The translations under genes and the position numbers were made by a program. From NCBI GenBank assembly GCA_947184155.2, contig CAMXCT020000465.1, forward strand, positions 124,001 to 188,000: a stretch of 64,000 nucleotides of DNA. Reading direction: 5' to 3'. Positions 1 through 64,000 of the stretch are shown here, in pieces. The stretch comes from Cladocopium goreaui. Lineage: Eukaryota > Sar > Dinophyceae > Suessiales > Symbiodiniaceae. Under the pieces are notes generated by a model that saw only the letters and a program-made list of their open reading frames with translations, had not been told where the DNA came from and did no database searches. Numbering within the stretch: position 1 is the first letter of the stretch; each line of letters opens with the position of its first letter.

Positions 1-1587
1 ACAAAAGGCAGCACTGACTGCTGGCTACTGTAGCAGTCAGTAGCCCCCAAGGCAGGACCATGGAACCCTGCCTGGGTGAAGGTGGAGCAAAGCCAGTTCC
101 GCATGCTCTGGGTTCCTGCCCAACCCGACTACCCAACAGGCCCAACAAGCCCAACAGGCTAATGGGGGAGCAGAATAAACAGTGGCGTTGTCCACACCAG
201 TAGCAAGTCTTGCACAGCAGACTCAGGTGCCGCCTCTCAAAGGGGTTGATGACCTTTGGGGGGTACCCTTAGATTTCATTCGATTTCCATGATAAAAGTC
301 TTACCAGATCTGACGAGAAGTTTGACCACTTGTTGCACTTGTCATACTTGTCAGACTCACTATGAGTGACTGGGATTGGACTTGATTCTGACGTTCGTGT
401 TCTCCCTCTAAGTGGAGAACTTCTGCGATGCTGCTCTGCCACATTGGTTCCCTGGCAAACCGAAACACAAAATAAGTTTCAGCTGAAAGGCTGAAAAACA
501 TTATTGAGTGTATGTTGCTTCAACCAGGACATACTTAGACCATCCAGACCTGAAGCGTAAATCTAAATCTAAGCTGCGCCTTGGGCTTGTGAAGCTCCCA
601 ACGCCTCCAGTTCCACCACCTAAGGCGTTCAAGGCATATAATCGGCATATTATCTGAGGCTTGCAGCATGGTCCCAGAATTCCTACTGGATCTATCTGAT
701 ACTTGGACATACACTCGCATGATATATCAACGAATGAACAGGTAGAAAAGATGGTTCACAGCTTCAATTAGAATTCCTGGAAAACATGGCTTCCCTCTTC
801 TTGAGGAAAGCTTCTCTCCACACAAAATGGCCGTGGACTGTGGCGGGAAAATTGTGCAATCAGTTGTATCAACGATGAACCAGGACGTTGTAAATGGCAA
901 GTACTTAAAGTGCTGAGTTCATCGCCACGCCGTGGGGGTGATTCTGATTGCCTGCAAGGCAAGCTGGGCCTGAAACTGCATGCCAAAATGATCCAAAATG
1001 GTGTCGTACCAATATTTGCCGTGTTCAAACTGGGCACCCCAGCCGTGGAGATAGAGGTCGACCTTGCCGCCGGCCATCTGGGCGTCAGTCAGCCAAACTG
1101 AATAGACTTGACATGACTTGACCCAACAGTTTCTTATAACTTAAAACAACTTAAAACTATTTATAATTTATATATAATTTATAATTGTTTATAATTTAAT
1201 ATAATTTATCAATCTCCAAGGCTCGAGGCTATATTCACCGTGGCCACTTCCATGCATGCTGCGCTCAAGGCTCCAAATCTCAAAGGCCAGATACAAGATT
1301 GTTTGAAGATGTTTGAAGAACAAGAGCGCTGGCCACCAGATTCTGTCCTACCAACGTTTTGACGCGGACATCTGCGAGTCAATGGCTCAGTCTGAAAGCA
1401 TGAGTCAGAAACTGAGCTCAACGTAAACTTGCGCCACAGGGTAGCGTCCAGATTCGAACACTTATGATTAAAGAGCGGTGTTGCTTTATCATGCTTAATC
1501 TGTACACCAAAATTGCCACACTAGCAACTGTACAAACATACAGGACATGGCGCTGGAAAGACCAACTATGCTGGCCTTGGCCATGGC
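1..1587. other. No gene recognised
   Basis: I see no ORF or exon chain here that I would defend. A short imperfect triplication of a 9-10 bp motif (cccaacaggc type) lies near 126-160, and 1130-1210 is AT-rich. The segment is downstream of the minus-strand repeat-protein gene. Confidence 0.4.
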
Positions 1588-4500
1588 TTAACAGTGCGAG
1601 CACTCCCAGCGAACACAAGCGAACTGACCTGCAGTGATTCGACGGGTTTGAGCGCAGCGCTTGCCACAAGGACAAGAGGGAGCTGCACCACTAGGGATGC
1701 CAGACTTCTTCAATGACAATGGCACGCCAGTCTGTGCTTCTGCAGTGGCATTCTCAACCTCCACGTTCTGCAGGGACATCAAGCTCACTGCGTTCCCATC
1801 AAGTGCATTGCCAGCTTGCGACTCCTCCGGCACTAGCATCTTCAAGCATTTGGAGCACTCCCAGCGAACACAAGCGAACTGACCTGCAGTGATTCGACGG
1901 GTTTGAGTGCAGCGCTTGCCACAAGGACAAGAGGGAGCTGCACCACTGGGGATGCCAGACTTCTTCAATGACAATGGCACGCCAGTCTGTGCTTCTGCAG
2001 TGGCATTCTCAACCTCCACGTTCTGCAGGGACATCAAGCTCATTGCGTTCCCATCAAGTGCATTGCCAGCTTGTGACTCCTCCGGCACTAGCATCTTCAA
2101 GCATTTGGAGCACTCCCAGCGAACACAAGCGAACTGACCTGCAGTGATTCGACGGGTTTGGGTGCAGCGCTTGCCACAAGGACAAGAGGGAGCTGCACCA
2201 CTAGGGATGCCAGACTTCTTCAATGACAATGGCACGCCAGTCTGTGCTTCTGCAGCGGCATTCTCAACCTCCACGTTCTGCAGGGACATCAAGCTCATTG
2301 CGTTCCCATCAAGTGCATTGCCAGCTTGTGACTCCTCCGGCACTAGCATCTTCAAGCATTTGGAGCACTCCCAGCGAACACAAGCGAACTGACCTGCAGT
2401 GATTCGACGGGTTTGAGCGCAGCGCTTGCCGCAAGGACAAGAGGGAGCTGCACCACTAGGGATGCCAGACTTCTTCAATGACAATGGCACGCCAGTCTGT
2501 GCTTCTGCAGCGGCATTCTCAACCTCCACGTTCTGCAGGGACATCAAGCTCATTGCGTTCCCATCAAGTGCATTGCCAGCTTGTGACTCCTCCGGCACTA
2601 GCATCTTCAAGCATTTGGAGCACTCCCAGCGAACACAAGCGAACTGACCTGCAGTGATTCGACGGGTTTGAGCGCAGCGCTTGCCACAAGGACAAGAGGG
2701 AGCTGCACCACTAGGGATGCCAGACTTCTTCAATGACAATGGCACGCCAGTCTGTGTTTCTGCAGTGGCATTCTCAACCTCCAAGTTCTGCAGGGACATC
2801 AAGCTCATTGCGTTCCCATCAAGTGCATTGCCAGCTTGTGACTCCTCCGGCACTAGCATCTTCAAGCATTTGGAGCACTCCCAGCGAACACAAGCGAACT
2901 GACCTGCAGTGATTCGACGGGTTTGAGTGCAGCGCTTGCCACAAGGACAAGAGGGAGCTGCACCACTAGGGATGCCAGACTTCTTCAATGACAATGGCAC
3001 GCCAGTCTGTGTTTCTGCAGTGGCATTCTCAACCTCCACGTTCTGCAGGGACATCAAGCTCATGCGTTCCCATCAAGTGCATTGCCAGCTTGCGACTCCT
3101 CCGGCACTAGCATCTTCAAGCATTTGGAGCACTCCCAGCGAACACAAGCGAACTGACCTGCAGTGATTCGACGGGTTTGAGTGCAGCGCTTGCCACAAGG
3201 ACAAGAGGGAGCTGCACCACTGGGGATGCCAGACTTCTTCAATGACAATGGCACGCCAGTCTTTGTTTCTGCTGTGGCATTCTCAACCTCCACGTTCTGC
3301 AGGGACATCAAGCTCATTGCGTTCCCATCAAGTGCATTGCCAGCTTGCGACTCCTCCGGCACTAGCATCTTCAAGCATTTGGAGCACTCCCAGCGAACAC
3401 AAGCGAACTGACCTGCAGTGATTCGACGGGTTTGGGTGCAGCGCTTGCCACAAGGACAAGAGGGAGCTGCACCACTAGGGATGCCAGACTTCTTCAATGA
3501 CAATGGCACGCCAGTCTGTGTTTCTGCAGTGGCATTCTCAACCTCCACGTTCTGCAGGGACATCAAGCTCATTGCGTTCCCATCAAGTGCATTGCCAGCT
3601 TGTGACTCCTCCGGCACTAGCATCTTCAAGCATTTGGAGCACTCCCAGCGAACACAAGCGAACTGACCTGCAGTGATTCGACGGGTTTGAGTGCAGCGCT
3701 TGCCACAAGGACAAGAGGGAGCTGCACCACTAAGGATGCCAGACTTCTTCAATGACAATGGCACGCCAGTCTGTGCTTCTGCGGTGGCATTCTCAACCTC
3801 CACGTTCTGCAGGGACATCAAGCTCACTGCGTTCCCATCAAGTGCATTGCCAGCTTGCGACTCCTCCGGCACTAGCATCTTCAAGCATTTGGAGCACTCC
3901 CAGCGAACACAAGCGAACTGACCTGCAGTGATTCGACGGGTTTGAGTGCAGCGCTTGCCACAAGGACAAGAGGGAGCTGCACCACTGGGATGCCAGACTT
4001 CTTCAATGACAATGGCACGCCAGTCTTTGTTTCTGCTGTGGCATTCTCAACCTCCACGTTCTGCAGGGACATCAAGCTCATTGCGTTCCCATCAAGTGCA
4101 TTGCCAGCTTGCGACTCCTCCGGCACTAGCATCTTCAAGCATTTGGAGCACTCCCAGCGAACACAAGCGAACTGACCTGCAGTGATTCGACGGGTTTGGG
4201 TGCAGCGCTTGCCACAAGGACAAGAGGGAGCTGCACCACTAGGGATGCCAGACTTCTTCAATGACAATGGCACGCCAGTCTGTGTTTCTGCAGTGGCATT
4301 CTCAACCTCCACGTTCTGCAGGGACATCAAGCTCATTGCGTTCCCATCAAGTGCATCGCCAGCTTGTGACTCCTCCGGCACTAGCATCTTCAAGCATTTG
4401 GAGCACTCCCAGCGAACACAAGCGAACTGACCTGCAGTGATTCGACGGGTTTGAGTGCAGCGCTTGCCACAAGGACAAGAGGGAGCTGCACCACTAGGGA

Positions 4501-5020
4501 TGCCAGACTTCTTCAATGACAATGGCACGCCAGTCTGTGCTTCTGCAGTGGCATTCTCAACCTCCACGTTCTGCAGGGACATCAAGCTCACTGCGTTCCC
4601 ATCAAGTGCATTGCCAGATTGCGACTCCTCCGGCACTAGCATCTTCAAGCATTTGGAGCACTCCCAGCGAACACAAGCGAACTGACCTGCAGTGATTCGA
4701 CGGGTTTGAGTGCAGCGCTTGCCACAAGGACAAGAGGGAGCTGCACCACTAGGGATGCCAGACTTCTTCAATGACAATGGCACGCCAGTCTGTGTTTCTG
4801 CAGTAGCACTTTTAACCACCGCACCTTGAATGGCAGAATCTTGCTCAGTGGTGATTGTCTTCAAAACAGATCCACGGAGATGGCCTGCAGAAGTGGGGAC
4901 GGACTTTTCGTTCACATTTGTTGCGTCTTGTGCTCCGTGCATGGTTGTATCTTGCGGGAGATCGGCAAAGCACACACCCAGCAAAAGCAGCATGACGTTC
5001 TTGCGAAGAGCCATGGTCAT
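1588..5020 (-). CDS. Secreted cysteine-rich tandem-repeat protein, broken by two 1-base deletions
   Basis: Function unknown; probably secreted or surface-bound. The likely start is ATG at 5020 (or 5014). It opens with Met-Thr-Met-Ala-Leu-Arg-Lys followed by a hydrophobic stretch ending Cys-Phe-Ala, a good signal peptide, then about 70 unique residues. The rest is an array of 85-residue units, each with six cysteines spaced C-x-C-x3-C-x12-C-x4-C-x2-C around a CPCGKRC motif, plus a linker rich in Glu, Ala and Thr. It ends with ECSHC and a stop at 1588. The frame breaks twice: one base is missing near 3984-3990 and one near 3060-3063, exactly where the repeat period falls from 255 to 254. Reading frames therefore run 5020-3881, 3884-3060 and 3063-1588. 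The unit resembles no family I can name; the cysteines could form disulphides or bind metal. The breaks may be real or assembly errors in a near-identical array. Confidence 0.7.
1636..4830 (-). repeat. 255-bp coding minisatellite, 13 units
   Basis: The motif gattcgacgggtttg recurs at 1636, 1891, 2146, 2401, 2656, 2911, 3165, 3420, 3675, 3930, 4184, 4439 and 4694. All steps are 255 except two of 254 (2911 to 3165 and 3930 to 4184), which mark the frameshifts. Unit variants show a higher-order period of three units between about 3165 and 4693, with shared variants such as ctttgtttctgctgtgg in the first unit of each triplet. Confidence 0.95.
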
Positions 5021-5080
5021 TGTGACAAGCTCTGAACCGCGGAATTGGAAGCAAGGAAAGGGCTTTTGTCGCTTGGGCAC

Positions 5081-6987
5081 TCTGCAAAAATGGAAAGATC
5101 ATGGGACATACAGGAAACAATGAGTTGTCGTTGTACAGTCTGACAGTTATGAGTTATTATGACTCTTCAGATTGAATTCCAGTGTAGTTAGTTGGGTTAC
5201 CAAACATATCAAACATTGCCAAAGCTTGCACGGAGTAACTAGAGGGAGCCTAGATTCATACTTCTTTCGTTGAAGCTTGGTTTTGGAAGGCTAAGAGGCA
5301 GACCTTCACGGCCTTCACCAGTCAAATTCTCGGAAGAATTGCCCAAACCTGTCCCATGCTGTTGCAATGCAGCCCTTTGAAAGCCTAAATGAAAGCATCA
5401 TCGAAGAACATGGCAGAGCATTGAAGAATGGTTTGCAGGTTGCCAGCTCTTGCTGGTTGGGAATTCCTTGGTTGTTTGCGTTTCGGAAGGTTCGCGATCC
5501 GTCAAGTGTCCCAGCCATGCAAGCAAATTTTATCTGCCATGCTCGACCGCCGCTCTTCAACACACCTTCGACTGGAAAAGTTCTTCAGAAGCATCCGTCA
5601 GATCAGATCATGCCTCCGGGATAGGCTTCGAATCGATCCCTTAGCCTCAGAATGTCAAAAGTTCAAAATTCAAATAACATCAAATAACATTGAATAACTG
5701 AACAAGGGCAAAACTGACATCGGCCAACACAGCCCCAGTTGGGCCAAGGACACTCCGTGCAGATGCACGGAGAGCCCTCTTCTACAAAGGCTCCCACGCG
5801 TGACGTTGACGCTCCAATCGTTCCAAACTCCTGGCGTTGCAAAGCGTTTGCTGTTGCTATATACATCAGTGTGGACCCTCGCATCGGTTCAATCCATTTC
5901 AATCGGTCATGGAAGGGTTCAAGGCCACCAGTGCAAGTCAGTCTTGTTGGAAGGAGTTGAAATAACGAGGGCCAGTTTTGTGGGCACAATAATGCACAAG
6001 GTTTAAATAAGTGAAGCAGGGCATCCAATGCATGTTGAAGTATGCTACTACGATCATCTACGATCTACTGCGATTTACTTGTTCAAGAACAAAATACTGA
6101 ATAGCAGTCGAAATTGCTCCAAATCGGCTGGCACCATTTCAACTGAGCACAATCAGGCAGTCGTACGATAGGGATTCGCGCAAACGTCGCAAAGACAGTG
6201 GCTCCTGCTGTGGACACACACAGGAATATGGGGGTCATGGCTCTGATTGTCTTCATAAGATTGCATTACGTGGTCTTCAAACACTCACTGAGAATTCAAA
6301 TGAATCAATATTATCAGTTTGACATTATATAACACAATATGAATTATCTAAATTAAGTCAATCAAAAATGTAAGGATGTGTACTACACACTAATATGTTA
6401 TATGATGCAATTTCTCATCAAAAATCTGTGAGTACAGAACTGATGACCTTTTCACATCTTCACAGCATCGTATCCGCAGCCCTGTCTGCTTCTCCTCTTT
6501 GGGACTTGCAGCTGAGTCGGTGCAATGCATCTGGCACTTGAAGCATCAATTTCAAAAGCACGCCTTCAGCCTGTAGATCTGTCAATAAATCTTACTGTAG
6601 TTGTCCCCACTGATTTAAACCTGAAGAAAAGGATGTGAGAACAGGAAGACATGTCAAGTTCCTGCTGGCAAACTGATCAATTAAACGTTGTGTTACGAAA
6701 GAAACTTTGGCATTTTTAGCAAACAAGAAGCGATCAACGTCAGAAAGGATCAACTACATACCAACTTCGAAGCAGATGTCAACTGCAGGCCTCACACGAT
6801 GCTATCTCGGCAAAGGCCACATTGAAGCCCTGCTAGATAGGTTTCATGATATTGAAATATTTGAATTCGAAGGGTCTAATTCAGCAAGGTGTTTAAATTT
6901 GCTGATGGTGGTGCCCTGTGCGACACAAAGTCATAGACTCACACAAACACCCTCTGTTGGAGCTGAGTCTCAGTTTGTACGTAGGTC
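5081..6987. other. No gene recognised
   Basis: Upstream of the repeat-protein gene. Only short ORFs on both strands, none with composition or motifs that stand out. 6250-6420 is AT-rich. A promoter for the minus-strand gene presumably lies just above 5020, but no element can be pointed to. Confidence 0.35.
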
Positions 6988-7841
6988 CGCTTCTCTAACT
7001 TCTTTGGTATTGTTCTCAACCAAATGCATATAGATCATCATAGATCATCAGATCATCAGATTATCAGATCATCAGATCATCATCGTCATGTCTTAGTTGG
7101 TGCGCAAGTCCTTTTGAGCCAAGCACAAAGCTGAAGAGATTTCAAAATATCTAGATCCCAGCGGGCAGGACTACGTGAAAAATATGTGAGCTCCTGTCAA
7201 AATCCTTTACATCTACGTAGTTGCTATTATCGGGTATCTTTTTTGGGGGGGGCATATCGCTTTACAGTGTTTCCTGCACATCTCTCCCGCAATACTAAAG
7301 TGGTCTTCAAGATTCTTCAACCATTTTGACCGTGACTCATATAAAAATATGACTAATGAGTTTCTTGAGCACCAGACCTCTTTCTCTACTGCGCGCGATC
7401 TCAGGATTTGGAAGCAGCTTTGGCTTCGAACAGAATTTTCACAGAAATTAAATATAAATCATTCTAAATCAATATAAATCATATGAACAAGTAAAGTGAA
7501 GCGGTTCTAGCTTTACCACCCCCTTGGTGAAATCCCAAACTCCTGGGTGCCAATTCGTCATCATGAAGCAAATTCGACACCCTGTGGCAGGTTTGAATGG
7601 TTTCAACCTTCAGTTCCTCTTTCTCCAACCTGCTCAACCAAGACAACAAAACTGGTCTGAGATCACGAGATCGCTCATATACAGTGAGTGTAACACAGTG
7701 TAGCCAAATGGAACTGAAGGATGTCAACTTATCAACATTTATCAACCATTGGTTGATTTTAGTTGTCCTTCAACCAGAATCACCCACTTGGCAGTGCTGG
7801 CAGAAAGGACAGCCTCTCACATTAGCCTGACCGGAAGCACT
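6988..7841. repeat. Dispersed repeat R1, left copy
   Basis: This segment matches 22837-23668 in the same orientation. The best-conserved part (about 7447-7830 against 23287-23655) is nearly identical apart from a 20-bp internal duplication in this copy near 7450-7480. The left part is looser and includes an ATC-rich microsatellite at about 7030-7085. No coding function is evident. Confidence 0.85.
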
Positions 7842-9764
7842 CCAGGTGGTTGACTGGTGCCTTCCAGGAGTGGAAAAAAAATGTCTTAAAGAGATACCTT
7901 TCGAAAGTGCGCTACAATGCCTACTTCTAAGTGTCTGACCAAGGTGTCTTCTAGGAGTGGCTCAGAAGAGTGCCTGCCTTCAAAGAGTGTCTTAATACAG
8001 AAGTGTCCATTGAGTGTTTGCAGGGTCTCACAAATGTGTCCAATGAGAGTCCCCTATGTTTCGCGAGGATTGAAATTGAGAGATGTTGAGTGTCTCACAG
8101 GAGTGACATAGCCTATCCCGGACCTGATATCAATTGATTATATGATGGAATTTGACATAGCTTGAAGCAGCATTTACTCTCAGCTCTGATGCCCAGCCTT
8201 GGCCCGAAGGGACAGCAGCTGTATGCTGTCAACTGCTGTGAGTTGTGCTGAGCTACATCATGGGAATTCACTTCCTGTGCCACATGGTTTGTTCAGTTTG
8301 ATGTGTTGCTTAAAGTGAACTCTTGGGAAGCAGGATGTGCCATGTTCAGGAAGCTCTTGGAACATGCGCATCAATTTCATCGCAGAATGCTCGGTGTCAT
8401 GCTGCCGAGTCTTCTTGTCTTCTCTGTCCTTTGAGCCAGCTTTGGCGCATCCAAGGTGATACCGCCGGCAAACACACTAGGTCTGGGGCAAAAAAAAACA
8501 ATACATAGTTCGTACATGTTTGTAAGTCGGTACAAACCACCTCTGTCTTCAAATGCCTTCCGATGTTCTCTTCACAGGATTTGGATGTGCCCACCTGCCC
8601 TCACCTCAAAGCAGCCAATTTTACACTTACAATCTTTGCAATGTGCCGCCACACGTCCCACGTAGATTTATGACAAGAATCTGCCAAAGTGCTCTGGCTG
8701 TTCAAGAGACTATCACATCGAGCAGAATATGTTGAGAATTGGTTGCGCAATGCTGCAGCTCTTGCAGCTCTTGCAGCTCTTGCAGCTATTTCGCGATGGG
8801 TGCTACTGGTTTCAAGAACCCCCGAAGGCAACTGTGGGGCAAAAGATGTGGTGTCACATCCAGTCCCCACTTCAGCCAGTTACGAGCGCCGCGAAGGACC
8901 GACAATATTGTAAATGGTGCACATTTGCAAGCATATCTGCACTGAAAAACTCACGCTGCATCGCACAAAACATTGCTTTGTTGTGCTCTTCGAAGAATCA
9001 ACTACTAGTGAAAGAATTGTCTAGTGATCTTCGATTCTTTGGAAAATTCACTGCTTGAGGTCTAATAAGCATATGGAAAAGAATGCATTGGATCCTTCAA
9101 AACTGATCATGTTGACGAACCTGGCCCTAGTCTGCCACGCCCGGAAATCTAAGCGTCAAGCTCATGCGGCACATGCAAATTTTGGAAGTTTATCGACGGG
9201 ACTGATAGGAACACCGCACGAATCAGGAAAGCAATTGGACGACCATTGGACGACCTGGGCGAGGTCCTTAGGTCCTTGGCAGATGGAAAGAGCCTTTTGA
9301 AGAGAAAATTCTGAACCCTGGAGATTCCTGGAGGCTCCTGGAGATTCCTGGAGCAATGAGCAATTTGGTTCAAGGATTCAAGGACTTCAAAAGAGCTCAA
9401 AGACTGCAGTGGGTGGTCCGTGTTCATGGAATTGGCACACCTCAGATGAGCACATGTCTTCTCAAAGCCACGCTGAATTGTCAAGTCATACTGAGCTTTT
9501 GCCCTGCAACGCTGGACATCTTCAGCTGCTTTATTTGGAGGAATTTGCCACGAACACTGGACTCTCACAGGCTGCTGACATTGGGTCAGCCTTTGCTCTC
9601 CACCATCCTAGACACTACAAACTGTGCAGAATAGTTCAAGGAATGTGGTGAATGGACGCAACGGCCAACGAGCTATCACATAGAAAAAAGATGCTGCTTT
9701 TGTCGTAATGGTTGCTTGTTGTCCCTTCGATAAAGCGCTTGTTGGTTGTATTACAGTGACCAGT
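7842..9764. other. No gene recognised
   Basis: Short ORFs only. There is a small 9-bp tandem repeat (gcagctctt type) at about 8752-8790 and a local duplication of a cctggagattcctggag motif at about 9316-9352. Confidence 0.35.
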
Positions 9765-11290
9765 CAAAGCTGCAAACACAGGTGAGGTCCGTTTCAATAA
9801 AGCACTGGACATACCTAAGAATCTATGTGATGCCTATACCGGTTAAACATTGCAACTTTCAAATTTAGCTAGGAATGAATGCGATGCTAGTATTAGCAGG
9901 TGTAAACAGGACCAAGTTCTGATGTTCATTTGGCATTGCACCACGAACATCTCCCACTAAGAGTTCGTGCATTGCGTCCTAAAAAGATGCGTGCCACGCG
10001 ATTGACCTTGATGCAGCTAGAATCCTTGTACCGGAATTGCGGCGACTTCGGTTGTGCTTGATCAATATGTTCGTGCGATTTGATTTGCCAATTTACTGTC
10101 CTTGTACACAAGCCTTGCTTGGTGCCCTCTGCATGGACCAGCCATAGCTGGAAAGAGAGAAATGGTCGGAATTAAGTTATCAACACGTGCCCGCAAGGAC
10201 GAATGCCCTGCCCGCATCCAGGTCGTCGTTACTGAAATCTGCTCTGATATTCTTTGAGAATTGCACTTCTGACTCTTGCGACTGAGAGTTGTACTATGGT
10301 TTCCTGACACAGCTTCAAGTGCCACGCAATTGACCTTGATGCAGCTAGAATCCTTGTACCGGAATTGCGGCGACTTCGGTTGTGCTTGATCAATATGTTC
10401 GTGCGATTTGATTTGCCAATTTACTGTCCTTGTACGCAAGCCCTGCTTGGTGCCCTCTGCATGGACCCGCCATAGCTGGAAAGAGAGAAATGGTCGGAAT
10501 TAAGTTATCAACACGTGCCCGCAAGGACGAATGCCCTGCCCGCATCCAGGTCGTCGTTACTGAAATCTGCTCTGATATTCTTTGAGAATTGCACTTCTGA
10601 CTCTTGCGACTGAGAGTTGTACTATGGTTTCCTGACACAGCTTCAAGTGCCACGCAATTGACCTTGATGCAGCTAGAATCCTTGTACCGGAATTGCGGCG
10701 ACTTCGGTTGTGCTTGATCAATATGTTCGTGTGATTTGATTTACCAATTTACTGTCCTTGTACACAAGCCCTGCTTGGTGCCCTCTGCATGGACCCGCCA
10801 TAGCTGGAAAGAGAGAAATGGTCGGAATTAAGTTATCAACACGTGCCCGCAAGGACGAATGCCCTGCCCGCATCCAGGTCGTCGTTACTGAAATCTGCTC
10901 TGATATTCTTTGAGAATTGCACTTCTGACTCTTGCGACTGAGAGTTGTCCTATGGTTTCCTGACACAGCTTCAAGTGCCACGCAATTGACCTTGATGCAG
11001 CTAGACTTTTGCACCGCAAATGCACCACCTCAGGCTCTAGTCTGGGAGAGACAAGTTGTCCAATTCAAAGGCAAGGCAAGGCAATGGCCCAACTGGCCTA
11101 GCTGTTAACATTGTTAACTTGTATGATTTTTCTGCCTGGACTCTGGCGCTTGGACATGCCAATGCGCTCAGTGAACTTTGTAGCATTGCTAAGCAAGGCA
11201 TTTTGAAATGTCGCCTGCACTGCTAGAACCAGCAACTCTGGCACGGGATTTGGTCCTTCAAAGTCGCCATTGCACTGAACCGCTGCTCTT
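9765..11290. repeat. Dispersed repeat R2, left copy, with 328-bp tandem array
   Basis: The segment is homologous to 20640-21430, same orientation. Within it a 328-bp unit is tandemly repeated: the motif gccacgc(a/g)attgacc falls at about 9992, 10321, 10649 and 10977. The right-hand copy has a single unit, so the extra units arose after dispersal. The ORFs of about 90-125 aa seen here are this repeat read in one frame and are not convincing proteins. Confidence 0.9.
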
Positions 11291-11466
11291 CTCAACTCAA
11301 GCACTGGTGATTCAGGAGAACTGGCACATGTTTATCCCATTTACAATTGATTTTCGAGGAAAGGCAAGTATAAATACTGTATAAATTATGGCAATTATAT
11401 ATTTGCCTTGGCAAAGCTCTCACCACGGTATCTTTCAACTTGCCTTTCGGGCACCTTTTGGGAACC

Positions 11467-12256
11467 TAACTTTCCGGAAAACAGTGGCTTTCCAATGAGA
11501 TCCAATAAGAAATTTGTCATGGTCCCGGCACGCACAAGCCCAAACGAAATGCCGATTGAGTTTTTAACGGTTTTAACGATAATGCTTTCCGTTGCCTCTG
11601 GATCGCAGAAATGAGACATCAGCTTGATCATCAATTTGATCATCAACGGTCAATACCCGACCAAGATTGAGAACAAGCTGTGCTTCTGCACAACTCTGAA
11701 CAATGCAATCTGCATGGCGAAATGGATGTTGATAAAATGGGTGTTCACTCACCGCCGGTGCAGAAGACGTCATGCACGGTGCGGCAGCAAAGCCTCTAGC
11801 AACAAGAAACTACTGCAACGCATCAAGCATTGCACAGGGGATTGGGCAGGAATCACCGGCATCACCGCTGTGAGTTGGCAGCAACAAACGGACAATAGTC
11901 TAAAAGATTGTTTAATTCAAGCTCCATCATTGGTCAAAGGTTACACAGGTTCAAGCATGTTCAAGTTCTCCGTTCCATGACCACTGAGACTGGTGCCACA
12001 TCGTGATGAATGCAGTGATTGCAGCTAGATCCGCAGAGCATGTTTCTACAGTTTGCTGCTGTGGGATGGCTATGAGCGTCGGGCTGGCGTTTAGCATGAA
12101 AACCACGGACATTGAATGGCATTGACCTCTTGGTCTTACCAGCCTCTCCTGTACAGCCCACCGCTTCAGGGTTCTTTCAGCAATGGTTCACAAGCAGGAA
12201 TCTGCTGCCAAATTCTCTTCAAAATGGATGTTCCAGCTCAAAACACTAAGCGGCAT
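11467..12256. repeat. Segmental duplication, copy 1 (790 bp)
   Basis: Direct duplicate of 12912-13689. The copies differ by one 12-bp duplication (gatcatcaattt, present here only) and a few base changes. The boundaries are sharp: taactttccgg on the left and aagcggcat on the right. Confidence 0.95.
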
Positions 12257-12911
12257 TTGTGATGACATGCCAATGAATCGAGCATGTATCAGCTTTCAAG
12301 ACTGTCATTTACACATCTACACAAGTGAAGCCGGTCATGCTATGCTTCCTTGGTGACTCCAGAAATCCCTAGCTCCAACCCTTTCTACCTAGGAATTGGC
12401 CTCTGGACAAACATCTCAATTTCAGAACTGTTGACATTTTTCCCACGGTCGTATCTAAGTCTGGTGGCAGGCGTTGCACCAATCTCAATGCGGAATCTGC
12501 ATGGGGCACATGCCAGGCAAAGGCAATCAAGATTCACCCAAATCACCCGGCTAAAACTCCGTTCCAAGACTAGCTGCTTGTGGATGCTATCAATGGATCA
12601 CCTGGGAGTTTTGCCAATGAGCTCAATGCATGACCCTGGCAGCCTTGTTAAGGGACCGTCGATACCAGTCGAACGAGCACCAAAACCACTCATGTTTCCC
12701 ATCTGCTCGGAAGAATTGTAAAGGACCAACTCATTTTGTCACTGGTGGTACATGATACTGCTGACAAGTGTGAGAACAATGATAAAACAGCACCGGCAAA
12801 CTGATGTTCAAACACATCAATCCAAGCACCTCAATCATTGCAAGCGCGAATGCACTTCGCAGGCAAGTCCGGCGAACACGGAACCAAGACGCAGCACACT
12901 GGAACCTTCTG
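12257..12911. other. Spacer between duplicate copies; no gene recognised
   Basis: Unique sequence between the two copies of the 0.8-kb duplication. It contains only short ORFs with no recognisable features. Confidence 0.4.
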
Positions 12912-13689
12912 TAACTTTCCGGAAAACAGTGGCTTTCCAATGAGATCCAATAAGAAATTTGTCATGGCCCCGGCACGCACAAGCCCAAACGAAATGCCGA
13001 TTGAGTTTTTAACGGTTTTGACGATAATGCTTTCCGTTGCCTCTGGATCGCAGAAATGAGACATCAGCTTGATCATCAACGGTCAATACCCGACCAAGAT
13101 TGAGAACAAGCTGTGCTTCTGCACAACTCTGAACAATGCAATCTGCATGGCGAAATGGATGTTGATAAAATGGGTGTTCACTCACCGCCGGTGCAGAAGA
13201 CGTCATGCACGGTGCGGCAGCAAAGCCTCTAGCAACAAGAAACTACTGCAACGCATCAAGCATTGCACAGGGGATTGGGCAGGAATCACCGGCATCACCG
13301 CTGTGAGTTGGCAGCAACAAATGGACAATAGTCTAAAAGATTGTTTGATTCAAGCTCCATCATTGGTCAAAGGTTACACAGGTTCAAGCATGTTCAAGTT
13401 CTCCGTTCCATGACCACTGAGACTGGTGCCACATCGTGATGAATGCAGTGATTGCAGCTAGATCCGCAGAGCATGTTTCTACAGTTTGCTGCTGTGGGAT
13501 GGCTATGAGCGTCGGGCTGGCGTTTAGCATGAAAACCACGGACATTGAATGGCATTGACCTCTTGGTCTTACCAGCCTCTCCTGTACAGCCCACCGCTTC
13601 AGGGTTCTTTCAGCAATGGTTCACAAGCAGGAATCTGCTGCCAAATTCTCTTCAAAATGGATGTTCCAGCTCAAAACACTAAGCGGCAT
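12912..13689. repeat. Segmental duplication, copy 2 (778 bp)
   Basis: Second copy of 11467-12256, same orientation, lacking the 12-bp insertion. A plus-strand ORF of 114-118 codons is open in both copies, but near-identity alone explains that. Confidence 0.95.
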
Positions 13690-15349
13690 GTGCCCGCAGT
13701 GTTCATCACATCTGGATTTTGGATTGGAACCAACCAGCTACGCCAGCTACTTATGCTGGCAGTTTTGGAATGGGGACCTGTTTGCAGGAGCGAAGGTCAT
13801 TTCCATATTTTTGCTGAACAAAATTTGATTGATAGGCTTGATAGCTGTCCAATTTTCAGGATTTTAACATATTCTAACTCATCATTTGAAGTGTTCGGAT
13901 ATGGGCCAAGCGTCGCACGGTGATGTGCCAAAATGGGGGGATGACTCTCTATAGACACTACCTGGGATTTGATCCAAACCCATGGTGCGACGGCTTGTTA
14001 GCCACAGAAACATTCTGGCTATTGGAAAAATTGGAAAAGATCATTCCAAACATTGCCGTGATCTCTCTTTCTGGAATTTTCATCGCCCAGATATTGGGCG
14101 AATGCCTAAGGATACTCTCTGAGATGCTTTGGAGCCATGCAAGCACTAAGCTAGCTTGGATATCGTCGATCAGCCACATATGTACTGCATGCATCGACAT
14201 CTTCTTGGTGTAGCTTTCAAATAGAAAACTTCGATGGGTGAAGATTTCTCGCGAAAACAAAGTTGAGACACTTCAGAACAGGACAGAATTGTCAGGGACT
14301 TTGACTTGCACTATTGGCCGAGAAGGGGGTCCAACATAGGGCGCTCGTGGAAGCTCAGTGCGGCATCGAAACCTGAAAATAGGGAGCTCGTGGGGGAGTT
14401 TAAAATCGATTTCACGTTTTACAAGTCGCAGTCGCAAATCTCACAGGAAGCCCCACAAAGTCTCATTGCAACTCAGCTACACTTGCGTCCAAACTGCAAG
14501 CTGCTTCAACATGTTTCAACCGGAGGCTAGACCAAATTGCAATATGACAGGACAGCCTCCGCACTCCCAGGGCTTGCAGAGAAACACCGCGCAGATCCGA
14601 ACAGCTTGCAGCACTCAAGGATACTTAAGGTTTAAACGAAGATGTATCAAGGTGGGACACAAGGATGCTTAAGGCACAGATCTTACACATGGCTTCGACC
14701 GTCCATGACCTCCATGGCCTTTGTTTTCCATGGCAGCCATGGCGGCCATGGTCTTTGTGTCAAGGCAACCTCGGTGTACCCTAAGGTCCTAAGGCTAAGG
14801 TGGTTCAAGACAAACATCGTAGATTCCGTGGTGTTCGTTCCAAGACTACACTAGCAGCATGCAGGATGGGGAAAATGCTGGGCCCGGGGTTAGGGACTTG
14901 TTCGATATTGTTCACATCTGCTTGTGCTTTCAGTACATGTTTGGTTGTATGCCGTGTTTCATCTTTGGCATTCTTTGGCTTCACCAAGGCGAGTCTTGTT
15001 CGAGAAGAGCACGACATAGCGCAGCATGTTACATGCTGCGGCTTTTGATCCATTAATCAGATTAATCGCCCCTAAGAAACATGCGCACTCTGCAGCGGCA
15101 AAGGTGTGCTCAACATGCCAAGCGTGCTTCCTTTTGTGCTGCTTCGTTGGTGCTGAACAACGGCTGTGAAGAGCCGACACATCCGACACTCCCTTCTGAA
15201 GCCGACCACGGCCAGGCATGGATTCCTCGGGATTGTTGCTTCTTCAGTTCTTTTGGCGATGTTTGGCGTGGATCTCCCTGACTCACGTGAGAGAAGCCAC
15301 GAACATCGACGAACATCGACAATAATGCTGTCATCCGGTGTGCTTGCGA
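13690..15349. other. No gene recognised
   Basis: Short ORFs on both strands, no domain motif. There is a CCATGG-rich patch near 14700-14760. Confidence 0.35.
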
Positions 15350-16720
15350 GAAAAGCACACGTTCACAAGATTGGTTGCTTGTCTGGTTTCATGCTGATTT
15401 AGATCGGGAAAGCGCATAAATTCAAACCAATGTTGCTGGATGTCAAGAGGTCCTGGAAAGCAACAAATACCTGTTCCAAGGCCAGGACACTCAGCGCGTG
15501 TGCAGATTTTTTCAGCTGGCTTGTGTCAACTTGTGTCCAGGATCTAGCTGAAAAATGGCAAGCCTGAACAGGCAACCCTGAAGAGCCCAACAATGCGCAG
15601 AAACAATTTTCCAAAGAAAAAACCCTTCGCATATTTCGCATGCTCAAGGGCTGCAGCACAAGGGTATCTTTACGGCTGAAACTGGCTCCGAATTCTTTGC
15701 AAGCAGAGCATGCAGCAGACGGCCCTGGGAATGGGGGAAAGTAGACACGCAGTTGCAATCTGCAGCTACACTTGTCCATTGGCAGCAAGCATTCCAGATC
15801 TCTCTTGAAAATGTCTGCTGCGTGCGCAGTTGCGGCTATTCCCCCAGTGATGCTGCCTTTTTCTGCACGGCTGCTTCGCGAAGGGCAAGTGTAGGCAACA
15901 ATTATTGTAGAATTCAGATCCAGAGAGAAATGAACAAGTGGATTTGAAAGCTGTTGCCATCCCGTGTGCATGTGAGAAAAGGCAAACATTCACAAGATTG
16001 TATGCCTGTTTGATCTCGTGCACAAATTCAACCACTAGGTGGTCCCAGAAAGAAACAAACACATGTTCGAAGGCAAGGAAACTCAACGCGTATGCAGATT
16101 TGCTTGGATGATTTGTCGGTAGGATCTAGCTAAAGGTCGGCGGCACTGCTGCACGGCTCCTTCGCGAAGGGCAAGTGTAGGCAACAATTATTGTAGAATT
16201 CAGACCAAGCGAGACAGGAACAACTGGATTTGAAAGCTGTTGCAATCCCATGTGCATGTGAGAAAAAACAAACATTCACAAGATTGGATGCCTGTTTGAT
16301 CTCGTGCACAAATTCAACCACTAGGTGGTCCCGGAAAGAAACAAACACATGTTCGAAGGCAAGGAAACTCAACGCGTATGCAGATTTGCTTGGATGACTT
16401 TGTCTGTAGGATCTAGATAAAGGCTGGCAAACCTGAACGGGCAACATGCAGTTGCAATCTGCAGCTACACTTATCCATTAGCAGCAAGCATTCCAGATCT
16501 CTCTTGAAAATGTCTGCTGCGTGCGCAGTTGCGGCTATTCCCCAAGTGCCGATGCCTTTTCCTGCACTGCTGCTTCGCGAAGGGCAAGTGTAGGCAACAA
16601 GTGTAGAATTCAGATCCAGAGAGAAAGGAACAAGTGGAAATGAAAGCTGTTGTCATCCCGTGTGCATGTGAGAAAAAGCAAACATTCACAAGGCGAGTTG
16701 CTTGCTTAATCTTGTTGTAC
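15350..16720. repeat. Degenerate local repeat cluster
   Basis: Several modules recur. A cttcgcgaagggcaagtg block lies at about 15870, 16160 and 16572. An aaacattcacaaga block lies at about 15985, 16270 and 16682. A block containing cactaggtggtccc lies at about 16030 and 16318. A gcagctacacttgtccatt block lies at about 15760 and 16460. A more diverged copy starts near 15360. The minus-strand ORFs of 100-196 codons here are these repeats. Confidence 0.8.
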
Positions 16721-19700
16721 TCAGGGTTTAAAGGATGGCAGGTATCATATCGCATGCCCCCTTTTCTCCAAGTGTTCAAGGGTCAACTTGATAGCCTATT
16801 GCAGTCCCCGAACGTGTCATCGCTGTCATCACTATTATTGACCCATGCTGCACGGCCAAGGTGCATTTTCAAGACTGCATCGCTCGCAAACCACAAACGT
16901 GTTTCTCATGTCTAGGTAGGTTCTTCCACGATGCTCACAACCAACGCTGTGGAAGATTTGAACAGCGGCAGGAATGCTCAAAACATTGTTGCCTTGGAGA
17001 TGCATGAGATGTTATGGTTCCTTCGAGAGGTCACCGATAAGAACACTTGCTGCACTCCGTCTGCGACACGGAAGTCTTGGTGTGTGTTCTGTGTCTTCAC
17101 ATGCTCCCGATCGCAACACTTCGTGTGCAGGATCTTCTCGACTTCAACAGAAACTCTTGGGGGGTGCCTTCAAGCTCTCCGGGTCACTTCCAAGTCGCAA
17201 GTTGCACAATGTTGCACAAGTAATATACTTGACATATAATGTGCAGATCCAACCTAAGCATTAAAGACTTTGATGTTGAAGGTGCTTGAGACATTTGAGG
17301 GTGATTGTCCATCCACTAGGACCCTAGGATCAGCCCTTTCCTGGTCTTGCCTTAAACATTAACATCATTAGCAGGAGCCCATCGGATAAGTCAATCTATG
17401 TTGATCTGTGGCAGGCTCTGTTGATTCTCAGCGCTTCAATTGAACTTGGGCTTCAGTCTGGTGGCCGTCTGGTGGCCTTCTTTGCTAATGGATGTTTTTT
17501 TTTCCTTATTTCCACGCTACAAGGTCAGTACGACGTAGGTGGACAGCTGGATGGTGGAATGGTTCATGGTACTTCAAATTGAATCTTGACTGCCTGGATT
17601 TCACCAATGGAGGACACCGCATTCTGATCTCTCCACGTGCACCCGCCCAAACTTCAAAGTTTTCTGAGCCAAATCTTGAGTTGCTGATGCTCTCACCATT
17701 TCTGTACGATGCACATCCAAAATCATCATCCATTAAAAATATTACATTACAATATATTAAAATCAAAAATATGAAGCGAATGATGCAAGCGATGCCCGCA
17801 TCGTATGCGATAGATTTCAATCAATGGTGCTTGACCCGTTTGAGATCTTGATGGAGGTCTCAGGTCGCCTTGGAGCCATGCCATTCATAGTGACAGAATA
17901 TGGCAGGAAGATGGGCCATATGGGCCGTATGGGAGAATGGAAAACGAAATTGCATCTACATCTGCCATCATCTGCCCAGTGTCACGCCGTGAGTCGAATC
18001 TGGAGACTAGGTGCAGCCCGGCAGTTGCTTCGAAAGCGCTGCATTCACGATGCGATTCAAAGGCAAAGTACAAGGACTATGGCTATCAGTCCAGACAAGT
18101 CATATTGACAGCAGTTGCTAATGAAGCCAGTCGAACCGCCTTGAACCGCCTTGCGGCACGTTTGGGTTTGGATACGCAATGAAGCCAAGACCATGCCACC
18201 CATCTGTTTGTCTTGGTCTATTTTAGTCTATCTCTTGTACCTCTCTTTCGTGGAGAGAAATCACACCTTGAAACTTGTTCCACGCATCTGCCATACTTTG
18301 CAATTGTTGTCTGGTGAAGTCACCAAAAGTCCACACTCATAGTTTCAGAACTGTCTGGAAGAGTGAGTGCGAAAGCCTCTGCGGAAGATACAAGTACATT
18401 TCACAAATCCTTGCGACTTAGTTTGAGGTTGACTTCGATGCTATGCTGAATGGTGTATGTGTACAAAGTTTTTGGCGGCTGTAAAATGGACTTGGCCAAT
18501 CTTGGCCATCACATGTCATCACTCTCTTTCTAGCTTCACAAGCAGTAGATGCGGCTCATAGCCTCAACAAGCTGCAGCCATAACAATGAATGCAGTGACG
18601 GCCGTGACGACCATAGTCCCTGCTGTTCCCCATCTGCATCGAAGAGCTCCGGGAAGCTCCCAGATTTGAGCACCCACCGCAGGCTGCTAAGAACAATGGG
18701 GTATACGTATACGGTATAGAACGCAGGGCTGTGTGGCTAACCCCTTGATTTGTGATGGAAGGCCACAAGATTGGAAACGATCGGCTTCAAAAGCTGAAAT
18801 AGAAGTTTCAACGCAACTTGATCTTCTACTTGTTTTCAAAACTTAGAATTTTGTGATCAAAGAAAGCAATTGCCATGATTGAATTGCGTTTTTTTAAAAA
18901 CCACGGTTGCGAGTCTCTTGTGCGAGATATCCCTTTTGTGACAGGAAATGGCACTGTGGACACTGTGGACACCTACGCCAACTCCTTCATCGAGGTCTGG
19001 TACAGTCCATCAGTGGATGGGAGGATTTCCCTTAAGAAGACTTGTGGGCATTGGAGACTATTTATTTACCAACCATGAATTTGGAAAGGCTTCAAAGATA
19101 ATTGTAGAAATTGGTGATTTCTCTTGGGAAGGCTAAAATTGAAGCAGGGCCAGAATTAAAGACTTTGATGATCTTACCGTTCTTACCTGTCCTTTGCTTT
19201 CACGCGTAGAACCATTGCCGCGGCCAATGATTTGGAACATTGCATTGCAGAGCCAAGAGGGGCGGAATTGTGAAATCGGGTGCGGCCATTGCAGTTTATG
19301 ATGTTTTTATGATGTCTTATGTTAACAATTTGCTTCCTGGCCGCAGATGTTCAAAACCAAAACAAGTCAGAGGAGTTACATGTTTCACAATGCCATATCA
19401 ACTTTGGCAATCACTGATGTCTTACCAAATGCCTTACCACAATGCTGAGACCTTGTCCGAAATGTCAAGCACATCACTGACCAGTGAGAGGACAGGGTGG
19501 GAAAGCCGCAAGGGTTCGCAAGGATGCCGAGCCGAAGGCATGGAGCCGCTCTGCACATGTTTCGCCACGGTTCGTCACATTTCATCCTTGGGCATTTCCC
19601 CTCTTTGTACTTGACAGCTATCGTGAAAACCGAAGCATGGACAGCTGGGCTTCAACAATGCTGGCTGAAGGACCGTGCTCGCAGGTCATCGCAGGTCACA

Positions 19701-20639
19701 GATGGGCGAACAGCGAACATGTCTAACTGTCTAACATCAACATGGGATGGCACCAACAAAAAACCAAGCCTGCAACTTGAGGCGGTTTGGAGAAAATGGC
19801 GAAACTTGAAGCCAAGGGCTAAGGGACAAAAGCAAGCTGGGAGGGTAAAGGGAGAAGGAAGGTGTGGTGAAAGAACTGTGTGTGAAGAATGGGGAGATAC
19901 GAGAGAAGTGGAGAATATTCAGAATAAGTCTAACGATGCTAATGATGCTGACGGCGAAGCTGCCAATGATGCTGCTGATGCTGATGATGCTGACGCGACG
20001 ATGTCCCCAGGCTGGATTGAGCCACGGCAAAACTGCTTGTGACAAAGCTAGGGGGGGGAAGGGGGGGTAGTTAACGGTGAAGTTTCATGCAATTGGCGAT
20101 TCCAGCTCCTGTCAATACCTTGCGAAAGCAAGCGGTACTTCGGCTAGCACAAGCTGGCTTTCGTGACATGTCGAACCATGGCCAACCATGTGCAATGAGC
20201 TTTCGGGACACGGCCCTAGGTGGCTTCTGCTTCCATCGATCTTCAGCAAAGCATCCTGAAGCACTGCCACCTCCGGACTTGTGCCAAATCATAAGCGACC
20301 GGCCTTGATTCAAATGATTCACCGGCCTTGATAGGCCATGGGTGTTGTATTCCGCTGTACATGCTGTACTGCATCCAGGTTGCTATCGAAATGATTTCTG
20401 TTTTGTGTTGAGTCTCTCGACTTTTCTTTTTGAAATTGACATACGTATTGGACATATTGTCAAAGGTATCTCCATTGCGAGAGTGACCTAAGATTACTAA
20501 GACCTGAGGACCGCAAACAAGGCACTTGCTTGCCCTCCATCAGGCCTTGGAGATGAATGTAGCTGCCTTCTCTAGCTGTACTTGTGGTCCTTTAGCACGT
20601 GCCCCTTGCACCCTGCAGGAAAGAGGCATAGCATGGCAT
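16721..20639. other. No gene recognised
   Basis: Nearly 4 kb without a defensible gene. The longest ORF (plus strand, 19497-20042) ends in a low-complexity Asp/Ala run caused by an imperfect gatgctgat repeat at about 19930-20000, so I do not call it. Confidence 0.35.
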
Positions 20640-21430
20640 AGCTGCAAACACGGGCTTGGTCCAGTTCGATATGAGACTGGACATACCTAGGAATGAATGC
20701 GATGCTTGTGTGCAGGTGTAAACAGAACCAGGTTCTAATGTTTATTTGGCATTGTACCACGAACATTTCCTACTTAGAGTTCGTGCATTGCCTCTTGACA
20801 AAGATGCCTGTACCACGCGATTGACCTTGATGCAGCTAGAATCCTTGTACCGGAATTGCGGCGACTTAGGTTGTGCTTCATCAATATGTTCGTGCGATTT
20901 GATTTGCCAATTTACTGTCCTTGTACACAAGCCCTGCTTGGTGCCCTCTGCATGGACCCGCCATAGCTGGAAAGAGAGAAATGGTCGGAATTAAGTTATC
21001 AACACGTGCCCGCAAGGACGAATGCCCTGCCCGCATCCAGGTCGTCGTTACTGAAATCTGCTCTGATATTCTTTGAGAATTGCACTTCTGACTCTTGCGA
21101 CTGAGAGTTGTACTATGGTTTCCTGACACAGCTTCAAGTGCCACGCAATTGACCTTGATGCACCTAGACTTTTGCACCGCAAACGCGGCACCTCTGGCTC
21201 AAGTCTGGGAGAGACATGTTGTCCAATCCAAAGGTAAGGCAATGGCCTTGTATATTTTCTACCTGGACTCCACCTGGCACTTGGAAGCCATGCCAGTGGG
21301 CTTGGTGATCTTTGTATATCTTTGGTATATCTTTGTAGCATTGTTAAGCAAGGCATCTTGAAATGTCGCCACTGCTAGAACCCGCAACTCTGACACAGTG
21401 GCTCGTTCAAGTCGGTATTACACTGCAGCT
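20640..21430. repeat. Dispersed repeat R2, right copy
   Basis: Homologous to 9765-11290 in the same orientation, with a single 328-bp unit instead of three. The sequence after the unit (cttttgcaccgcaaa onward) also matches, with more divergence. Confidence 0.88.
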
Positions 21431-22836
21431 GTCTGGAGATGTCTGTGACGTGCCCACCAGGCGTGCCCTGTTTGCCTTTGGAGACTCAGCCTCTTGCATT
21501 GGCTGAACAGACTGCGCTGGTTTTATTCCCAGTTTCCTTCTGCAAATCAACGACAACATGCTATGAGCGAGAGGGCCCAATCCGGCCACCACTGATCTGC
21601 ACCTCGGAAAACCGCCAACACAGAACGTACAGAATGTTATGTAGTATGTCACAGTATGTCTGATCCCCACAGCCAACCATTGGCCATTCGTTGGGCAAAC
21701 AAGGTGTGATTCACGTCTGCTGGAATTGTTGAAGATAGGAATTTGCCATAGTGGTTCGCACGTAAAACAGTGTCCTTCTTTTCTGTGTGCATAAACGCAA
21801 GGAGCACAACAATATACAACAATGACGCTGGTGGAAATCAAACGCGGCACACCAGTGTTTCTGCTGTAGGCGAATCAACAAAACAGATTGAAAAAGGTCC
21901 AGCGGTGACGCAAAAGAACAAAGAAAGAAACAGCAACAATTCCCGCATTACACAGAGTAAAACATGCACTGATGCATACAAGTAAAACAGACCACACCTT
22001 CAGTCAAAAATGTTCATCCAGTAACTCATTTACAAAAGGCATCGATTTGAGAAATTTGAAACATGTTCCTTTGCTTCCTGATGCCTTGTCAGCATGTTTG
22101 CTTGTGTTTCCTGATCATTTTTTCCGTTAGACCTTAAAGATCCTTAAAGGAGGCCATGGGGGGTTGGTCAAAATTGGGTTTCCAAAATGGGGTGTGTGGC
22201 TAAAAAGAACAACATCATTGGTCTCTGATGGTCTCTGGGTTTCAGATTTTGACCCATACACATTCATAGATTTCATAGCGATTCATGGCATATTTCTCAG
22301 GTTGCACCTTGAGGTTTCAAAACTTCGCCTGGTGCTGTCCATGGCTTCTCCTGGTGCACACTTGAAGGAACGATATTGGCCAACCGCATCATATCATTAC
22401 ATATATATATATATACGTATATATATTACGTATAATATCATGTGCAACCGCATCCACAAGAATGTTTACACCTCATACTGCAACCATCTGCAACCTGTCT
22501 GTATGTCGAAACCGTATGAACATGTTTGAAGTTGCTTTCAAGCTTTGGATTTGGGGAGGCTTCATTCATCTCAGTCTTGTTTTTAGGCAGCAAGTTTGGA
22601 AATGTATATTGTCCTCAGTTGCGTGTCAAACAACAGTTTCCGAATACTGCATATGCCAATGTATGCCAAGAATGATGGTTGCAGACTGAGAAGACCTGCA
22701 ACTGAAAATCCTGCAGCCCCACTTCAATTCCCAACGCCAGCCTTGTAGTAAGCGCGAATCTATACACCTTGAAAAGCCATGTGGCCACTGTTGTGCCAAA
22801 ACATCTCAGACTTCTGAAGATATGTCAGTCAATGAG
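21431..22836. other. No gene recognised; AT microsatellite
   Basis: Short ORFs only. A TA-type microsatellite lies at about 22400-22440. Confidence 0.35.
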
Positions 22837-23668
22837 TGCTTCTCTAACTTCTCTGATCTTGTTTTGCAAAAGGCCTTGCATGTAACTTCTCAACCAAATG
22901 CACATAGATCATCATGGTCAAAACATGTTATATGGTTTATGGTCATCCATCTCATATGGGGATACTTATGATTATGATGGGTATATAAATCCCGGCTAGT
23001 GAACGGATGACCCTCCCGCAATATAGGAAAACAACCTATGTTTTGACCATGGCACATATGATCATCATGTGTTCTTTGGTGCCCAAGTCCGTTTGAGCCA
23101 TGCACCAAGCTGCAGAGATTTCAAAATGAGTATCTACAACATCATTCTAGATTCCAAGGGGTATGACTTCCAACTGGAAAAAATGAAAAAGCGCAGAGTT
23201 TCTTGAGCACCAGATCTCTTTCTCATCTCTACTGCACACGATCCCAGGATTTAGAAGCAGCTTTGGCTTCAAACAGAATTTTCAAAGAAATTAAATATAA
23301 ATCATATGAACAAGTAAAGTAAAGCGGTTCTAGCTTTACCACCCCCTTGGTGAAATCCCAAACTCCTGGGTGCCAATTCGTCATCATGAAGCAAATTCGA
23401 CACCCTGTGGCAGGTTTGAACGGTTTCAACCTTCAGTTCCTCTTTCTCCAACCTGCTCAACCAAGACAACAAAACTGGTCTGAGATCACGAGATCGCTCA
23501 TATACAGTGAGTGTAACACAGTGTAGCCAAATGGAACTGAAGGATGTCAACTTATCAACATTTATCAACCATTGGTTGATTTTAGTTGTCCTTCAACCAG
23601 AATCACCCACTTGGCAGTGCTGGCAGAAAGGACAGCCTCTCACATTAGCCTGACCGGAAGCACTCTAG
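22837..23668. repeat. Dispersed repeat R1, right copy
   Basis: Matches 6988-7841, same orientation, with near-identity in the right half. It stops about 210 bp before the left end of element 1 and does not look like part of it. Confidence 0.85.
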
Positions 23669-23881
23669 GTCGTCAATGATGTTCAAGCCCAATCGAGCGG
23701 TTCGTGTCACATTGATCTTACAGCTTACCATAAGGTGCCCCTTGCATTCATAGACGTCTGCTCTTACCCATCGTACCCGCTTGATGCAGTTTCACTTCCA
23801 CAAATCTGCTCGTTTGCCTCCAATCCTTGATGCATCTCGATGCTGCTATTTGTTTTTGTTACTGTCCATATAATTACTGTC

Positions 23882-24120
23882 CCAATTTATGTTCTCGTGA
23901 ACGTGCATGTGATCACATGCCCTCACCACTCACCTGCAGCGGACTGTTTTCCCTCTTGAGAGACGTGGGTAGCAAGAGGGGATCCTATCGAAATCATAAC
24001 GATCTGTGAACTGACTGATCTGTCAGCATTAACTTCAGATCACAAAAGCAAAATGGAGCTGAGACTGGATCAGTCCCTGCCGAATCCCCTGAGAACAAAT
24101 GCTGAATCGATTTGACCCAC
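23882..24120 (-). repeat. Element 1 split repeat B2
   Basis: 239-bp direct repeat matching 24529-24767 with one difference (gttttccc here, gctttccc there). It forms the 3' terminus of the element on its sense (minus) strand. Confidence 0.92.
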
Positions 24121-24293
24121 TCATCGAACCCGTCTCGGTGAATCGCCAAGAGCAGTAGGCGCAAACGGAAGAAAATCTATCAATCCGACTTCATGCACTC
24201 GCCGAACTATCGTGAAAATCGTCGCGAGCAGAAGGCGCAGCTGAAAACAGGGTCGATGGACCCACCCCGGAAAAACCAGGGTGGGTGGGATGG

Positions 24294-24529
24294 GAGCTTT
24301 TCGCACTCAGGAAATAGATCTTGAGCCAAAATGGCAAGATCGAGAGATCTTCCATTTGGCATCCACTGCTGATCAAATAATAAATAAAAATTCAAATAAG
24401 AACATCCAATTGATCAAATCATGGTGAACACCATGCATGAAGTGATGCGATCGACAGAGCAGCTGATGGTGGCAGAGAACTGAAATTGACCCACATATCC
24501 CAACCAAACCAGACCGAAGATATGTGAAC
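24294..24529 (-). repeat. Element 1 split repeat A2
   Basis: 236 bp, apparently identical to 37883-38118. It abuts repeat B1 with a one-base overlap at 24529. It carries a copy of the spliced-leader relic at 24320-24335. Confidence 0.93.
24320..24335 (-). other. Spliced-leader relic, copy in A2
   Basis: The minus strand reads GCCATTTTGGCTCAAG, an exact match to the last 16 nt of the 22-nt dinoflagellate spliced leader; the six leader bases before it do not all match. This is the A2 copy of the relic. Confidence 0.75.
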
Positions 24530-24767
24530 CAATTTATGTTCTCGTGAACGTGCATGTGATCACATGCCCTCACCACTCACCTGCAGCGGACTGCTTTCCC
24601 TCTTGAGAGACGTGGGTAGCAAGAGGGGATCCTATCGAAATCATAACGATCTGTGAACTGACTGATCTGTCAGCATTAACTTCAGATCACAAAAGCAAAA
24701 TGGAGCTGAGACTGGATCAGTCCCTGCCGAATCCCCTGAGAACAAATGCTGAATCGATTTGACCCAC
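24529..24767 (-). repeat. Element 1 split repeat B1
   Basis: 239-bp repeat directly after the stop codon of the pol ORF (24773) and contiguous with A2. It matches 23882-24120. Confidence 0.92.
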
Positions 24768-24772
24768 GCTGC

Positions 24773-27733
24773 TCAGAGAGATGGAAAAATAGGATCTACA
24801 GTAATCCATCCTAGATTGGTTCCAACAGACATGTTATCGCGTGACGGTGGATCGGCCGGATTGGCGTCCGTCGGAACTCTATCAATGTACAGATTGATTT
24901 TTAATTCAAGAGCTAAATTCCAAAATACTCCTACTAATTCACAAAGATCTTCACGGGATGAATAACCTTTGACCAACGCGCCTTGAACAGGTTCGGAATC
25001 TACCAGCAGCAGTGACCATGAGCCTGCAATGCGAGTTTCAAAGGTCTTGAGAGCTACAACGGTCGCAAAGAGCTCGACCATGGCGATCTGTGATTTTCGT
25101 GGGAGCCACTTGTCCACGAGCTGCTGTTGAACTTCGCAACCAAACTGGATAGGAACTTCGCCCTTTGCAAAAAGCACGCCACCGATCCACGGCTTCGATG
25201 GCGACCCTGGCTTGCCGTCAGGAAAGCTTCCGTCAGTGAAGATAACAAAATCAGAAGACCTTGGCCTAGATACAGAGATGGGTCTAGGCGGTCCTTCTTC
25301 AATGAGCCATTTCCACTGTTTGAGAGCAAGCACGATCGCCTGGCTCAAATGAGATTGGTTCAGCTTCGTATATTGCCTTTCCGACAGAGCGCGCAGAAAA
25401 GCCCGACCTATCTTCCCCCATAGCTGAGAAGAGCCAAACATTAGCTTCCCTCTCAGTTTGCCAGCTTGACCAGGAGGAAAGACCTGCGATGACAAAATGG
25501 ACGAGATCTCATCTAAGAGCTCGATCTTCCTGGACTGTTTGATCTTGAGCTCCATACTGACCAAATCGTATGTCACCCCTAGGATCGTGGGGTCTTTGCA
25601 CAGCTGCAACTTCTTCTGATCGAACTGGGCTCCGAGCCACCAATGAACCTTCTGAGCAATATCGAAAGCAGAGGAGCACGTAGCGGCAGGTTCGAACCCG
25701 TATTTGTCGTCATAGAAATTAAAGGCAGCCACAAAGAAGACCCTACGAAGAATGTCTGTAATGGCAGCAGACCTACGGTTGTAGTTGTAAACTGCAGAGA
25801 CCAAACCAAAAGAGTGACCTAACATTACGAAAAAGGCGATCTTGCCCTCCTTCGGCTCCCTCATGGTGATCACGCTCCACCTCCTCTGATCAGGCTTCAC
25901 CGCGATCTGGCGATAAGCTTTCCGCTCATCGAGCACCCATCCTAGGACTTCAGCCCTTTCCGGGAGGTGAGATCGCAACCATCGCAGAGCCGCTACGTTG
26001 ACATCGGTTGAAGGGAGCTCGAGCTTCTCCGTGATGGTAGTGGCAACATTCACGCCATTGACCGTAGCGCTATCCACTCCCCTGACCTTATTCTTCTGGA
26101 CGACCTCAAAACGTTGTGTAGGGATCCACTCTTTGGTGCCAAGGAACTTGGAAACATCTTGTTCAGAGAAAAAGGGGCCGAGCGTAGACCCTTCCTTCAC
26201 ATCCTCCATTGTTGCATCCCAGACCTTGGCAGTGTGCTCAGTGATCTCACAGCGCATCACATTCTTGATGACCTTTTGCGAGAATTCCCAGGCCCGCGAG
26301 CGCAACTCGCCCATTGAAAGAGGTTCGTCAGGAGCTTGTAGAAGGCCCCATCTTCCAGACCGCTGAATGGGGCCTACAATAGAAAAACCATGCAGCAAAT
26401 CAAACAAAAGAGCTCGATCCACGCAAGATGCGGCCGTAGTGAGCTCCTCCCACAATGCCACATGAGTGCAGGAGCCCAACTGCAGTGGTTGATCGTCTGG
26501 CTGCCCACGGAGCAGTCGACGAAGAAAAGGATCTTGAACTTGTTGCAAAACGGCATCAGTTGTCGGGAGGAGCGCGTAGGCCCTCTGCTCCCAACGCTGC
26601 ACCGCCCCCGCTCGGTGGCCCAGGACGAACTGTGGCTGGCGAACGACCATAGCCAGAGCTTCTTGCAGATCCGGGTCAAGCGCCGGATCCAAGGTGAAGG
26701 GGTGAGCAACTGAAAGAGCTGCTGCCACTGCTTGACCCGGCTCCATTTCCACATTCAACAGCGGTGGGAGAGCTGACCGCTTGAGCTGGTAGCCAGCGGC
26801 TGTGGCCTTTTCGGCCGATGCCCTCTGCTTGTGTGACTTCCATGGAGCTGGTTGGCCGACCGGCCTCTTGCGACCTGAGGCAGGCGTGACCAGCTCAAAA
26901 GTGGCAGCCAGGGGATCGTGAGATCGCACTGCTGCGACCACAGCGGCCCAGGCATCACAGAGCTCCGCGGGGTAGACCTGTGCCAACTTTGTACGGAAAA
27001 CCTTCTGGCCGTTGATGGTGACCATGCCCACCAACGGTTCATGTTCATGAGGCCGAGCGACCATATCGCATGATCTTGCGAGCTCGTGCAGATCCATTGC
27101 TGCCATGATCGATGTCGGCTTTTTGTGCACGGAGCCAAACCGGCACATGTCCAACGTGATCTTCTGCACGGTGGGCAGCTGAGCAAGGTCCAAAATTGGT
27201 GGCATGACCCAAATAAAAGAAGAGGCAGGGTTTTCCACCGACCACAGGACGCCGAGCTTGTGGCACAGCGTAGCCATCTGCTGTGTGAAGAACATGAACT
27301 CTGTTCCCATGGTGACTTTCCGTTGATCTTGAGGGCGGAGCCCAGGCAGCCCCCACAGGTGGTGTCGATCCCGCAGTGGCGGTGGGCCGCCATCGTTCTT
27401 ACGAGCAATGCTGAAGCTTGAACATGGCGTGCCAAAATGAATGTAGAAAATAACTTTGGCTTCGATCAACAGTCGAAGGTGTGCTTGAACTGCCGGGTCG
27501 AGCACGTCGACTGATTGCTGAACAAAATCGCCCGCTTCGATCTCTATGGGCGGCAAAATGGGTATGCCACGAGCGCTGATTGCTTGTGAGAGCCCCGCTT
27601 TGCCGGCAAAAATTTCCAGGAAAAATGAGCCCGAAGGGATTTGCATAGAGCCCCAAAAGCTTGCTTGGGAAACTGTCGGAGCCGGCAGCTCATCATTCGT
27701 TTCCCCCTGATCTTCCAGGGCCGAGCTGGCCAC
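24773..27733 (-). CDS. Methyltransferase-like / reverse transcriptase / RNase H polyprotein (element 1 pol)
   Basis: Copies element RNA into DNA. The N-terminal part (residues about 38-265) resembles a cytosine-5 DNA methyltransferase: an EIFAGKAGLS motif I (40-49), GTPCSSFS with the Pro-Cys of motif IV (101-108) and VENP in place of motif VI (166-169). The RT follows (about 530-780), with motif A VLDERKAYRQI (600-610), motif B HSFGL (640-644) and the catalytic FYDD (673-676). RNase H (829-965) has TDGS, VELFA, VDSE and NPADPPSR, giving the D-E-D-D set. The frame is that of gag; only TGA and two codons separate them, and the first codon here is GTG. The first ATG lies about 30 codons in, so expression probably needs readthrough, or the TGA is a mutation. 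All catalytic residues look intact. Confidence 0.88.
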   Translation of the reverse strand: MASSALEDQGETNDELPAPTVSQASFWGSMQIPSGSFFLEIFAGKAGLSQAISARGIPILPPIEIEAGDFVQQSVDVLDPAVQAHLRLLIEAKVIFYIHFGTPCSSFSIARKNDGGPPPLRDRHHLWGLPGLRPQDQRKVTMGTEFMFFTQQMATLCHKLGVLWSVENPASSFIWVMPPILDLAQLPTVQKITLDMCRFGSVHKKPTSIMAAMDLHELARSCDMVARPHEHEPLVGMVTINGQKVFRTKLAQVYPAELCDAWAAVVAAVRSHDPLAATFELVTPASGRKRPVGQPAPWKSHKQRASAEKATAAGYQLKRSALPPLLNVEMEPGQAVAAALSVAHPFTLDPALDPDLQEALAMVVRQPQFVLGHRAGAVQRWEQRAYALLPTTDAVLQQVQDPFLRRLLRGQPDDQPLQLGSCTHVALWEELTTAASCVDRALLFDLLHGFSIVGPIQRSGRWGLLQAPDEPLSMGELRSRAWEFSQKVIKNVMRCEITEHTAKVWDATMEDVKEGSTLGPFFSEQDVSKFLGTKEWIPTQRFEVVQKNKVRGVDSATVNGVNVATTITEKLELPSTDVNVAALRWLRSHLPERAEVLGWVLDERKAYRQIAVKPDQRRWSVITMREPKEGKIAFFVMLGHSFGLVSAVYNYNRRSAAITDILRRVFFVAAFNFYDDKYGFEPAATCSSAFDIAQKVHWWLGAQFDQKKLQLCKDPTILGVTYDLVSMELKIKQSRKIELLDEISSILSSQVFPPGQAGKLRGKLMFGSSQLWGKIGRAFLRALSERQYTKLNQSHLSQAIVLALKQWKWLIEEGPPRPISVSRPRSSDFVIFTDGSFPDGKPGSPSKPWIGGVLFAKGEVPIQFGCEVQQQLVDKWLPRKSQIAMVELFATVVALKTFETRIAGSWSLLLVDSEPVQGALVKGYSSREDLCELVGVFWNLALELKINLYIDRVPTDANPADPPSRDNMSVGTNLGWITVDPIFPSL

Positions 27734-27739
27734 ATCTTT

Positions 27740-29023
27740 TCAGTGGTTGCCCACCATCGGGTGGGACGCACCACAAACCATGCACATGTGCTTGAACCGG
27801 CACTTGTCGGCCAGAGCGCAGCCCATGGAAGAATTGAAATAGTGGCAGCGCTTCTGTCCGGAGACCGAACTGGCCGCCTGGGAGATGAGCTTCCACTCGG
27901 AGTCAGGGATCCTCTTGTCCTTGTCCGGCTTGGCCCCCTTATCCTGCTTCTTGTTGAAGGCCTCTTTCAGAACTGGTTTGACCTCCGAGGTGGAGGTGGC
28001 TTTGGCGACCTCCTTGTTGTGGCGCTTCTTGCGCCGTCGGCTAGAGGGAGCCGCTGTTTTGACCGGGCTCTCCAGCACCCGGTCTTGCTCATCTTTGGTG
28101 ACGGTCCGAGCACGGTCCACCTTGGCGAGAACTGCCTTGGTGCGAGCGTCATTCCACAGGTATTTGTGGTTGTTGAGCACCTCGGCCAAAGCGGCCTCGA
28201 ACGTGGTGTAGGTCTCCCGCTGCTCTGACTGGAGGCGGTGGACCTTTTTGCGGATCAACGCATCGGCCGCCACAAGATATGGCAGGCCGGGGCAGTCCGC
28301 CTTGAACTGTTCCAGCTCCTGCAGGTACTTGAGCGGACCCGCTGCCCTGGAGTACGTGCAGATATTCAGGTACTCCATAGCCATAAAGAGAGCATGGACG
28401 CGGTGGAGCAGCGTCTGCACATCCGTCACTTGATCTGGTTCATCTGCTTTTGAGACCGTGAGGAGATCTTCAGCATTCTTGGTGAGCCCGGTCTTCTGAA
28501 CGATGCTGTCAGCCCTCGTCCGGATCTCAGAGACCTCGTAGTAGGGAACCATGCCATGCACCAAAAAGTCACGGCTGACCTTCTCTACGAACTTCTTGTG
28601 AGGCTCCTTGGCATCCAGGAGGATCACATCAGGGTGAGCGGTGACAAAACGAGCTCTGAACTCAGCATGATCCTCTTGGGCCATTTCCGGGACCTTGTTG
28701 GGGTCTTCTTCCATGCGAGCCCGCCTAGTGGCGAACTGCCCTTGGAGCGCATGGCACGAGTGCCACACTGCTGCGAGCTGCATCAAGGCGAGCTCTTGTT
28801 CGGCTGCATTGGCACCGAGCGCTGTTGTGGGAATCACTGTCCGGAGCGCGTTCTTCACAGCTGCCGCCGCGTCGCCGAGCATGGCAAAAACTTCCACGGA
28901 TAAGAGCCCACTGTCTGCAGCTGCCCGACACAATTCAGTGCGCAGGCTGAGGCGGCCGAAAATTTGCCGCAGAGCAATCTTTGGAGTGTGAGCCTCATCC
29001 GCATACACGGTCCGATCGACCAT
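27740..29023 (-). CDS. Gag-like nucleocapsid protein with CCCH zinc finger (element 1)
   Basis: Likely structural protein that binds and packages element RNA. It is 427 aa from the ATG at 29023. The middle is helical and charged; residues about 325-390 are Lys/Arg-rich. At the C-terminus C393-x8-C402-x5-C408-x3-H412 is a CCCH zinc finger, followed by C414-x2-C417-x3-H421, the start of a second zinc knuckle. The ORF then ends at TGA (27742-27740) and the same frame continues as pol. A cysteine at the TGA position would give the knuckle a fourth ligand, so the stop may be a TGC/TGT-to-TGA change or a readthrough stop. The YR ORF lies 225 bp upstream in the same frame. Family assignment rests on the zinc finger and position; the N-terminal two thirds show nothing I recognise. 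Confidence 0.75.
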   Translation of the reverse strand: MVDRTVYADEAHTPKIALRQIFGRLSLRTELCRAAADSGLLSVEVFAMLGDAAAAVKNALRTVIPTTALGANAAEQELALMQLAAVWHSCHALQGQFATRRARMEEDPNKVPEMAQEDHAEFRARFVTAHPDVILLDAKEPHKKFVEKVSRDFLVHGMVPYYEVSEIRTRADSIVQKTGLTKNAEDLLTVSKADEPDQVTDVQTLLHRVHALFMAMEYLNICTYSRAAGPLKYLQELEQFKADCPGLPYLVAADALIRKKVHRLQSEQRETYTTFEAALAEVLNNHKYLWNDARTKAVLAKVDRARTVTKDEQDRVLESPVKTAAPSSRRRKKRHNKEVAKATSTSEVKPVLKEAFNKKQDKGAKPDKDKRIPDSEWKLISQAASSVSGQKRCHYFNSSMGCALADKCRFKHMCMVCGASHPMVGNH

Positions 29024-29248
29024 GTTGCCACTGTGCTGAAACTACTGGATTGAGCCGCAGATCTGGGCAACTTGAAGTAAAAACCACTCTGACTGATCTA
29101 ATGCTGATGTGGCAGGATCACTCTGCGCCAAACTGGAAAAATGTATATCTGTCAAATATAAAAAAAAAATCAAAATTAAATCAATTGAGGGGGAGGAAAA
29201 TAAAAGGGAGAGAGGAGACGTGAACTCGTGCAAACACTGAGCCAACTT

Positions 29249-31075
29249 TTACGGCGATAGGCATAGTAAACGATCAAATGCCCGCCTTGTTCTTTTGCAC
29301 AGCTGGCAGATCATGCCAGGGGCTTGAGTACCGACCGAAGCTGCATCCTGCAGCTTCAGTCGACCACAGACCGATGTGTCTTCGTGGACCCTACGGTCAA
29401 AAATGTGGCATCTAAGATCCGACGAACTCAAAGCACTAGCTGGCAAAGAACTTTTTACAATGAACTCAGGCACGATCGGTTCTGTCACCTCTTCGTCTTC
29501 TTCCTCCACAACGAACTGGGTCTGATCCGGCACCCATGATTGCCTGAGCTTCTCTGTCATGTTCTTGACCATGGCGACCGACAGCTCCTTGCGCTGGCGA
29601 GCGTACTTCAAAACCAACTGGCTGGGATCTTTCCAGTTGGCCTGTAGGCCCACAATCTTGTCGTCCACCTGAGCCTTCACCGCCTCAGAGAGCATTGTCA
29701 CACGCATTGAGTGCCAGGTGACCTCCCTGACCGCCTTCTCGAGTTCATCCATCTCATTGACCTCCACCAACTTGAGAATGCGAGCTTCGTTGATTCCCCT
29801 CAGCATAAATGCCTTGAGCCACGGGAGGCCGCGAGAATAGGTCACCGGAGCTTCGTTGAACTCCTTCTCGGACTTGAGCTCCCATACAAAATAGTCTCGA
29901 TCCGAGATGTGCGGCTTGAACAAGTCCCATCCCATTGCGAGCCATTCTACTCCAGAGATGGAACAGGTCGGCACAGCAAATCTAGTGCCCCTCCTCTTCC
30001 TTTCGACCTTTGTTTGCCAAACCACTCCAAGAAGAGCTTCTGGGGTCATCTCGAGAGAGGAGGGCGCCACGTGCACCCCATCGTCAAATCTCAGCGACGC
30101 GTAGATCAAAATCAAAACCCACCAGACTGTGATCGCCGCTGCATTCTTCTTCTCGAAGATGAGCTTGGGCAGCATGACCTCCAGCGCTATCACGAGCTTC
30201 GGTGGTAGCGGAATGGCCTCCTTGAGCTCTTTGCCACGTTCTGCATGAACTGTGTCAATCAGAGCCTTAAGGCGAGCGTCGCCCATTTCTGGGCAAGACA
30301 TGGCCAACCGCTTGCAGATCCAGCCCACGGCGTATTTGAAAGATGGCAGTACTGCTGGGCCACACCCCTGATCGCGGAGGTGCTGTGAATACGACATCAC
30401 GGCCACGATCGTTGGGGGGTAAACACGGAGGCCTCTTCCGGCCGACCACTCCTCAAACTTTTCCCAGTTTCTGACATTTTGTCTGATCGTCCTGAAGCCC
30501 CCAGCCTCGAACGCCAGCGCCCGGAGCCGAGCGGCTTCAGCGGGGGCGAGGCCGATGCACTGAGCGGGGTCGTTGATCCCTGCTGCACTGCCGGCCCTGT
30601 CACAGATCTGTGACAAACGCCTGCCCCACTTCTTCTTCTCTGTGTTCTCGGCGTCCTGGATCGAGGACACTTGAGCCGCTGATCCATGGCCTGCTGGCAA
30701 CACGCCTACAGAGCCCGGGGGCTGCACAGCCACGATCACCTGGCTTGCCGCCCTCTTGAATCCGACTCTGAGTGGCTCGGCTGATCCGTATCCAAGATCC
30801 GAAGCGATCTCCGCTTGGACCCTGCTGGACGAGCGCGCCACCATGTCGGCCAAAAGGTTGACCATCTCCAATCTGACAAGGATCTTGTCCAAGATCTCTT
30901 GGTCATCAGTAAGAGCTGGCAAAAACGAAGAAAACTTCTCATCAGCCGATTCGAAATCATCATCCGACATGGCTAGCCAGAACTCTACATGATCCATCTT
31001 CAGATCTCTCAAAACAGACCTAAACTGATCATCAAAAATTGGGAGACCTAAAAACCTAGAAATGGAACGGTCCAT
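29249..31075 (-). CDS. Tyrosine recombinase / integrase (element 1)
   Basis: Predicted to integrate the circular cDNA of the element. It is 608 aa from ATG 31075. The N-terminal 190 residues are variable, then a SAM-like core-binding region (about 190-285) leads into the catalytic domain. Catalytic residues can be read: Arg329 in YASLRF, probably Lys356 or a neighbour in TKVERKRR, His455-x2-Arg458 in TWHSMR, Trp481 in ANWKD, and Tyr491 in LKYARQRK as nucleophile. The C-terminus (about 555-600) has a small Cys/His cluster ending PGMICQLCKR, possibly zinc-binding. It lies upstream of gag, whereas in DIRS- and Ngaro-type elements the YR is usually last. It is intact, with no stop or frameshift. 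Confidence 0.87.
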   Translation of the reverse strand: MDRSISRFLGLPIFDDQFRSVLRDLKMDHVEFWLAMSDDDFESADEKFSSFLPALTDDQEILDKILVRLEMVNLLADMVARSSSRVQAEIASDLGYGSAEPLRVGFKRAASQVIVAVQPPGSVGVLPAGHGSAAQVSSIQDAENTEKKKWGRRLSQICDRAGSAAGINDPAQCIGLAPAEAARLRALAFEAGGFRTIRQNVRNWEKFEEWSAGRGLRVYPPTIVAVMSYSQHLRDQGCGPAVLPSFKYAVGWICKRLAMSCPEMGDARLKALIDTVHAERGKELKEAIPLPPKLVIALEVMLPKLIFEKKNAAAITVWWVLILIYASLRFDDGVHVAPSSLEMTPEALLGVVWQTKVERKRRGTRFAVPTCSISGVEWLAMGWDLFKPHISDRDYFVWELKSEKEFNEAPVTYSRGLPWLKAFMLRGINEARILKLVEVNEMDELEKAVREVTWHSMRVTMLSEAVKAQVDDKIVGLQANWKDPSQLVLKYARQRKELSVAMVKNMTEKLRQSWVPDQTQFVVEEEDEEVTEPIVPEFIVKSSLPASALSSSDLRCHIFDRRVHEDTSVCGRLKLQDAASVGTQAPGMICQLCKRTRRAFDRLLCLSP

Positions 31076-31933
31076 GACGCTCGAGCTAGCACGCTTGATC
31101 CCTAAGCGCTGAGGGCCTGGAGCGAACTGAAATCAGGACCCATGCACCGCTGGCTGAGGATCTCGCCTGCAGTGCGTTCCGATAGCTGGATCTAGCTATC
31201 ATCCACCCCGATCGGGTTGGACTGGATCAAATGAAAGGATCTGTAGAATAAAAGGACAGATCGTCCTACTCTGAAAACCCTGCCAGGACGGTGGGGATCT
31301 CACCATCCTGGGTAACCCAAAAATTAGGTGGGATCTACCTAACATGGGTTACAGGGGAACGGACTAATTAACATCATCGAGGATAACCCGGGAACAAACC
31401 TACAACCCTACAGGTTAGGATCCTAACCTATGTAAGGAAGGCTTACCCAGACCTATCAACCAGTAGCCTCATCGTGGATCGCCCGATGGGGGGAGGGGGG
31501 AACCACCAAGACCGGGATGGATCTACCCGACCGGTTGGTCGCCCCGGGACTAGATCTTCCCAACCCCCAGCTGATCAGCTGCACATGACTGCGAACGCAT
31601 CCGTTCAAGAAAAAGATCAAAGAGCTAAGTCACGGCTGAGCAGCAGGACCTGAACATGGAGAAAATAAATCACTGTTTTTCATCACAAATAAAGTCGATG
31701 AGCTACTATATTAACTAGACGACGGTTGGCCCGAGAGCGAAAAAGATGTGTTTCAAGCAGCTCTGAGTATGGTAGTCGTAAAAAATAGTCGGTGATAGGT
31801 TGGTGAATTTTATATGAGCTATGGAGGGGTAAGTTGTGAAAAGATTGATTAAGAAGAGGATACATGTGACAACCCATGCATATGCACTGTGCTGCTTGGT
31901 AAAGGGCATCATATGACACGTGTCTTGCAACCA
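31076..31933. other. Element 1 internal non-coding segment
   Basis: Upstream of the YR ORF. No ORF worth calling. 31290-31570 has short G- and C-rich runs and repeated ggatct/acctac-like words. It may hold the promoter or leader for YR and Gag, but no signal can be identified. Confidence 0.4.
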
Positions 31934-31955
31934 CAGAGAGACATAGATAGAGAGA

Positions 31956-32008
<53 letters not shown>

Positions 32009-32052
32009 GGAGAGAGAGAGAGAGAGAGAAAGAGGGAGAGAGAGAGAGAGAG
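31934..32052. repeat. (GA)n microsatellite
   Basis: About 120 bp of almost pure GA with occasional GATA or GGGA interruptions, inside element 1. Confidence 0.95.
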
Positions 32053-32194
32053 CAGGGTCTTCTGTTGTTAGTATTGAGACACTATATTGCAAGACAATAT
32101 ATTAAAGATGTATTTTAGGCAGGCGAGACAAGTAGTATCAAGACAATATATTACAAGTACAAAACACTGGTTTGCATCCTATCCTTCGTATTGT

Positions 32195-34618
32195 TTTTCA
32201 CACGCAGACGCTTTTGCACACAGACGCTTTTACACACAGACGCATTTACACACAGACGCTTTACACACAGAAGCGTTTACACACAGACGCTTTTCCACAC
32301 AGAAGCTTTTACACACAGAAGGTTTTACACGCAGACACTAGACACTTTTACACACATAGGCTTTTACACACAGACGCCTTTACACACAGACACTAGACAC
32401 TTTTACACGCATAGGCTTTTACACACAGACGCTTTTACACGCAGATGTTTTTAGACACACACACTTTCACACACAGAAGCTGTTACACACAGAACTTTCA
32501 CACACAGACGAAGCTGTTACACACAGAAGCTTTTACACACAGACTCCTTTACACACAGACGCTTTTACACACAAACACTTTCACAGACGCGTTTACACAC
32601 AGAGACTTTTACACACAGACGCTTTTACACACAGAAACTTTTACACGCAGACGCTTTTATACACAGGCGCTTTTACAGGCAGATGCTTTTACACACAAAC
32701 ACTTTCACAGACGCGTTTACACACAGAGACTTTTACACACAGACGCTTTTACACACAGACACTTTTACACGCAGACGCTTTTACACACAGGCGCTTTTAC
32801 ACGCAAGTGCTTTTACGCACAGAAGCTTTTACACACAGACACTTTTACACACAAACGCTTTTACACACAGACCCTTTTACACACAGACCCTTTTACACAC
32901 AGACGCTTTTACACACAACAGTTTCACACACAGAGGCTTTTACACACAGAAGCTTTTACACACAGACGCTTTTATACACAGACGCTTTTACACACAGAGG
33001 CTTTTACACACAGAAGCTTTTACACACAGGCGCTTTTACACACAGACGCTTTTACACACAGACGCTTTTACACACAGACGCTTTTACACACAGAGACTTT
33101 TACACACACAGACGCTTTTACACACAGAAGCTTTTACACACAGACGCTTTTACACACAAACACTTTTACACACAGACGCTTTTACACACAGACGCTTTTA
33201 CACACAGACGCTTTTACACACAGACTCCTTTACACACAGAGTCCTTTACACACAGACGCTTTTACACACAGAAGCTTTTTACACACAGACGCTTTTACAC
33301 ACAGACGCTTTTACAAACAGACACTTTTACACACACCTTTTACACACAGACGCTTTTACACACAGACTCCTTTACACACAGACGCTTTTACACACAGACG
33401 CTTTTACACACAGACGCTTTTACACACAGACGCTTTTACACCCAACACTTTCACACACAGAGGCTTTTACACACAGAAGCTTTTACACACAGAGGCTTTT
33501 ACACACAGAAGCTTTTACACACAGGCGCTTTTACACACAGAAGCTTTTACACACAGAGACTTTTACACACAGACACTTTTACACACAAACGCTTTTACAC
33601 ACAGACGCTTTTACACACAGAAGATTTTACACACAGACTCCTTTACACACAGACGCTTTTACACACAGACGCTTTTACACACAGAAGCTTTTACACACAG
33701 ACGCTTTTACACACAGACGCTTTTACACACAGACGCTGTTACACACAGACGCTTTGACGCACAGAGGCTTTGACGCACAGAGGCTTTTACACACAGAAGC
33801 TTTTACACACAGACGCTTTTACACACAGACGCTTTTACACACAGTGACAGACACTTTTACACACAACACTTTCACACACAGAGGCTTTTACACACAGAAG
33901 CTTTTACACACAGAGGCTTTTACACACAGAAGCTTTTACACACAGGCGGTTTTACACACAGACGCTTTTACACACAGACGCTTTTACACACAGACGCTTT
34001 TACACACAGACGCTTTTACACACAGACGCTTTTACACACAAACGCTTTTTACACATAGGCTCTTTTACACACAGACGCTTTTACACACAGACGCTTTTAC
34101 ACACAGAGCCTTTTACACACAGACGCTTTTACACACAGACGCTTTTACACACAGACGCTTTTACACACAGAGACTTTTACACACAGAGGCTTTTACCCGC
34201 AGACAATTTTACACACAAACACTTTTACACACAGAGACTTTTACACACAGACGCTTTTACACACAGACGCTTTTACACACAGAAGCTTTACACACAGAAG
34301 CTTGTACACACAAACACTTTTTACATACAAACACTTTTACACACAGAAGCTTTTACACACAGTTGCTTTTACACACAGACGCTTTTACACACAGATGTTT
34401 TTACACACAAACGCTTTTACACACAGACGCTTTTACACACAGACGCTTTTACACACAGACGCTTTTACACGCAGAAGCTTTTACACACAAACACTTTTAC
34501 ACACAGACGCTTTACACACAGACGCTTTTACACACAGACGCTTTTACATTCAGACGCTTTTACACACAGACGCTTTTACACACAGAGGCTTTTACACACA
34601 GACACTTTTACACAGACG
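32195..34618. repeat. 16-bp minisatellite, about 150 copies
   Basis: Unit acacacagacgctttt on the plus strand, with many single-base variants. The period of 16 is not a multiple of 3 and the unit has no stop in any plus-strand frame, so all three frames stay open for hundreds of codons (up to 661) and give the same 16-residue repeat. Those ORFs run antisense to the element and I treat them as artefacts of the array. Confidence 0.95.
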
Positions 34619-35350
34619 AAAGCGTTGCGATTGACACTTTAAAATTGCAATTTTTCCTCAGTTTTTGACGTCCAACGTCCATTTCGTGCGAAAGGGTTGC
34701 GATTGACAACTCAAAGTCGCAATTTTTCTTCAGTTTTTGACGTCCAACGTCCATTTCGTGCGTAAGGGTTGCGATTGACAACTCAAAGTCGCAATTTTTC
34801 CTCAGTTTTTGACGTCCAACGTCCATTTCGTGCGAAAGGGTTACGATTGACCAAGTAAAATCGCAATTTTTCCTCAGTTTTTGACGTCCAACCTCCATTT
34901 CGTGTGTAAGGGTTGCGATTGACACCTCAAAGTCGCAATTTTTCCTCAGTTTTTGACGTCCAACGTCCATTTCGTGCGAAAGGGTTGCGCTGGACACCTC
35001 AAAGTCGCAATTTTTCCTCAGTTTTTGACGTCCAACGTCCATTTCGTGCGAAAGGGTTGCGCGGGACGCTTCAAAGTCGCATTTTTTCCTCAGTTTTTGA
35101 CGTCTAACGTCCATTTCGTGCGAAAGGGTTGCGCGGGACGCTTCAAAGTCGCATTTTTTCCTCAGTTTTTGACGTCCAACGTCCATTTCGTGCGAAAGGG
35201 TTGCGCGCGACCAATAAAAGTTGCAATTTTTCCTCAGTTTTTGGCGTCCAACGTCCATTTCGTGCGAAGGGGTTGCCGGCGACGCTTCAAAATCGCAATT
35301 TTACCTAGGTTTTGGACGTCCAACGTCCATTTCGTGCGAAAGGGTTGCGT
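34619..35350. repeat. 72-bp satellite, about 10 copies
   Basis: The block gacgtccaacgtccatttcg recurs at 34667 and then every 72 bp to about 35315. On the minus (element sense) strand it reads as a 24-residue repeat, including GRQKLRK and ATLSHEMDV, open from an ATG at 35258 to 34608; the other strand is also largely open. Whether it is translated cannot be told from sequence. Confidence 0.93.
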
Positions 35351-35410
35351 TTCGTGGCGCTCCGGCGGCACCGCCCCCGCCTTAAGAGAGAATAGAAGAA
35401 GAGCGAGAGG

Positions 35411-36012
35411 AGATCTGCAGATGTGAAGGTGTGAAGATGTAGATCTGCAGATGTGAGGGTGTGAAGATGTAGATCTGCAGATGTGAGGGTGTGAAGATGT
35501 AGATCTGCAGGTGTGAGGGTGTGAAGATGTAGATCAGCAGGTGTGAAGGTGTGAAGATGTAGATCAGCAGGTGTGAAGGTGTGAAGATGTAGATCTGCAG
35601 ATGTGAGGGTGTGAAGATGTAGATCTGCAGCTGTGAGGGTGTGAAGATGTAGATCTGCAGGTGTGAGGGTGTGAAGATGTAGATCTGCAGGTGTGAAGGT
35701 GTGAAGATGTAGATCTGCAGATGTGAGGGTGTGAAGATCTAAATCTGCAGGTGTGAGGATGTGAAGATCTAGATCTGCAGGTGTGAAGGTGTGAAGATGT
35801 AGATCAGCAGATGTGAAGGTGTGAAGATGTAGATCGGCAGATGTGAGAGTGTGAAGATCTAGATCTGCAGGTGTGAAGGTGTGAAGATCTAGATCTGCAG
35901 ATGTGAGGGTGTGAAGATCTAGATCAGCAGATGTGAAGGTGTGAAGATGTAGATCGGCAGATGTGAGAGTGTGAAGATCTAGATCTGCAGGTGTGAAGGT
36001 GTGAAGATCTAG
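35411..36012. repeat. 30-bp satellite, about 20 copies
   Basis: Unit agatctgcag followed by a 20-bp gtgtgaaggt/gtgaagatgt half. Read on the minus strand it gives a 10-residue LHTLTSAD-type repeat. It directly follows the 72-bp array and lies between that array and the 550-aa ORF. Confidence 0.95.
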
Positions 36013-36179
36013 TATAACGGCTGCTTTTTTACGAAGAACCCTTCGCAGGCGCTCTCGGGAAAAACCGCTGCAAGTCAAATTGACCGCAGATAAAAACCGG
36101 ACCTACGACATGATCTGCCCAAGGCCAAGAGCTCTTCAATCAGGGATCACCCCTTTAGAGCTCACCGATCGGCACAGAG

Positions 36180-37832
36180 CTATGCATCGTATGTAGTGGG
36201 TCCGAACGACACCGGCCCCGTCGAGCCGCCTGCAGGGCCCCAAAGTGGTGCCTGCGACTGCGACGATCGTGCCTGCGCCGCTTGCTGTGGCTCAGAGCTT
36301 TCATCCACCTCTTCGATCTTGGCCGTCGATGTGTTGTAGGAACGGCGCATCATCTCCTCAGCAAAGATCATGGGTGTGAGCCCTGCAGTTGACCGCGCAA
36401 ATCTGCGATCCATGCGAGCCCTGTCACGTTCATCGTCGACCATGTGCCCTGCTTCACCCCGATTGGAGTGGCGGACGTTGAACGAGCGTTCATCCAGCTC
36501 GATCCCCGCCTGCCTGCTTGCTGCAACCAATTCACCAGCATGAGCAGTTGGTTGATCGTCTTCTGCAACTTCTGCGCGGAGCCAAGCCTCCGACGTCAAT
36601 GCCGGAGGGCCAACCGGAGCTGGGGCTGAGCTCGTGTGGCGCATCTCTGCCAGAGCTTTCTGTGCCACGATCTCCGGCGCTCTCTCAAAGAGCTTGGACT
36701 TTGCCTGAACATGGAAATTTCCAGGCTCCAAACATTCCACAAAAGCGAGCTTCACCCCCACATCGTCTTCTGATTCACAAACAGAGCTCTTCCACCAGCC
36801 TTCGTGAACGGCAGCAAGTTGAGCGAACTGCTCTGTCTGTTCAGGTCCCTCGACCCTGGCTTTGTTTTCACGAACTGACTTGATCGTTTGGATCAAGGTC
36901 GGACCAGAGATGTGGGAGACTGTGAGCCAAGTCCCTGGCACTGATGTGCGAGAGCACTTGAGATCAATGCGGTTGTTGGCATCTCTGAACCTCATCTCGA
37001 TGCGATCTGCGTCATTGCCCACAGCGTCATCTGAAGCGCGAGAGCAGACGCGCATCTCAAACCTCGAGCGGGCAGAGTCGCCAGCCACAACTGAGCCTTT
37101 GGGGCCGATCGAGTATGTTCGACCGCCACACTCAAAACTCAGCACTGAGACCCGCCAGCCAAGGAACACGGCCACGACCACAGAGAGCCTCGGCTGACCT
37201 TTGCTAGCTTCGCGAACGAAATACTCATCCACGAACTGTTGCTGCACCGTGAGGTCAGTGTCTGAATGGAAACCTCTGAAGATCCAGTGGAAGAGAATCT
37301 CATTGCCATTATAGATCTTCAGGTCCACATAGGATGCCGACGTGTCACGGAGCATCGGCCAGCTGAATGGCTGAAAAGCGGGGTGGGCCAGAGCCTGAGC
37401 AGTCTCTGCGTCCCACCCTGCACAGGTGTTGCCAGTGTTTGACTCGATCGAGATGGCGATGACCACCTTGATTCCGTCAAGGGTGTAGTTCCCAAAGAGC
37501 GCGAGGTGAAAGCCGGAGTTCGGCGGCATGACCTGGTCCCGTTCTGTCAGGACGTTGATCGAGCTCGCCGCATTTGCCATGATCTCCGAGACCAACCAGG
37601 TCTGAAAAGGAGAAACCATACGATCGTCTCGGTTGTCAATGACGATCATTGACTGATCCTCTGGCTCCGGCCCCTCCGCGATCGGTTCCATGAACCGTGG
37701 CATCTGCACAACATAAGGGTTGTGTGCCATGTTGGGGCCCGATCGTTGCCCACTCCATTGACCTCCTCCGCCTCCACCGCCACGGCCTTGAGCTCCGTAT
37801 CCAACATTCCAAGAACCAGAGCGGCGTGACAT
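36180..37832 (-). CDS. Unknown 550-aa protein encoded at the 5' end of element 1
   Basis: First ORF of element 1, starting at ATG 37832 (Met-Ser-Arg-Arg-Ser-Gly); the frame is open a little further up, to a GTG inside repeat A1. The N-terminal 40 residues are Gly/Arg-rich with a run of glycines, like RNA-binding tails. Residues about 60-330 look like a folded alpha/beta domain with hydrophobic strands, and the C-terminal 130 are polar, Gln/Ser/Ala-rich and probably disordered. I recognise no family and see no zinc finger, protease or polymerase motif. It lies just downstream of the spliced-leader relic on the sense strand. It could be an extra capsid-like or RNA-binding protein, or a captured host gene. 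Confidence 0.6.
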   Translation of the reverse strand: MSRRSGSWNVGYGAQGRGGGGGGGQWSGQRSGPNMAHNPYVVQMPRFMEPIAEGPEPEDQSMIVIDNRDDRMVSPFQTWLVSEIMANAASSINVLTERDQVMPPNSGFHLALFGNYTLDGIKVVIAISIESNTGNTCAGWDAETAQALAHPAFQPFSWPMLRDTSASYVDLKIYNGNEILFHWIFRGFHSDTDLTVQQQFVDEYFVREASKGQPRLSVVVAVFLGWRVSVLSFECGGRTYSIGPKGSVVAGDSARSRFEMRVCSRASDDAVGNDADRIEMRFRDANNRIDLKCSRTSVPGTWLTVSHISGPTLIQTIKSVRENKARVEGPEQTEQFAQLAAVHEGWWKSSVCESEDDVGVKLAFVECLEPGNFHVQAKSKLFERAPEIVAQKALAEMRHTSSAPAPVGPPALTSEAWLRAEVAEDDQPTAHAGELVAASRQAGIELDERSFNVRHSNRGEAGHMVDDERDRARMDRRFARSTAGLTPMIFAEEMMRRSYNTSTAKIEEVDESSEPQQAAQARSSQSQAPLWGPAGGSTGPVSFGPTTYDA

Positions 37833-37882
37833 GGCTAGAACGAGAGGAGGAATGAAATGAGCGAAGGGTACACCCAGGCCCT

Positions 37883-38118
37883 GAGCTTTTCGCACTCAGG
37901 AAATAGATCTTGAGCCAAAATGGCAAGATCGAGAGATCTTCCATTTGGCATCCACTGCTGATCAAATAATAAATAAAAATTCAAATAAGAACATCCAATT
38001 GATCAAATCATGGTGAACACCATGCATGAAGTGATGCGATCGACAGAGCAGCTGATGGTGGCAGAGAACTGAAATTGACCCACATATCCCAACCAAACCA
38101 GACCGAAGATATGTGAAC
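37883..38118 (-). repeat. Element 1 split repeat A1 (5' terminus)
   Basis: 236 bp, apparently identical to 24294-24529, and on the minus strand the 5' end of the element. The right flank begins atagatctcac, a different sequence from that next to A2. A short tandem repeat of a ccccgtgaatgtgcc-type motif lies in the flank at about 38140-38190. Confidence 0.93.
37909..37924 (-). other. Spliced-leader relic in A1, upstream of the 550-aa ORF
   Basis: GCCATTTTGGCTCAAG on the minus strand, in sense orientation and 77 nt upstream of the ATG at 37832. It equals the 3' 16 nt of the dinoflagellate spliced leader. Such relics are known in retroposed dinoflagellate genes; here the relic is inside the element's own terminal repeat. 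Confidence 0.78.
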
Positions 38119-38399
38119 ATAGATCTCACACCCTGCTGAATGTTCCCCGTGAATGTGCCCTGGTGAATGTTCCCCGTGAATGTGCCTGGCGTCTCTTTGG
38201 CCACCGTTTCAAAGCAAACTGCGCGGCAGAAATGCGTAGCTCCAAATCACGCTTCCTGATCAACCGATTGTACTTTTTGCCACGAAATGAATACGATGTC
38301 ATTCGTTTCGTCGTCACCCGTCAGTTTTTGATGCAAATGGAGCGACGTCACGTCACGAGCAAGAAGGAAAAAAAAAGAGGCGGAAGAGGAGGAAAAGGG

Positions 38400-38450
38400 A
38401 GAGAGAGAAAGAGAGAGAGAGAGACACACACACACACCCACACGCAGAAC
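38400..38450. repeat. GA/CA microsatellite
   Basis: A purine run of GAGA type followed by CACACA, about 50 bp, between element 1 and the coiled-coil gene. Confidence 0.85.
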
Positions 38451-38889
38451 AAAGAATGAGACCCCAAGGATGGATTGCAACCAAGGTACTGTTCCTGCAG
38501 TTGCAAATTCTGAATTTCTAATGCCTGCGGATTGCCGGTGAGATGGAAAATGGGAGAAATCATTCAGTATCATTCATTATGACACTCATTAGACAGAATC
38601 TCAAAAATCTCAGAAATCTTGCCAAACTAAACCATACGAAAGCAAGAGCACAGGTGTCAAGATCAAGTACCAACAGCTTCACAAACCTGCAAATCCTGAA
38701 CACCAGATTCAGCATGATTCAGCAGTTCAAAGATTGTTCAAATTTGCAGAACTCACAGAACTCACAGGCCCGACAAAACAAATGTGTAGAATGTATAGAA
38801 TGTAGTACGAAATTAAAAGTATTATATTATAGATATAATGTGTATACAATACATATACAAATATATATATATATGTATCATTATATTTG

Positions 38890-41800
38890 TCATATGATAT
38901 ACCAAAGTCTCTTCAAGAAGAACATCCAGAGTCCCTCCTCTGCTTCTGCATGCAGCGCTGAGAGCTGCTCAGTTTGGGCTGCCACACTGCGCCGCACGGC
39001 CAAGGCCTGAGGGCTGAGAACCGTAAGGTGTGGAACCTGAAGCTGAAATGCAATGAGACAAATGAAAAAGTGGATCGATGATTGATCATTGATGATAATA
39101 ATAACAATAATAATAATACATATTAATATAATAGTATATAATAATATATAATATCATATAGTAATATATAATAGTATATAATAATAAAGCAAATGTTTTA
39201 CACCAGTTGCAGTTCCAAACTCTGCCAAGTTCACAGCACCGAGCTGCCTTCTTCGCTTCCTCCACTTCAGACAACAACTGGTCCTTGTCACTGACATGGA
39301 TCGGCACGCGGATCCAATCCTGACCAAGGTCCACTGGGCTTGGAGTCTGGACATCAAAAAAACAGTGAAAAAAGGTGAAAAAAGAAATGATTTATATATA
39401 TTTATTATGTATATATATATATATATTTACTATATGTATATATATATATATGTATAATTATATATATAATTATATTATATATAAAAACAACCAGAATCTG
39501 CGGCGGGCAGTGCTGTAGTGAGGTGAAGAAAAGTGCTCCTGTGAGACGTCGCTGTCCGCCACACAAGAGGCTTCATCAGGCAAACCATCTTGAGTCCTGT
39601 AGAGAACCATGTGGAACTGGAATGTTTCGAAATGATAGGCTTTGTCAGAGAGGAGACTTCTGTCGTGTTTCTGTGTGATCTGTATGATTTCTTGAGAAAC
39701 ACACCGCGTGTTTCTGTCCTGAGGCCGTGCAAGTGCAAATCCTCAAGGGCTGATTGAAGGCTTTCTTTGGCCAATCGCCTCAAAATGGACACATCAGTCA
39801 CATCAACTAAGAAGTCGCATACTTCAACATGTAACATGTAGCGGTTCAGTGACCACCACGTGGATCTTGGCGAAAGTCTAAAACCTGGCAACCCTAGAGG
39901 ATCTAAATGCTTATTTTGTTATCCACGTCACAGACAGCCAAAATATAAAGTGACCAAGAGACTCTAGAGCTTGTCACTAATCCCTACGAGCTGTGAATCC
40001 TGAAGCTCTAGAAAGCTCTAGAGGAATTTCCTTTTGACCCTTTAAGCTTGCAGCTGTAGCTTTTCTCTGGGAACTTGCATTTCTTGGCAAACACGGAATC
40101 TCCAAGTATGTAGTGTCAGTGAGGTCCAAATTTAAATCTAGCCCAACTTGGCCAAGCCTAGGCGAATTATGAGGGTTGTCACTGCAAACGTTGGCTTGAG
40201 AAGCTTTCATATCCTAACATCAGCTGACGTATGTTGAAGTATGTTGCAGTAGTTTATACTGTACATGACATGATATTGGTCTCTGCTCCCCTGTCGGTTT
40301 CTGAGAACCAATGTGTGGAGCAACGTAATTAAGCCAGTGGAACAGCAGAATCCACTATGGATGGCAATACTTGAGGTATCTTGATCCTCAATTCCAATCG
40401 TTTCCCTTTGCGGTGCCATCAAAAAACAACCCCCAACAAGCCTCTCTTGTCTTGCTTCATCCAAAAGGCTTTGGGAGTCCTTCTGCACGAAACAACAAAC
40501 TGCTTCACACGAAGAACAGAGTCATCTTGCTTTGCGGAGAGCGAAAGCAATCATTACAAGCAATGTCTGCCAATGCCTCAAATAGACTCAATAGATCTGA
40601 ATGGACACAGCCCAGAAAGGTCTTGGATGGTCTTGGATGGTCTTGGTCGTCCCGGAGACTTTGCCAATTTTTTTCTCACAGTCCTCACCACCAAGGGCTC
40701 GTCCTCGCCGGGCCGCCATCTCTTTGTGCTCCACAGCCGCCTTCCCAACTGTCCGGCTATGCTGAGTCCAAAGCAGTCCTTTGGTGTGGGGAACATCCTT
40801 AAAACATCTCAAAAACGCACCCAAAAGACATTGCCCTGCACTGTTCATCAACTTTTCACCCACCATTTAGGAATTGATAATTGATGATTTAGATTATTTA
40901 GATATCAAATGAATTCAAATGATATTAATTAAGGACCTTTGGTTCTGACCCACGGTGGCATGATTTACAAATATACGGAAAATAACTGCTGCGCGTTCTG
41001 AACTTTCGATACTGCTGATCGCCTCTGTCACCGCAGCCAGAATGGCCTCTGCTTGGGCAACCTCTTGCCGACCTCAGGTTTGTTTATTTTGTTTCATAGC
41101 TATCATAGCTATCATAGCTGTGTGGCAAATTGATGCAAATTGAGGAGTTCGCACCTCCAAGAAAATGTGTGCATGCGGAAAGAATATGCTCAGAAATGTT
41201 CAACCTGCTTTGGAAGCGTACCATTTGCCAAGGAGCTTTGGGCAACCTCTTGTTCTGTTAACTCTTTCTGCACTGTGAGCTCTGATCTTAGGCAGATCAA
41301 ATCTACACTGCTCACGACTCCAGGCAGCTGGGTAACAACAGACTGTTCCATGCGCTTGCGATCCAACATGTTCCTCTCCCAAGTCCTGGTCTCACTCTCC
41401 ATCTCCAACTCCAAATCAATCTTTTCAAGAACCATCTCATCTTTTCGTCGTTTCTCTCGTTCGTATTCCTCCTGGATCTGCAGAGTCTGCGAAATCAAAT
41501 CTTCGCGGATGGCGATCGTTCGCTTCAGAGCTGCTTGGCGTTCTGCCAGACTTCCTGTTTGCGCTCGCACCTCTGCTGCAGCGAGAGCAGCCTGTTCTTT
41601 TGCACGCTGGTGGCTCAAACCATTCGCAAGGGCAAGCTCCTCCGGAATTTCCGCAGGTCAAAATGGCTCTGTAGTTACTTGCTCAGTCATGCCAACACTC
41701 TGTGGAATGATAAACTCTTAAAAGGGCCGTTTCAAACACCCCAGGTACCACGGGGGTCAATTGGCTCAATATGGAGGTATGATTGCCAATTTCCCTCCCT

Positions 41801-44800
41801 TGTGGTTGTCATTGACCTAAAATGAGTTGGGGCAACCCTGCCGAAAGGGATTTAATATGAAAGCAAACAGACTCGCATAACGATGCAAAATCACCAAAGC
41901 GCTGGTAGAAAGGACACCGAATCTCGTGATCTGCAACATTCTGCAAAAGTCTTAATAAATATCTAAACATTCTGCAACTCTATAGTGACATATAGTGACT
42001 ATCTGCAACTCTCCTCCGCAATGTCTGCAGCCGCTTGTGCGCCCTGCTCCAGCTGCTCGCTGAGGCCTTCCTTCACTGCCATCCCCTCAGCAGCGACCGC
42101 TGCAGCCGCTGCAGCCTCTGCAGCCACGCCACGGCGCACGAGTTCCACAGCTTCAACGAGTCCAGCACTCGCCGCGCGTTGCTCCGCAGCTTCTGAGTGA
42201 TACATGGCCTCCTCCTGGACCGTAGATGGCCATAGCCATAGATCACCATGGAGCATGGGGGTCATGCGTAAAATGATTTCAAACGACCTGTGCAAATCAA
42301 ACTGCAAGTGAATTTACTGCCATTCCTGTGCCAGTCCTTGCGGCAAAGGTCCAGAGCCGCTTCTGCTTGCCGCTCTGACTTCGCAATGTCTTCCAGACGT
42401 TCACGCTGTGCTGCTGCCAAAGTCTCTTCCTCCAGCCGCTCTGCACCAATTTGAAGGAAAAGACACAAAAAGAGCACAGAAAAATACGAAAGTAATCGAA
42501 AGTATGCATCCAAGTCCAATTTTGCTATCTATATCTCAACAAGGAACCACCAGGTGGTTTTTTCGAACAGCATCAGCAGTCCATGGATATCCATGGTCAT
42601 CTATGGTCATCCATGGTCGTCCTCCATGGCCAACTGCTCTTGCAGCTCTTTCTGGCTTTGCTGCTGCTGGCGTGCGAGATCCACCTCCAGCACTGAGATG
42701 CGGCGCCTGGGAGGGTGTGGAAAATCAGATGCACATCTGGTCCCGAAAAAATAAAAGAAAGGAAGAGAAAGGCCGAAGTTCACCTGGTTATAATCGATGG
42801 AAACAGTGGTGGATTGCCATGACAACAAAGAATCAGAATGAAACAAGTTTTGCATCTCTGTACGTTGAACTTGGGCATCTGCTTTCCGTCTAACACCACG
42901 CCCTTCTGTTCAGCTCGCATCGAGTTTCGTCGTGCCCGAACCTCCACCAAAGAGAAGCACGGTGAATTTTGCTGGTATTCTTACAGGATCTTGTCGGATC
43001 TTATGGGTGCTTAGTTTGATGCAACTCCCGCTAGATTTAATTTAAACATATTTAAACTCACAAATCCACACAAATCCTGCAAACAGCTTACTCGGTTTAC
43101 TCAGCATACTCAGCTTACCTCTGTTCCTTTCAGACCCAAAGCTGAGCCATAGGCACCTCATCCAAGGCAGTCTCTCCAGCCTGTATTACACTCAGCTGTA
43201 CGTGGATACATCTTGGTGCGCATGATACGGACATCTTCCGAATCTTGCAGCTGTGCTACAAGACTTGAACACTTCAATTCAACATCAATGCAACAACTGA
43301 GCAATACTGAGCGGATCTCCGAAAGCAATATCAAAGAAGTTAACTGCTAACGCTTTCTTTCATGTTCTTTCACCAAATCCGAATGCTTCTGCATCCTTCT
43401 GCACCAACATCGGACTGGCTTGCTGAGGATCAAGCATCCACCTGCTTCTTCATGGCAAGGATTTCTCCTTGATGTACTACCGAGGTCCTCCTGCAAGCTG
43501 ATCACACAGAGTCCTCTCTGGTCGTCTCTAGTTGCAACAACCATGCAAACCCTTCACCTTGCCCCTTCCCTCCCTTTCCATCCCTTTCCATCCCCTCTCT
43601 CTCCGATTTCTCTCCCCTTTTCCACCTCTTTGCCTCTCCACTTCCATGTCGCAAGCGCTGCAGCTCCTCCCTCCTTTCTTTCGCCTCCTGGAAAAGTCCA
43701 GCTGGGAGCCACCGAGAGGAGCCAGCTCTATCTTCAATGAAGTGTGCACTGAATAGCAAGAACCAGTCAGTGAATCCCCTCAACATGGATCCAGCTATGT
43801 GCCATTCTATGAATTCTATGTCACGACAAAGGAACGACCCAAATTCGATTCAGTGATGTCACCGGCTGTCACAGGATCTGTCAGATCATCCCCTGCCACC
43901 GTCCTGCGCCAGTTGCTGTGAGACTTTTTGAGCCTCGAGCAGCTCCTCTTGCAGCTGATGTCGCTCTTGCTGCAGCTGGTTGAAAGCCTCGAAAAGGCCA
44001 CGAGATTCACATGATCATGATATTTACAGTAAATATATATTTTATACGTAATATTATAGATAATATACATATATTATATCAATTATATATATATCACTAA
44101 TTGTAATATACAGTATTGTAATGTATTATATATGTACAATATGACTGCATGTCACAACAAAGAATATAAAGAATCCATCGAAGGAGAAGCACATAAACAA
44201 TCCATGTTGATGTTTGAAGCTGCTTTGGCCTTCTCCTTCTCCAAGAGCTTCTCCTTGACAGATTGCAACATGTTCAAACCATCGGCAAAACCATGGCATA
44301 CCATGGCAGCTTTTTGTGGTTTTGCTCCAGTGCTCCAGTGCAACCTGGCCTTCAGAAGCCCGAGACTCGCAGGAGCAGTTTGACTCACAAGGAGTTGCCA
44401 CCTCGGCTCCAGAGTTTCGCTCACATCAACCATCGCAGCATCACCACGGACATCCCAAGGCATCCCAAGATCTCCTCGTAACCCCAAAGGCACCATGTCT
44501 CACCAAGATCTAACTTGACCAAATGCTCGATACCTTGACCAACTATGACCAACTTACATCAACATCATCAACTTACCTGAACCATTCCTTAACCCATCAC
44601 CAGTCATCACCAGTCACCTGTCATCACAGCTCCGACCTGAGGCGTCCGGACGGAGGCCTCCGGGCAGCTGAGACTTGAGGTCCATCCAACCGCTCCAGGC
44701 CTGTCTGCAAGGCACGTTCCAAGCTGCTGATCTCAACCTGGCATGGTGCCACAATCAGAAACAAGTTGGAACATTTCAAAATCAAAACAATATGGTTGAT

Positions 44801-45589
44801 GGCTATTCAAATTTCATCAAACAGCCAAAGTCAAATTGATGGTTGAACAATGTTGAACAATGTTGAACAATGTTGAACAATGATTCAGTACACGACGATC
44901 TATGATGAACAAGTGCAATGACGTATGACAAAATGAGAGCTCACCTGATGGGCAGAGTTATCTTGCTCCAGCTTCGCTATGCGTTTCTTCCATTCCTGCA
45001 TTCGATACCAGCGAAAGAACAAAGGCAAACAATGGCAAACATCCAAATGATGCATCTTCTTGCTCACTTAACAGTTTTACTAGAGGATGTAGAGGCACAA
45101 CTCAAAGAACCCGGTCGTCCTCGATAGCTTGTCTTTGTGCTTTGATCTCCTCTTGCTCACCTCCAGTGAGAAGCAGTCAAAAGTAAATATAGTCAAACAA
45201 TGTCAAACAGTCAAACCATGTCAAACCATTTTGCTTGGTCTGTTCCAAATGAAGGAGACTGTCTTTGCTTTTCGAGATCAGTGCTTGCCTCGAAGCTCCT
45301 CCTTTGCTTCAGTCTCTTCTTCCTGCTTGGCCTAATCCAGCGTGTCTTTTGTCTTTCTTCAGCAACGCAGTCACTGCACATGGCCAATCATTTCAAACAG
45401 GACGGTAGCATCATGGCACTATTTACCAATCATAAGATATTCAACCAATTTACCAATCCAGTTTTTTTTTATTCGAAAGAGAGTCCATATAAGTCCATCC
45501 TGCGATCTGCCAAGCTCCATGTCTTCACCAATCTTCACCATGTCCCACCTTCTCCTTTGCCTCCTCCTTTGCTTTCGCAAGCTCCTCTC
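38890..45589 (-). CDS. Multi-exon coiled-coil protein gene (spliced model, partial)
   Basis: No family recognised; the product is a long Glu/Gln/Ala/Lys-rich coiled coil, perhaps cytoskeletal or a scaffold. Exons read on the minus strand: 45589-45549, 45331-45289, 45160-45111, 44995-44945, 44737-44637, 44419-44389, 44253-44221, 43987-43904, 43687-43626, 42706-42622, 42438-42337, 42214-42014, 41639-41247, 41061-40987, 40740-40660. They join in a consistent reading phase at every junction, about 477 aa. Less certain exons follow near 40482-40340, 39620-39480 and 39346-39205, and a last one at 39006-38890 ending in TGA. Donors are GT nine times, GA four and GC two; all acceptors are AG. Mixed donors of this kind are known in dinoflagellates. 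The 5' end is open: more exon-like islands lie upstream. Confidence 0.65.
39080..39190. repeat. AAT/TA-rich microsatellite in intron
   Basis: ATA and AATA repeats between two exons of the coiled-coil gene. A similar TA tract lies at 39388-39485. Confidence 0.85.
41053..41252. repeat. 15-bp direct repeats at both ends of an intron
   Basis: ttgggcaacctcttg occurs at 41053-41067 and again at 41238-41252, 185 bp apart, and 185 bp is exactly the length of the intron (41062-41246). The repeats straddle the two splice sites, so splicing anywhere inside the repeat gives the same mRNA. This is what an intron made by tandem duplication or by an element with target-site duplication would leave. Confidence 0.8.
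44838..44882. repeat. 11-bp tandem repeat in intron
   Basis: Four copies of ttgaacaatgt in an intron of the coiled-coil gene. Confidence 0.9.
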
Positions 45590-45767
45590 CTAAATCTTCA
45601 AGTTTCCACCTATCAGGCCACACCAGCTATCAATGATGCTGCTGCCACTGCAGTCATTTGTCTGCATAAATGCTATTTAAAAAGATCATTGTAATTAGAG
45701 AGAGGAAACACAGAGAGGGTCTAATGCTGGAATCTCAACGCAGTGTCGGTTTCCGTGAGTTTCCAAC

Positions 45768-46220
45768 CTCAACTCCTCTCGAGTGGTAGGGCGGATGCGC
45801 TTTGGCCCCGCCTCCAGCTATGGTCCATCAGCCCCAATACAGCTACACATTTTTTCACTTGTCCTTCCAAGACTGGAAGACTGGAATGGACCAACGATGT
45901 ACAATACCATTCCAAGATATTCCAAGATATTTCAAATGTGTACAACTCTGCACTGAACGACTTGGCACCTCCAAGGCACGTCGAATTTGCTTTCTTGCTA
46001 CGTCCTGCATCAATTTTCCCAAAGCATTTTGTGGACAGGGCCAGCTATTTTGTGGACATTGCAGAATATTGTAGACAGGAGTGTTCCAGAATATGATGTG
46101 GAAGTGAAAGCCCATGGCCCTTGCGCAAGACCACACGATGAGTGAGCAAACACAGACGAACGACCTTTTTCACGCTTTCGGTCAAACGGTGGGGCCGAAT
46201 GTTCTTTCCAGCCACTGTGC
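45768..46220 (-). other. Exon-like islands upstream of the coiled-coil exons
   Basis: 45817-45768 reads as an exon (AG acceptor, LEAGPKRIRPTTREEL, GT donor) but its phase does not fit the exon at 45589, so an exon is missing between them or one edge is wrong. At 46090-46220 a charged stretch (SGWKEHSAPPFDRKREKGR) is open on the minus strand. Confidence 0.4.
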
Positions 46221-47041
46221 TCTTTGTAGGAGGAAACCTGGGTATTGGCAGAACTTGCATCTTTTTTAATTCTCGTCTGGCTGAAATGCTTCTTCATTCG
46301 AATGTTGGTGCCCAAACAAAAAAACATCTGTACGCTGACCAAAATGAACCAACTTCAGTTGTGTTGTGAATTTTCCATGTCGCATCATATCACATCATGT
46401 CGCATGTCGCATTTGATCCGAATTTTGCCAAAGCAACAGGCAACTGCATTGGCCATGGGCTGTCCCAAGATCCGCATCCTGGACGGAGCAATCTTTGGCA
46501 CTGCACTTGGGACGTTTTGGGACCACATCTCCAACGACAGCACGACGGCAGCAACAGAAAGTCCAGTCAAATCTCATGCTAAAGTAGGTTCACTAGCATA
46601 AACAGCTTATGCTAAAACAGCTTACAGGGGGCTTAAAATATTGCTTCATAACTATATGACTCTGTGTAACTCTACATAACTATAAAGCATTGTAAAAATT
46701 ATAAAGCTATAATACTATAAACCTATAAAACATATAAACATAACATATATAACTTATGTCATTATCAAGTCTCTTCGATTCAGGACGGAAGAAACTGGAA
46801 GGCACATGGCTCTCAACGCGTGCTGAGCTCTGCACACTGCCCCATCTGGTACACCAGGCCACGCCTTGCCGTGGTTTGAGGACAGTATTGATAGGAGCTA
46901 CAAAGTAGCTATGTCAGCTATGTACCTAGGTAACAAGTAGGTGACATTAGGATACATTAGGTAACAAGTAGCTCAATACCAAGCTAGGCAGCTGGCTGAG
47001 TATCTAGGCTGCTTCAAGTCACCAGGTCCAAGGTCCAACAT

Positions 47042-47802
47042 CTAGTCCAGGAATCTCAAAGCTCCAGGGATTGGCATCTCGTCACTCCTCCCAGGCACCT
47101 CTTGCTCAACCTCCAGTGTGACACCGGCACGCTGTGCAATGCGATGCTGACTGGCCAGCCGCAAAGCCATTGGATAGCCTTAAGACTGGGCAATTGACAA
47201 AGCCATCAGTTCTTACAAAATGCGACAAAGTCATACAAAGTCATACAAAGTCATCTTGGATATCTTGGATATCTTGGTGCGAACTCACTACGAACTGCTT
47301 GTAGCCCATTGCAGCCGTGAAGCTCTTAAAGCTCAAGAGCAGAGTGGTGTTGGACCTCCAAGCATCGACTGGACAAGCTTCGCCTGCAGCGGAGGGTAAT
47401 TTCCAGCGGAGTAACCGGACCGGACGGTGGATCGTTCTTCAGATCCCCTATGGATTTGACTAAACTGAGAAAGAAATAGAAAGAAGATATATCAAGATAT
47501 ATCAAGAGTCTTCAATATGGATATATATATATATAATATAATATATATATATAATATATATATAATATATATATATATTATATTATATATGTATATATAT
47601 ATATATGGACATTCACAAGAGTCGTTTGGCTGCAGCTGTGTTCTATCCCACAAGCCTTTCTGAAGTGCAGCAGATCCCTGAGGGGGAAACCTCGGACAAA
47701 GTCAACTGCACTGGGCTGGATGTGCCATGAAGAATGATTGTCGACGAAGTAGCATGTTGCCACATCCGCGATGCCACTGATCGTGTTTAATCAGTGTTTA
47801 TA

Positions 47803-47849
<47 letters not shown>

Positions 47850-50800
47850 TATATATATATTATATTATATTATATTATATTATATATATAATCTACCAGT
47901 AGCATCCAGTAGCTCACTCTGCGGCAAATGGCAACATATTGTTGATCTGCGTGTTACCGTGTTACCCGGGGCAGGAACTTGTTGAAAGAGGCTTCTGATG
48001 CCATGACTTCGGGAGGGGCCAGCATCGCAGGGGGTGCAGCAATCGCTTCTGTGAAGCCAGCGCTTTGAGCGCTTCTGGGACCTGTCAAAAAGGGATCCCA
48101 AGAGATCCCAAGAGGCAGGTTTTGCTGTTTTCATGCAAGAAGATGTACTGTATAAATATGATTATATAGAATTATATAAATAGGATTAAATAGGTGTATA
48201 AAGTGTGTACAGTGTGATATGATGTGATATGAGTCCTTGCCTTTGCTGAGGGACTGTTCTTTTCTGGGCAGTCACTCTCCAGCCTTCAGCTGGATCCTGT
48301 GCAGCTTCTGTGGATTGCATCGCTCTTGACCTTGGCGTTGAGGAATTGCTGCTGAAGTCTAAGAAATAGGCAACTGTCAAACTGGAATTCAAGATCAATG
48401 AAATGTATTCAGAGAAATGCAGGGATACTAGGATAGTACATATTCAGTAAATTGATGTACATAATATGAAATGTTTAGATCAGCGTCAACGGCTCACCGT
48501 GGACTTCTTGCGGGTCATGCTAAGATTTATCTAAGATGCCGACACAAAAGCTCTTTGGCTTTCAGCACCGCCTGTGCAGAAGATTCATGCGACTGATTTC
48601 AGGTGACCGGTCATCGCGGATTGCAACCGACACAAATTGCAGCCGAACCTTTGGGTGAAGAGTCAGTCGCGTCATCACCTTTGCATGTGCCGGGACACTT
48701 CAACAAAGCAAACAGTAATGGAAACAGGGACAGGAACAAGAACGGGAGGTCCGGCAAAATCCCTGATCTGATTGAAAGAGAGCAAGTCGGTCAGACCATT
48801 CTGAATTATCTTTCATCTCGAAACTACATTCTTCTCTAAACATCTCAATTGATTTTTTATCGGTTAGACCATGTCGATTCAATATCAATTCCAGATCAAT
48901 TCCATGCTAAATTGCTCTCTCATTTTTTCTTTCCTCCAAAGGACGCAGAGCTGCAGCAGCTTCCACAGCTTCATGTGCTGCTTGCGCTCCCAGCAGGCGC
49001 TGCTGGGCACTCCCGCGGAGCTCGAGCAGCAGCCAACTGCAGAGGCGGTGGCAATCAGCATATCGACATATAACATATGTTTGACTGGTTCATCAAATAC
49101 ATAATTCTAATTATATAATATGTATATATAATATTATATATATATACTGTATATGCTGTATATATGTCAAAAATAATCAAAATATATCAAAATACCATGT
49201 ATATATGGTTGGTCGATCTAAAGGTCCTTGTAAGGAGTTTGAATTGCGAAAGCCGTGCATGTTATGTTGGAAACCCTCGCAAAAGTTGTTTTTCGAGTTC
49301 GCGAAAGCCACATTTTGTTTCACGGAAGTTTCGCGAAAGTAACATTCTTATTCGCGAAGAATGGCCGTTCCCGGATAAAGGAATTTTGATCAACACCATA
49401 TATATACCAGAATATATAACATAAATATAAATCAAAATACATTTAACAAAATGATATATATGATAAATGTATCTGTATACGTATGTATAATGAAATTTAA
49501 TGTAATATAATATAATACGCAGTAATACAATATAATATTTATAAAACATGTCCAGACATCAAACAGCCAGTCTGATCAGTCTGTGCCACAAGATGCCACA
49601 AGACATTTGGACAGAGCCACTATTGTAATGATCTATTGTAGCAGTTGGAATTTTACGAAAACGATATTCAAACCGAATCGCTCTAGCCTTTGCCTATCGA
49701 GTGCGACGGATTTGTAGCTTTCACGGCAAAATTAATAATTGAAAACAGAAAGGTACTGAAATGAAGAGCTTGCTGAGTCCTGGAGGGAATGCTTAGTGGG
49801 CGGCATAGTCTGCTTTGATTTGTTGACTTTCATGAATTTCTAGCAACGTGACCAGGTGCCTACTTTCGCCCTTACTGATCCCTTCATATGGCCAGGAGAT
49901 GCCAAGGGGCTTCTTCCCAGTGAGTACTCGGGCATCACAGCCAACACTTGCCTTCCACAAACTCGAGTGATTGCAGAATTTGCAGTCAAGGGATGTCAAG
50001 GGTATCGAACGGTATCGGGCATCACATCGGGCATCACACAGCAAGATCAACAAGTCCAGTCGGTGTTCGTGGCCTCATCCAAGCCACGTGACAGGAAAGG
50101 CGATAAGCTGGAAGGAACCAAGAGACTCGTGCAAGGCTGGACCTAGGGGCTACGATGCTACGATGGGTCAGCTGAAGTCTTTGTAGATGTTTGTACAGAC
50201 AGGATCAGACAGGATGAGCAATACAAAATCGACCAACTTCACCTGCACGGCATTTCTGGTAGTACCATGTAGTACCCACCTCTTTTCCAGTGTTTCAAAC
50301 GAACGCTCTATTGTCACCCAAGGTGGATTGGTTTGATTACTTGGAAGATGTGAGACTTAGACGAAAATTCGATGCAATCGTTAAATATGGTTAACATATA
50401 TGTTAACATCAAGCATCATCAAGCTGGCAAGTCACCTCGGGGAAAAGCTCCAAGTCGTCCACAATCAATTGCAGCACGCAAATGCACTTCGTAAGCGGAG
50501 CTCCAAAGATTTCCTGAGCAACATCGTGAAAGCGTTGCTACAGCCAAATACAGGACAAACATAGTAAAACATACAGTAAAACATACAGTGGAGCATAATA
50601 AAACATTTAAAAAAATACAAAACATATAGTAAAAGAAAGCCTCATCATAACATATCATAACCATGCAGATCTCGTGCGGATCTCAGGTACTGTAACTGGT
50701 ACAAACCGGTTAAAGAACCGGTGCAGTGCTTGCCAAGGGACCACAACGGATCTTGGACATCCGTTGCACACTTCCGCATCCGCTTCACGGGTGGAGACCA

Positions 50801-53800
50801 ACGCGAGTTCCTTTGAAGTGGGTGAACAGGCCGTGAATGGGCTGTGAACCGGCTGTGAACTGACAAAGTCTCCGAATCTCAAAATATGTTGGCAAGTTAT
50901 GGCAAACACCCGTGTCGGAGCAAGAGGGTGCCTTCTGCAGAACAAGTCTGATTTGGAAGACAGACACCAGTTCAAAAGAAGCAAATGTATGCAAATGTGC
51001 ATTATATAATATTATATACTTCATTCATTGCTTCCAGGTTTCTCGAAGCTTGTGAATCTTGTTACCCCTCTTGCCAATCAGCCATCCGCATTCCTGGTTG
51101 TCAACTTGTCAAAGCAACATCCATCAACATCCTCATCGGAAATCATCGAAAATCATCGAAAGCAAGGTCTTGCTGGTGGTATTTGGTGGTGCCTCTCCGG
51201 AAACCAGCTGTCGAACAGCGATGCGGGCATTCCGTGCCTGGATAGTGCACTTCTAGCGACAATACTCAGCAAGCTTGGGCAAATGAATGGCAAATGTCTG
51301 TTTTAGAATGCTTTAATTAAGCTTTAGTTAATGTCAACATATGTCAACCAAACACAGAGAAGCCACTCAAAGATTCCAACAGTGGACCCTGAGGGCCTCT
51401 CGCCGTCCAATGCCAGCAAGACCATGTCCAAGCAAGCGTTCCTTGGGCCCTTCATTCGACTCCTCTCAACATGAAAAACTTGGAGACTGCACGTCTTTGA
51501 CAGGCTTCAAATGGTCATTCTGTTTCAGTAAGGTTTTCCGCATTGAACGACCTTGGAAAACCGACAACACTTTGTGATCTTTGTGGCTCCTGGGGAGCCC
51601 CTGTTGAGACCTCTTGAAGGTCAAAGTGTCGTAGACTCAAGATGCCAATCTCGGCAAATTCCACAAGCACCTGGCGCAACGACTTGCACGAATTGCCACA
51701 CGAATTGCCGGCAACGTTTGGTGACGTTGAAGATACGTGAAGATGGTGACGTGAACGAAAGAGTTGGCACCTCGTGGATCCTTGCCACAGCTTCAGCTAT
51801 GCTCGGAATGAGCCTTGGCACGACACGTCTGCCATCGATGCCATGGTCTGCACATGACACACTTGGCCATGAATGCCATGAATGGTTGCAGCGTGCTGCG
51901 AATCAGACTCGGTACCCAGCCCATTGCATTTCACGCGTCTTTGCGCAGCGATCCCAGCGACATTGCCTGGTGACATGTGAATTTCCTTGGTGCAGCGGCA
52001 GTCCAAAAGAGGACCCAGGGGCGAGCTTCAAGGTTACCGATTATCGCGCATCTAGTACTTGACTAGGCAATCCTTATCGAGAAGCTAGGCACAGCTGGCT
52101 TGGTTGAATGGTGATTGAATGAATAAGATGATTCCATGTGACATTCACTTTAGCACAGTAAAGATGATGTAAAGATGAAACAAACCAAAAAAAAAGTTCA
52201 GAACATTTGAGAACAACGATCAACTCAACGATCATACGAATGCAATCTAATGCAGACCTGTCTCGCAACGTGACTCCTCTCTAAGCAGTTTGATGCGGTC
52301 ACCACGAGCACCAATGAGATGTCGACAAGCGACTTCTGGTATCATGACCTGACCAAGACAACCAAAGCTAAGCAGCTAAGATCAGCTAGACCAAAATGTC
52401 AAGAGGATGCAAGAGGTACATTATGGTACATTCATCTCCCAGCTTCTGTGAGGTACTGTGCGTATCTGTGTGTTAGACTGCAGCAATCAAATTCACGCAA
52501 AACAAGGACATTCCATTTTGTTTCAGCAATAATTGATCAGCTCGCCTCCAGTACATGTGACTCTGGCTCTTGGTCTTCTTTGGGCTGAAGACCTCCAACC
52601 TGGCACCAGCTCATCTTTTTTGAGCTCAGTCTTGAGTGACTTGGAACATCTTGGAACATCTTGGAACATCTTGGAACATCTTGGAACATGCAAAAGCAAA
52701 GGTCCGACTGCATGTCCATCATGTCCATCATGTTCCTTAAAATGATCGGTGTCCTCTGTGATCTGTGTGCAAGTCCTGGCTGCGTCTGATAAAGACAGGC
52801 CTGGCGTTTGGCATAGGCGCGCTCCAGCAACCCATTCAAGGCGCGGCGCAGCCGCACACCATCGTCTGCCCAGAACACCTCATCTGGAGATCATTGGAGA
52901 TCTGGTTCCATGACAAAAGCTGTGCCTTTCCTTGTCATGGCATTCATGGCATTCATGGCATTCATTCTTGCGCACCAGACATGATTCACATATTCGTCAT
53001 ATGATTCTTCCGGCTGAAACACTGCAACGCCAAGGCACAGCCAGGAATTCGTCTCGAGCGCGAAAAGCTGCAGGCAGAAGGGGTCCTTTCACAGAAACAT
53101 TTTGGGAACGCCTCCCAGTAGCTCGCACACTACCCGATGTAGCAATACATTGATTCATGGAATAGGATTTACATAATATTCTGTATACCCAAGTTTGAAA
53201 TCACTAAACATAACTCGAATATAAAATATATTGTAACATATTGTAACATATTACAACTATATAACATACCCAATGATACCCAATGATACCCAATGACTGG
53301 GAGCGCATCCGCACGAATGTCCGCCCGTTCCTCGGAGAAGCTGCACATTGGCACCGCTGGCCATGCGAAGGCGCTTCAGATTCTCCTCGCCACGGTCGCC
53401 GAGGACCTCACGGAGGAGAAAGGATGAGAATGCCAAAAAAAAAAAATGAAAAAAAAAAGAAAATCAATGGAAAGTTTGGAGGATCGGATCACCTCTCTCC
53501 CATGACTCAGAAATCTCAGTGACTATCAGTGACTTCAACATCGCTGGGAAGTGACAGAGGCTCAGGGTGTCTGTATGCAAAGGCTCAAAGATGCTCAAAG
53601 TAGAGACATGTTTTCCGACTGTTCACATCTGTTCACCACCTCTTTTTCCGACATATTCCAGAAAGGTGTTCCATCCATGGTGTTCTCATGCCGAATGTTC
53701 CCAGGGATCTTCATGGATCTTCTGGGATCGGATGCTGTAAGGATGATCGCTCGGTCAGGGCTCGGACCTGCTTCACCTGCCATTGGCTCAATAGCACCCG

Positions 53801-55340
53801 GCAGGGGATGTCGCTGGCATTCATCGCATGTCATCTGGACGTAACATAGCAGACATAGCGGACATAGCAGACTCCCAAAGCATGAAAATGGCTGAAGATG
53901 GCTGAAGATGGCTGAAGATAAAGTGTTGCATGGCAATCTGGTGCAATCATGTGCAATCAGATGGAATGCATAGTGAAAATCGAGGGGGGAAAGATCAGAT
54001 CATGCCTAGTTTCCGGATGTATTCAATTCAACGGAAGACGGTCAAAGTGGGTGTTGACACATTTGCGTGAATTCCTTTCATTTTTCTATGATGCTCAGCA
54101 GTCTTGAGCTGAAAGGCTACAAATGGTTTCTTACAAGTATGTCGTGCTCTGGCCACTGCGACTTAGAAGGGCAGCTAGATTTTTTTTACAAACGTTGCAA
54201 GTAGTTATATGATGTTTTATATGTAGTTGCACAAAGTCGAAATTAAGCTCACAAGTCCCATTGACTCTTGCTTGCCGGGACTTCTCATGCCGCGTCCTTC
54301 CCTAGGAAGTCGTAGAAAGCACGAAGAACCACATCCTTGGCACCAGAGAACACGAAAGTGTCCACCAAACATGCACTTAAACATCACCTACTTTTCACCT
54401 ACTTGTTACTGTTTGCTTCCATAGTCCATCACATCTTCTGACTTTCCCGGTCTCAAGAAAACATGCAGCCCCATAAGTGAGACAAACTATTTGGGTGAGA
54501 TAATTTCAACCATCCCAGCTCTGGACACATTTGCACAATGAAAACCAGGCGCCTGTTGAAGCAGTTCACGTTCTGCACGGGCCAATGCAGCACCTGGCAT
54601 TTACATGCATTTACGACTTGTTCGTTCCTGGTACGGACCATTGTCGAACACTCATCCCTTCATACATGTTTGATGTTTTTGGTATGATGCTGCCATTGCA
54701 TTCTCCAGCGCCTCTGCCATTCGAAGCCTCTTTTCTTGTCAAGTCTTCATGCTTCAGGGCTGCATTGGCGCAGCGCAGCCTCACTTCATTGGATTATCCA
54801 TTCCTGGTGAAAACTATGGTCAAACATTAACATCTTTGTTTCGATGCTCAAAAGAGCATGCGATGCATGCGTAATTAACTGTGTATGGTCAACGTGATGT
54901 CAACGTGTAGTAAATTTTAGTAAGAACCAAGCGCAAGGAAACACTACGCCGACTACGCCTGTTCTGCGAATTGAGAAGGGCAGCTACCTGCACCAGCTGC
55001 CGAGCTGCATCAATGTGATTGGCAAAGGCCGTGTGTATTCCAACTCAAGTCTCTGGTCCAAGTTCATCCTTCTAGAATCCAAGTTTATACAGCACAATGT
55101 GCAGCATACTGTGCAGCATAATATAGATTCATATGGTATCATATAGGTAGCCATAGAATCTTGTGATGTTGAATCAGGCTGAATCTTTTTGGATCGTTAT
55201 AAATTATCATCAATTATTATATATTTAATATATTATAATATATTTAATGACAGTACGTTTTGTTTCGGGCGTTTCTGGTTTCAGCCTTTCGCGCATGTAG
55301 CTCTTCAGTGGCATCCACGGCTCTGTCCACTCTGTCCAGG
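47042..55340 (-). CDS. Candidate further exons of a minus-strand multi-exon gene (boundaries tentative)
   Basis: GC-rich islands in AT-rich introns read as short exons with AG acceptors. Approximate positions: 55338-55255 (ATEELHARKAETRNARNK), 55053-54990 (TAFANHIDAARQLVQ), 54771-54715, 54594-54552 (AALARAERELLQQ), 53420-53300, 52878-52785 (RLRRALNGLLERAYAKRQ), 51240-51195 (ARNARIAVRQLVSGE), 50860-50650, 50536-50435 (HDVAQEIFGAPLTKCI), 49050-48945, 48070-47960, 47770-47605, 47450-47290, and 47180-47042 (MALRLASQHRIAQRAG, then FLD and a stop). The first ones are helical like the downstream coiled coil. The stop at 47042 suggests a gene end, giving two tandem same-strand genes, the usual dinoflagellate arrangement. 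A GA or GT donor earlier in that exon would instead join everything into one gene. No domain is recognised; 53420-53300 is faintly KH-like. Confidence 0.4.
47520..47606. repeat. (TA)n microsatellite
   Basis: Long TA tract with ATATAA interruptions; a related atatac repeat lies at 47800-47885. Both are intronic in the model above. Confidence 0.9.
52638..52692. repeat. 11-bp tandem repeat
   Basis: Five copies of cttggaacatc, in an intron of the candidate gene. Confidence 0.9.
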
Positions 55341-55811
55341 TGCATGGGGAACACCTAATTTTTTTCGAAGGCCCATCCACACCACAAACATCCACAAACA
55401 TCCAACACCTGCCATGGAAAACAGTACCATCTGGTTATGACTAACATAGCCATGGAAAATCCCTCAAAAAAATGGAGGTTTCTAGCTGGGAAAATCTATC
55501 TATAACTGGCCATTTTCAATAGCAAACCGTTAAATTACCAGAGGGTACATACAAAATTATAGAAACTGCATCAGCTTTGCCCTTTAGGGATTTCTGCCAC
55601 AGTTGTTCCTTAAAAAGAAGTGGTTTCTGTGGCCACAGCTTTAAGGCCAACGCACTCGCCATGGTTGCAGCATGGCCAGGATCCGATCTTTGACTATCTC
55701 TGACGCCAGATCACTATCCAATCTATCCATCCTTCTCTCAATCTGACATGTATATTATATAATATATAGTATATATATGCATATATACTATATACATTAT
55801 TATACATTACT

Positions 55812-56042
55812 TTAACATGCAAAGAACTCTGATTTTCAGGCTGAGGAAACTCAGGTTGCTACAAATGGGAGGTCGTCACCTCTATTTACAAACTAAATAC
55901 AATATGGAAAATATTTGAATTCCACCTTTCGTCAACCAGACTCACAAATTATTTGTGGTAAAGGGCTGAGTAAGGAAACCTTCGATCAAGGTAAACAAGC
56001 CTTAAGAGGCAGACAAACCTGGCAGGTTCAGTAAACCTCCCA
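55812..56042 (-). repeat. Element 2 split repeat B2
   Basis: 231 bp, apparently identical to 56177-56407; 3' terminus of the element on the sense strand. Confidence 0.95.
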
Positions 56043-56104
56043 AGGTGACCCCCTAGAAAAACGCGCCTGCTTAACAAGGCGGTGACAAGGGGGAAGGTGG
56101 AGGG

Positions 56105-56176
56105 TGAGAGGAAAGGCTACAGAGCACGGCATGTTAAATCATCGTGTCAATCACTACGTTCAACCCACTCAAGGTA
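56105..56176 (-). repeat. Element 2 split repeat A2
   Basis: 72 bp, matches 62457-62528 and directly abuts B1. Confidence 0.93.
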
Positions 56177-56407
56177 TTAACATGCAAAGAACTCTGATTT
56201 TCAGGCTGAGGAAACTCAGGTTGCTACAAATGGGAGGTCGTCACCTCTATTTACAAACTAAATACAATATGGAAAATATTTGAATTCCACCTTTCGTCAA
56301 CCAGACTCACAAATTATTTGTGGTAAAGGGCTGAGTAAGGAAACCTTCGATCAAGGTAAACAAGCCTTAAGAGGCAGACAAACCTGGCAGGTTCAGTAAA
56401 CCTCCCA
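56177..56407 (-). repeat. Element 2 split repeat B1
   Basis: 231 bp, downstream of the YR stop on the sense strand; matches 55812-56042. Confidence 0.95.
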
Positions 56408-56448
56408 TTTCCAAGTTAAAGCCTAAGGGAAGCCGGGAAAAAGAGACC

Positions 56449-57458
56449 CTACAACAAAAACCGAAAAAAAAAAAAAAAAAAACACAAGAAACTCCCATGC
56501 TCACTCCCAAGGCTTTTGTTCTGTCGGAGACGGTCGCACAACTTTGCTCCTTTCAGAGCCCATTTTCTGACTCGCCTCTTCTGATCATTTGACCATAGGA
56601 AGCGGGCCAGGGCCAAAGTGCCCTCATCGATGTACATTCTGGCCGTTTTGCCGCAGGACCAGCGTCCTCGTTGCAACGTTCCATCCATGGAGGAGGTCGT
56701 CAAAAAGTACCAAGTGGCACCACCTCTTCGAATTCCGTAAGGGCTGTAATCATCAGAAGAAAAGCCACAGGCTTCAATAAGCCGAATCCAAAATTGACGG
56801 AATTGTGTTGGAGAAGAGGGCCAGAGAAAGTCCTGTGTTGCACGTGCCTGCAGCACGGTGAGAGCAAGTGAATGCACACGGGGGTCTGAAAAGACCAGTA
56901 CCGGTCCTGAGGATTCCCCTCAGAAGTTTTTGCAAAAGGTATGATTACCGTCAGGCGACACGATCTGCGATCCGGGATCAAATGCATGCACTGTAGGGAC
57001 ATCATTTCAGAAGTCCTCAGAAAACAGAAAAAGCCCCCGTAGAGCAGCAAGGCGACACGGTGGTAGCCTAAGGTGAGACACATGCCACCCATTGCCTGTA
57101 AAAGGTCCCAGCTAATGGGTATCGCACGCACTGGGCGGTGAACTCTTTGCCAGTTACGAAAGTACTGACTGGCTGTTGGTAATGCCAGCCTCATTCCCGG
57201 GCAAAAACGCTTCAAGCCCGACAACAAGTGACCTGCTTGAGCTAAGCTGTCACCTTCCTGATACATGGCATTGATGAATTCGCCAACAGCGTGGTCCACA
57301 TCGGCCTGCCGTCGAAGAGGGAGAGAATGAATTCGAACATAGGTGAGGAAACGGTCAACTGCTAAGCGATAGGCCCTCAAGGTCCTCCTCTGAAGCCCTG
57401 CAAACCGCAGGTGACTAGGCATCTTGGGGTCGTCTGCGGCGCAACGCGCCATCAGCAA
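56449..57458 (-). CDS. Tyrosine recombinase (element 2), one frameshift
   Basis: Integrase of the element, read in two frames: 57458-56700, then 56877-56449. The first carries the core-binding region (SHLRFAGLQRRTLRAY onward) and the first catalytic arginine in FFCFLRTSEMM. The second carries YGIRRGGAT, the HxxR box with Tyr instead of His, then GRWSCGKTARMYIDE with the Trp and the nucleophile Tyr. The switch is needed near 56880-56886, at a run of five Cs on the sense strand; one more C would restore the frame. Downstream of it the first frame runs on into nonsense. The entry frame also differs from the RNase H frame, with the change near another C run at about 57424-57430. The Tyr-for-His change may be normal for this lineage. 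Confidence 0.8.
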
Positions 57459-58206
57459 AGTTCCACCGAGAAATCGTCCAGGCTGTCAGAGGATATTGAT
57501 CCGACCCAAGCACGTATGCCGCTGTCTGCTTCAGCAATCGGTTGAGCGCCTTCGAGGGGCTCCTCCCTTTGCTTACGGCTCCACGCGTCACCAGGCTATC
57601 CACCACAGCCAGATAGCGCAGCTCGTGCTTTGCTGGATCCTTGGATCTTCGCTTCAGCATAACATTGAACGCCGCCACCTCACCTTCGTTGATGTTTCTC
57701 TCCTCTTTCCATGCATAGCTCAAAACCTCGTGCCAGTACCAACGGTAAGCCGGGTACGGCACCTCCAAGTTGTCCTCCCCCAGCAAGAGCCTGAGATCAG
57801 TCCCTCTGATGCTGAGGCGCCGCGCCATCTGGCGCAGGTGAATGCTCTCGTGGCCCGGCAGCATGTCCTGCTCCAGCTCGGTGATCTCGTTGGCGACCAT
57901 GTTGGCGGTCACCGGCTGTGCCAACCTGTCTGTTGACTTCTCCAACTCCTTCTGGATGTTCTTGCACCTGCCATCAAGCAATCCACGGCTGCACCAGTCA
58001 GCCAGCTGACGTCTCAATCCCCTGGCGTAGGCAGCGCACCAGGCGTCTTTGTACTCGGCCTCTTCTTCTGTTGCAAAGTGCAACGAGCCGTCTTGGTTGC
58101 GGGTGGCACCATACCCTTTCAGGCCAGCATGGCCTGGGCATTCGGGCCGGTGCAGCTCCTCCTGAATACAGGGTGAATTGTTGAGCAGCGCAGCAGCGCA
58201 TACCAT
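57415..58206 (-). CDS. End of methyltransferase-like domain plus RNase H main part (element 2)
   Basis: Open frame between the methyltransferase-like and YR frames. Residues about 25-65 (HAGLKGYG, then FATEEEAEYKDAWCAAYA) align with the C-terminal end of the methyltransferase-like domain of element 1 (TKLAQVYPAELCDAWAAVV). After a charged linker, WKEERNINEGEVAAF, VVDSLVTRGAVSKGRS and WNFADGALRR match the RNase H of DIRS-like elements: the IN-x-x-E strand, the VDS aspartate, and N-x-A-D near the end. The first RNase H strand (TDAS) is missing here; it lies about 1 kb upstream in the RT ORF. The frame is entered from the upstream ORF at about 58165-58190 in a GCTGCTGCG-type repeat, a likely slippage site. 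Confidence 0.7.
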   Translation of the reverse strand: MVCAAALLNNSPCIQEELHRPECPGHAGLKGYGATRNQDGSLHFATEEEAEYKDAWCAAYARGLRRQLADWCSRGLLDGRCKNIQKELEKSTDRLAQPVTANMVANEITELEQDMLPGHESIHLRQMARRLSIRGTDLRLLLGEDNLEVPYPAYRWYWHEVLSYAWKEERNINEGEVAAFNVMLKRRSKDPAKHELRYLAVVDSLVTRGAVSKGRSPSKALNRLLKQTAAYVLGSDQYPLTAWTISRWNFADGALRRRRPQDA

Positions 58207-58775
58207 TTCTCTCTATCACCGCCCCAACAGCAGTTCGAGCCCACAGCGTACTCGAACTCGCCCTCGGCCAGCTCTTCAGCAAGCGAGAAGTACCAGAGCC
58301 AGCTGTTGTAGGGGTGCTCGATGGACAAGTAACGCCTGGCCCCGAAGGTGCTCGCTCCCCGACGAAGGCCCCTAAGTGCCATGTTGTTGGAGCGCCGCAG
58401 CTGAATCTTCATCTGCTGTGACACCCAAGGGAACCCCATCACATGGTGGGCATCTCTGACCGGCTGTGGGCCTGCGATGTGCTCCCCGCTTGGCAGGGTC
58501 ACCGGGCGGCCTCTTGCCTTAGAGAACAGTTTGCATTCAGGAGCCCAATGTTCAGCGGCCAATGCGGGGTCACTCTCCAAGGAGGTAAGTTTCTCTTTTC
58601 CTTCCTGGGTGTGGAAGTCATCGCCCCTCAGGAGGTCATAGGGCGGCTGCACCTCGATTCCGCCTTCCCTGGCGACGGCATGGGACAGAGGGGCGTTTGG
58701 CCCAGAGAAGCGCTCACCGAACTTTGGCATGACTCGACATACCGCCACCGCTTGCAGTCGCCATCGCGGTGAGCC
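58119..58775 (-). CDS. Methyltransferase-like domain (element 2)
   Basis: Open in a third frame from about 58775 to 58119; no start codon is needed if it is entered by frameshift from the RT ORF near 58740. Side by side with element 1 it shows ERFSGPNAPLSHAVAREGGI for motif I, HWAPECKLFSKARG for motif IV and SIEHP for motif VI. The expected Pro-Cys is Pro-Glu-Cys, and ENV/ENP is EHP. The fold is thus recognisable but the catalytic motifs are altered, and activity is doubtful. It lies after the first RNase H strand and a zinc finger and before the rest of RNase H, so it appears nested inside RNase H. Confidence 0.6.
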   Translation of the reverse strand, partial: GSPRWRLQAVAVCRVMPKFGERFSGPNAPLSHAVAREGGIEVQPPYDLLRGDDFHTQEGKEKLTSLESDPALAAEHWAPECKLFSKARGRPVTLPSGEHIAGPQPVRDAHHVMGFPWVSQQMKIQLRRSNNMALRGLRRGASTFGARRYLSIEHPYNSWLWYFSLAEELAEGEFEYAVGSNCCWGGDREKWYALLRCSTIHPVFRRSCTGPNAQAMLA

Positions 58776-60739
58776 TCAATGCAGCCCAGACTGCACAGCT
58801 CCGCTCCACACCCTGTCGGACAGGGGTAAACCCTTGGTCGCTCAAGCTCCCGACCGCACTCCAGGCACTTGCCACTGTCATGAACAATGGTGTCGGGCGG
58901 CCTCTTGAAGCAGTTGGCGATTCCTCCACCGCCACCGGTCGTGCTGGCATCTGTGATTGCCACTTCGGTGTCAAACACCGCTCGCAGGTTCATCACCAAG
59001 ATGGGCATCACGGCCATAGTGATGTACACCTCATCCAAAGTGCCTCTGGAGAGGGTGACTCTGCCTTTCTGAGACCTGCCCATATCGACAAAGACCTTCT
59101 CAAGGAATGACATTGCAGGCCTCCTGAAGGCCATTGCAAAGATAGCCTTGCCCACAAAGTGCCTCAGCTCGAATTCAGTCGCCGCTCCTACTCCCAGCAG
59201 GGCTGCACCAAGGCCCATGATGTCGACCTTCTTCACGTGGGCGGCTTCGAATGTCCCTGTCTCGCCATCGATGTCACCCCCTTGCAGGCTTCCATGCACC
59301 GCCCCAACCAGTCTCTTGCCCTGGTTGAGCGGGAGGTCCAACTCATTGCAGGTGTTGACGAAGCGTTGGTGTCGGTGCGAAGGCTGCCCCCGTAGGACCT
59401 CACGGTAGCCAGCACTCACTTTCCGCACCTCGTCATAGCTGTCGAGGTACACCACAGACACCGAGTCGTCGTCAGGGAACCACTTCAGCTTCGAGACTTC
59501 CGACGTCTCCGGCACCTTGCTCAGGCCGAACACCAGGGAGCGGACCACTGTCTGCATCAGCGCCACCGAGTTGATCCAACCCATGGGGACCACCCGCATT
59601 CCAACATAGGCCATCTCGGAGGCTGGCCCTCCAAAGACGGCCGCGCTCACCTGCTTGGCAAATGCGTTGAAGCCCACCCATTGTTGGGGTAACCTGAACA
59701 AATTAAAACAAGATGTCAGATCTTCGCTGTCGATGAGCACCTCCTCGTCTTCGTCAATCTCGAGCATTGCCATCTGTCCCAAGTAAGGTAGATGCTCATC
59801 ATGTCCTGGCATGTGGACCTGGTAGGTGTTCGACGGGACCAAAACACTGATGAACCGTTGCAAGGACTTGGACTCTCCCCCAATGACCTTGACCTTCTTC
59901 ACGGCCCCGGCACCATTCAGGATGGGTAACCCGTTGTGATCCCTGAACAGGCGGTCTGCGGGCACCTGTTCCATCATGCCACGCTCAACTCCAGCGCGGA
60001 CAATAGCTTCCCACTCCTTGTCGTCGGCTCGAACTCGACTGATCGGTGGCTTTTCAGGCCAAGCTGCCTGGGGTAGGAGGCAAGAGGATGGATTCTCCAG
60101 CCACTCTCTAACCTCAGGCGGCACAAACTTCACAGCGTCTTGGATCGCCGCCTCGCCAGGCCGCGGCCAACAAGCAATCACCTTCTCTGCGATGAGGTTC
60201 TCCATGTACTGGACGGGTTCTCCACTGTAGTCGAACCGCACACATCCGATGGCCTCACGACACGCCTTGAAAGGCGCCATCTTGCCTCCTTTCGCTTCAA
60301 AGCGTTTCACCGCCTCAAATAGACGGGTGACCATGAGTTCTTGCGCGGCGCTCAGTTGGGGTGGACCCAATTGCGCCTTTCCGGACATCGCATGGTAGTT
60401 CAACACCTCCACCAAGGTCATGACCCAACTCACCAAAGCTTCATCACGGCCACGTAAAAATTTTTGGCAGAGAGAAACACGTACAGGAAAAAGATTGGAC
60501 GGCTCCGCGGCCAACGGAGTTCCCTCAGCCGGCAAATCCCTTTCAAGCTCAGCTGACAACGCCACAAACTTTGAGAAGGGGGAGTCTAACTCGGGCACCA
60601 AGTCACGCATCCAGTGCATAAACTCTGCAGGCGCCCGGGGTTCCTCCAGGAAGTCACGGAGTGGACTGCCCCACTCGTCGACCGTGTGCATCGCACTGCC
60701 AGACTTGGCAGGTGACCCTGTTGGCACCTCCTCCTTCAT
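58628..60739 (-). CDS. Reverse transcriptase with C-terminal TDAS strand and zinc finger (element 2)
   Basis: 703 aa from ATG 60739, which overlaps the gag stop as ATGA, suggesting termination-reinitiation. The RT core is at about 230-560: an upstream VKKVKVIGG strand, motif A DSEDLTSCFNLF (337-348), motif B VPMGWINS (384-391) and motif C VVYLDSYDE (429-437), where Ser replaces the second Asp of YxDD. A C-terminal extension has ITDASTTGGGGG (595-606), the first strand of an RNase H, then a zinc finger C625-x2-C-x11-C-x3-C-x4-C-x3-C-x3-H-x4-C662, MYND-like in spacing. After about residue 665 the frame probably leaves for the methyltransferase-like frame, and the last 35 residues look like out-of-frame sequence. 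Confidence 0.85.
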   Translation of the reverse strand: MKEEVPTGSPAKSGSAMHTVDEWGSPLRDFLEEPRAPAEFMHWMRDLVPELDSPFSKFVALSAELERDLPAEGTPLAAEPSNLFPVRVSLCQKFLRGRDEALVSWVMTLVEVLNYHAMSGKAQLGPPQLSAAQELMVTRLFEAVKRFEAKGGKMAPFKACREAIGCVRFDYSGEPVQYMENLIAEKVIACWPRPGEAAIQDAVKFVPPEVREWLENPSSCLLPQAAWPEKPPISRVRADDKEWEAIVRAGVERGMMEQVPADRLFRDHNGLPILNGAGAVKKVKVIGGESKSLQRFISVLVPSNTYQVHMPGHDEHLPYLGQMAMLEIDEDEEVLIDSEDLTSCFNLFRLPQQWVGFNAFAKQVSAAVFGGPASEMAYVGMRVVPMGWINSVALMQTVVRSLVFGLSKVPETSEVSKLKWFPDDDSVSVVYLDSYDEVRKVSAGYREVLRGQPSHRHQRFVNTCNELDLPLNQGKRLVGAVHGSLQGGDIDGETGTFEAAHVKKVDIMGLGAALLGVGAATEFELRHFVGKAIFAMAFRRPAMSFLEKVFVDMGRSQKGRVTLSRGTLDEVYITMAVMPILVMNLRAVFDTEVAITDASTTGGGGGIANCFKRPPDTIVHDSGKCLECGRELERPRVYPCPTGCGAELCSLGCIEAHRDGDCKRWRYVESCQSSVSASLGQTPLCPMPSPGKAESRCSRPMTS

Positions 60740-62415
60740 TTGCTCTCCGGCTTCTTGTTTGGCTTCTCCGTCTTGTCCCAGGTGCCTCGGTCGCCCTTGT
60801 CGCGATCCTTGGTCTTGCCCTTGGCCCCCTTGGACTTTCCTTTGCCTTCTGTGACTTCTCGACGCTGCCCTCCTCGGCGGTCGTAGTCCCGCAGCTTCTG
60901 CTCCAGGAGATACTCCTTCGCGACGAACATCTCTTCGTCCTTGTCGAGGAGCATGGAGTTTTCCGGCGGTAGGAGTTCCAGAAACTGGGCCGATCCCCAG
61001 TGGGACTCGTGGCTGGCCCTCTCCACCGCCTTGATCCTTTGAGCCACCACATCGGCTGCTTTTGAAGGCGCTCCTTTTGCTAGAAGGTCCAAGATGGATC
61101 CAAGCGTTTTCAGCTCCCGCGTGGACCGGAGCCCTGCCTTCTGACCTAAGCTCGGCAGCAGGATGGTTAACACGTGGTTCATCGCTACTGCCGGCGTGCG
61201 GTTTCCTTCTGCACGATTCGGCCCTTCCACCCCCCTGGCTGTGGCCTGCTCCATCTTGAGGAGCATCCTTGATGCCAGTCTTCCTGGGTGCCTGTTCGAG
61301 TAAGCCAGCAACCGCTGCTGGCTGCTCCTCGCGGAGGAGGAAGGGCCTTTCCGAAAAGACGACTCCGATGAAGATGAACCTGAGTCGTCCTTCTCCTTGA
61401 ACTTGACTGGAGGTCCTCCACCAAAAGGCCCCCTGTCTTGCTCAGACTCCTTGATCTTCACGTCCACTCCTCGCTTCGGGTGGAACAGTTCCTGTGGGCT
61501 TGCATCCTCAGAATCTCCGGATTCCTCCGGGTGATCAGTCCTTTTCCGCTTGGCCGGCGATCTTGCTCTGCGGCCTCGCTCTTTGGATCCACTCTTGTGG
61601 CGTCGACGCTTCTTCCGCTTCTTGCGGTGCTCTCCCTCGGGCGACTGGTCTCTGGGAGACCGCCCCCGGTGACGATCACGGTCCTCCTCTCTAGTTCGAG
61701 GCTCCCTCTTTTTCTTATCCTTGCCAGACCCGGTAGCCAAACCACGTTCGGGCCTAGGCTTCTTCTTGGTCTTTCGCCGCTCAGCAGCGTCATCCTCGGC
61801 CTTCTTCAATTCGGCCCTCAGCTTCTTGATGCGTCCCTTCATATCTTCGTCTTCCGATGCAGACTCATCAGAAGACCCTGGATCTCCTTCTCCCTCTCCA
61901 GAGGGGTGACGATCATCTTCCCACTCTGCATCAGCCAAAGGCTTTGGCGCCTCTTTGGGTACCCCAAGAGCTCCCTTCAGGTAGGCGTCAAACTTCCCAA
62001 GGCTGAACATGTAGCCGTCATAGATCGCCTTATCTTGTAGCCACGGCACCTGCTTGGCAGTGAGCACCTGTGTGCCCAGATTCCGGTACCGGTCTCCATG
62101 GACCATTGTTGGGTACTTACTGATGGGTGGGCAGTGTTTTGTTGGTGCCCCACACAAGTGGTAAATGCCTTCATCCTTAGAAGGGGCATCTCCACTGTCG
62201 TTCATCCACCAGTGGTAGTAGAGGTCGGCAGCCGCGAGGAACATTGCCTCCAGGACCACCCCACTTTTAGGCCTGGCCACGATCTTCCTGACCCCCAGTA
62301 GGATAGTGCCTTGCTGGTTGCCTGCATCATCGTAGACCTGAAGTTCCAGAGTCTCACCTGGCGCTGCCACAGGTGGTGAACCTCTGCTTGAACCGGCTTT
62401 GTACCAACCGGTCAT
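60736..62415 (-). CDS. Gag-like basic protein (element 2)
   Basis: 559 aa from ATG 62415; the frame is open to a GTG just above. The N-terminal 150 residues form a compact domain with many aromatics. Residues about 190-330 are acidic, then extremely Lys/Arg/Glu-rich with RS and SR dipeptides, typical of RNA binding. A helical domain follows (about 370-500) with PGRLASRMLLKMEQ and TPAVAMNHVLTILLPSLG, and the tail is Lys/Gly-rich. It lies first in the element, directly after repeat A1, and its TGA overlaps the RT start codon. There is no zinc knuckle, unlike Gag of element 1. The Gag assignment is from position and composition. Confidence 0.7.
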   Translation of the reverse strand: MTGWYKAGSSRGSPPVAAPGETLELQVYDDAGNQQGTILLGVRKIVARPKSGVVLEAMFLAAADLYYHWWMNDSGDAPSKDEGIYHLCGAPTKHCPPISKYPTMVHGDRYRNLGTQVLTAKQVPWLQDKAIYDGYMFSLGKFDAYLKGALGVPKEAPKPLADAEWEDDRHPSGEGEGDPGSSDESASEDEDMKGRIKKLRAELKKAEDDAAERRKTKKKPRPERGLATGSGKDKKKREPRTREEDRDRHRGRSPRDQSPEGEHRKKRKKRRRHKSGSKERGRRARSPAKRKRTDHPEESGDSEDASPQELFHPKRGVDVKIKESEQDRGPFGGGPPVKFKEKDDSGSSSSESSFRKGPSSSARSSQQRLLAYSNRHPGRLASRMLLKMEQATARGVEGPNRAEGNRTPAVAMNHVLTILLPSLGQKAGLRSTRELKTLGSILDLLAKGAPSKAADVVAQRIKAVERASHESHWGSAQFLELLPPENSMLLDKDEEMFVAKEYLLEQKLRDYDRRGGQRREVTEGKGKSKGAKGKTKDRDKGDRGTWDKTEKPNKKPESK

Positions 62416-62456
62416 CACATTTCACCCCACCCTTGCCCAGGGTGGGGGTGACTCCT

Positions 62457-62528
62457 TGAGAGGAAAGGCTACAGAGCACGGCATGTTAAATCATCGTGTC
62501 AATCACTACGTTCAACCCACTCAAGGTA
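62457..62528 (-). repeat. Element 2 split repeat A1 (5' terminus)
   Basis: 72 bp matching 56105-56176. It ends where the flanking atacattact microsatellite begins. Confidence 0.93.
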
Positions 62529-62576
62529 ATACATTACTATACATTACTATACATTACTATACATTACTATACATTG
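62529..62576. repeat. 11-bp microsatellite, target of element 2
   Basis: About four to five copies of atacattacta. The left flank of element 2 (about 55787-55811) holds the same motif, so the element interrupts this array. Confidence 0.9.
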
Positions 62577-64000
62577 ATTTCGTTTATTTGGAGACTGATG
62601 TCACATAGCTGACATAGCTATGTATGGCAAAAGCACCAAAAATATCAAAAGCTAATGCCCTTTTGACAAACGTTGCCTCGAACGGATCTTGCATCCTAAT
62701 GTCTGCGGGAGACGGGGCTCACAGGCACTTTGGTTTAGGCGGAACAAGCGGATTGTCCAAACCACGTCTTGTCATTCCAATGCACTTTCAGAGTTGAGAA
62801 AACATGAGGAAACACTGAAGGGACTTATGTCGTTATTCATTTAATTTCTATTTACTTACTTATTGAACTTATTTACTTATTTATATAGTTGATTATAGTT
62901 GTTCAGCTATACTCAGCTGCTTTTTTGGGCATGATCTCGGATGTCCCCGCTAGTCGAGATCAATGCACTCCGAGATTGAGGTCAGCTTTTGCCCCAACTC
63001 ACCTCCGCACCACTGGCAGCACACAAGCTGTAACACTCAAAGCGTCATTGAGAGCTCAACACCAAGGCAATCATATTCGCTACATTTCGCTACATTCTAC
63101 ATGATTCAACACATTTCAAGACATACATGTTGCATATTATTCAGTGCTCTGACGTCTCGCATCTTGTTAACACGTTGATGCCTCGCCACACGGGCAAGCT
63201 TCCTTGGAATCGGCATGAATCAGCAAGCACGGAAACACAGAACTCGGTTCAAGCTTATCGGGCTGATCAATTGCTGCAATGACCAAGGGCGGGACCCCAG
63301 TCGCTAGACCTCAAAACACGAAGAAACCGTTTTAAGATGTGTTGTGAATGTTTGTGAATTGTCTGCTCTAGACTGTAGATACTGTAGACTCTATGCTAAA
63401 CTGCCATGTTTGCGATTCAAAATCGATTTAGGACGCTGACGTCTTTGCTTTTTTGGCTGGAGGGTCATCTGGCCTTCAACGGATTCGGACGATCTCTTGG
63501 CGCGAGTCTGTCGCTTCAAAAATGCAACTTGAATCGGTTCGAACTACAGCGACAGTTGTGTACAGTATGTCTCCATGTCTTCTGTTCTGAGATCACTTGA
63601 AATACACCATGTGACAGCGTGACAGTCGCAGTTCTGGGCTCTCGCGCAGCGAGGGAACCGTGGCGTTCGACTCTTCCCCGGAGGTCTGAGCCTCGGCACA
63701 GCAATCTGTGGATAAGTTTGGGCATCTCATATTCCAAATCGATGCAAATCGTATCATCTCATATCACATATTATCACATAATTGTTGTCATCCTATCACA
63801 TCAATTTCTTGTCATCTCATCTTCCACAAATTGTCCGAATCGAGTTCCAAATCGTTCTCTCAGCTGCAAGCTTTGGAGCTCAGCAAAGCCTCAATTCCAG
63901 TTGCAGCCCGGTCCCGTCTGCTTCCCAAACCAACTCAACTGTGCCAAGCAAACTGAAGAGACCCGCAGCGGCCTCGGCCGCCGCATCTGCACTACCATAG
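62577..64000. other. No gene supported
   Basis: Short ORFs only. The last 150 bp (63850-64000) are GC-rich and open on the plus strand with Ala/Ser/Pro-rich composition. This could be an exon running off the window, but nothing confirms it. Confidence 0.35.

Follow-up and report, generated by a model that had tools for sequence, protein, structure and literature searches.

A tyrosine recombinase (YR) retroelement in the genome of the dinoflagellate Cladocopium goreaui raises the question of why its repeat A carries a piece of the host's spliced leader (DinoSL), and how an element of this kind could be copied. The element lies at 23882..38118 of the window, by which we mean the whole stretch of 64,000 nucleotides that was analysed, and further copies were searched for in the window's own genome (1.17 Gb).

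Structure of the element and its family

The original prediction described a YR retroelement with split direct repeats, and its coordinates proved correct. The two copies of repeat A (24294-24529 and 37883-38118) are identical at 236/236 positions and those of repeat B (23882-24120 and 24529-24767) at 238/239, which indicates that the copy is recent, as had been proposed. The predicted minus-strand order of A1, ORFs, B1, A2 and B2 was also borne out, with a linker of 173 nt between A2 and B2. The repeats and their associated features are as follows.

37883..38118, minus strand: A1, the 5' terminal copy of repeat A, 236 nt, identical to A2; its start agrees with that of other elements
38081..38115, minus strand: terminal inverted repeat CACATATC...GATATGTG within A, a candidate recombinase binding site
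37873..37881, minus strand: GGGCCTGGG, an invariant 9-mer bordering A1 on its 3' side, a putative primer-binding site by its position
24529..24767, minus strand: B1, the internal copy of repeat B, adjoining A2
24294..24529, minus strand: A2, the internal copy of repeat A, with a leader match at 24320-24335
24121..24293, minus strand: linker between A2 and B2, beginning with a C-rich / GGGGTGGG hairpin (24261-24285)
23882..24120, minus strand: B2, the copy of repeat B at the 3' terminus; it contains the palindrome GCATGTGATCACATGC at 23905-23920

As anticipated, other copies share the same ends: when compared via repeat A, which is 236-356 nt long in them, 12 elements have the same termini. The A1...B1-A2-B2 arrangement, with B1 adjoining A2, was found in 13/13 elements (the B2 end of C3024 being masked), and GGGCCTGGG lies at most 1 nt from the end of A1 in 12/12. 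The terminal inverted repeat of A is kept in nine subfamily representatives, and its CACTTATC/GATAAGTG and CACTTATT/AATAAGTG variants retain pairing.

A unit of 14 kb did not hold, because the copies on contigs C3024 and C140 (98-99% identical) have the layout of the window element at ~9.9 kb each. The unit is A1-ORFX-YR-Gag-(TGA)-MTase/RT/RNaseH-B1-A2-linker-B2, ~9.9 kb, while the window copy measures 14,237 bp and owes its 14-kb length and its satellites to a 4,345-bp insert (31715-36059) missing from both of these copies. The satellite arrays that had been noted are thus present, but they are not part of the element.

31715..36059, no strand assigned: satellite-rich insert of 4,345 bp with CCCGAGAGCG inverted ends, outside the element unit; C3024 and C140 lack it at the corresponding position
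31935-32052: GA repeat
32196-34614: 16-bp satellite array
34617-35349: 72-bp satellite array
35411-36012: 30-bp satellite array

The dinoflagellate family of YR retrotransposons to which the window element belongs is multi-copy, and the element is one of its recent copies.

Coding capacity

The four ORFs that had been described are all open in the window copy, and all four are under purifying selection.

36180..37832, minus strand: ORFX, the first ORF, 550 aa from its ATG; dN/dS 0.04-0.26 where computable
29249..31075, minus strand: YR ORF, 608 aa, with six catalytic-type residues
27740..29023, minus strand: Gag-like ORF of 427 aa, whose C terminus resembles a Cys/His zinc knuckle and whose TGA stop is in the Pol frame
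24773..27733, minus strand: Pol ORF (MTase/RT/RH), 986 aa, with an N-terminal C5-methyltransferase-like domain followed by reverse transcriptase (RT) and RNase H

Residues R329, K356, H455, R458, W481 and Y491 of the YR are invariant among 31 aligned relatives, and we take these R-K-H-R-H/W-Y residues to be the catalytic set. Gag and Pol lie in one frame across a conserved TGA, and reverse transcriptase and RNase H are both present in Pol. The predicted methyltransferase-like domain is supported in the Pol N terminus by FAG, TPC and ENP motifs; this domain of the window copy was unmatched in Pfam, and that of 1/40 relatives passed PF00145 (24.7 bits; cut-off 22). The YR of the window copy was likewise unmatched in Pfam (E <= 1), and none of the four window ORFs gave an integrase match in a search that left RT and YR equally unmatched. 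YR retrotransposons, the DIRS order, are characterised by such a recombinase, by RT and RNase H, and by the lack of a DDE integrase.

ORFX, which matched no known fold or family, had been regarded as cargo. Instead, it is a fixed first gene, located upstream of the YR at 63/69 YR loci and downstream at 0/69. Nor is the gene order peculiar to this copy, as had been suspected, since ORFX-YR-Gag-MTase/RT/RH is the norm among the copies examined.

A conserved spliced-leader match in repeat A

Near its 3' end, each copy of A in the window reproduces the 3' end of DinoSL exactly (sequence as printed in the accessible text of PMC12014239), with T before this match and AT after it.

37909..37924, minus strand: exact 16-nt match to the DinoSL 3' end, in A1
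24320-24335, minus strand: exact 16-nt match to the DinoSL 3' end, in A2

The 16-mer is exact in 13/13 A2 copies and 12/13 A1 copies, and it ends 24-34 nt from the end of A in 12 elements. The broken copy C2181 has one mismatch within the leader core. Across nine subfamily representatives, between which dS is at least 1.1 and often saturated, a 19-mer around the match is invariant, whereas A otherwise has a median identity of 60%; invariant columns make up 16/16 of the leader versus 48/113 of the other gap-free columns of A. In the 1.17-Gb genome, this 19-mer, a search pattern that itself fixes the T before the match, occurs 58 times and its reversed control 0 times, so the match is not due to chance. 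Most occurrences (51/58) sit on contigs with element hits, and 21/25 same-strand pairs are at one-element spacing. Genome-wide, the leader 19-mer is nearly confined to this element family. Among 28 clade-1 YR contigs, C4868 and C489 are without the leader site; in C4235 and C3656, also of clade 1, it is present. Of the spliced-leader relic that had been proposed, therefore, the leader sequence stands, exact over 16 nt, but the word relic does not, since few blocks of A are invariant, the leader is among them, and it is nearly family-confined.

In most lineages the match lies within a hairpin loop, the inverted flanks reaching p <= 0.005 in 8/11 sequences (1000 shuffles; sister elements do not provide independent arms). 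The hairpin of the window lineage has just 7 bp (p = 0.085), and C825 and C5661 showed no hairpin around the match in this test of 11 sequences. The sequence of the inverted flanks varies between lineages.

A distant clade, with a YR identity of 33-37%, has the leader site, ending in AG, in 9/9 assessable elements. There, the first 10 nt of the match (GCCATTTTGG) are exact in 9/9, and GCC upstream of the T run and GG downstream of it persist in 9/9; the last 6 nt (CTCAAG) drift. Because all 16 nt are retained in only 1/9 of these elements, the exact leader match is dispensable for the family as a whole.

A possible role of the leader in reverse transcription

The retention of the leader in the end repeats suggests that the element is copied via leader-tagged RNA. 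LTR retrotransposons have an R repeat at both RNA ends and a primer-binding site directly after the 5' repeat. The window family resembles them in having a repeat at both RNA ends and a conserved 9-mer right after the 5' repeat; it would differ in that R starts with a trans-spliced host leader and the YR integrates, and GGGCCTGGG is a candidate primer site. From the sequence we infer, at somewhat short of an even chance, that the element RNA is trans-spliced at the leader match in A and that the match serves reverse transcription as R does in LTR elements. The complete reading, to which we assign a probability of about one in three, is that this YR family borrows the host leader as R in each cycle: the RNA would be DinoSL-capped, the leader match in A2 would allow the cDNA to transfer and regain the part lost to trans-splicing, and B-A would correspond to an LTR.

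Under this reading, the host leader would be joined to the transcript at the AG ending the 16-nt match, and the resulting RNA would carry the leader and the last ~24-34 nt of A but lack at least ~190 nt from the start of A1. Once RT reached the 5' leader, the cDNA end would pair with the leader sequence in A2 near the RNA 3' end; after this transfer, the lost part of A and then B1 would be copied, as the R region allows in LTR elements. The transfer would restore A1 and leave B joined to A, a junction from which circles could form and the YR could integrate; B-A would act like an LTR with the leader as its R. With T in place of A before the match, the internal AG used for re-splicing in retrogene relics would be gone, and we propose that the acceptor stays at the match end for this reason; a pyrimidine-rich AG immediately before the ORFX ATG is a possible rival acceptor. 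If synthesis stopped ~6 nt before the cap, the stretch of leader paired with the 3' end of the cDNA would be the one that is kept best; without such an early stop the cDNA end would bear 6 unpaired nt. The simple transfer model leaves homogenisation of the last 24-34 nt of A unaccounted for.

Alternative explanations

A serious though unlikely contender is that the leader is kept solely for transcription or for processing of the 5' end, acting as a TTTT box or as a trans-splice acceptor (TTTT...AG), with no role in reverse transcription. It would fit the distant clade, where the AG is kept in all nine elements as the last 6 nt drift, and the accessible text of PMC12014239 proposes that the TTTT box of DinoSL promotes transcription. 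However, acceptor and box signals are loose, yet 19 nt are invariant in the nine subfamily representatives, the GCC and GG around the T run also persist in the distant elements, and besides A1 the copy in the 3' part, A2, has retained the site. Renewal of the leader from trans-spliced RNA in every cycle, which would maintain identity without selection on the sequence, follows the same route by which retrogene relics arise (PMC12014239, accessible text). It would account for a perfect host-leader match stopping exactly at the leader 3' boundary, but we consider it improbable: a full leader should add its first 6 nt, whereas the 58 19-mers have T, not A (as the pattern requires), the distant clade is imperfect in 8/9, and there is no evident route for renewing A2.

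In hepadnaviruses, plus-strand DNA is primed by a capped RNA primer. That plus-strand synthesis similarly starts from a capped leader fragment surviving RNase H, annealed to the complement of the leader site, appears very unlikely here; the match does end exactly at the leader 3' end, as a primer requires, with the unmatched 6 nt at the 5' end, but in the distant clade the drift affects CTCAAG, the 3' tail most needed by a primer. We give least credence to an ordinary spliced-leader relic, in which capture of an ancestral element via a trans-spliced mRNA left a neutral remnant. Such relics are common in dinoflagellate retrogenes (accessible texts of PMC12014239 and PMC11453091), but the leader is invariant here despite saturated synonymous divergence, its place in A is fixed, and the inverted flanks differ in sequence between lineages.

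Comparison with known systems

According to the accessible part of de Mendoza et al. 2018 (PMC5890265), SymbioDIRS-Dnmt3 elements of Symbiodinium are likewise Symbiodiniaceae YR retrotransposons with A-coding-B-A-B repeats, and as in the window family their YR has an ORF of its own; the paper describes two ORF orders. Their Pol ORF includes a methyltransferase of C5 type (Dnmt3), where that of the window family has a C5-methyltransferase-like domain. This domain has no Pfam match in the window copy, with the one PF00145 pass among 40 relatives, and that part of the paper makes no mention of ORFX, the TGA junction or a spliced-leader sequence, the comparison being by description. The window family has the YR, RT/RH, Gag-like ORF and A1...B1-A2-B2 arrangement in common with PAT, Ngaro and VIPER elements (PMC4157794 and PMC6681497, accessible parts). 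Compared by layout and gene content, it differs from them in having the YR ahead of Gag and RT, a methyltransferase-like domain ahead of RT, an extra first ORF (ORFX) and the leader in A.

Retrogenes of dinoflagellates have DinoSL relics (DinoRL), in which a 3' part of DinoSL likewise sits in the genome; the accessible text of PMC12014239 ascribes them to reverse transcription of trans-spliced RNA. The match in the window family differs in spanning 16 nt, in having T rather than A before it, in occurring in both A1 and A2 and in being invariant across subfamilies; the last two properties are unlike those of a neutral remnant lying upstream of a retrogene.

Significance

A retrotransposon that depends on the 5' end of its RNA for copying should not survive trans-splicing, which removes that end. 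With intact recent copies, one clade with an exact leader and one with a drifting leader, this family is a clear test set. If the proposed reading is true, a leader locked in an internal repeat would show how an element tolerates and exploits trans-splicing, which would bear on the purpose of the internal B1-A2 repeat in split-repeat elements as well as on why dinoflagellate genomes contain so many leader-tagged retrocopies.

Unit length and organization of the element family

The YR (tyrosine recombinase) retroelement in the window, which lies on contig C465, was compared with other copies in its own 1.17-Gb genome assembly (G000). The positions originally predicted for the A and B repeats, four ORFs, satellites and spliced-leader match were all confirmed; the main features are as follows.

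23882-38118, minus strand: whole element, in the order A1-ORFs-B1-A2-linker-B2
37883-38118, minus strand: repeat A1
31715-36059: satellite-rich block
27733-27742, minus strand: TGA between Gag and Pol
24529-24767, minus strand: repeat B1
24294-24529, minus strand: repeat A2
23882-24120, minus strand: repeat B2

A1 and A2 are identical (236/236), and B1 and B2 differ at a single site in 239. Repeat A has at least 22 matches in the genome, and the named relatives of the element's proteins belong to Symbiodinium, Cladocopium, Durusdinium and Effrenium, which makes the host a dinoflagellate near these genera. Two copies, on contigs C3024 and C140, show 98-99% identity to the window element over its length and are uninterrupted where it carries the satellite block. 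Because these copies are continuous there, the 4,345-bp block is an insert and the unit measures about 9.9 kb, so the 14-kb size first proposed was not borne out. CCCGAGAGCG opens the insert, and the inverse CGCTCTCGGG is found towards the opposite end, at a distance of 15 nt from the junction; given these inverted ends, the insert may be mobile in its own right, perhaps as a satellite-carrying unit. Its 16-bp satellite also adjoins the C2181 element. Diverged members (C968, C5649, C2236 and C619) keep the order, with 68-81% DNA identity over long blocks; C619 and C2348 carry partial or rearranged copies. The window also contains two tandem arrays, 98% alike, at 1598-4808 (255 bp, 12.6 copies) and 9991-11005 (328 bp, 3.1 copies).

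The A1 ... B1-A2-linker-B2 pattern, with B1 abutting A2, was present in all 13 elements examined (in C3024 the B2 end is masked and A1 is short of 17 nt, the leader site among them). Among 12 elements with mapped termini, TAT immediately precedes A1 in nine and TGT in two; the surroundings of most are AT-rich, often (AT)n DNA, the exception being the 3' side of the window copy. The first 45 nt of A form a conserved block that includes the inverted repeat CACWTATC/GATAWGTG, whose arms change together, and B has an invariant GCGTGGGT at its start and ACCCACGT plus a palindrome near its end. GGGCCTGGG lies directly 3' of A1, at most 1 nt away, in 12/12 elements; it is also found upstream of ORFX, the 550-aa first ORF, in 5/5 elements of a distant clade (YR 33-37% identical; 14 elements sampled, 9 assessable for the leader site). 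GTGGGTCAA is shared by the two repeats, standing where B begins and about 36 nt inside A (window 24129-24767 and the A repeats), from which a common origin of the inner parts of A and B is possible.

Conservation of the encoded proteins

With 72 of 856 YR candidates scored, ORFX precedes YR on that gene's own strand at 63 of the 69 listed YR loci and follows it at none. The catalytic-type residues of YR (R329, K356, H455, R458, W481 and Y491) are invariant among 31 aligned relatives at 32-87% identity. In Pol, the RT and RNase H carboxylates are unchanged in all 40 relatives, and the predicted structure (mean pLDDT 87.9) resembles retroviral RT. The N-terminal part of Pol contains the C5 methyltransferase motifs FAG, TPC and ENP; Cys104 is present in at least 90% of the 40 relatives and Glu167 in 40/40. 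The Pfam C5-methylase cut-off was passed by one of the 40 relatives, with no match for the window copy; the domain is a candidate methyltransferase. YR elements with a methyltransferase are already known in Symbiodiniaceae, since De Mendoza et al. 2018 (PMC5890265) describe SymbioDIRS-Dnmt3, whose repeat layout is shared by the window family.

Gag and Pol share one frame, and in 7/7 elements a TGA (GNH-stop) interrupts it at a matching position. After the TGA, the Pol match continues in the same frame in six of the seven; in C5649 this frame runs on into Pol before a frame change. The window Pol has no ATG at the junction. A single frame across a conserved TGA suggests that the stop codon is crossed by readthrough.

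Where computable, dN/dS against six other copies was 0.00-0.34 overall, the between-subfamily values being rough because synonymous sites are at or near saturation.

dN/dS of the window element against six other copies
ORFX: 0.04-0.26
YR: 0.06-0.19
Gag: 0.00-0.06
Pol: 0.06-0.34
MTase part of Pol: 0.10-0.21

An invariant spliced-leader match in repeat A

The dinoflagellate spliced leader (DinoSL) is DCCGTAGCCATTTTGGCTCAAG (PMC12014239). Its last 16 nt were found exactly in 13/13 A2 and 12/13 A1 copies. In 12 elements the match stops 24-34 nt before A does, independent of A length (236-356). In a nine-subfamily alignment, all 16 leader columns are invariant, together with one base before and two after (a 19-mer, T + match + AT); among the other gap-free columns of A, 48/113 are invariant, and pairwise identity outside the leader block is 52-84% (median 60%) between the nine representatives. 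The 19-mer occurs 58 times in the genome and its reversed-pattern control 0 times. Of these occurrences, 48 are on contigs that also have a close match to YR or ORFX, and three are on contigs with an A-repeat match only; reciprocally, 26 of 28 close-clade YR contigs carry the 19-mer. Of the 25 same-strand pairs, 20 have a spacing of 8.9-9.7 kb and four have other spacings; the members of the window pair are 13.6 kb apart. These results establish the identity of the leader match, its place, its conservation and its near-confinement to the family. The broken C2181 copy has a single mismatch in the leader core.

The remaining seven 19-mers lie on contigs C55, C184, C257 and C6142, which have no YR, ORFX or A-repeat match; two on C257 are separated by 311 bp. 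C2181 has a further exact match to the leader 16-mer, on the minus strand near L027:5273, which stands in another context between short inverted arms CTGTC/GACAG. A viral contig with 22% GC (IMGVR_UViG_3300045993_001077; L048:2746-2908) carries DinoSL twice in full, with a 267-aa open frame immediately following the second copy, and looks like a dinoflagellate trans-spliced cDNA taken up by a virus.

The flanks of the leader match form inverted repeats whose sequence differs by lineage. In 8/11 sequences, no more than 5 of 1000 shuffles scored as high; the score was unremarkable in C825, in C5661 and in the window lineage, where 85 of 1000 did so. Because arms are common to sister elements, the eight correspond by eye to about five independent cases. 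Six RNA folds gave z of -2.1 to -8.2; the leader's own GCCA-UUU-UGGC is at the tip in four, and another fold wins in two (window lineage and C5937).

A possible role of the leader match in replication

We propose that the element RNA would be trans-spliced at the AG closing the leader match. The cDNA would then end at its 3' side in the leader complement and could pair with the leader in A2, after which the lost part of A would be copied, continuing into B1; the joined B-A would finally be integrated by YR. Having T rather than A ahead of the match would abolish the internal acceptor, the one at which retrogene relics are re-spliced (PMC12014239). Literature searches covering few subscription papers found no publication tying DIRS elements to the dinoflagellate spliced leader, or on the spliced leader as the R region of an LTR retrotransposon, and we claim novelty within that literature.

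The strongest rival reading is that the match is purely a splice or promoter signal. Between two ways in which the leader could serve replication, the distant clade is informative: GCCATTTTGG is kept, with AG at the site end, in 9/9 assessable elements, the full 16 nt persists in one, and in the other eight the last part is altered by substitutions or insertions. This clade retains the part of the leader that would pair with the growing cDNA end while the rest drifts, a pattern more in keeping with minus-strand transfer than with plus-strand synthesis primed by the leader.
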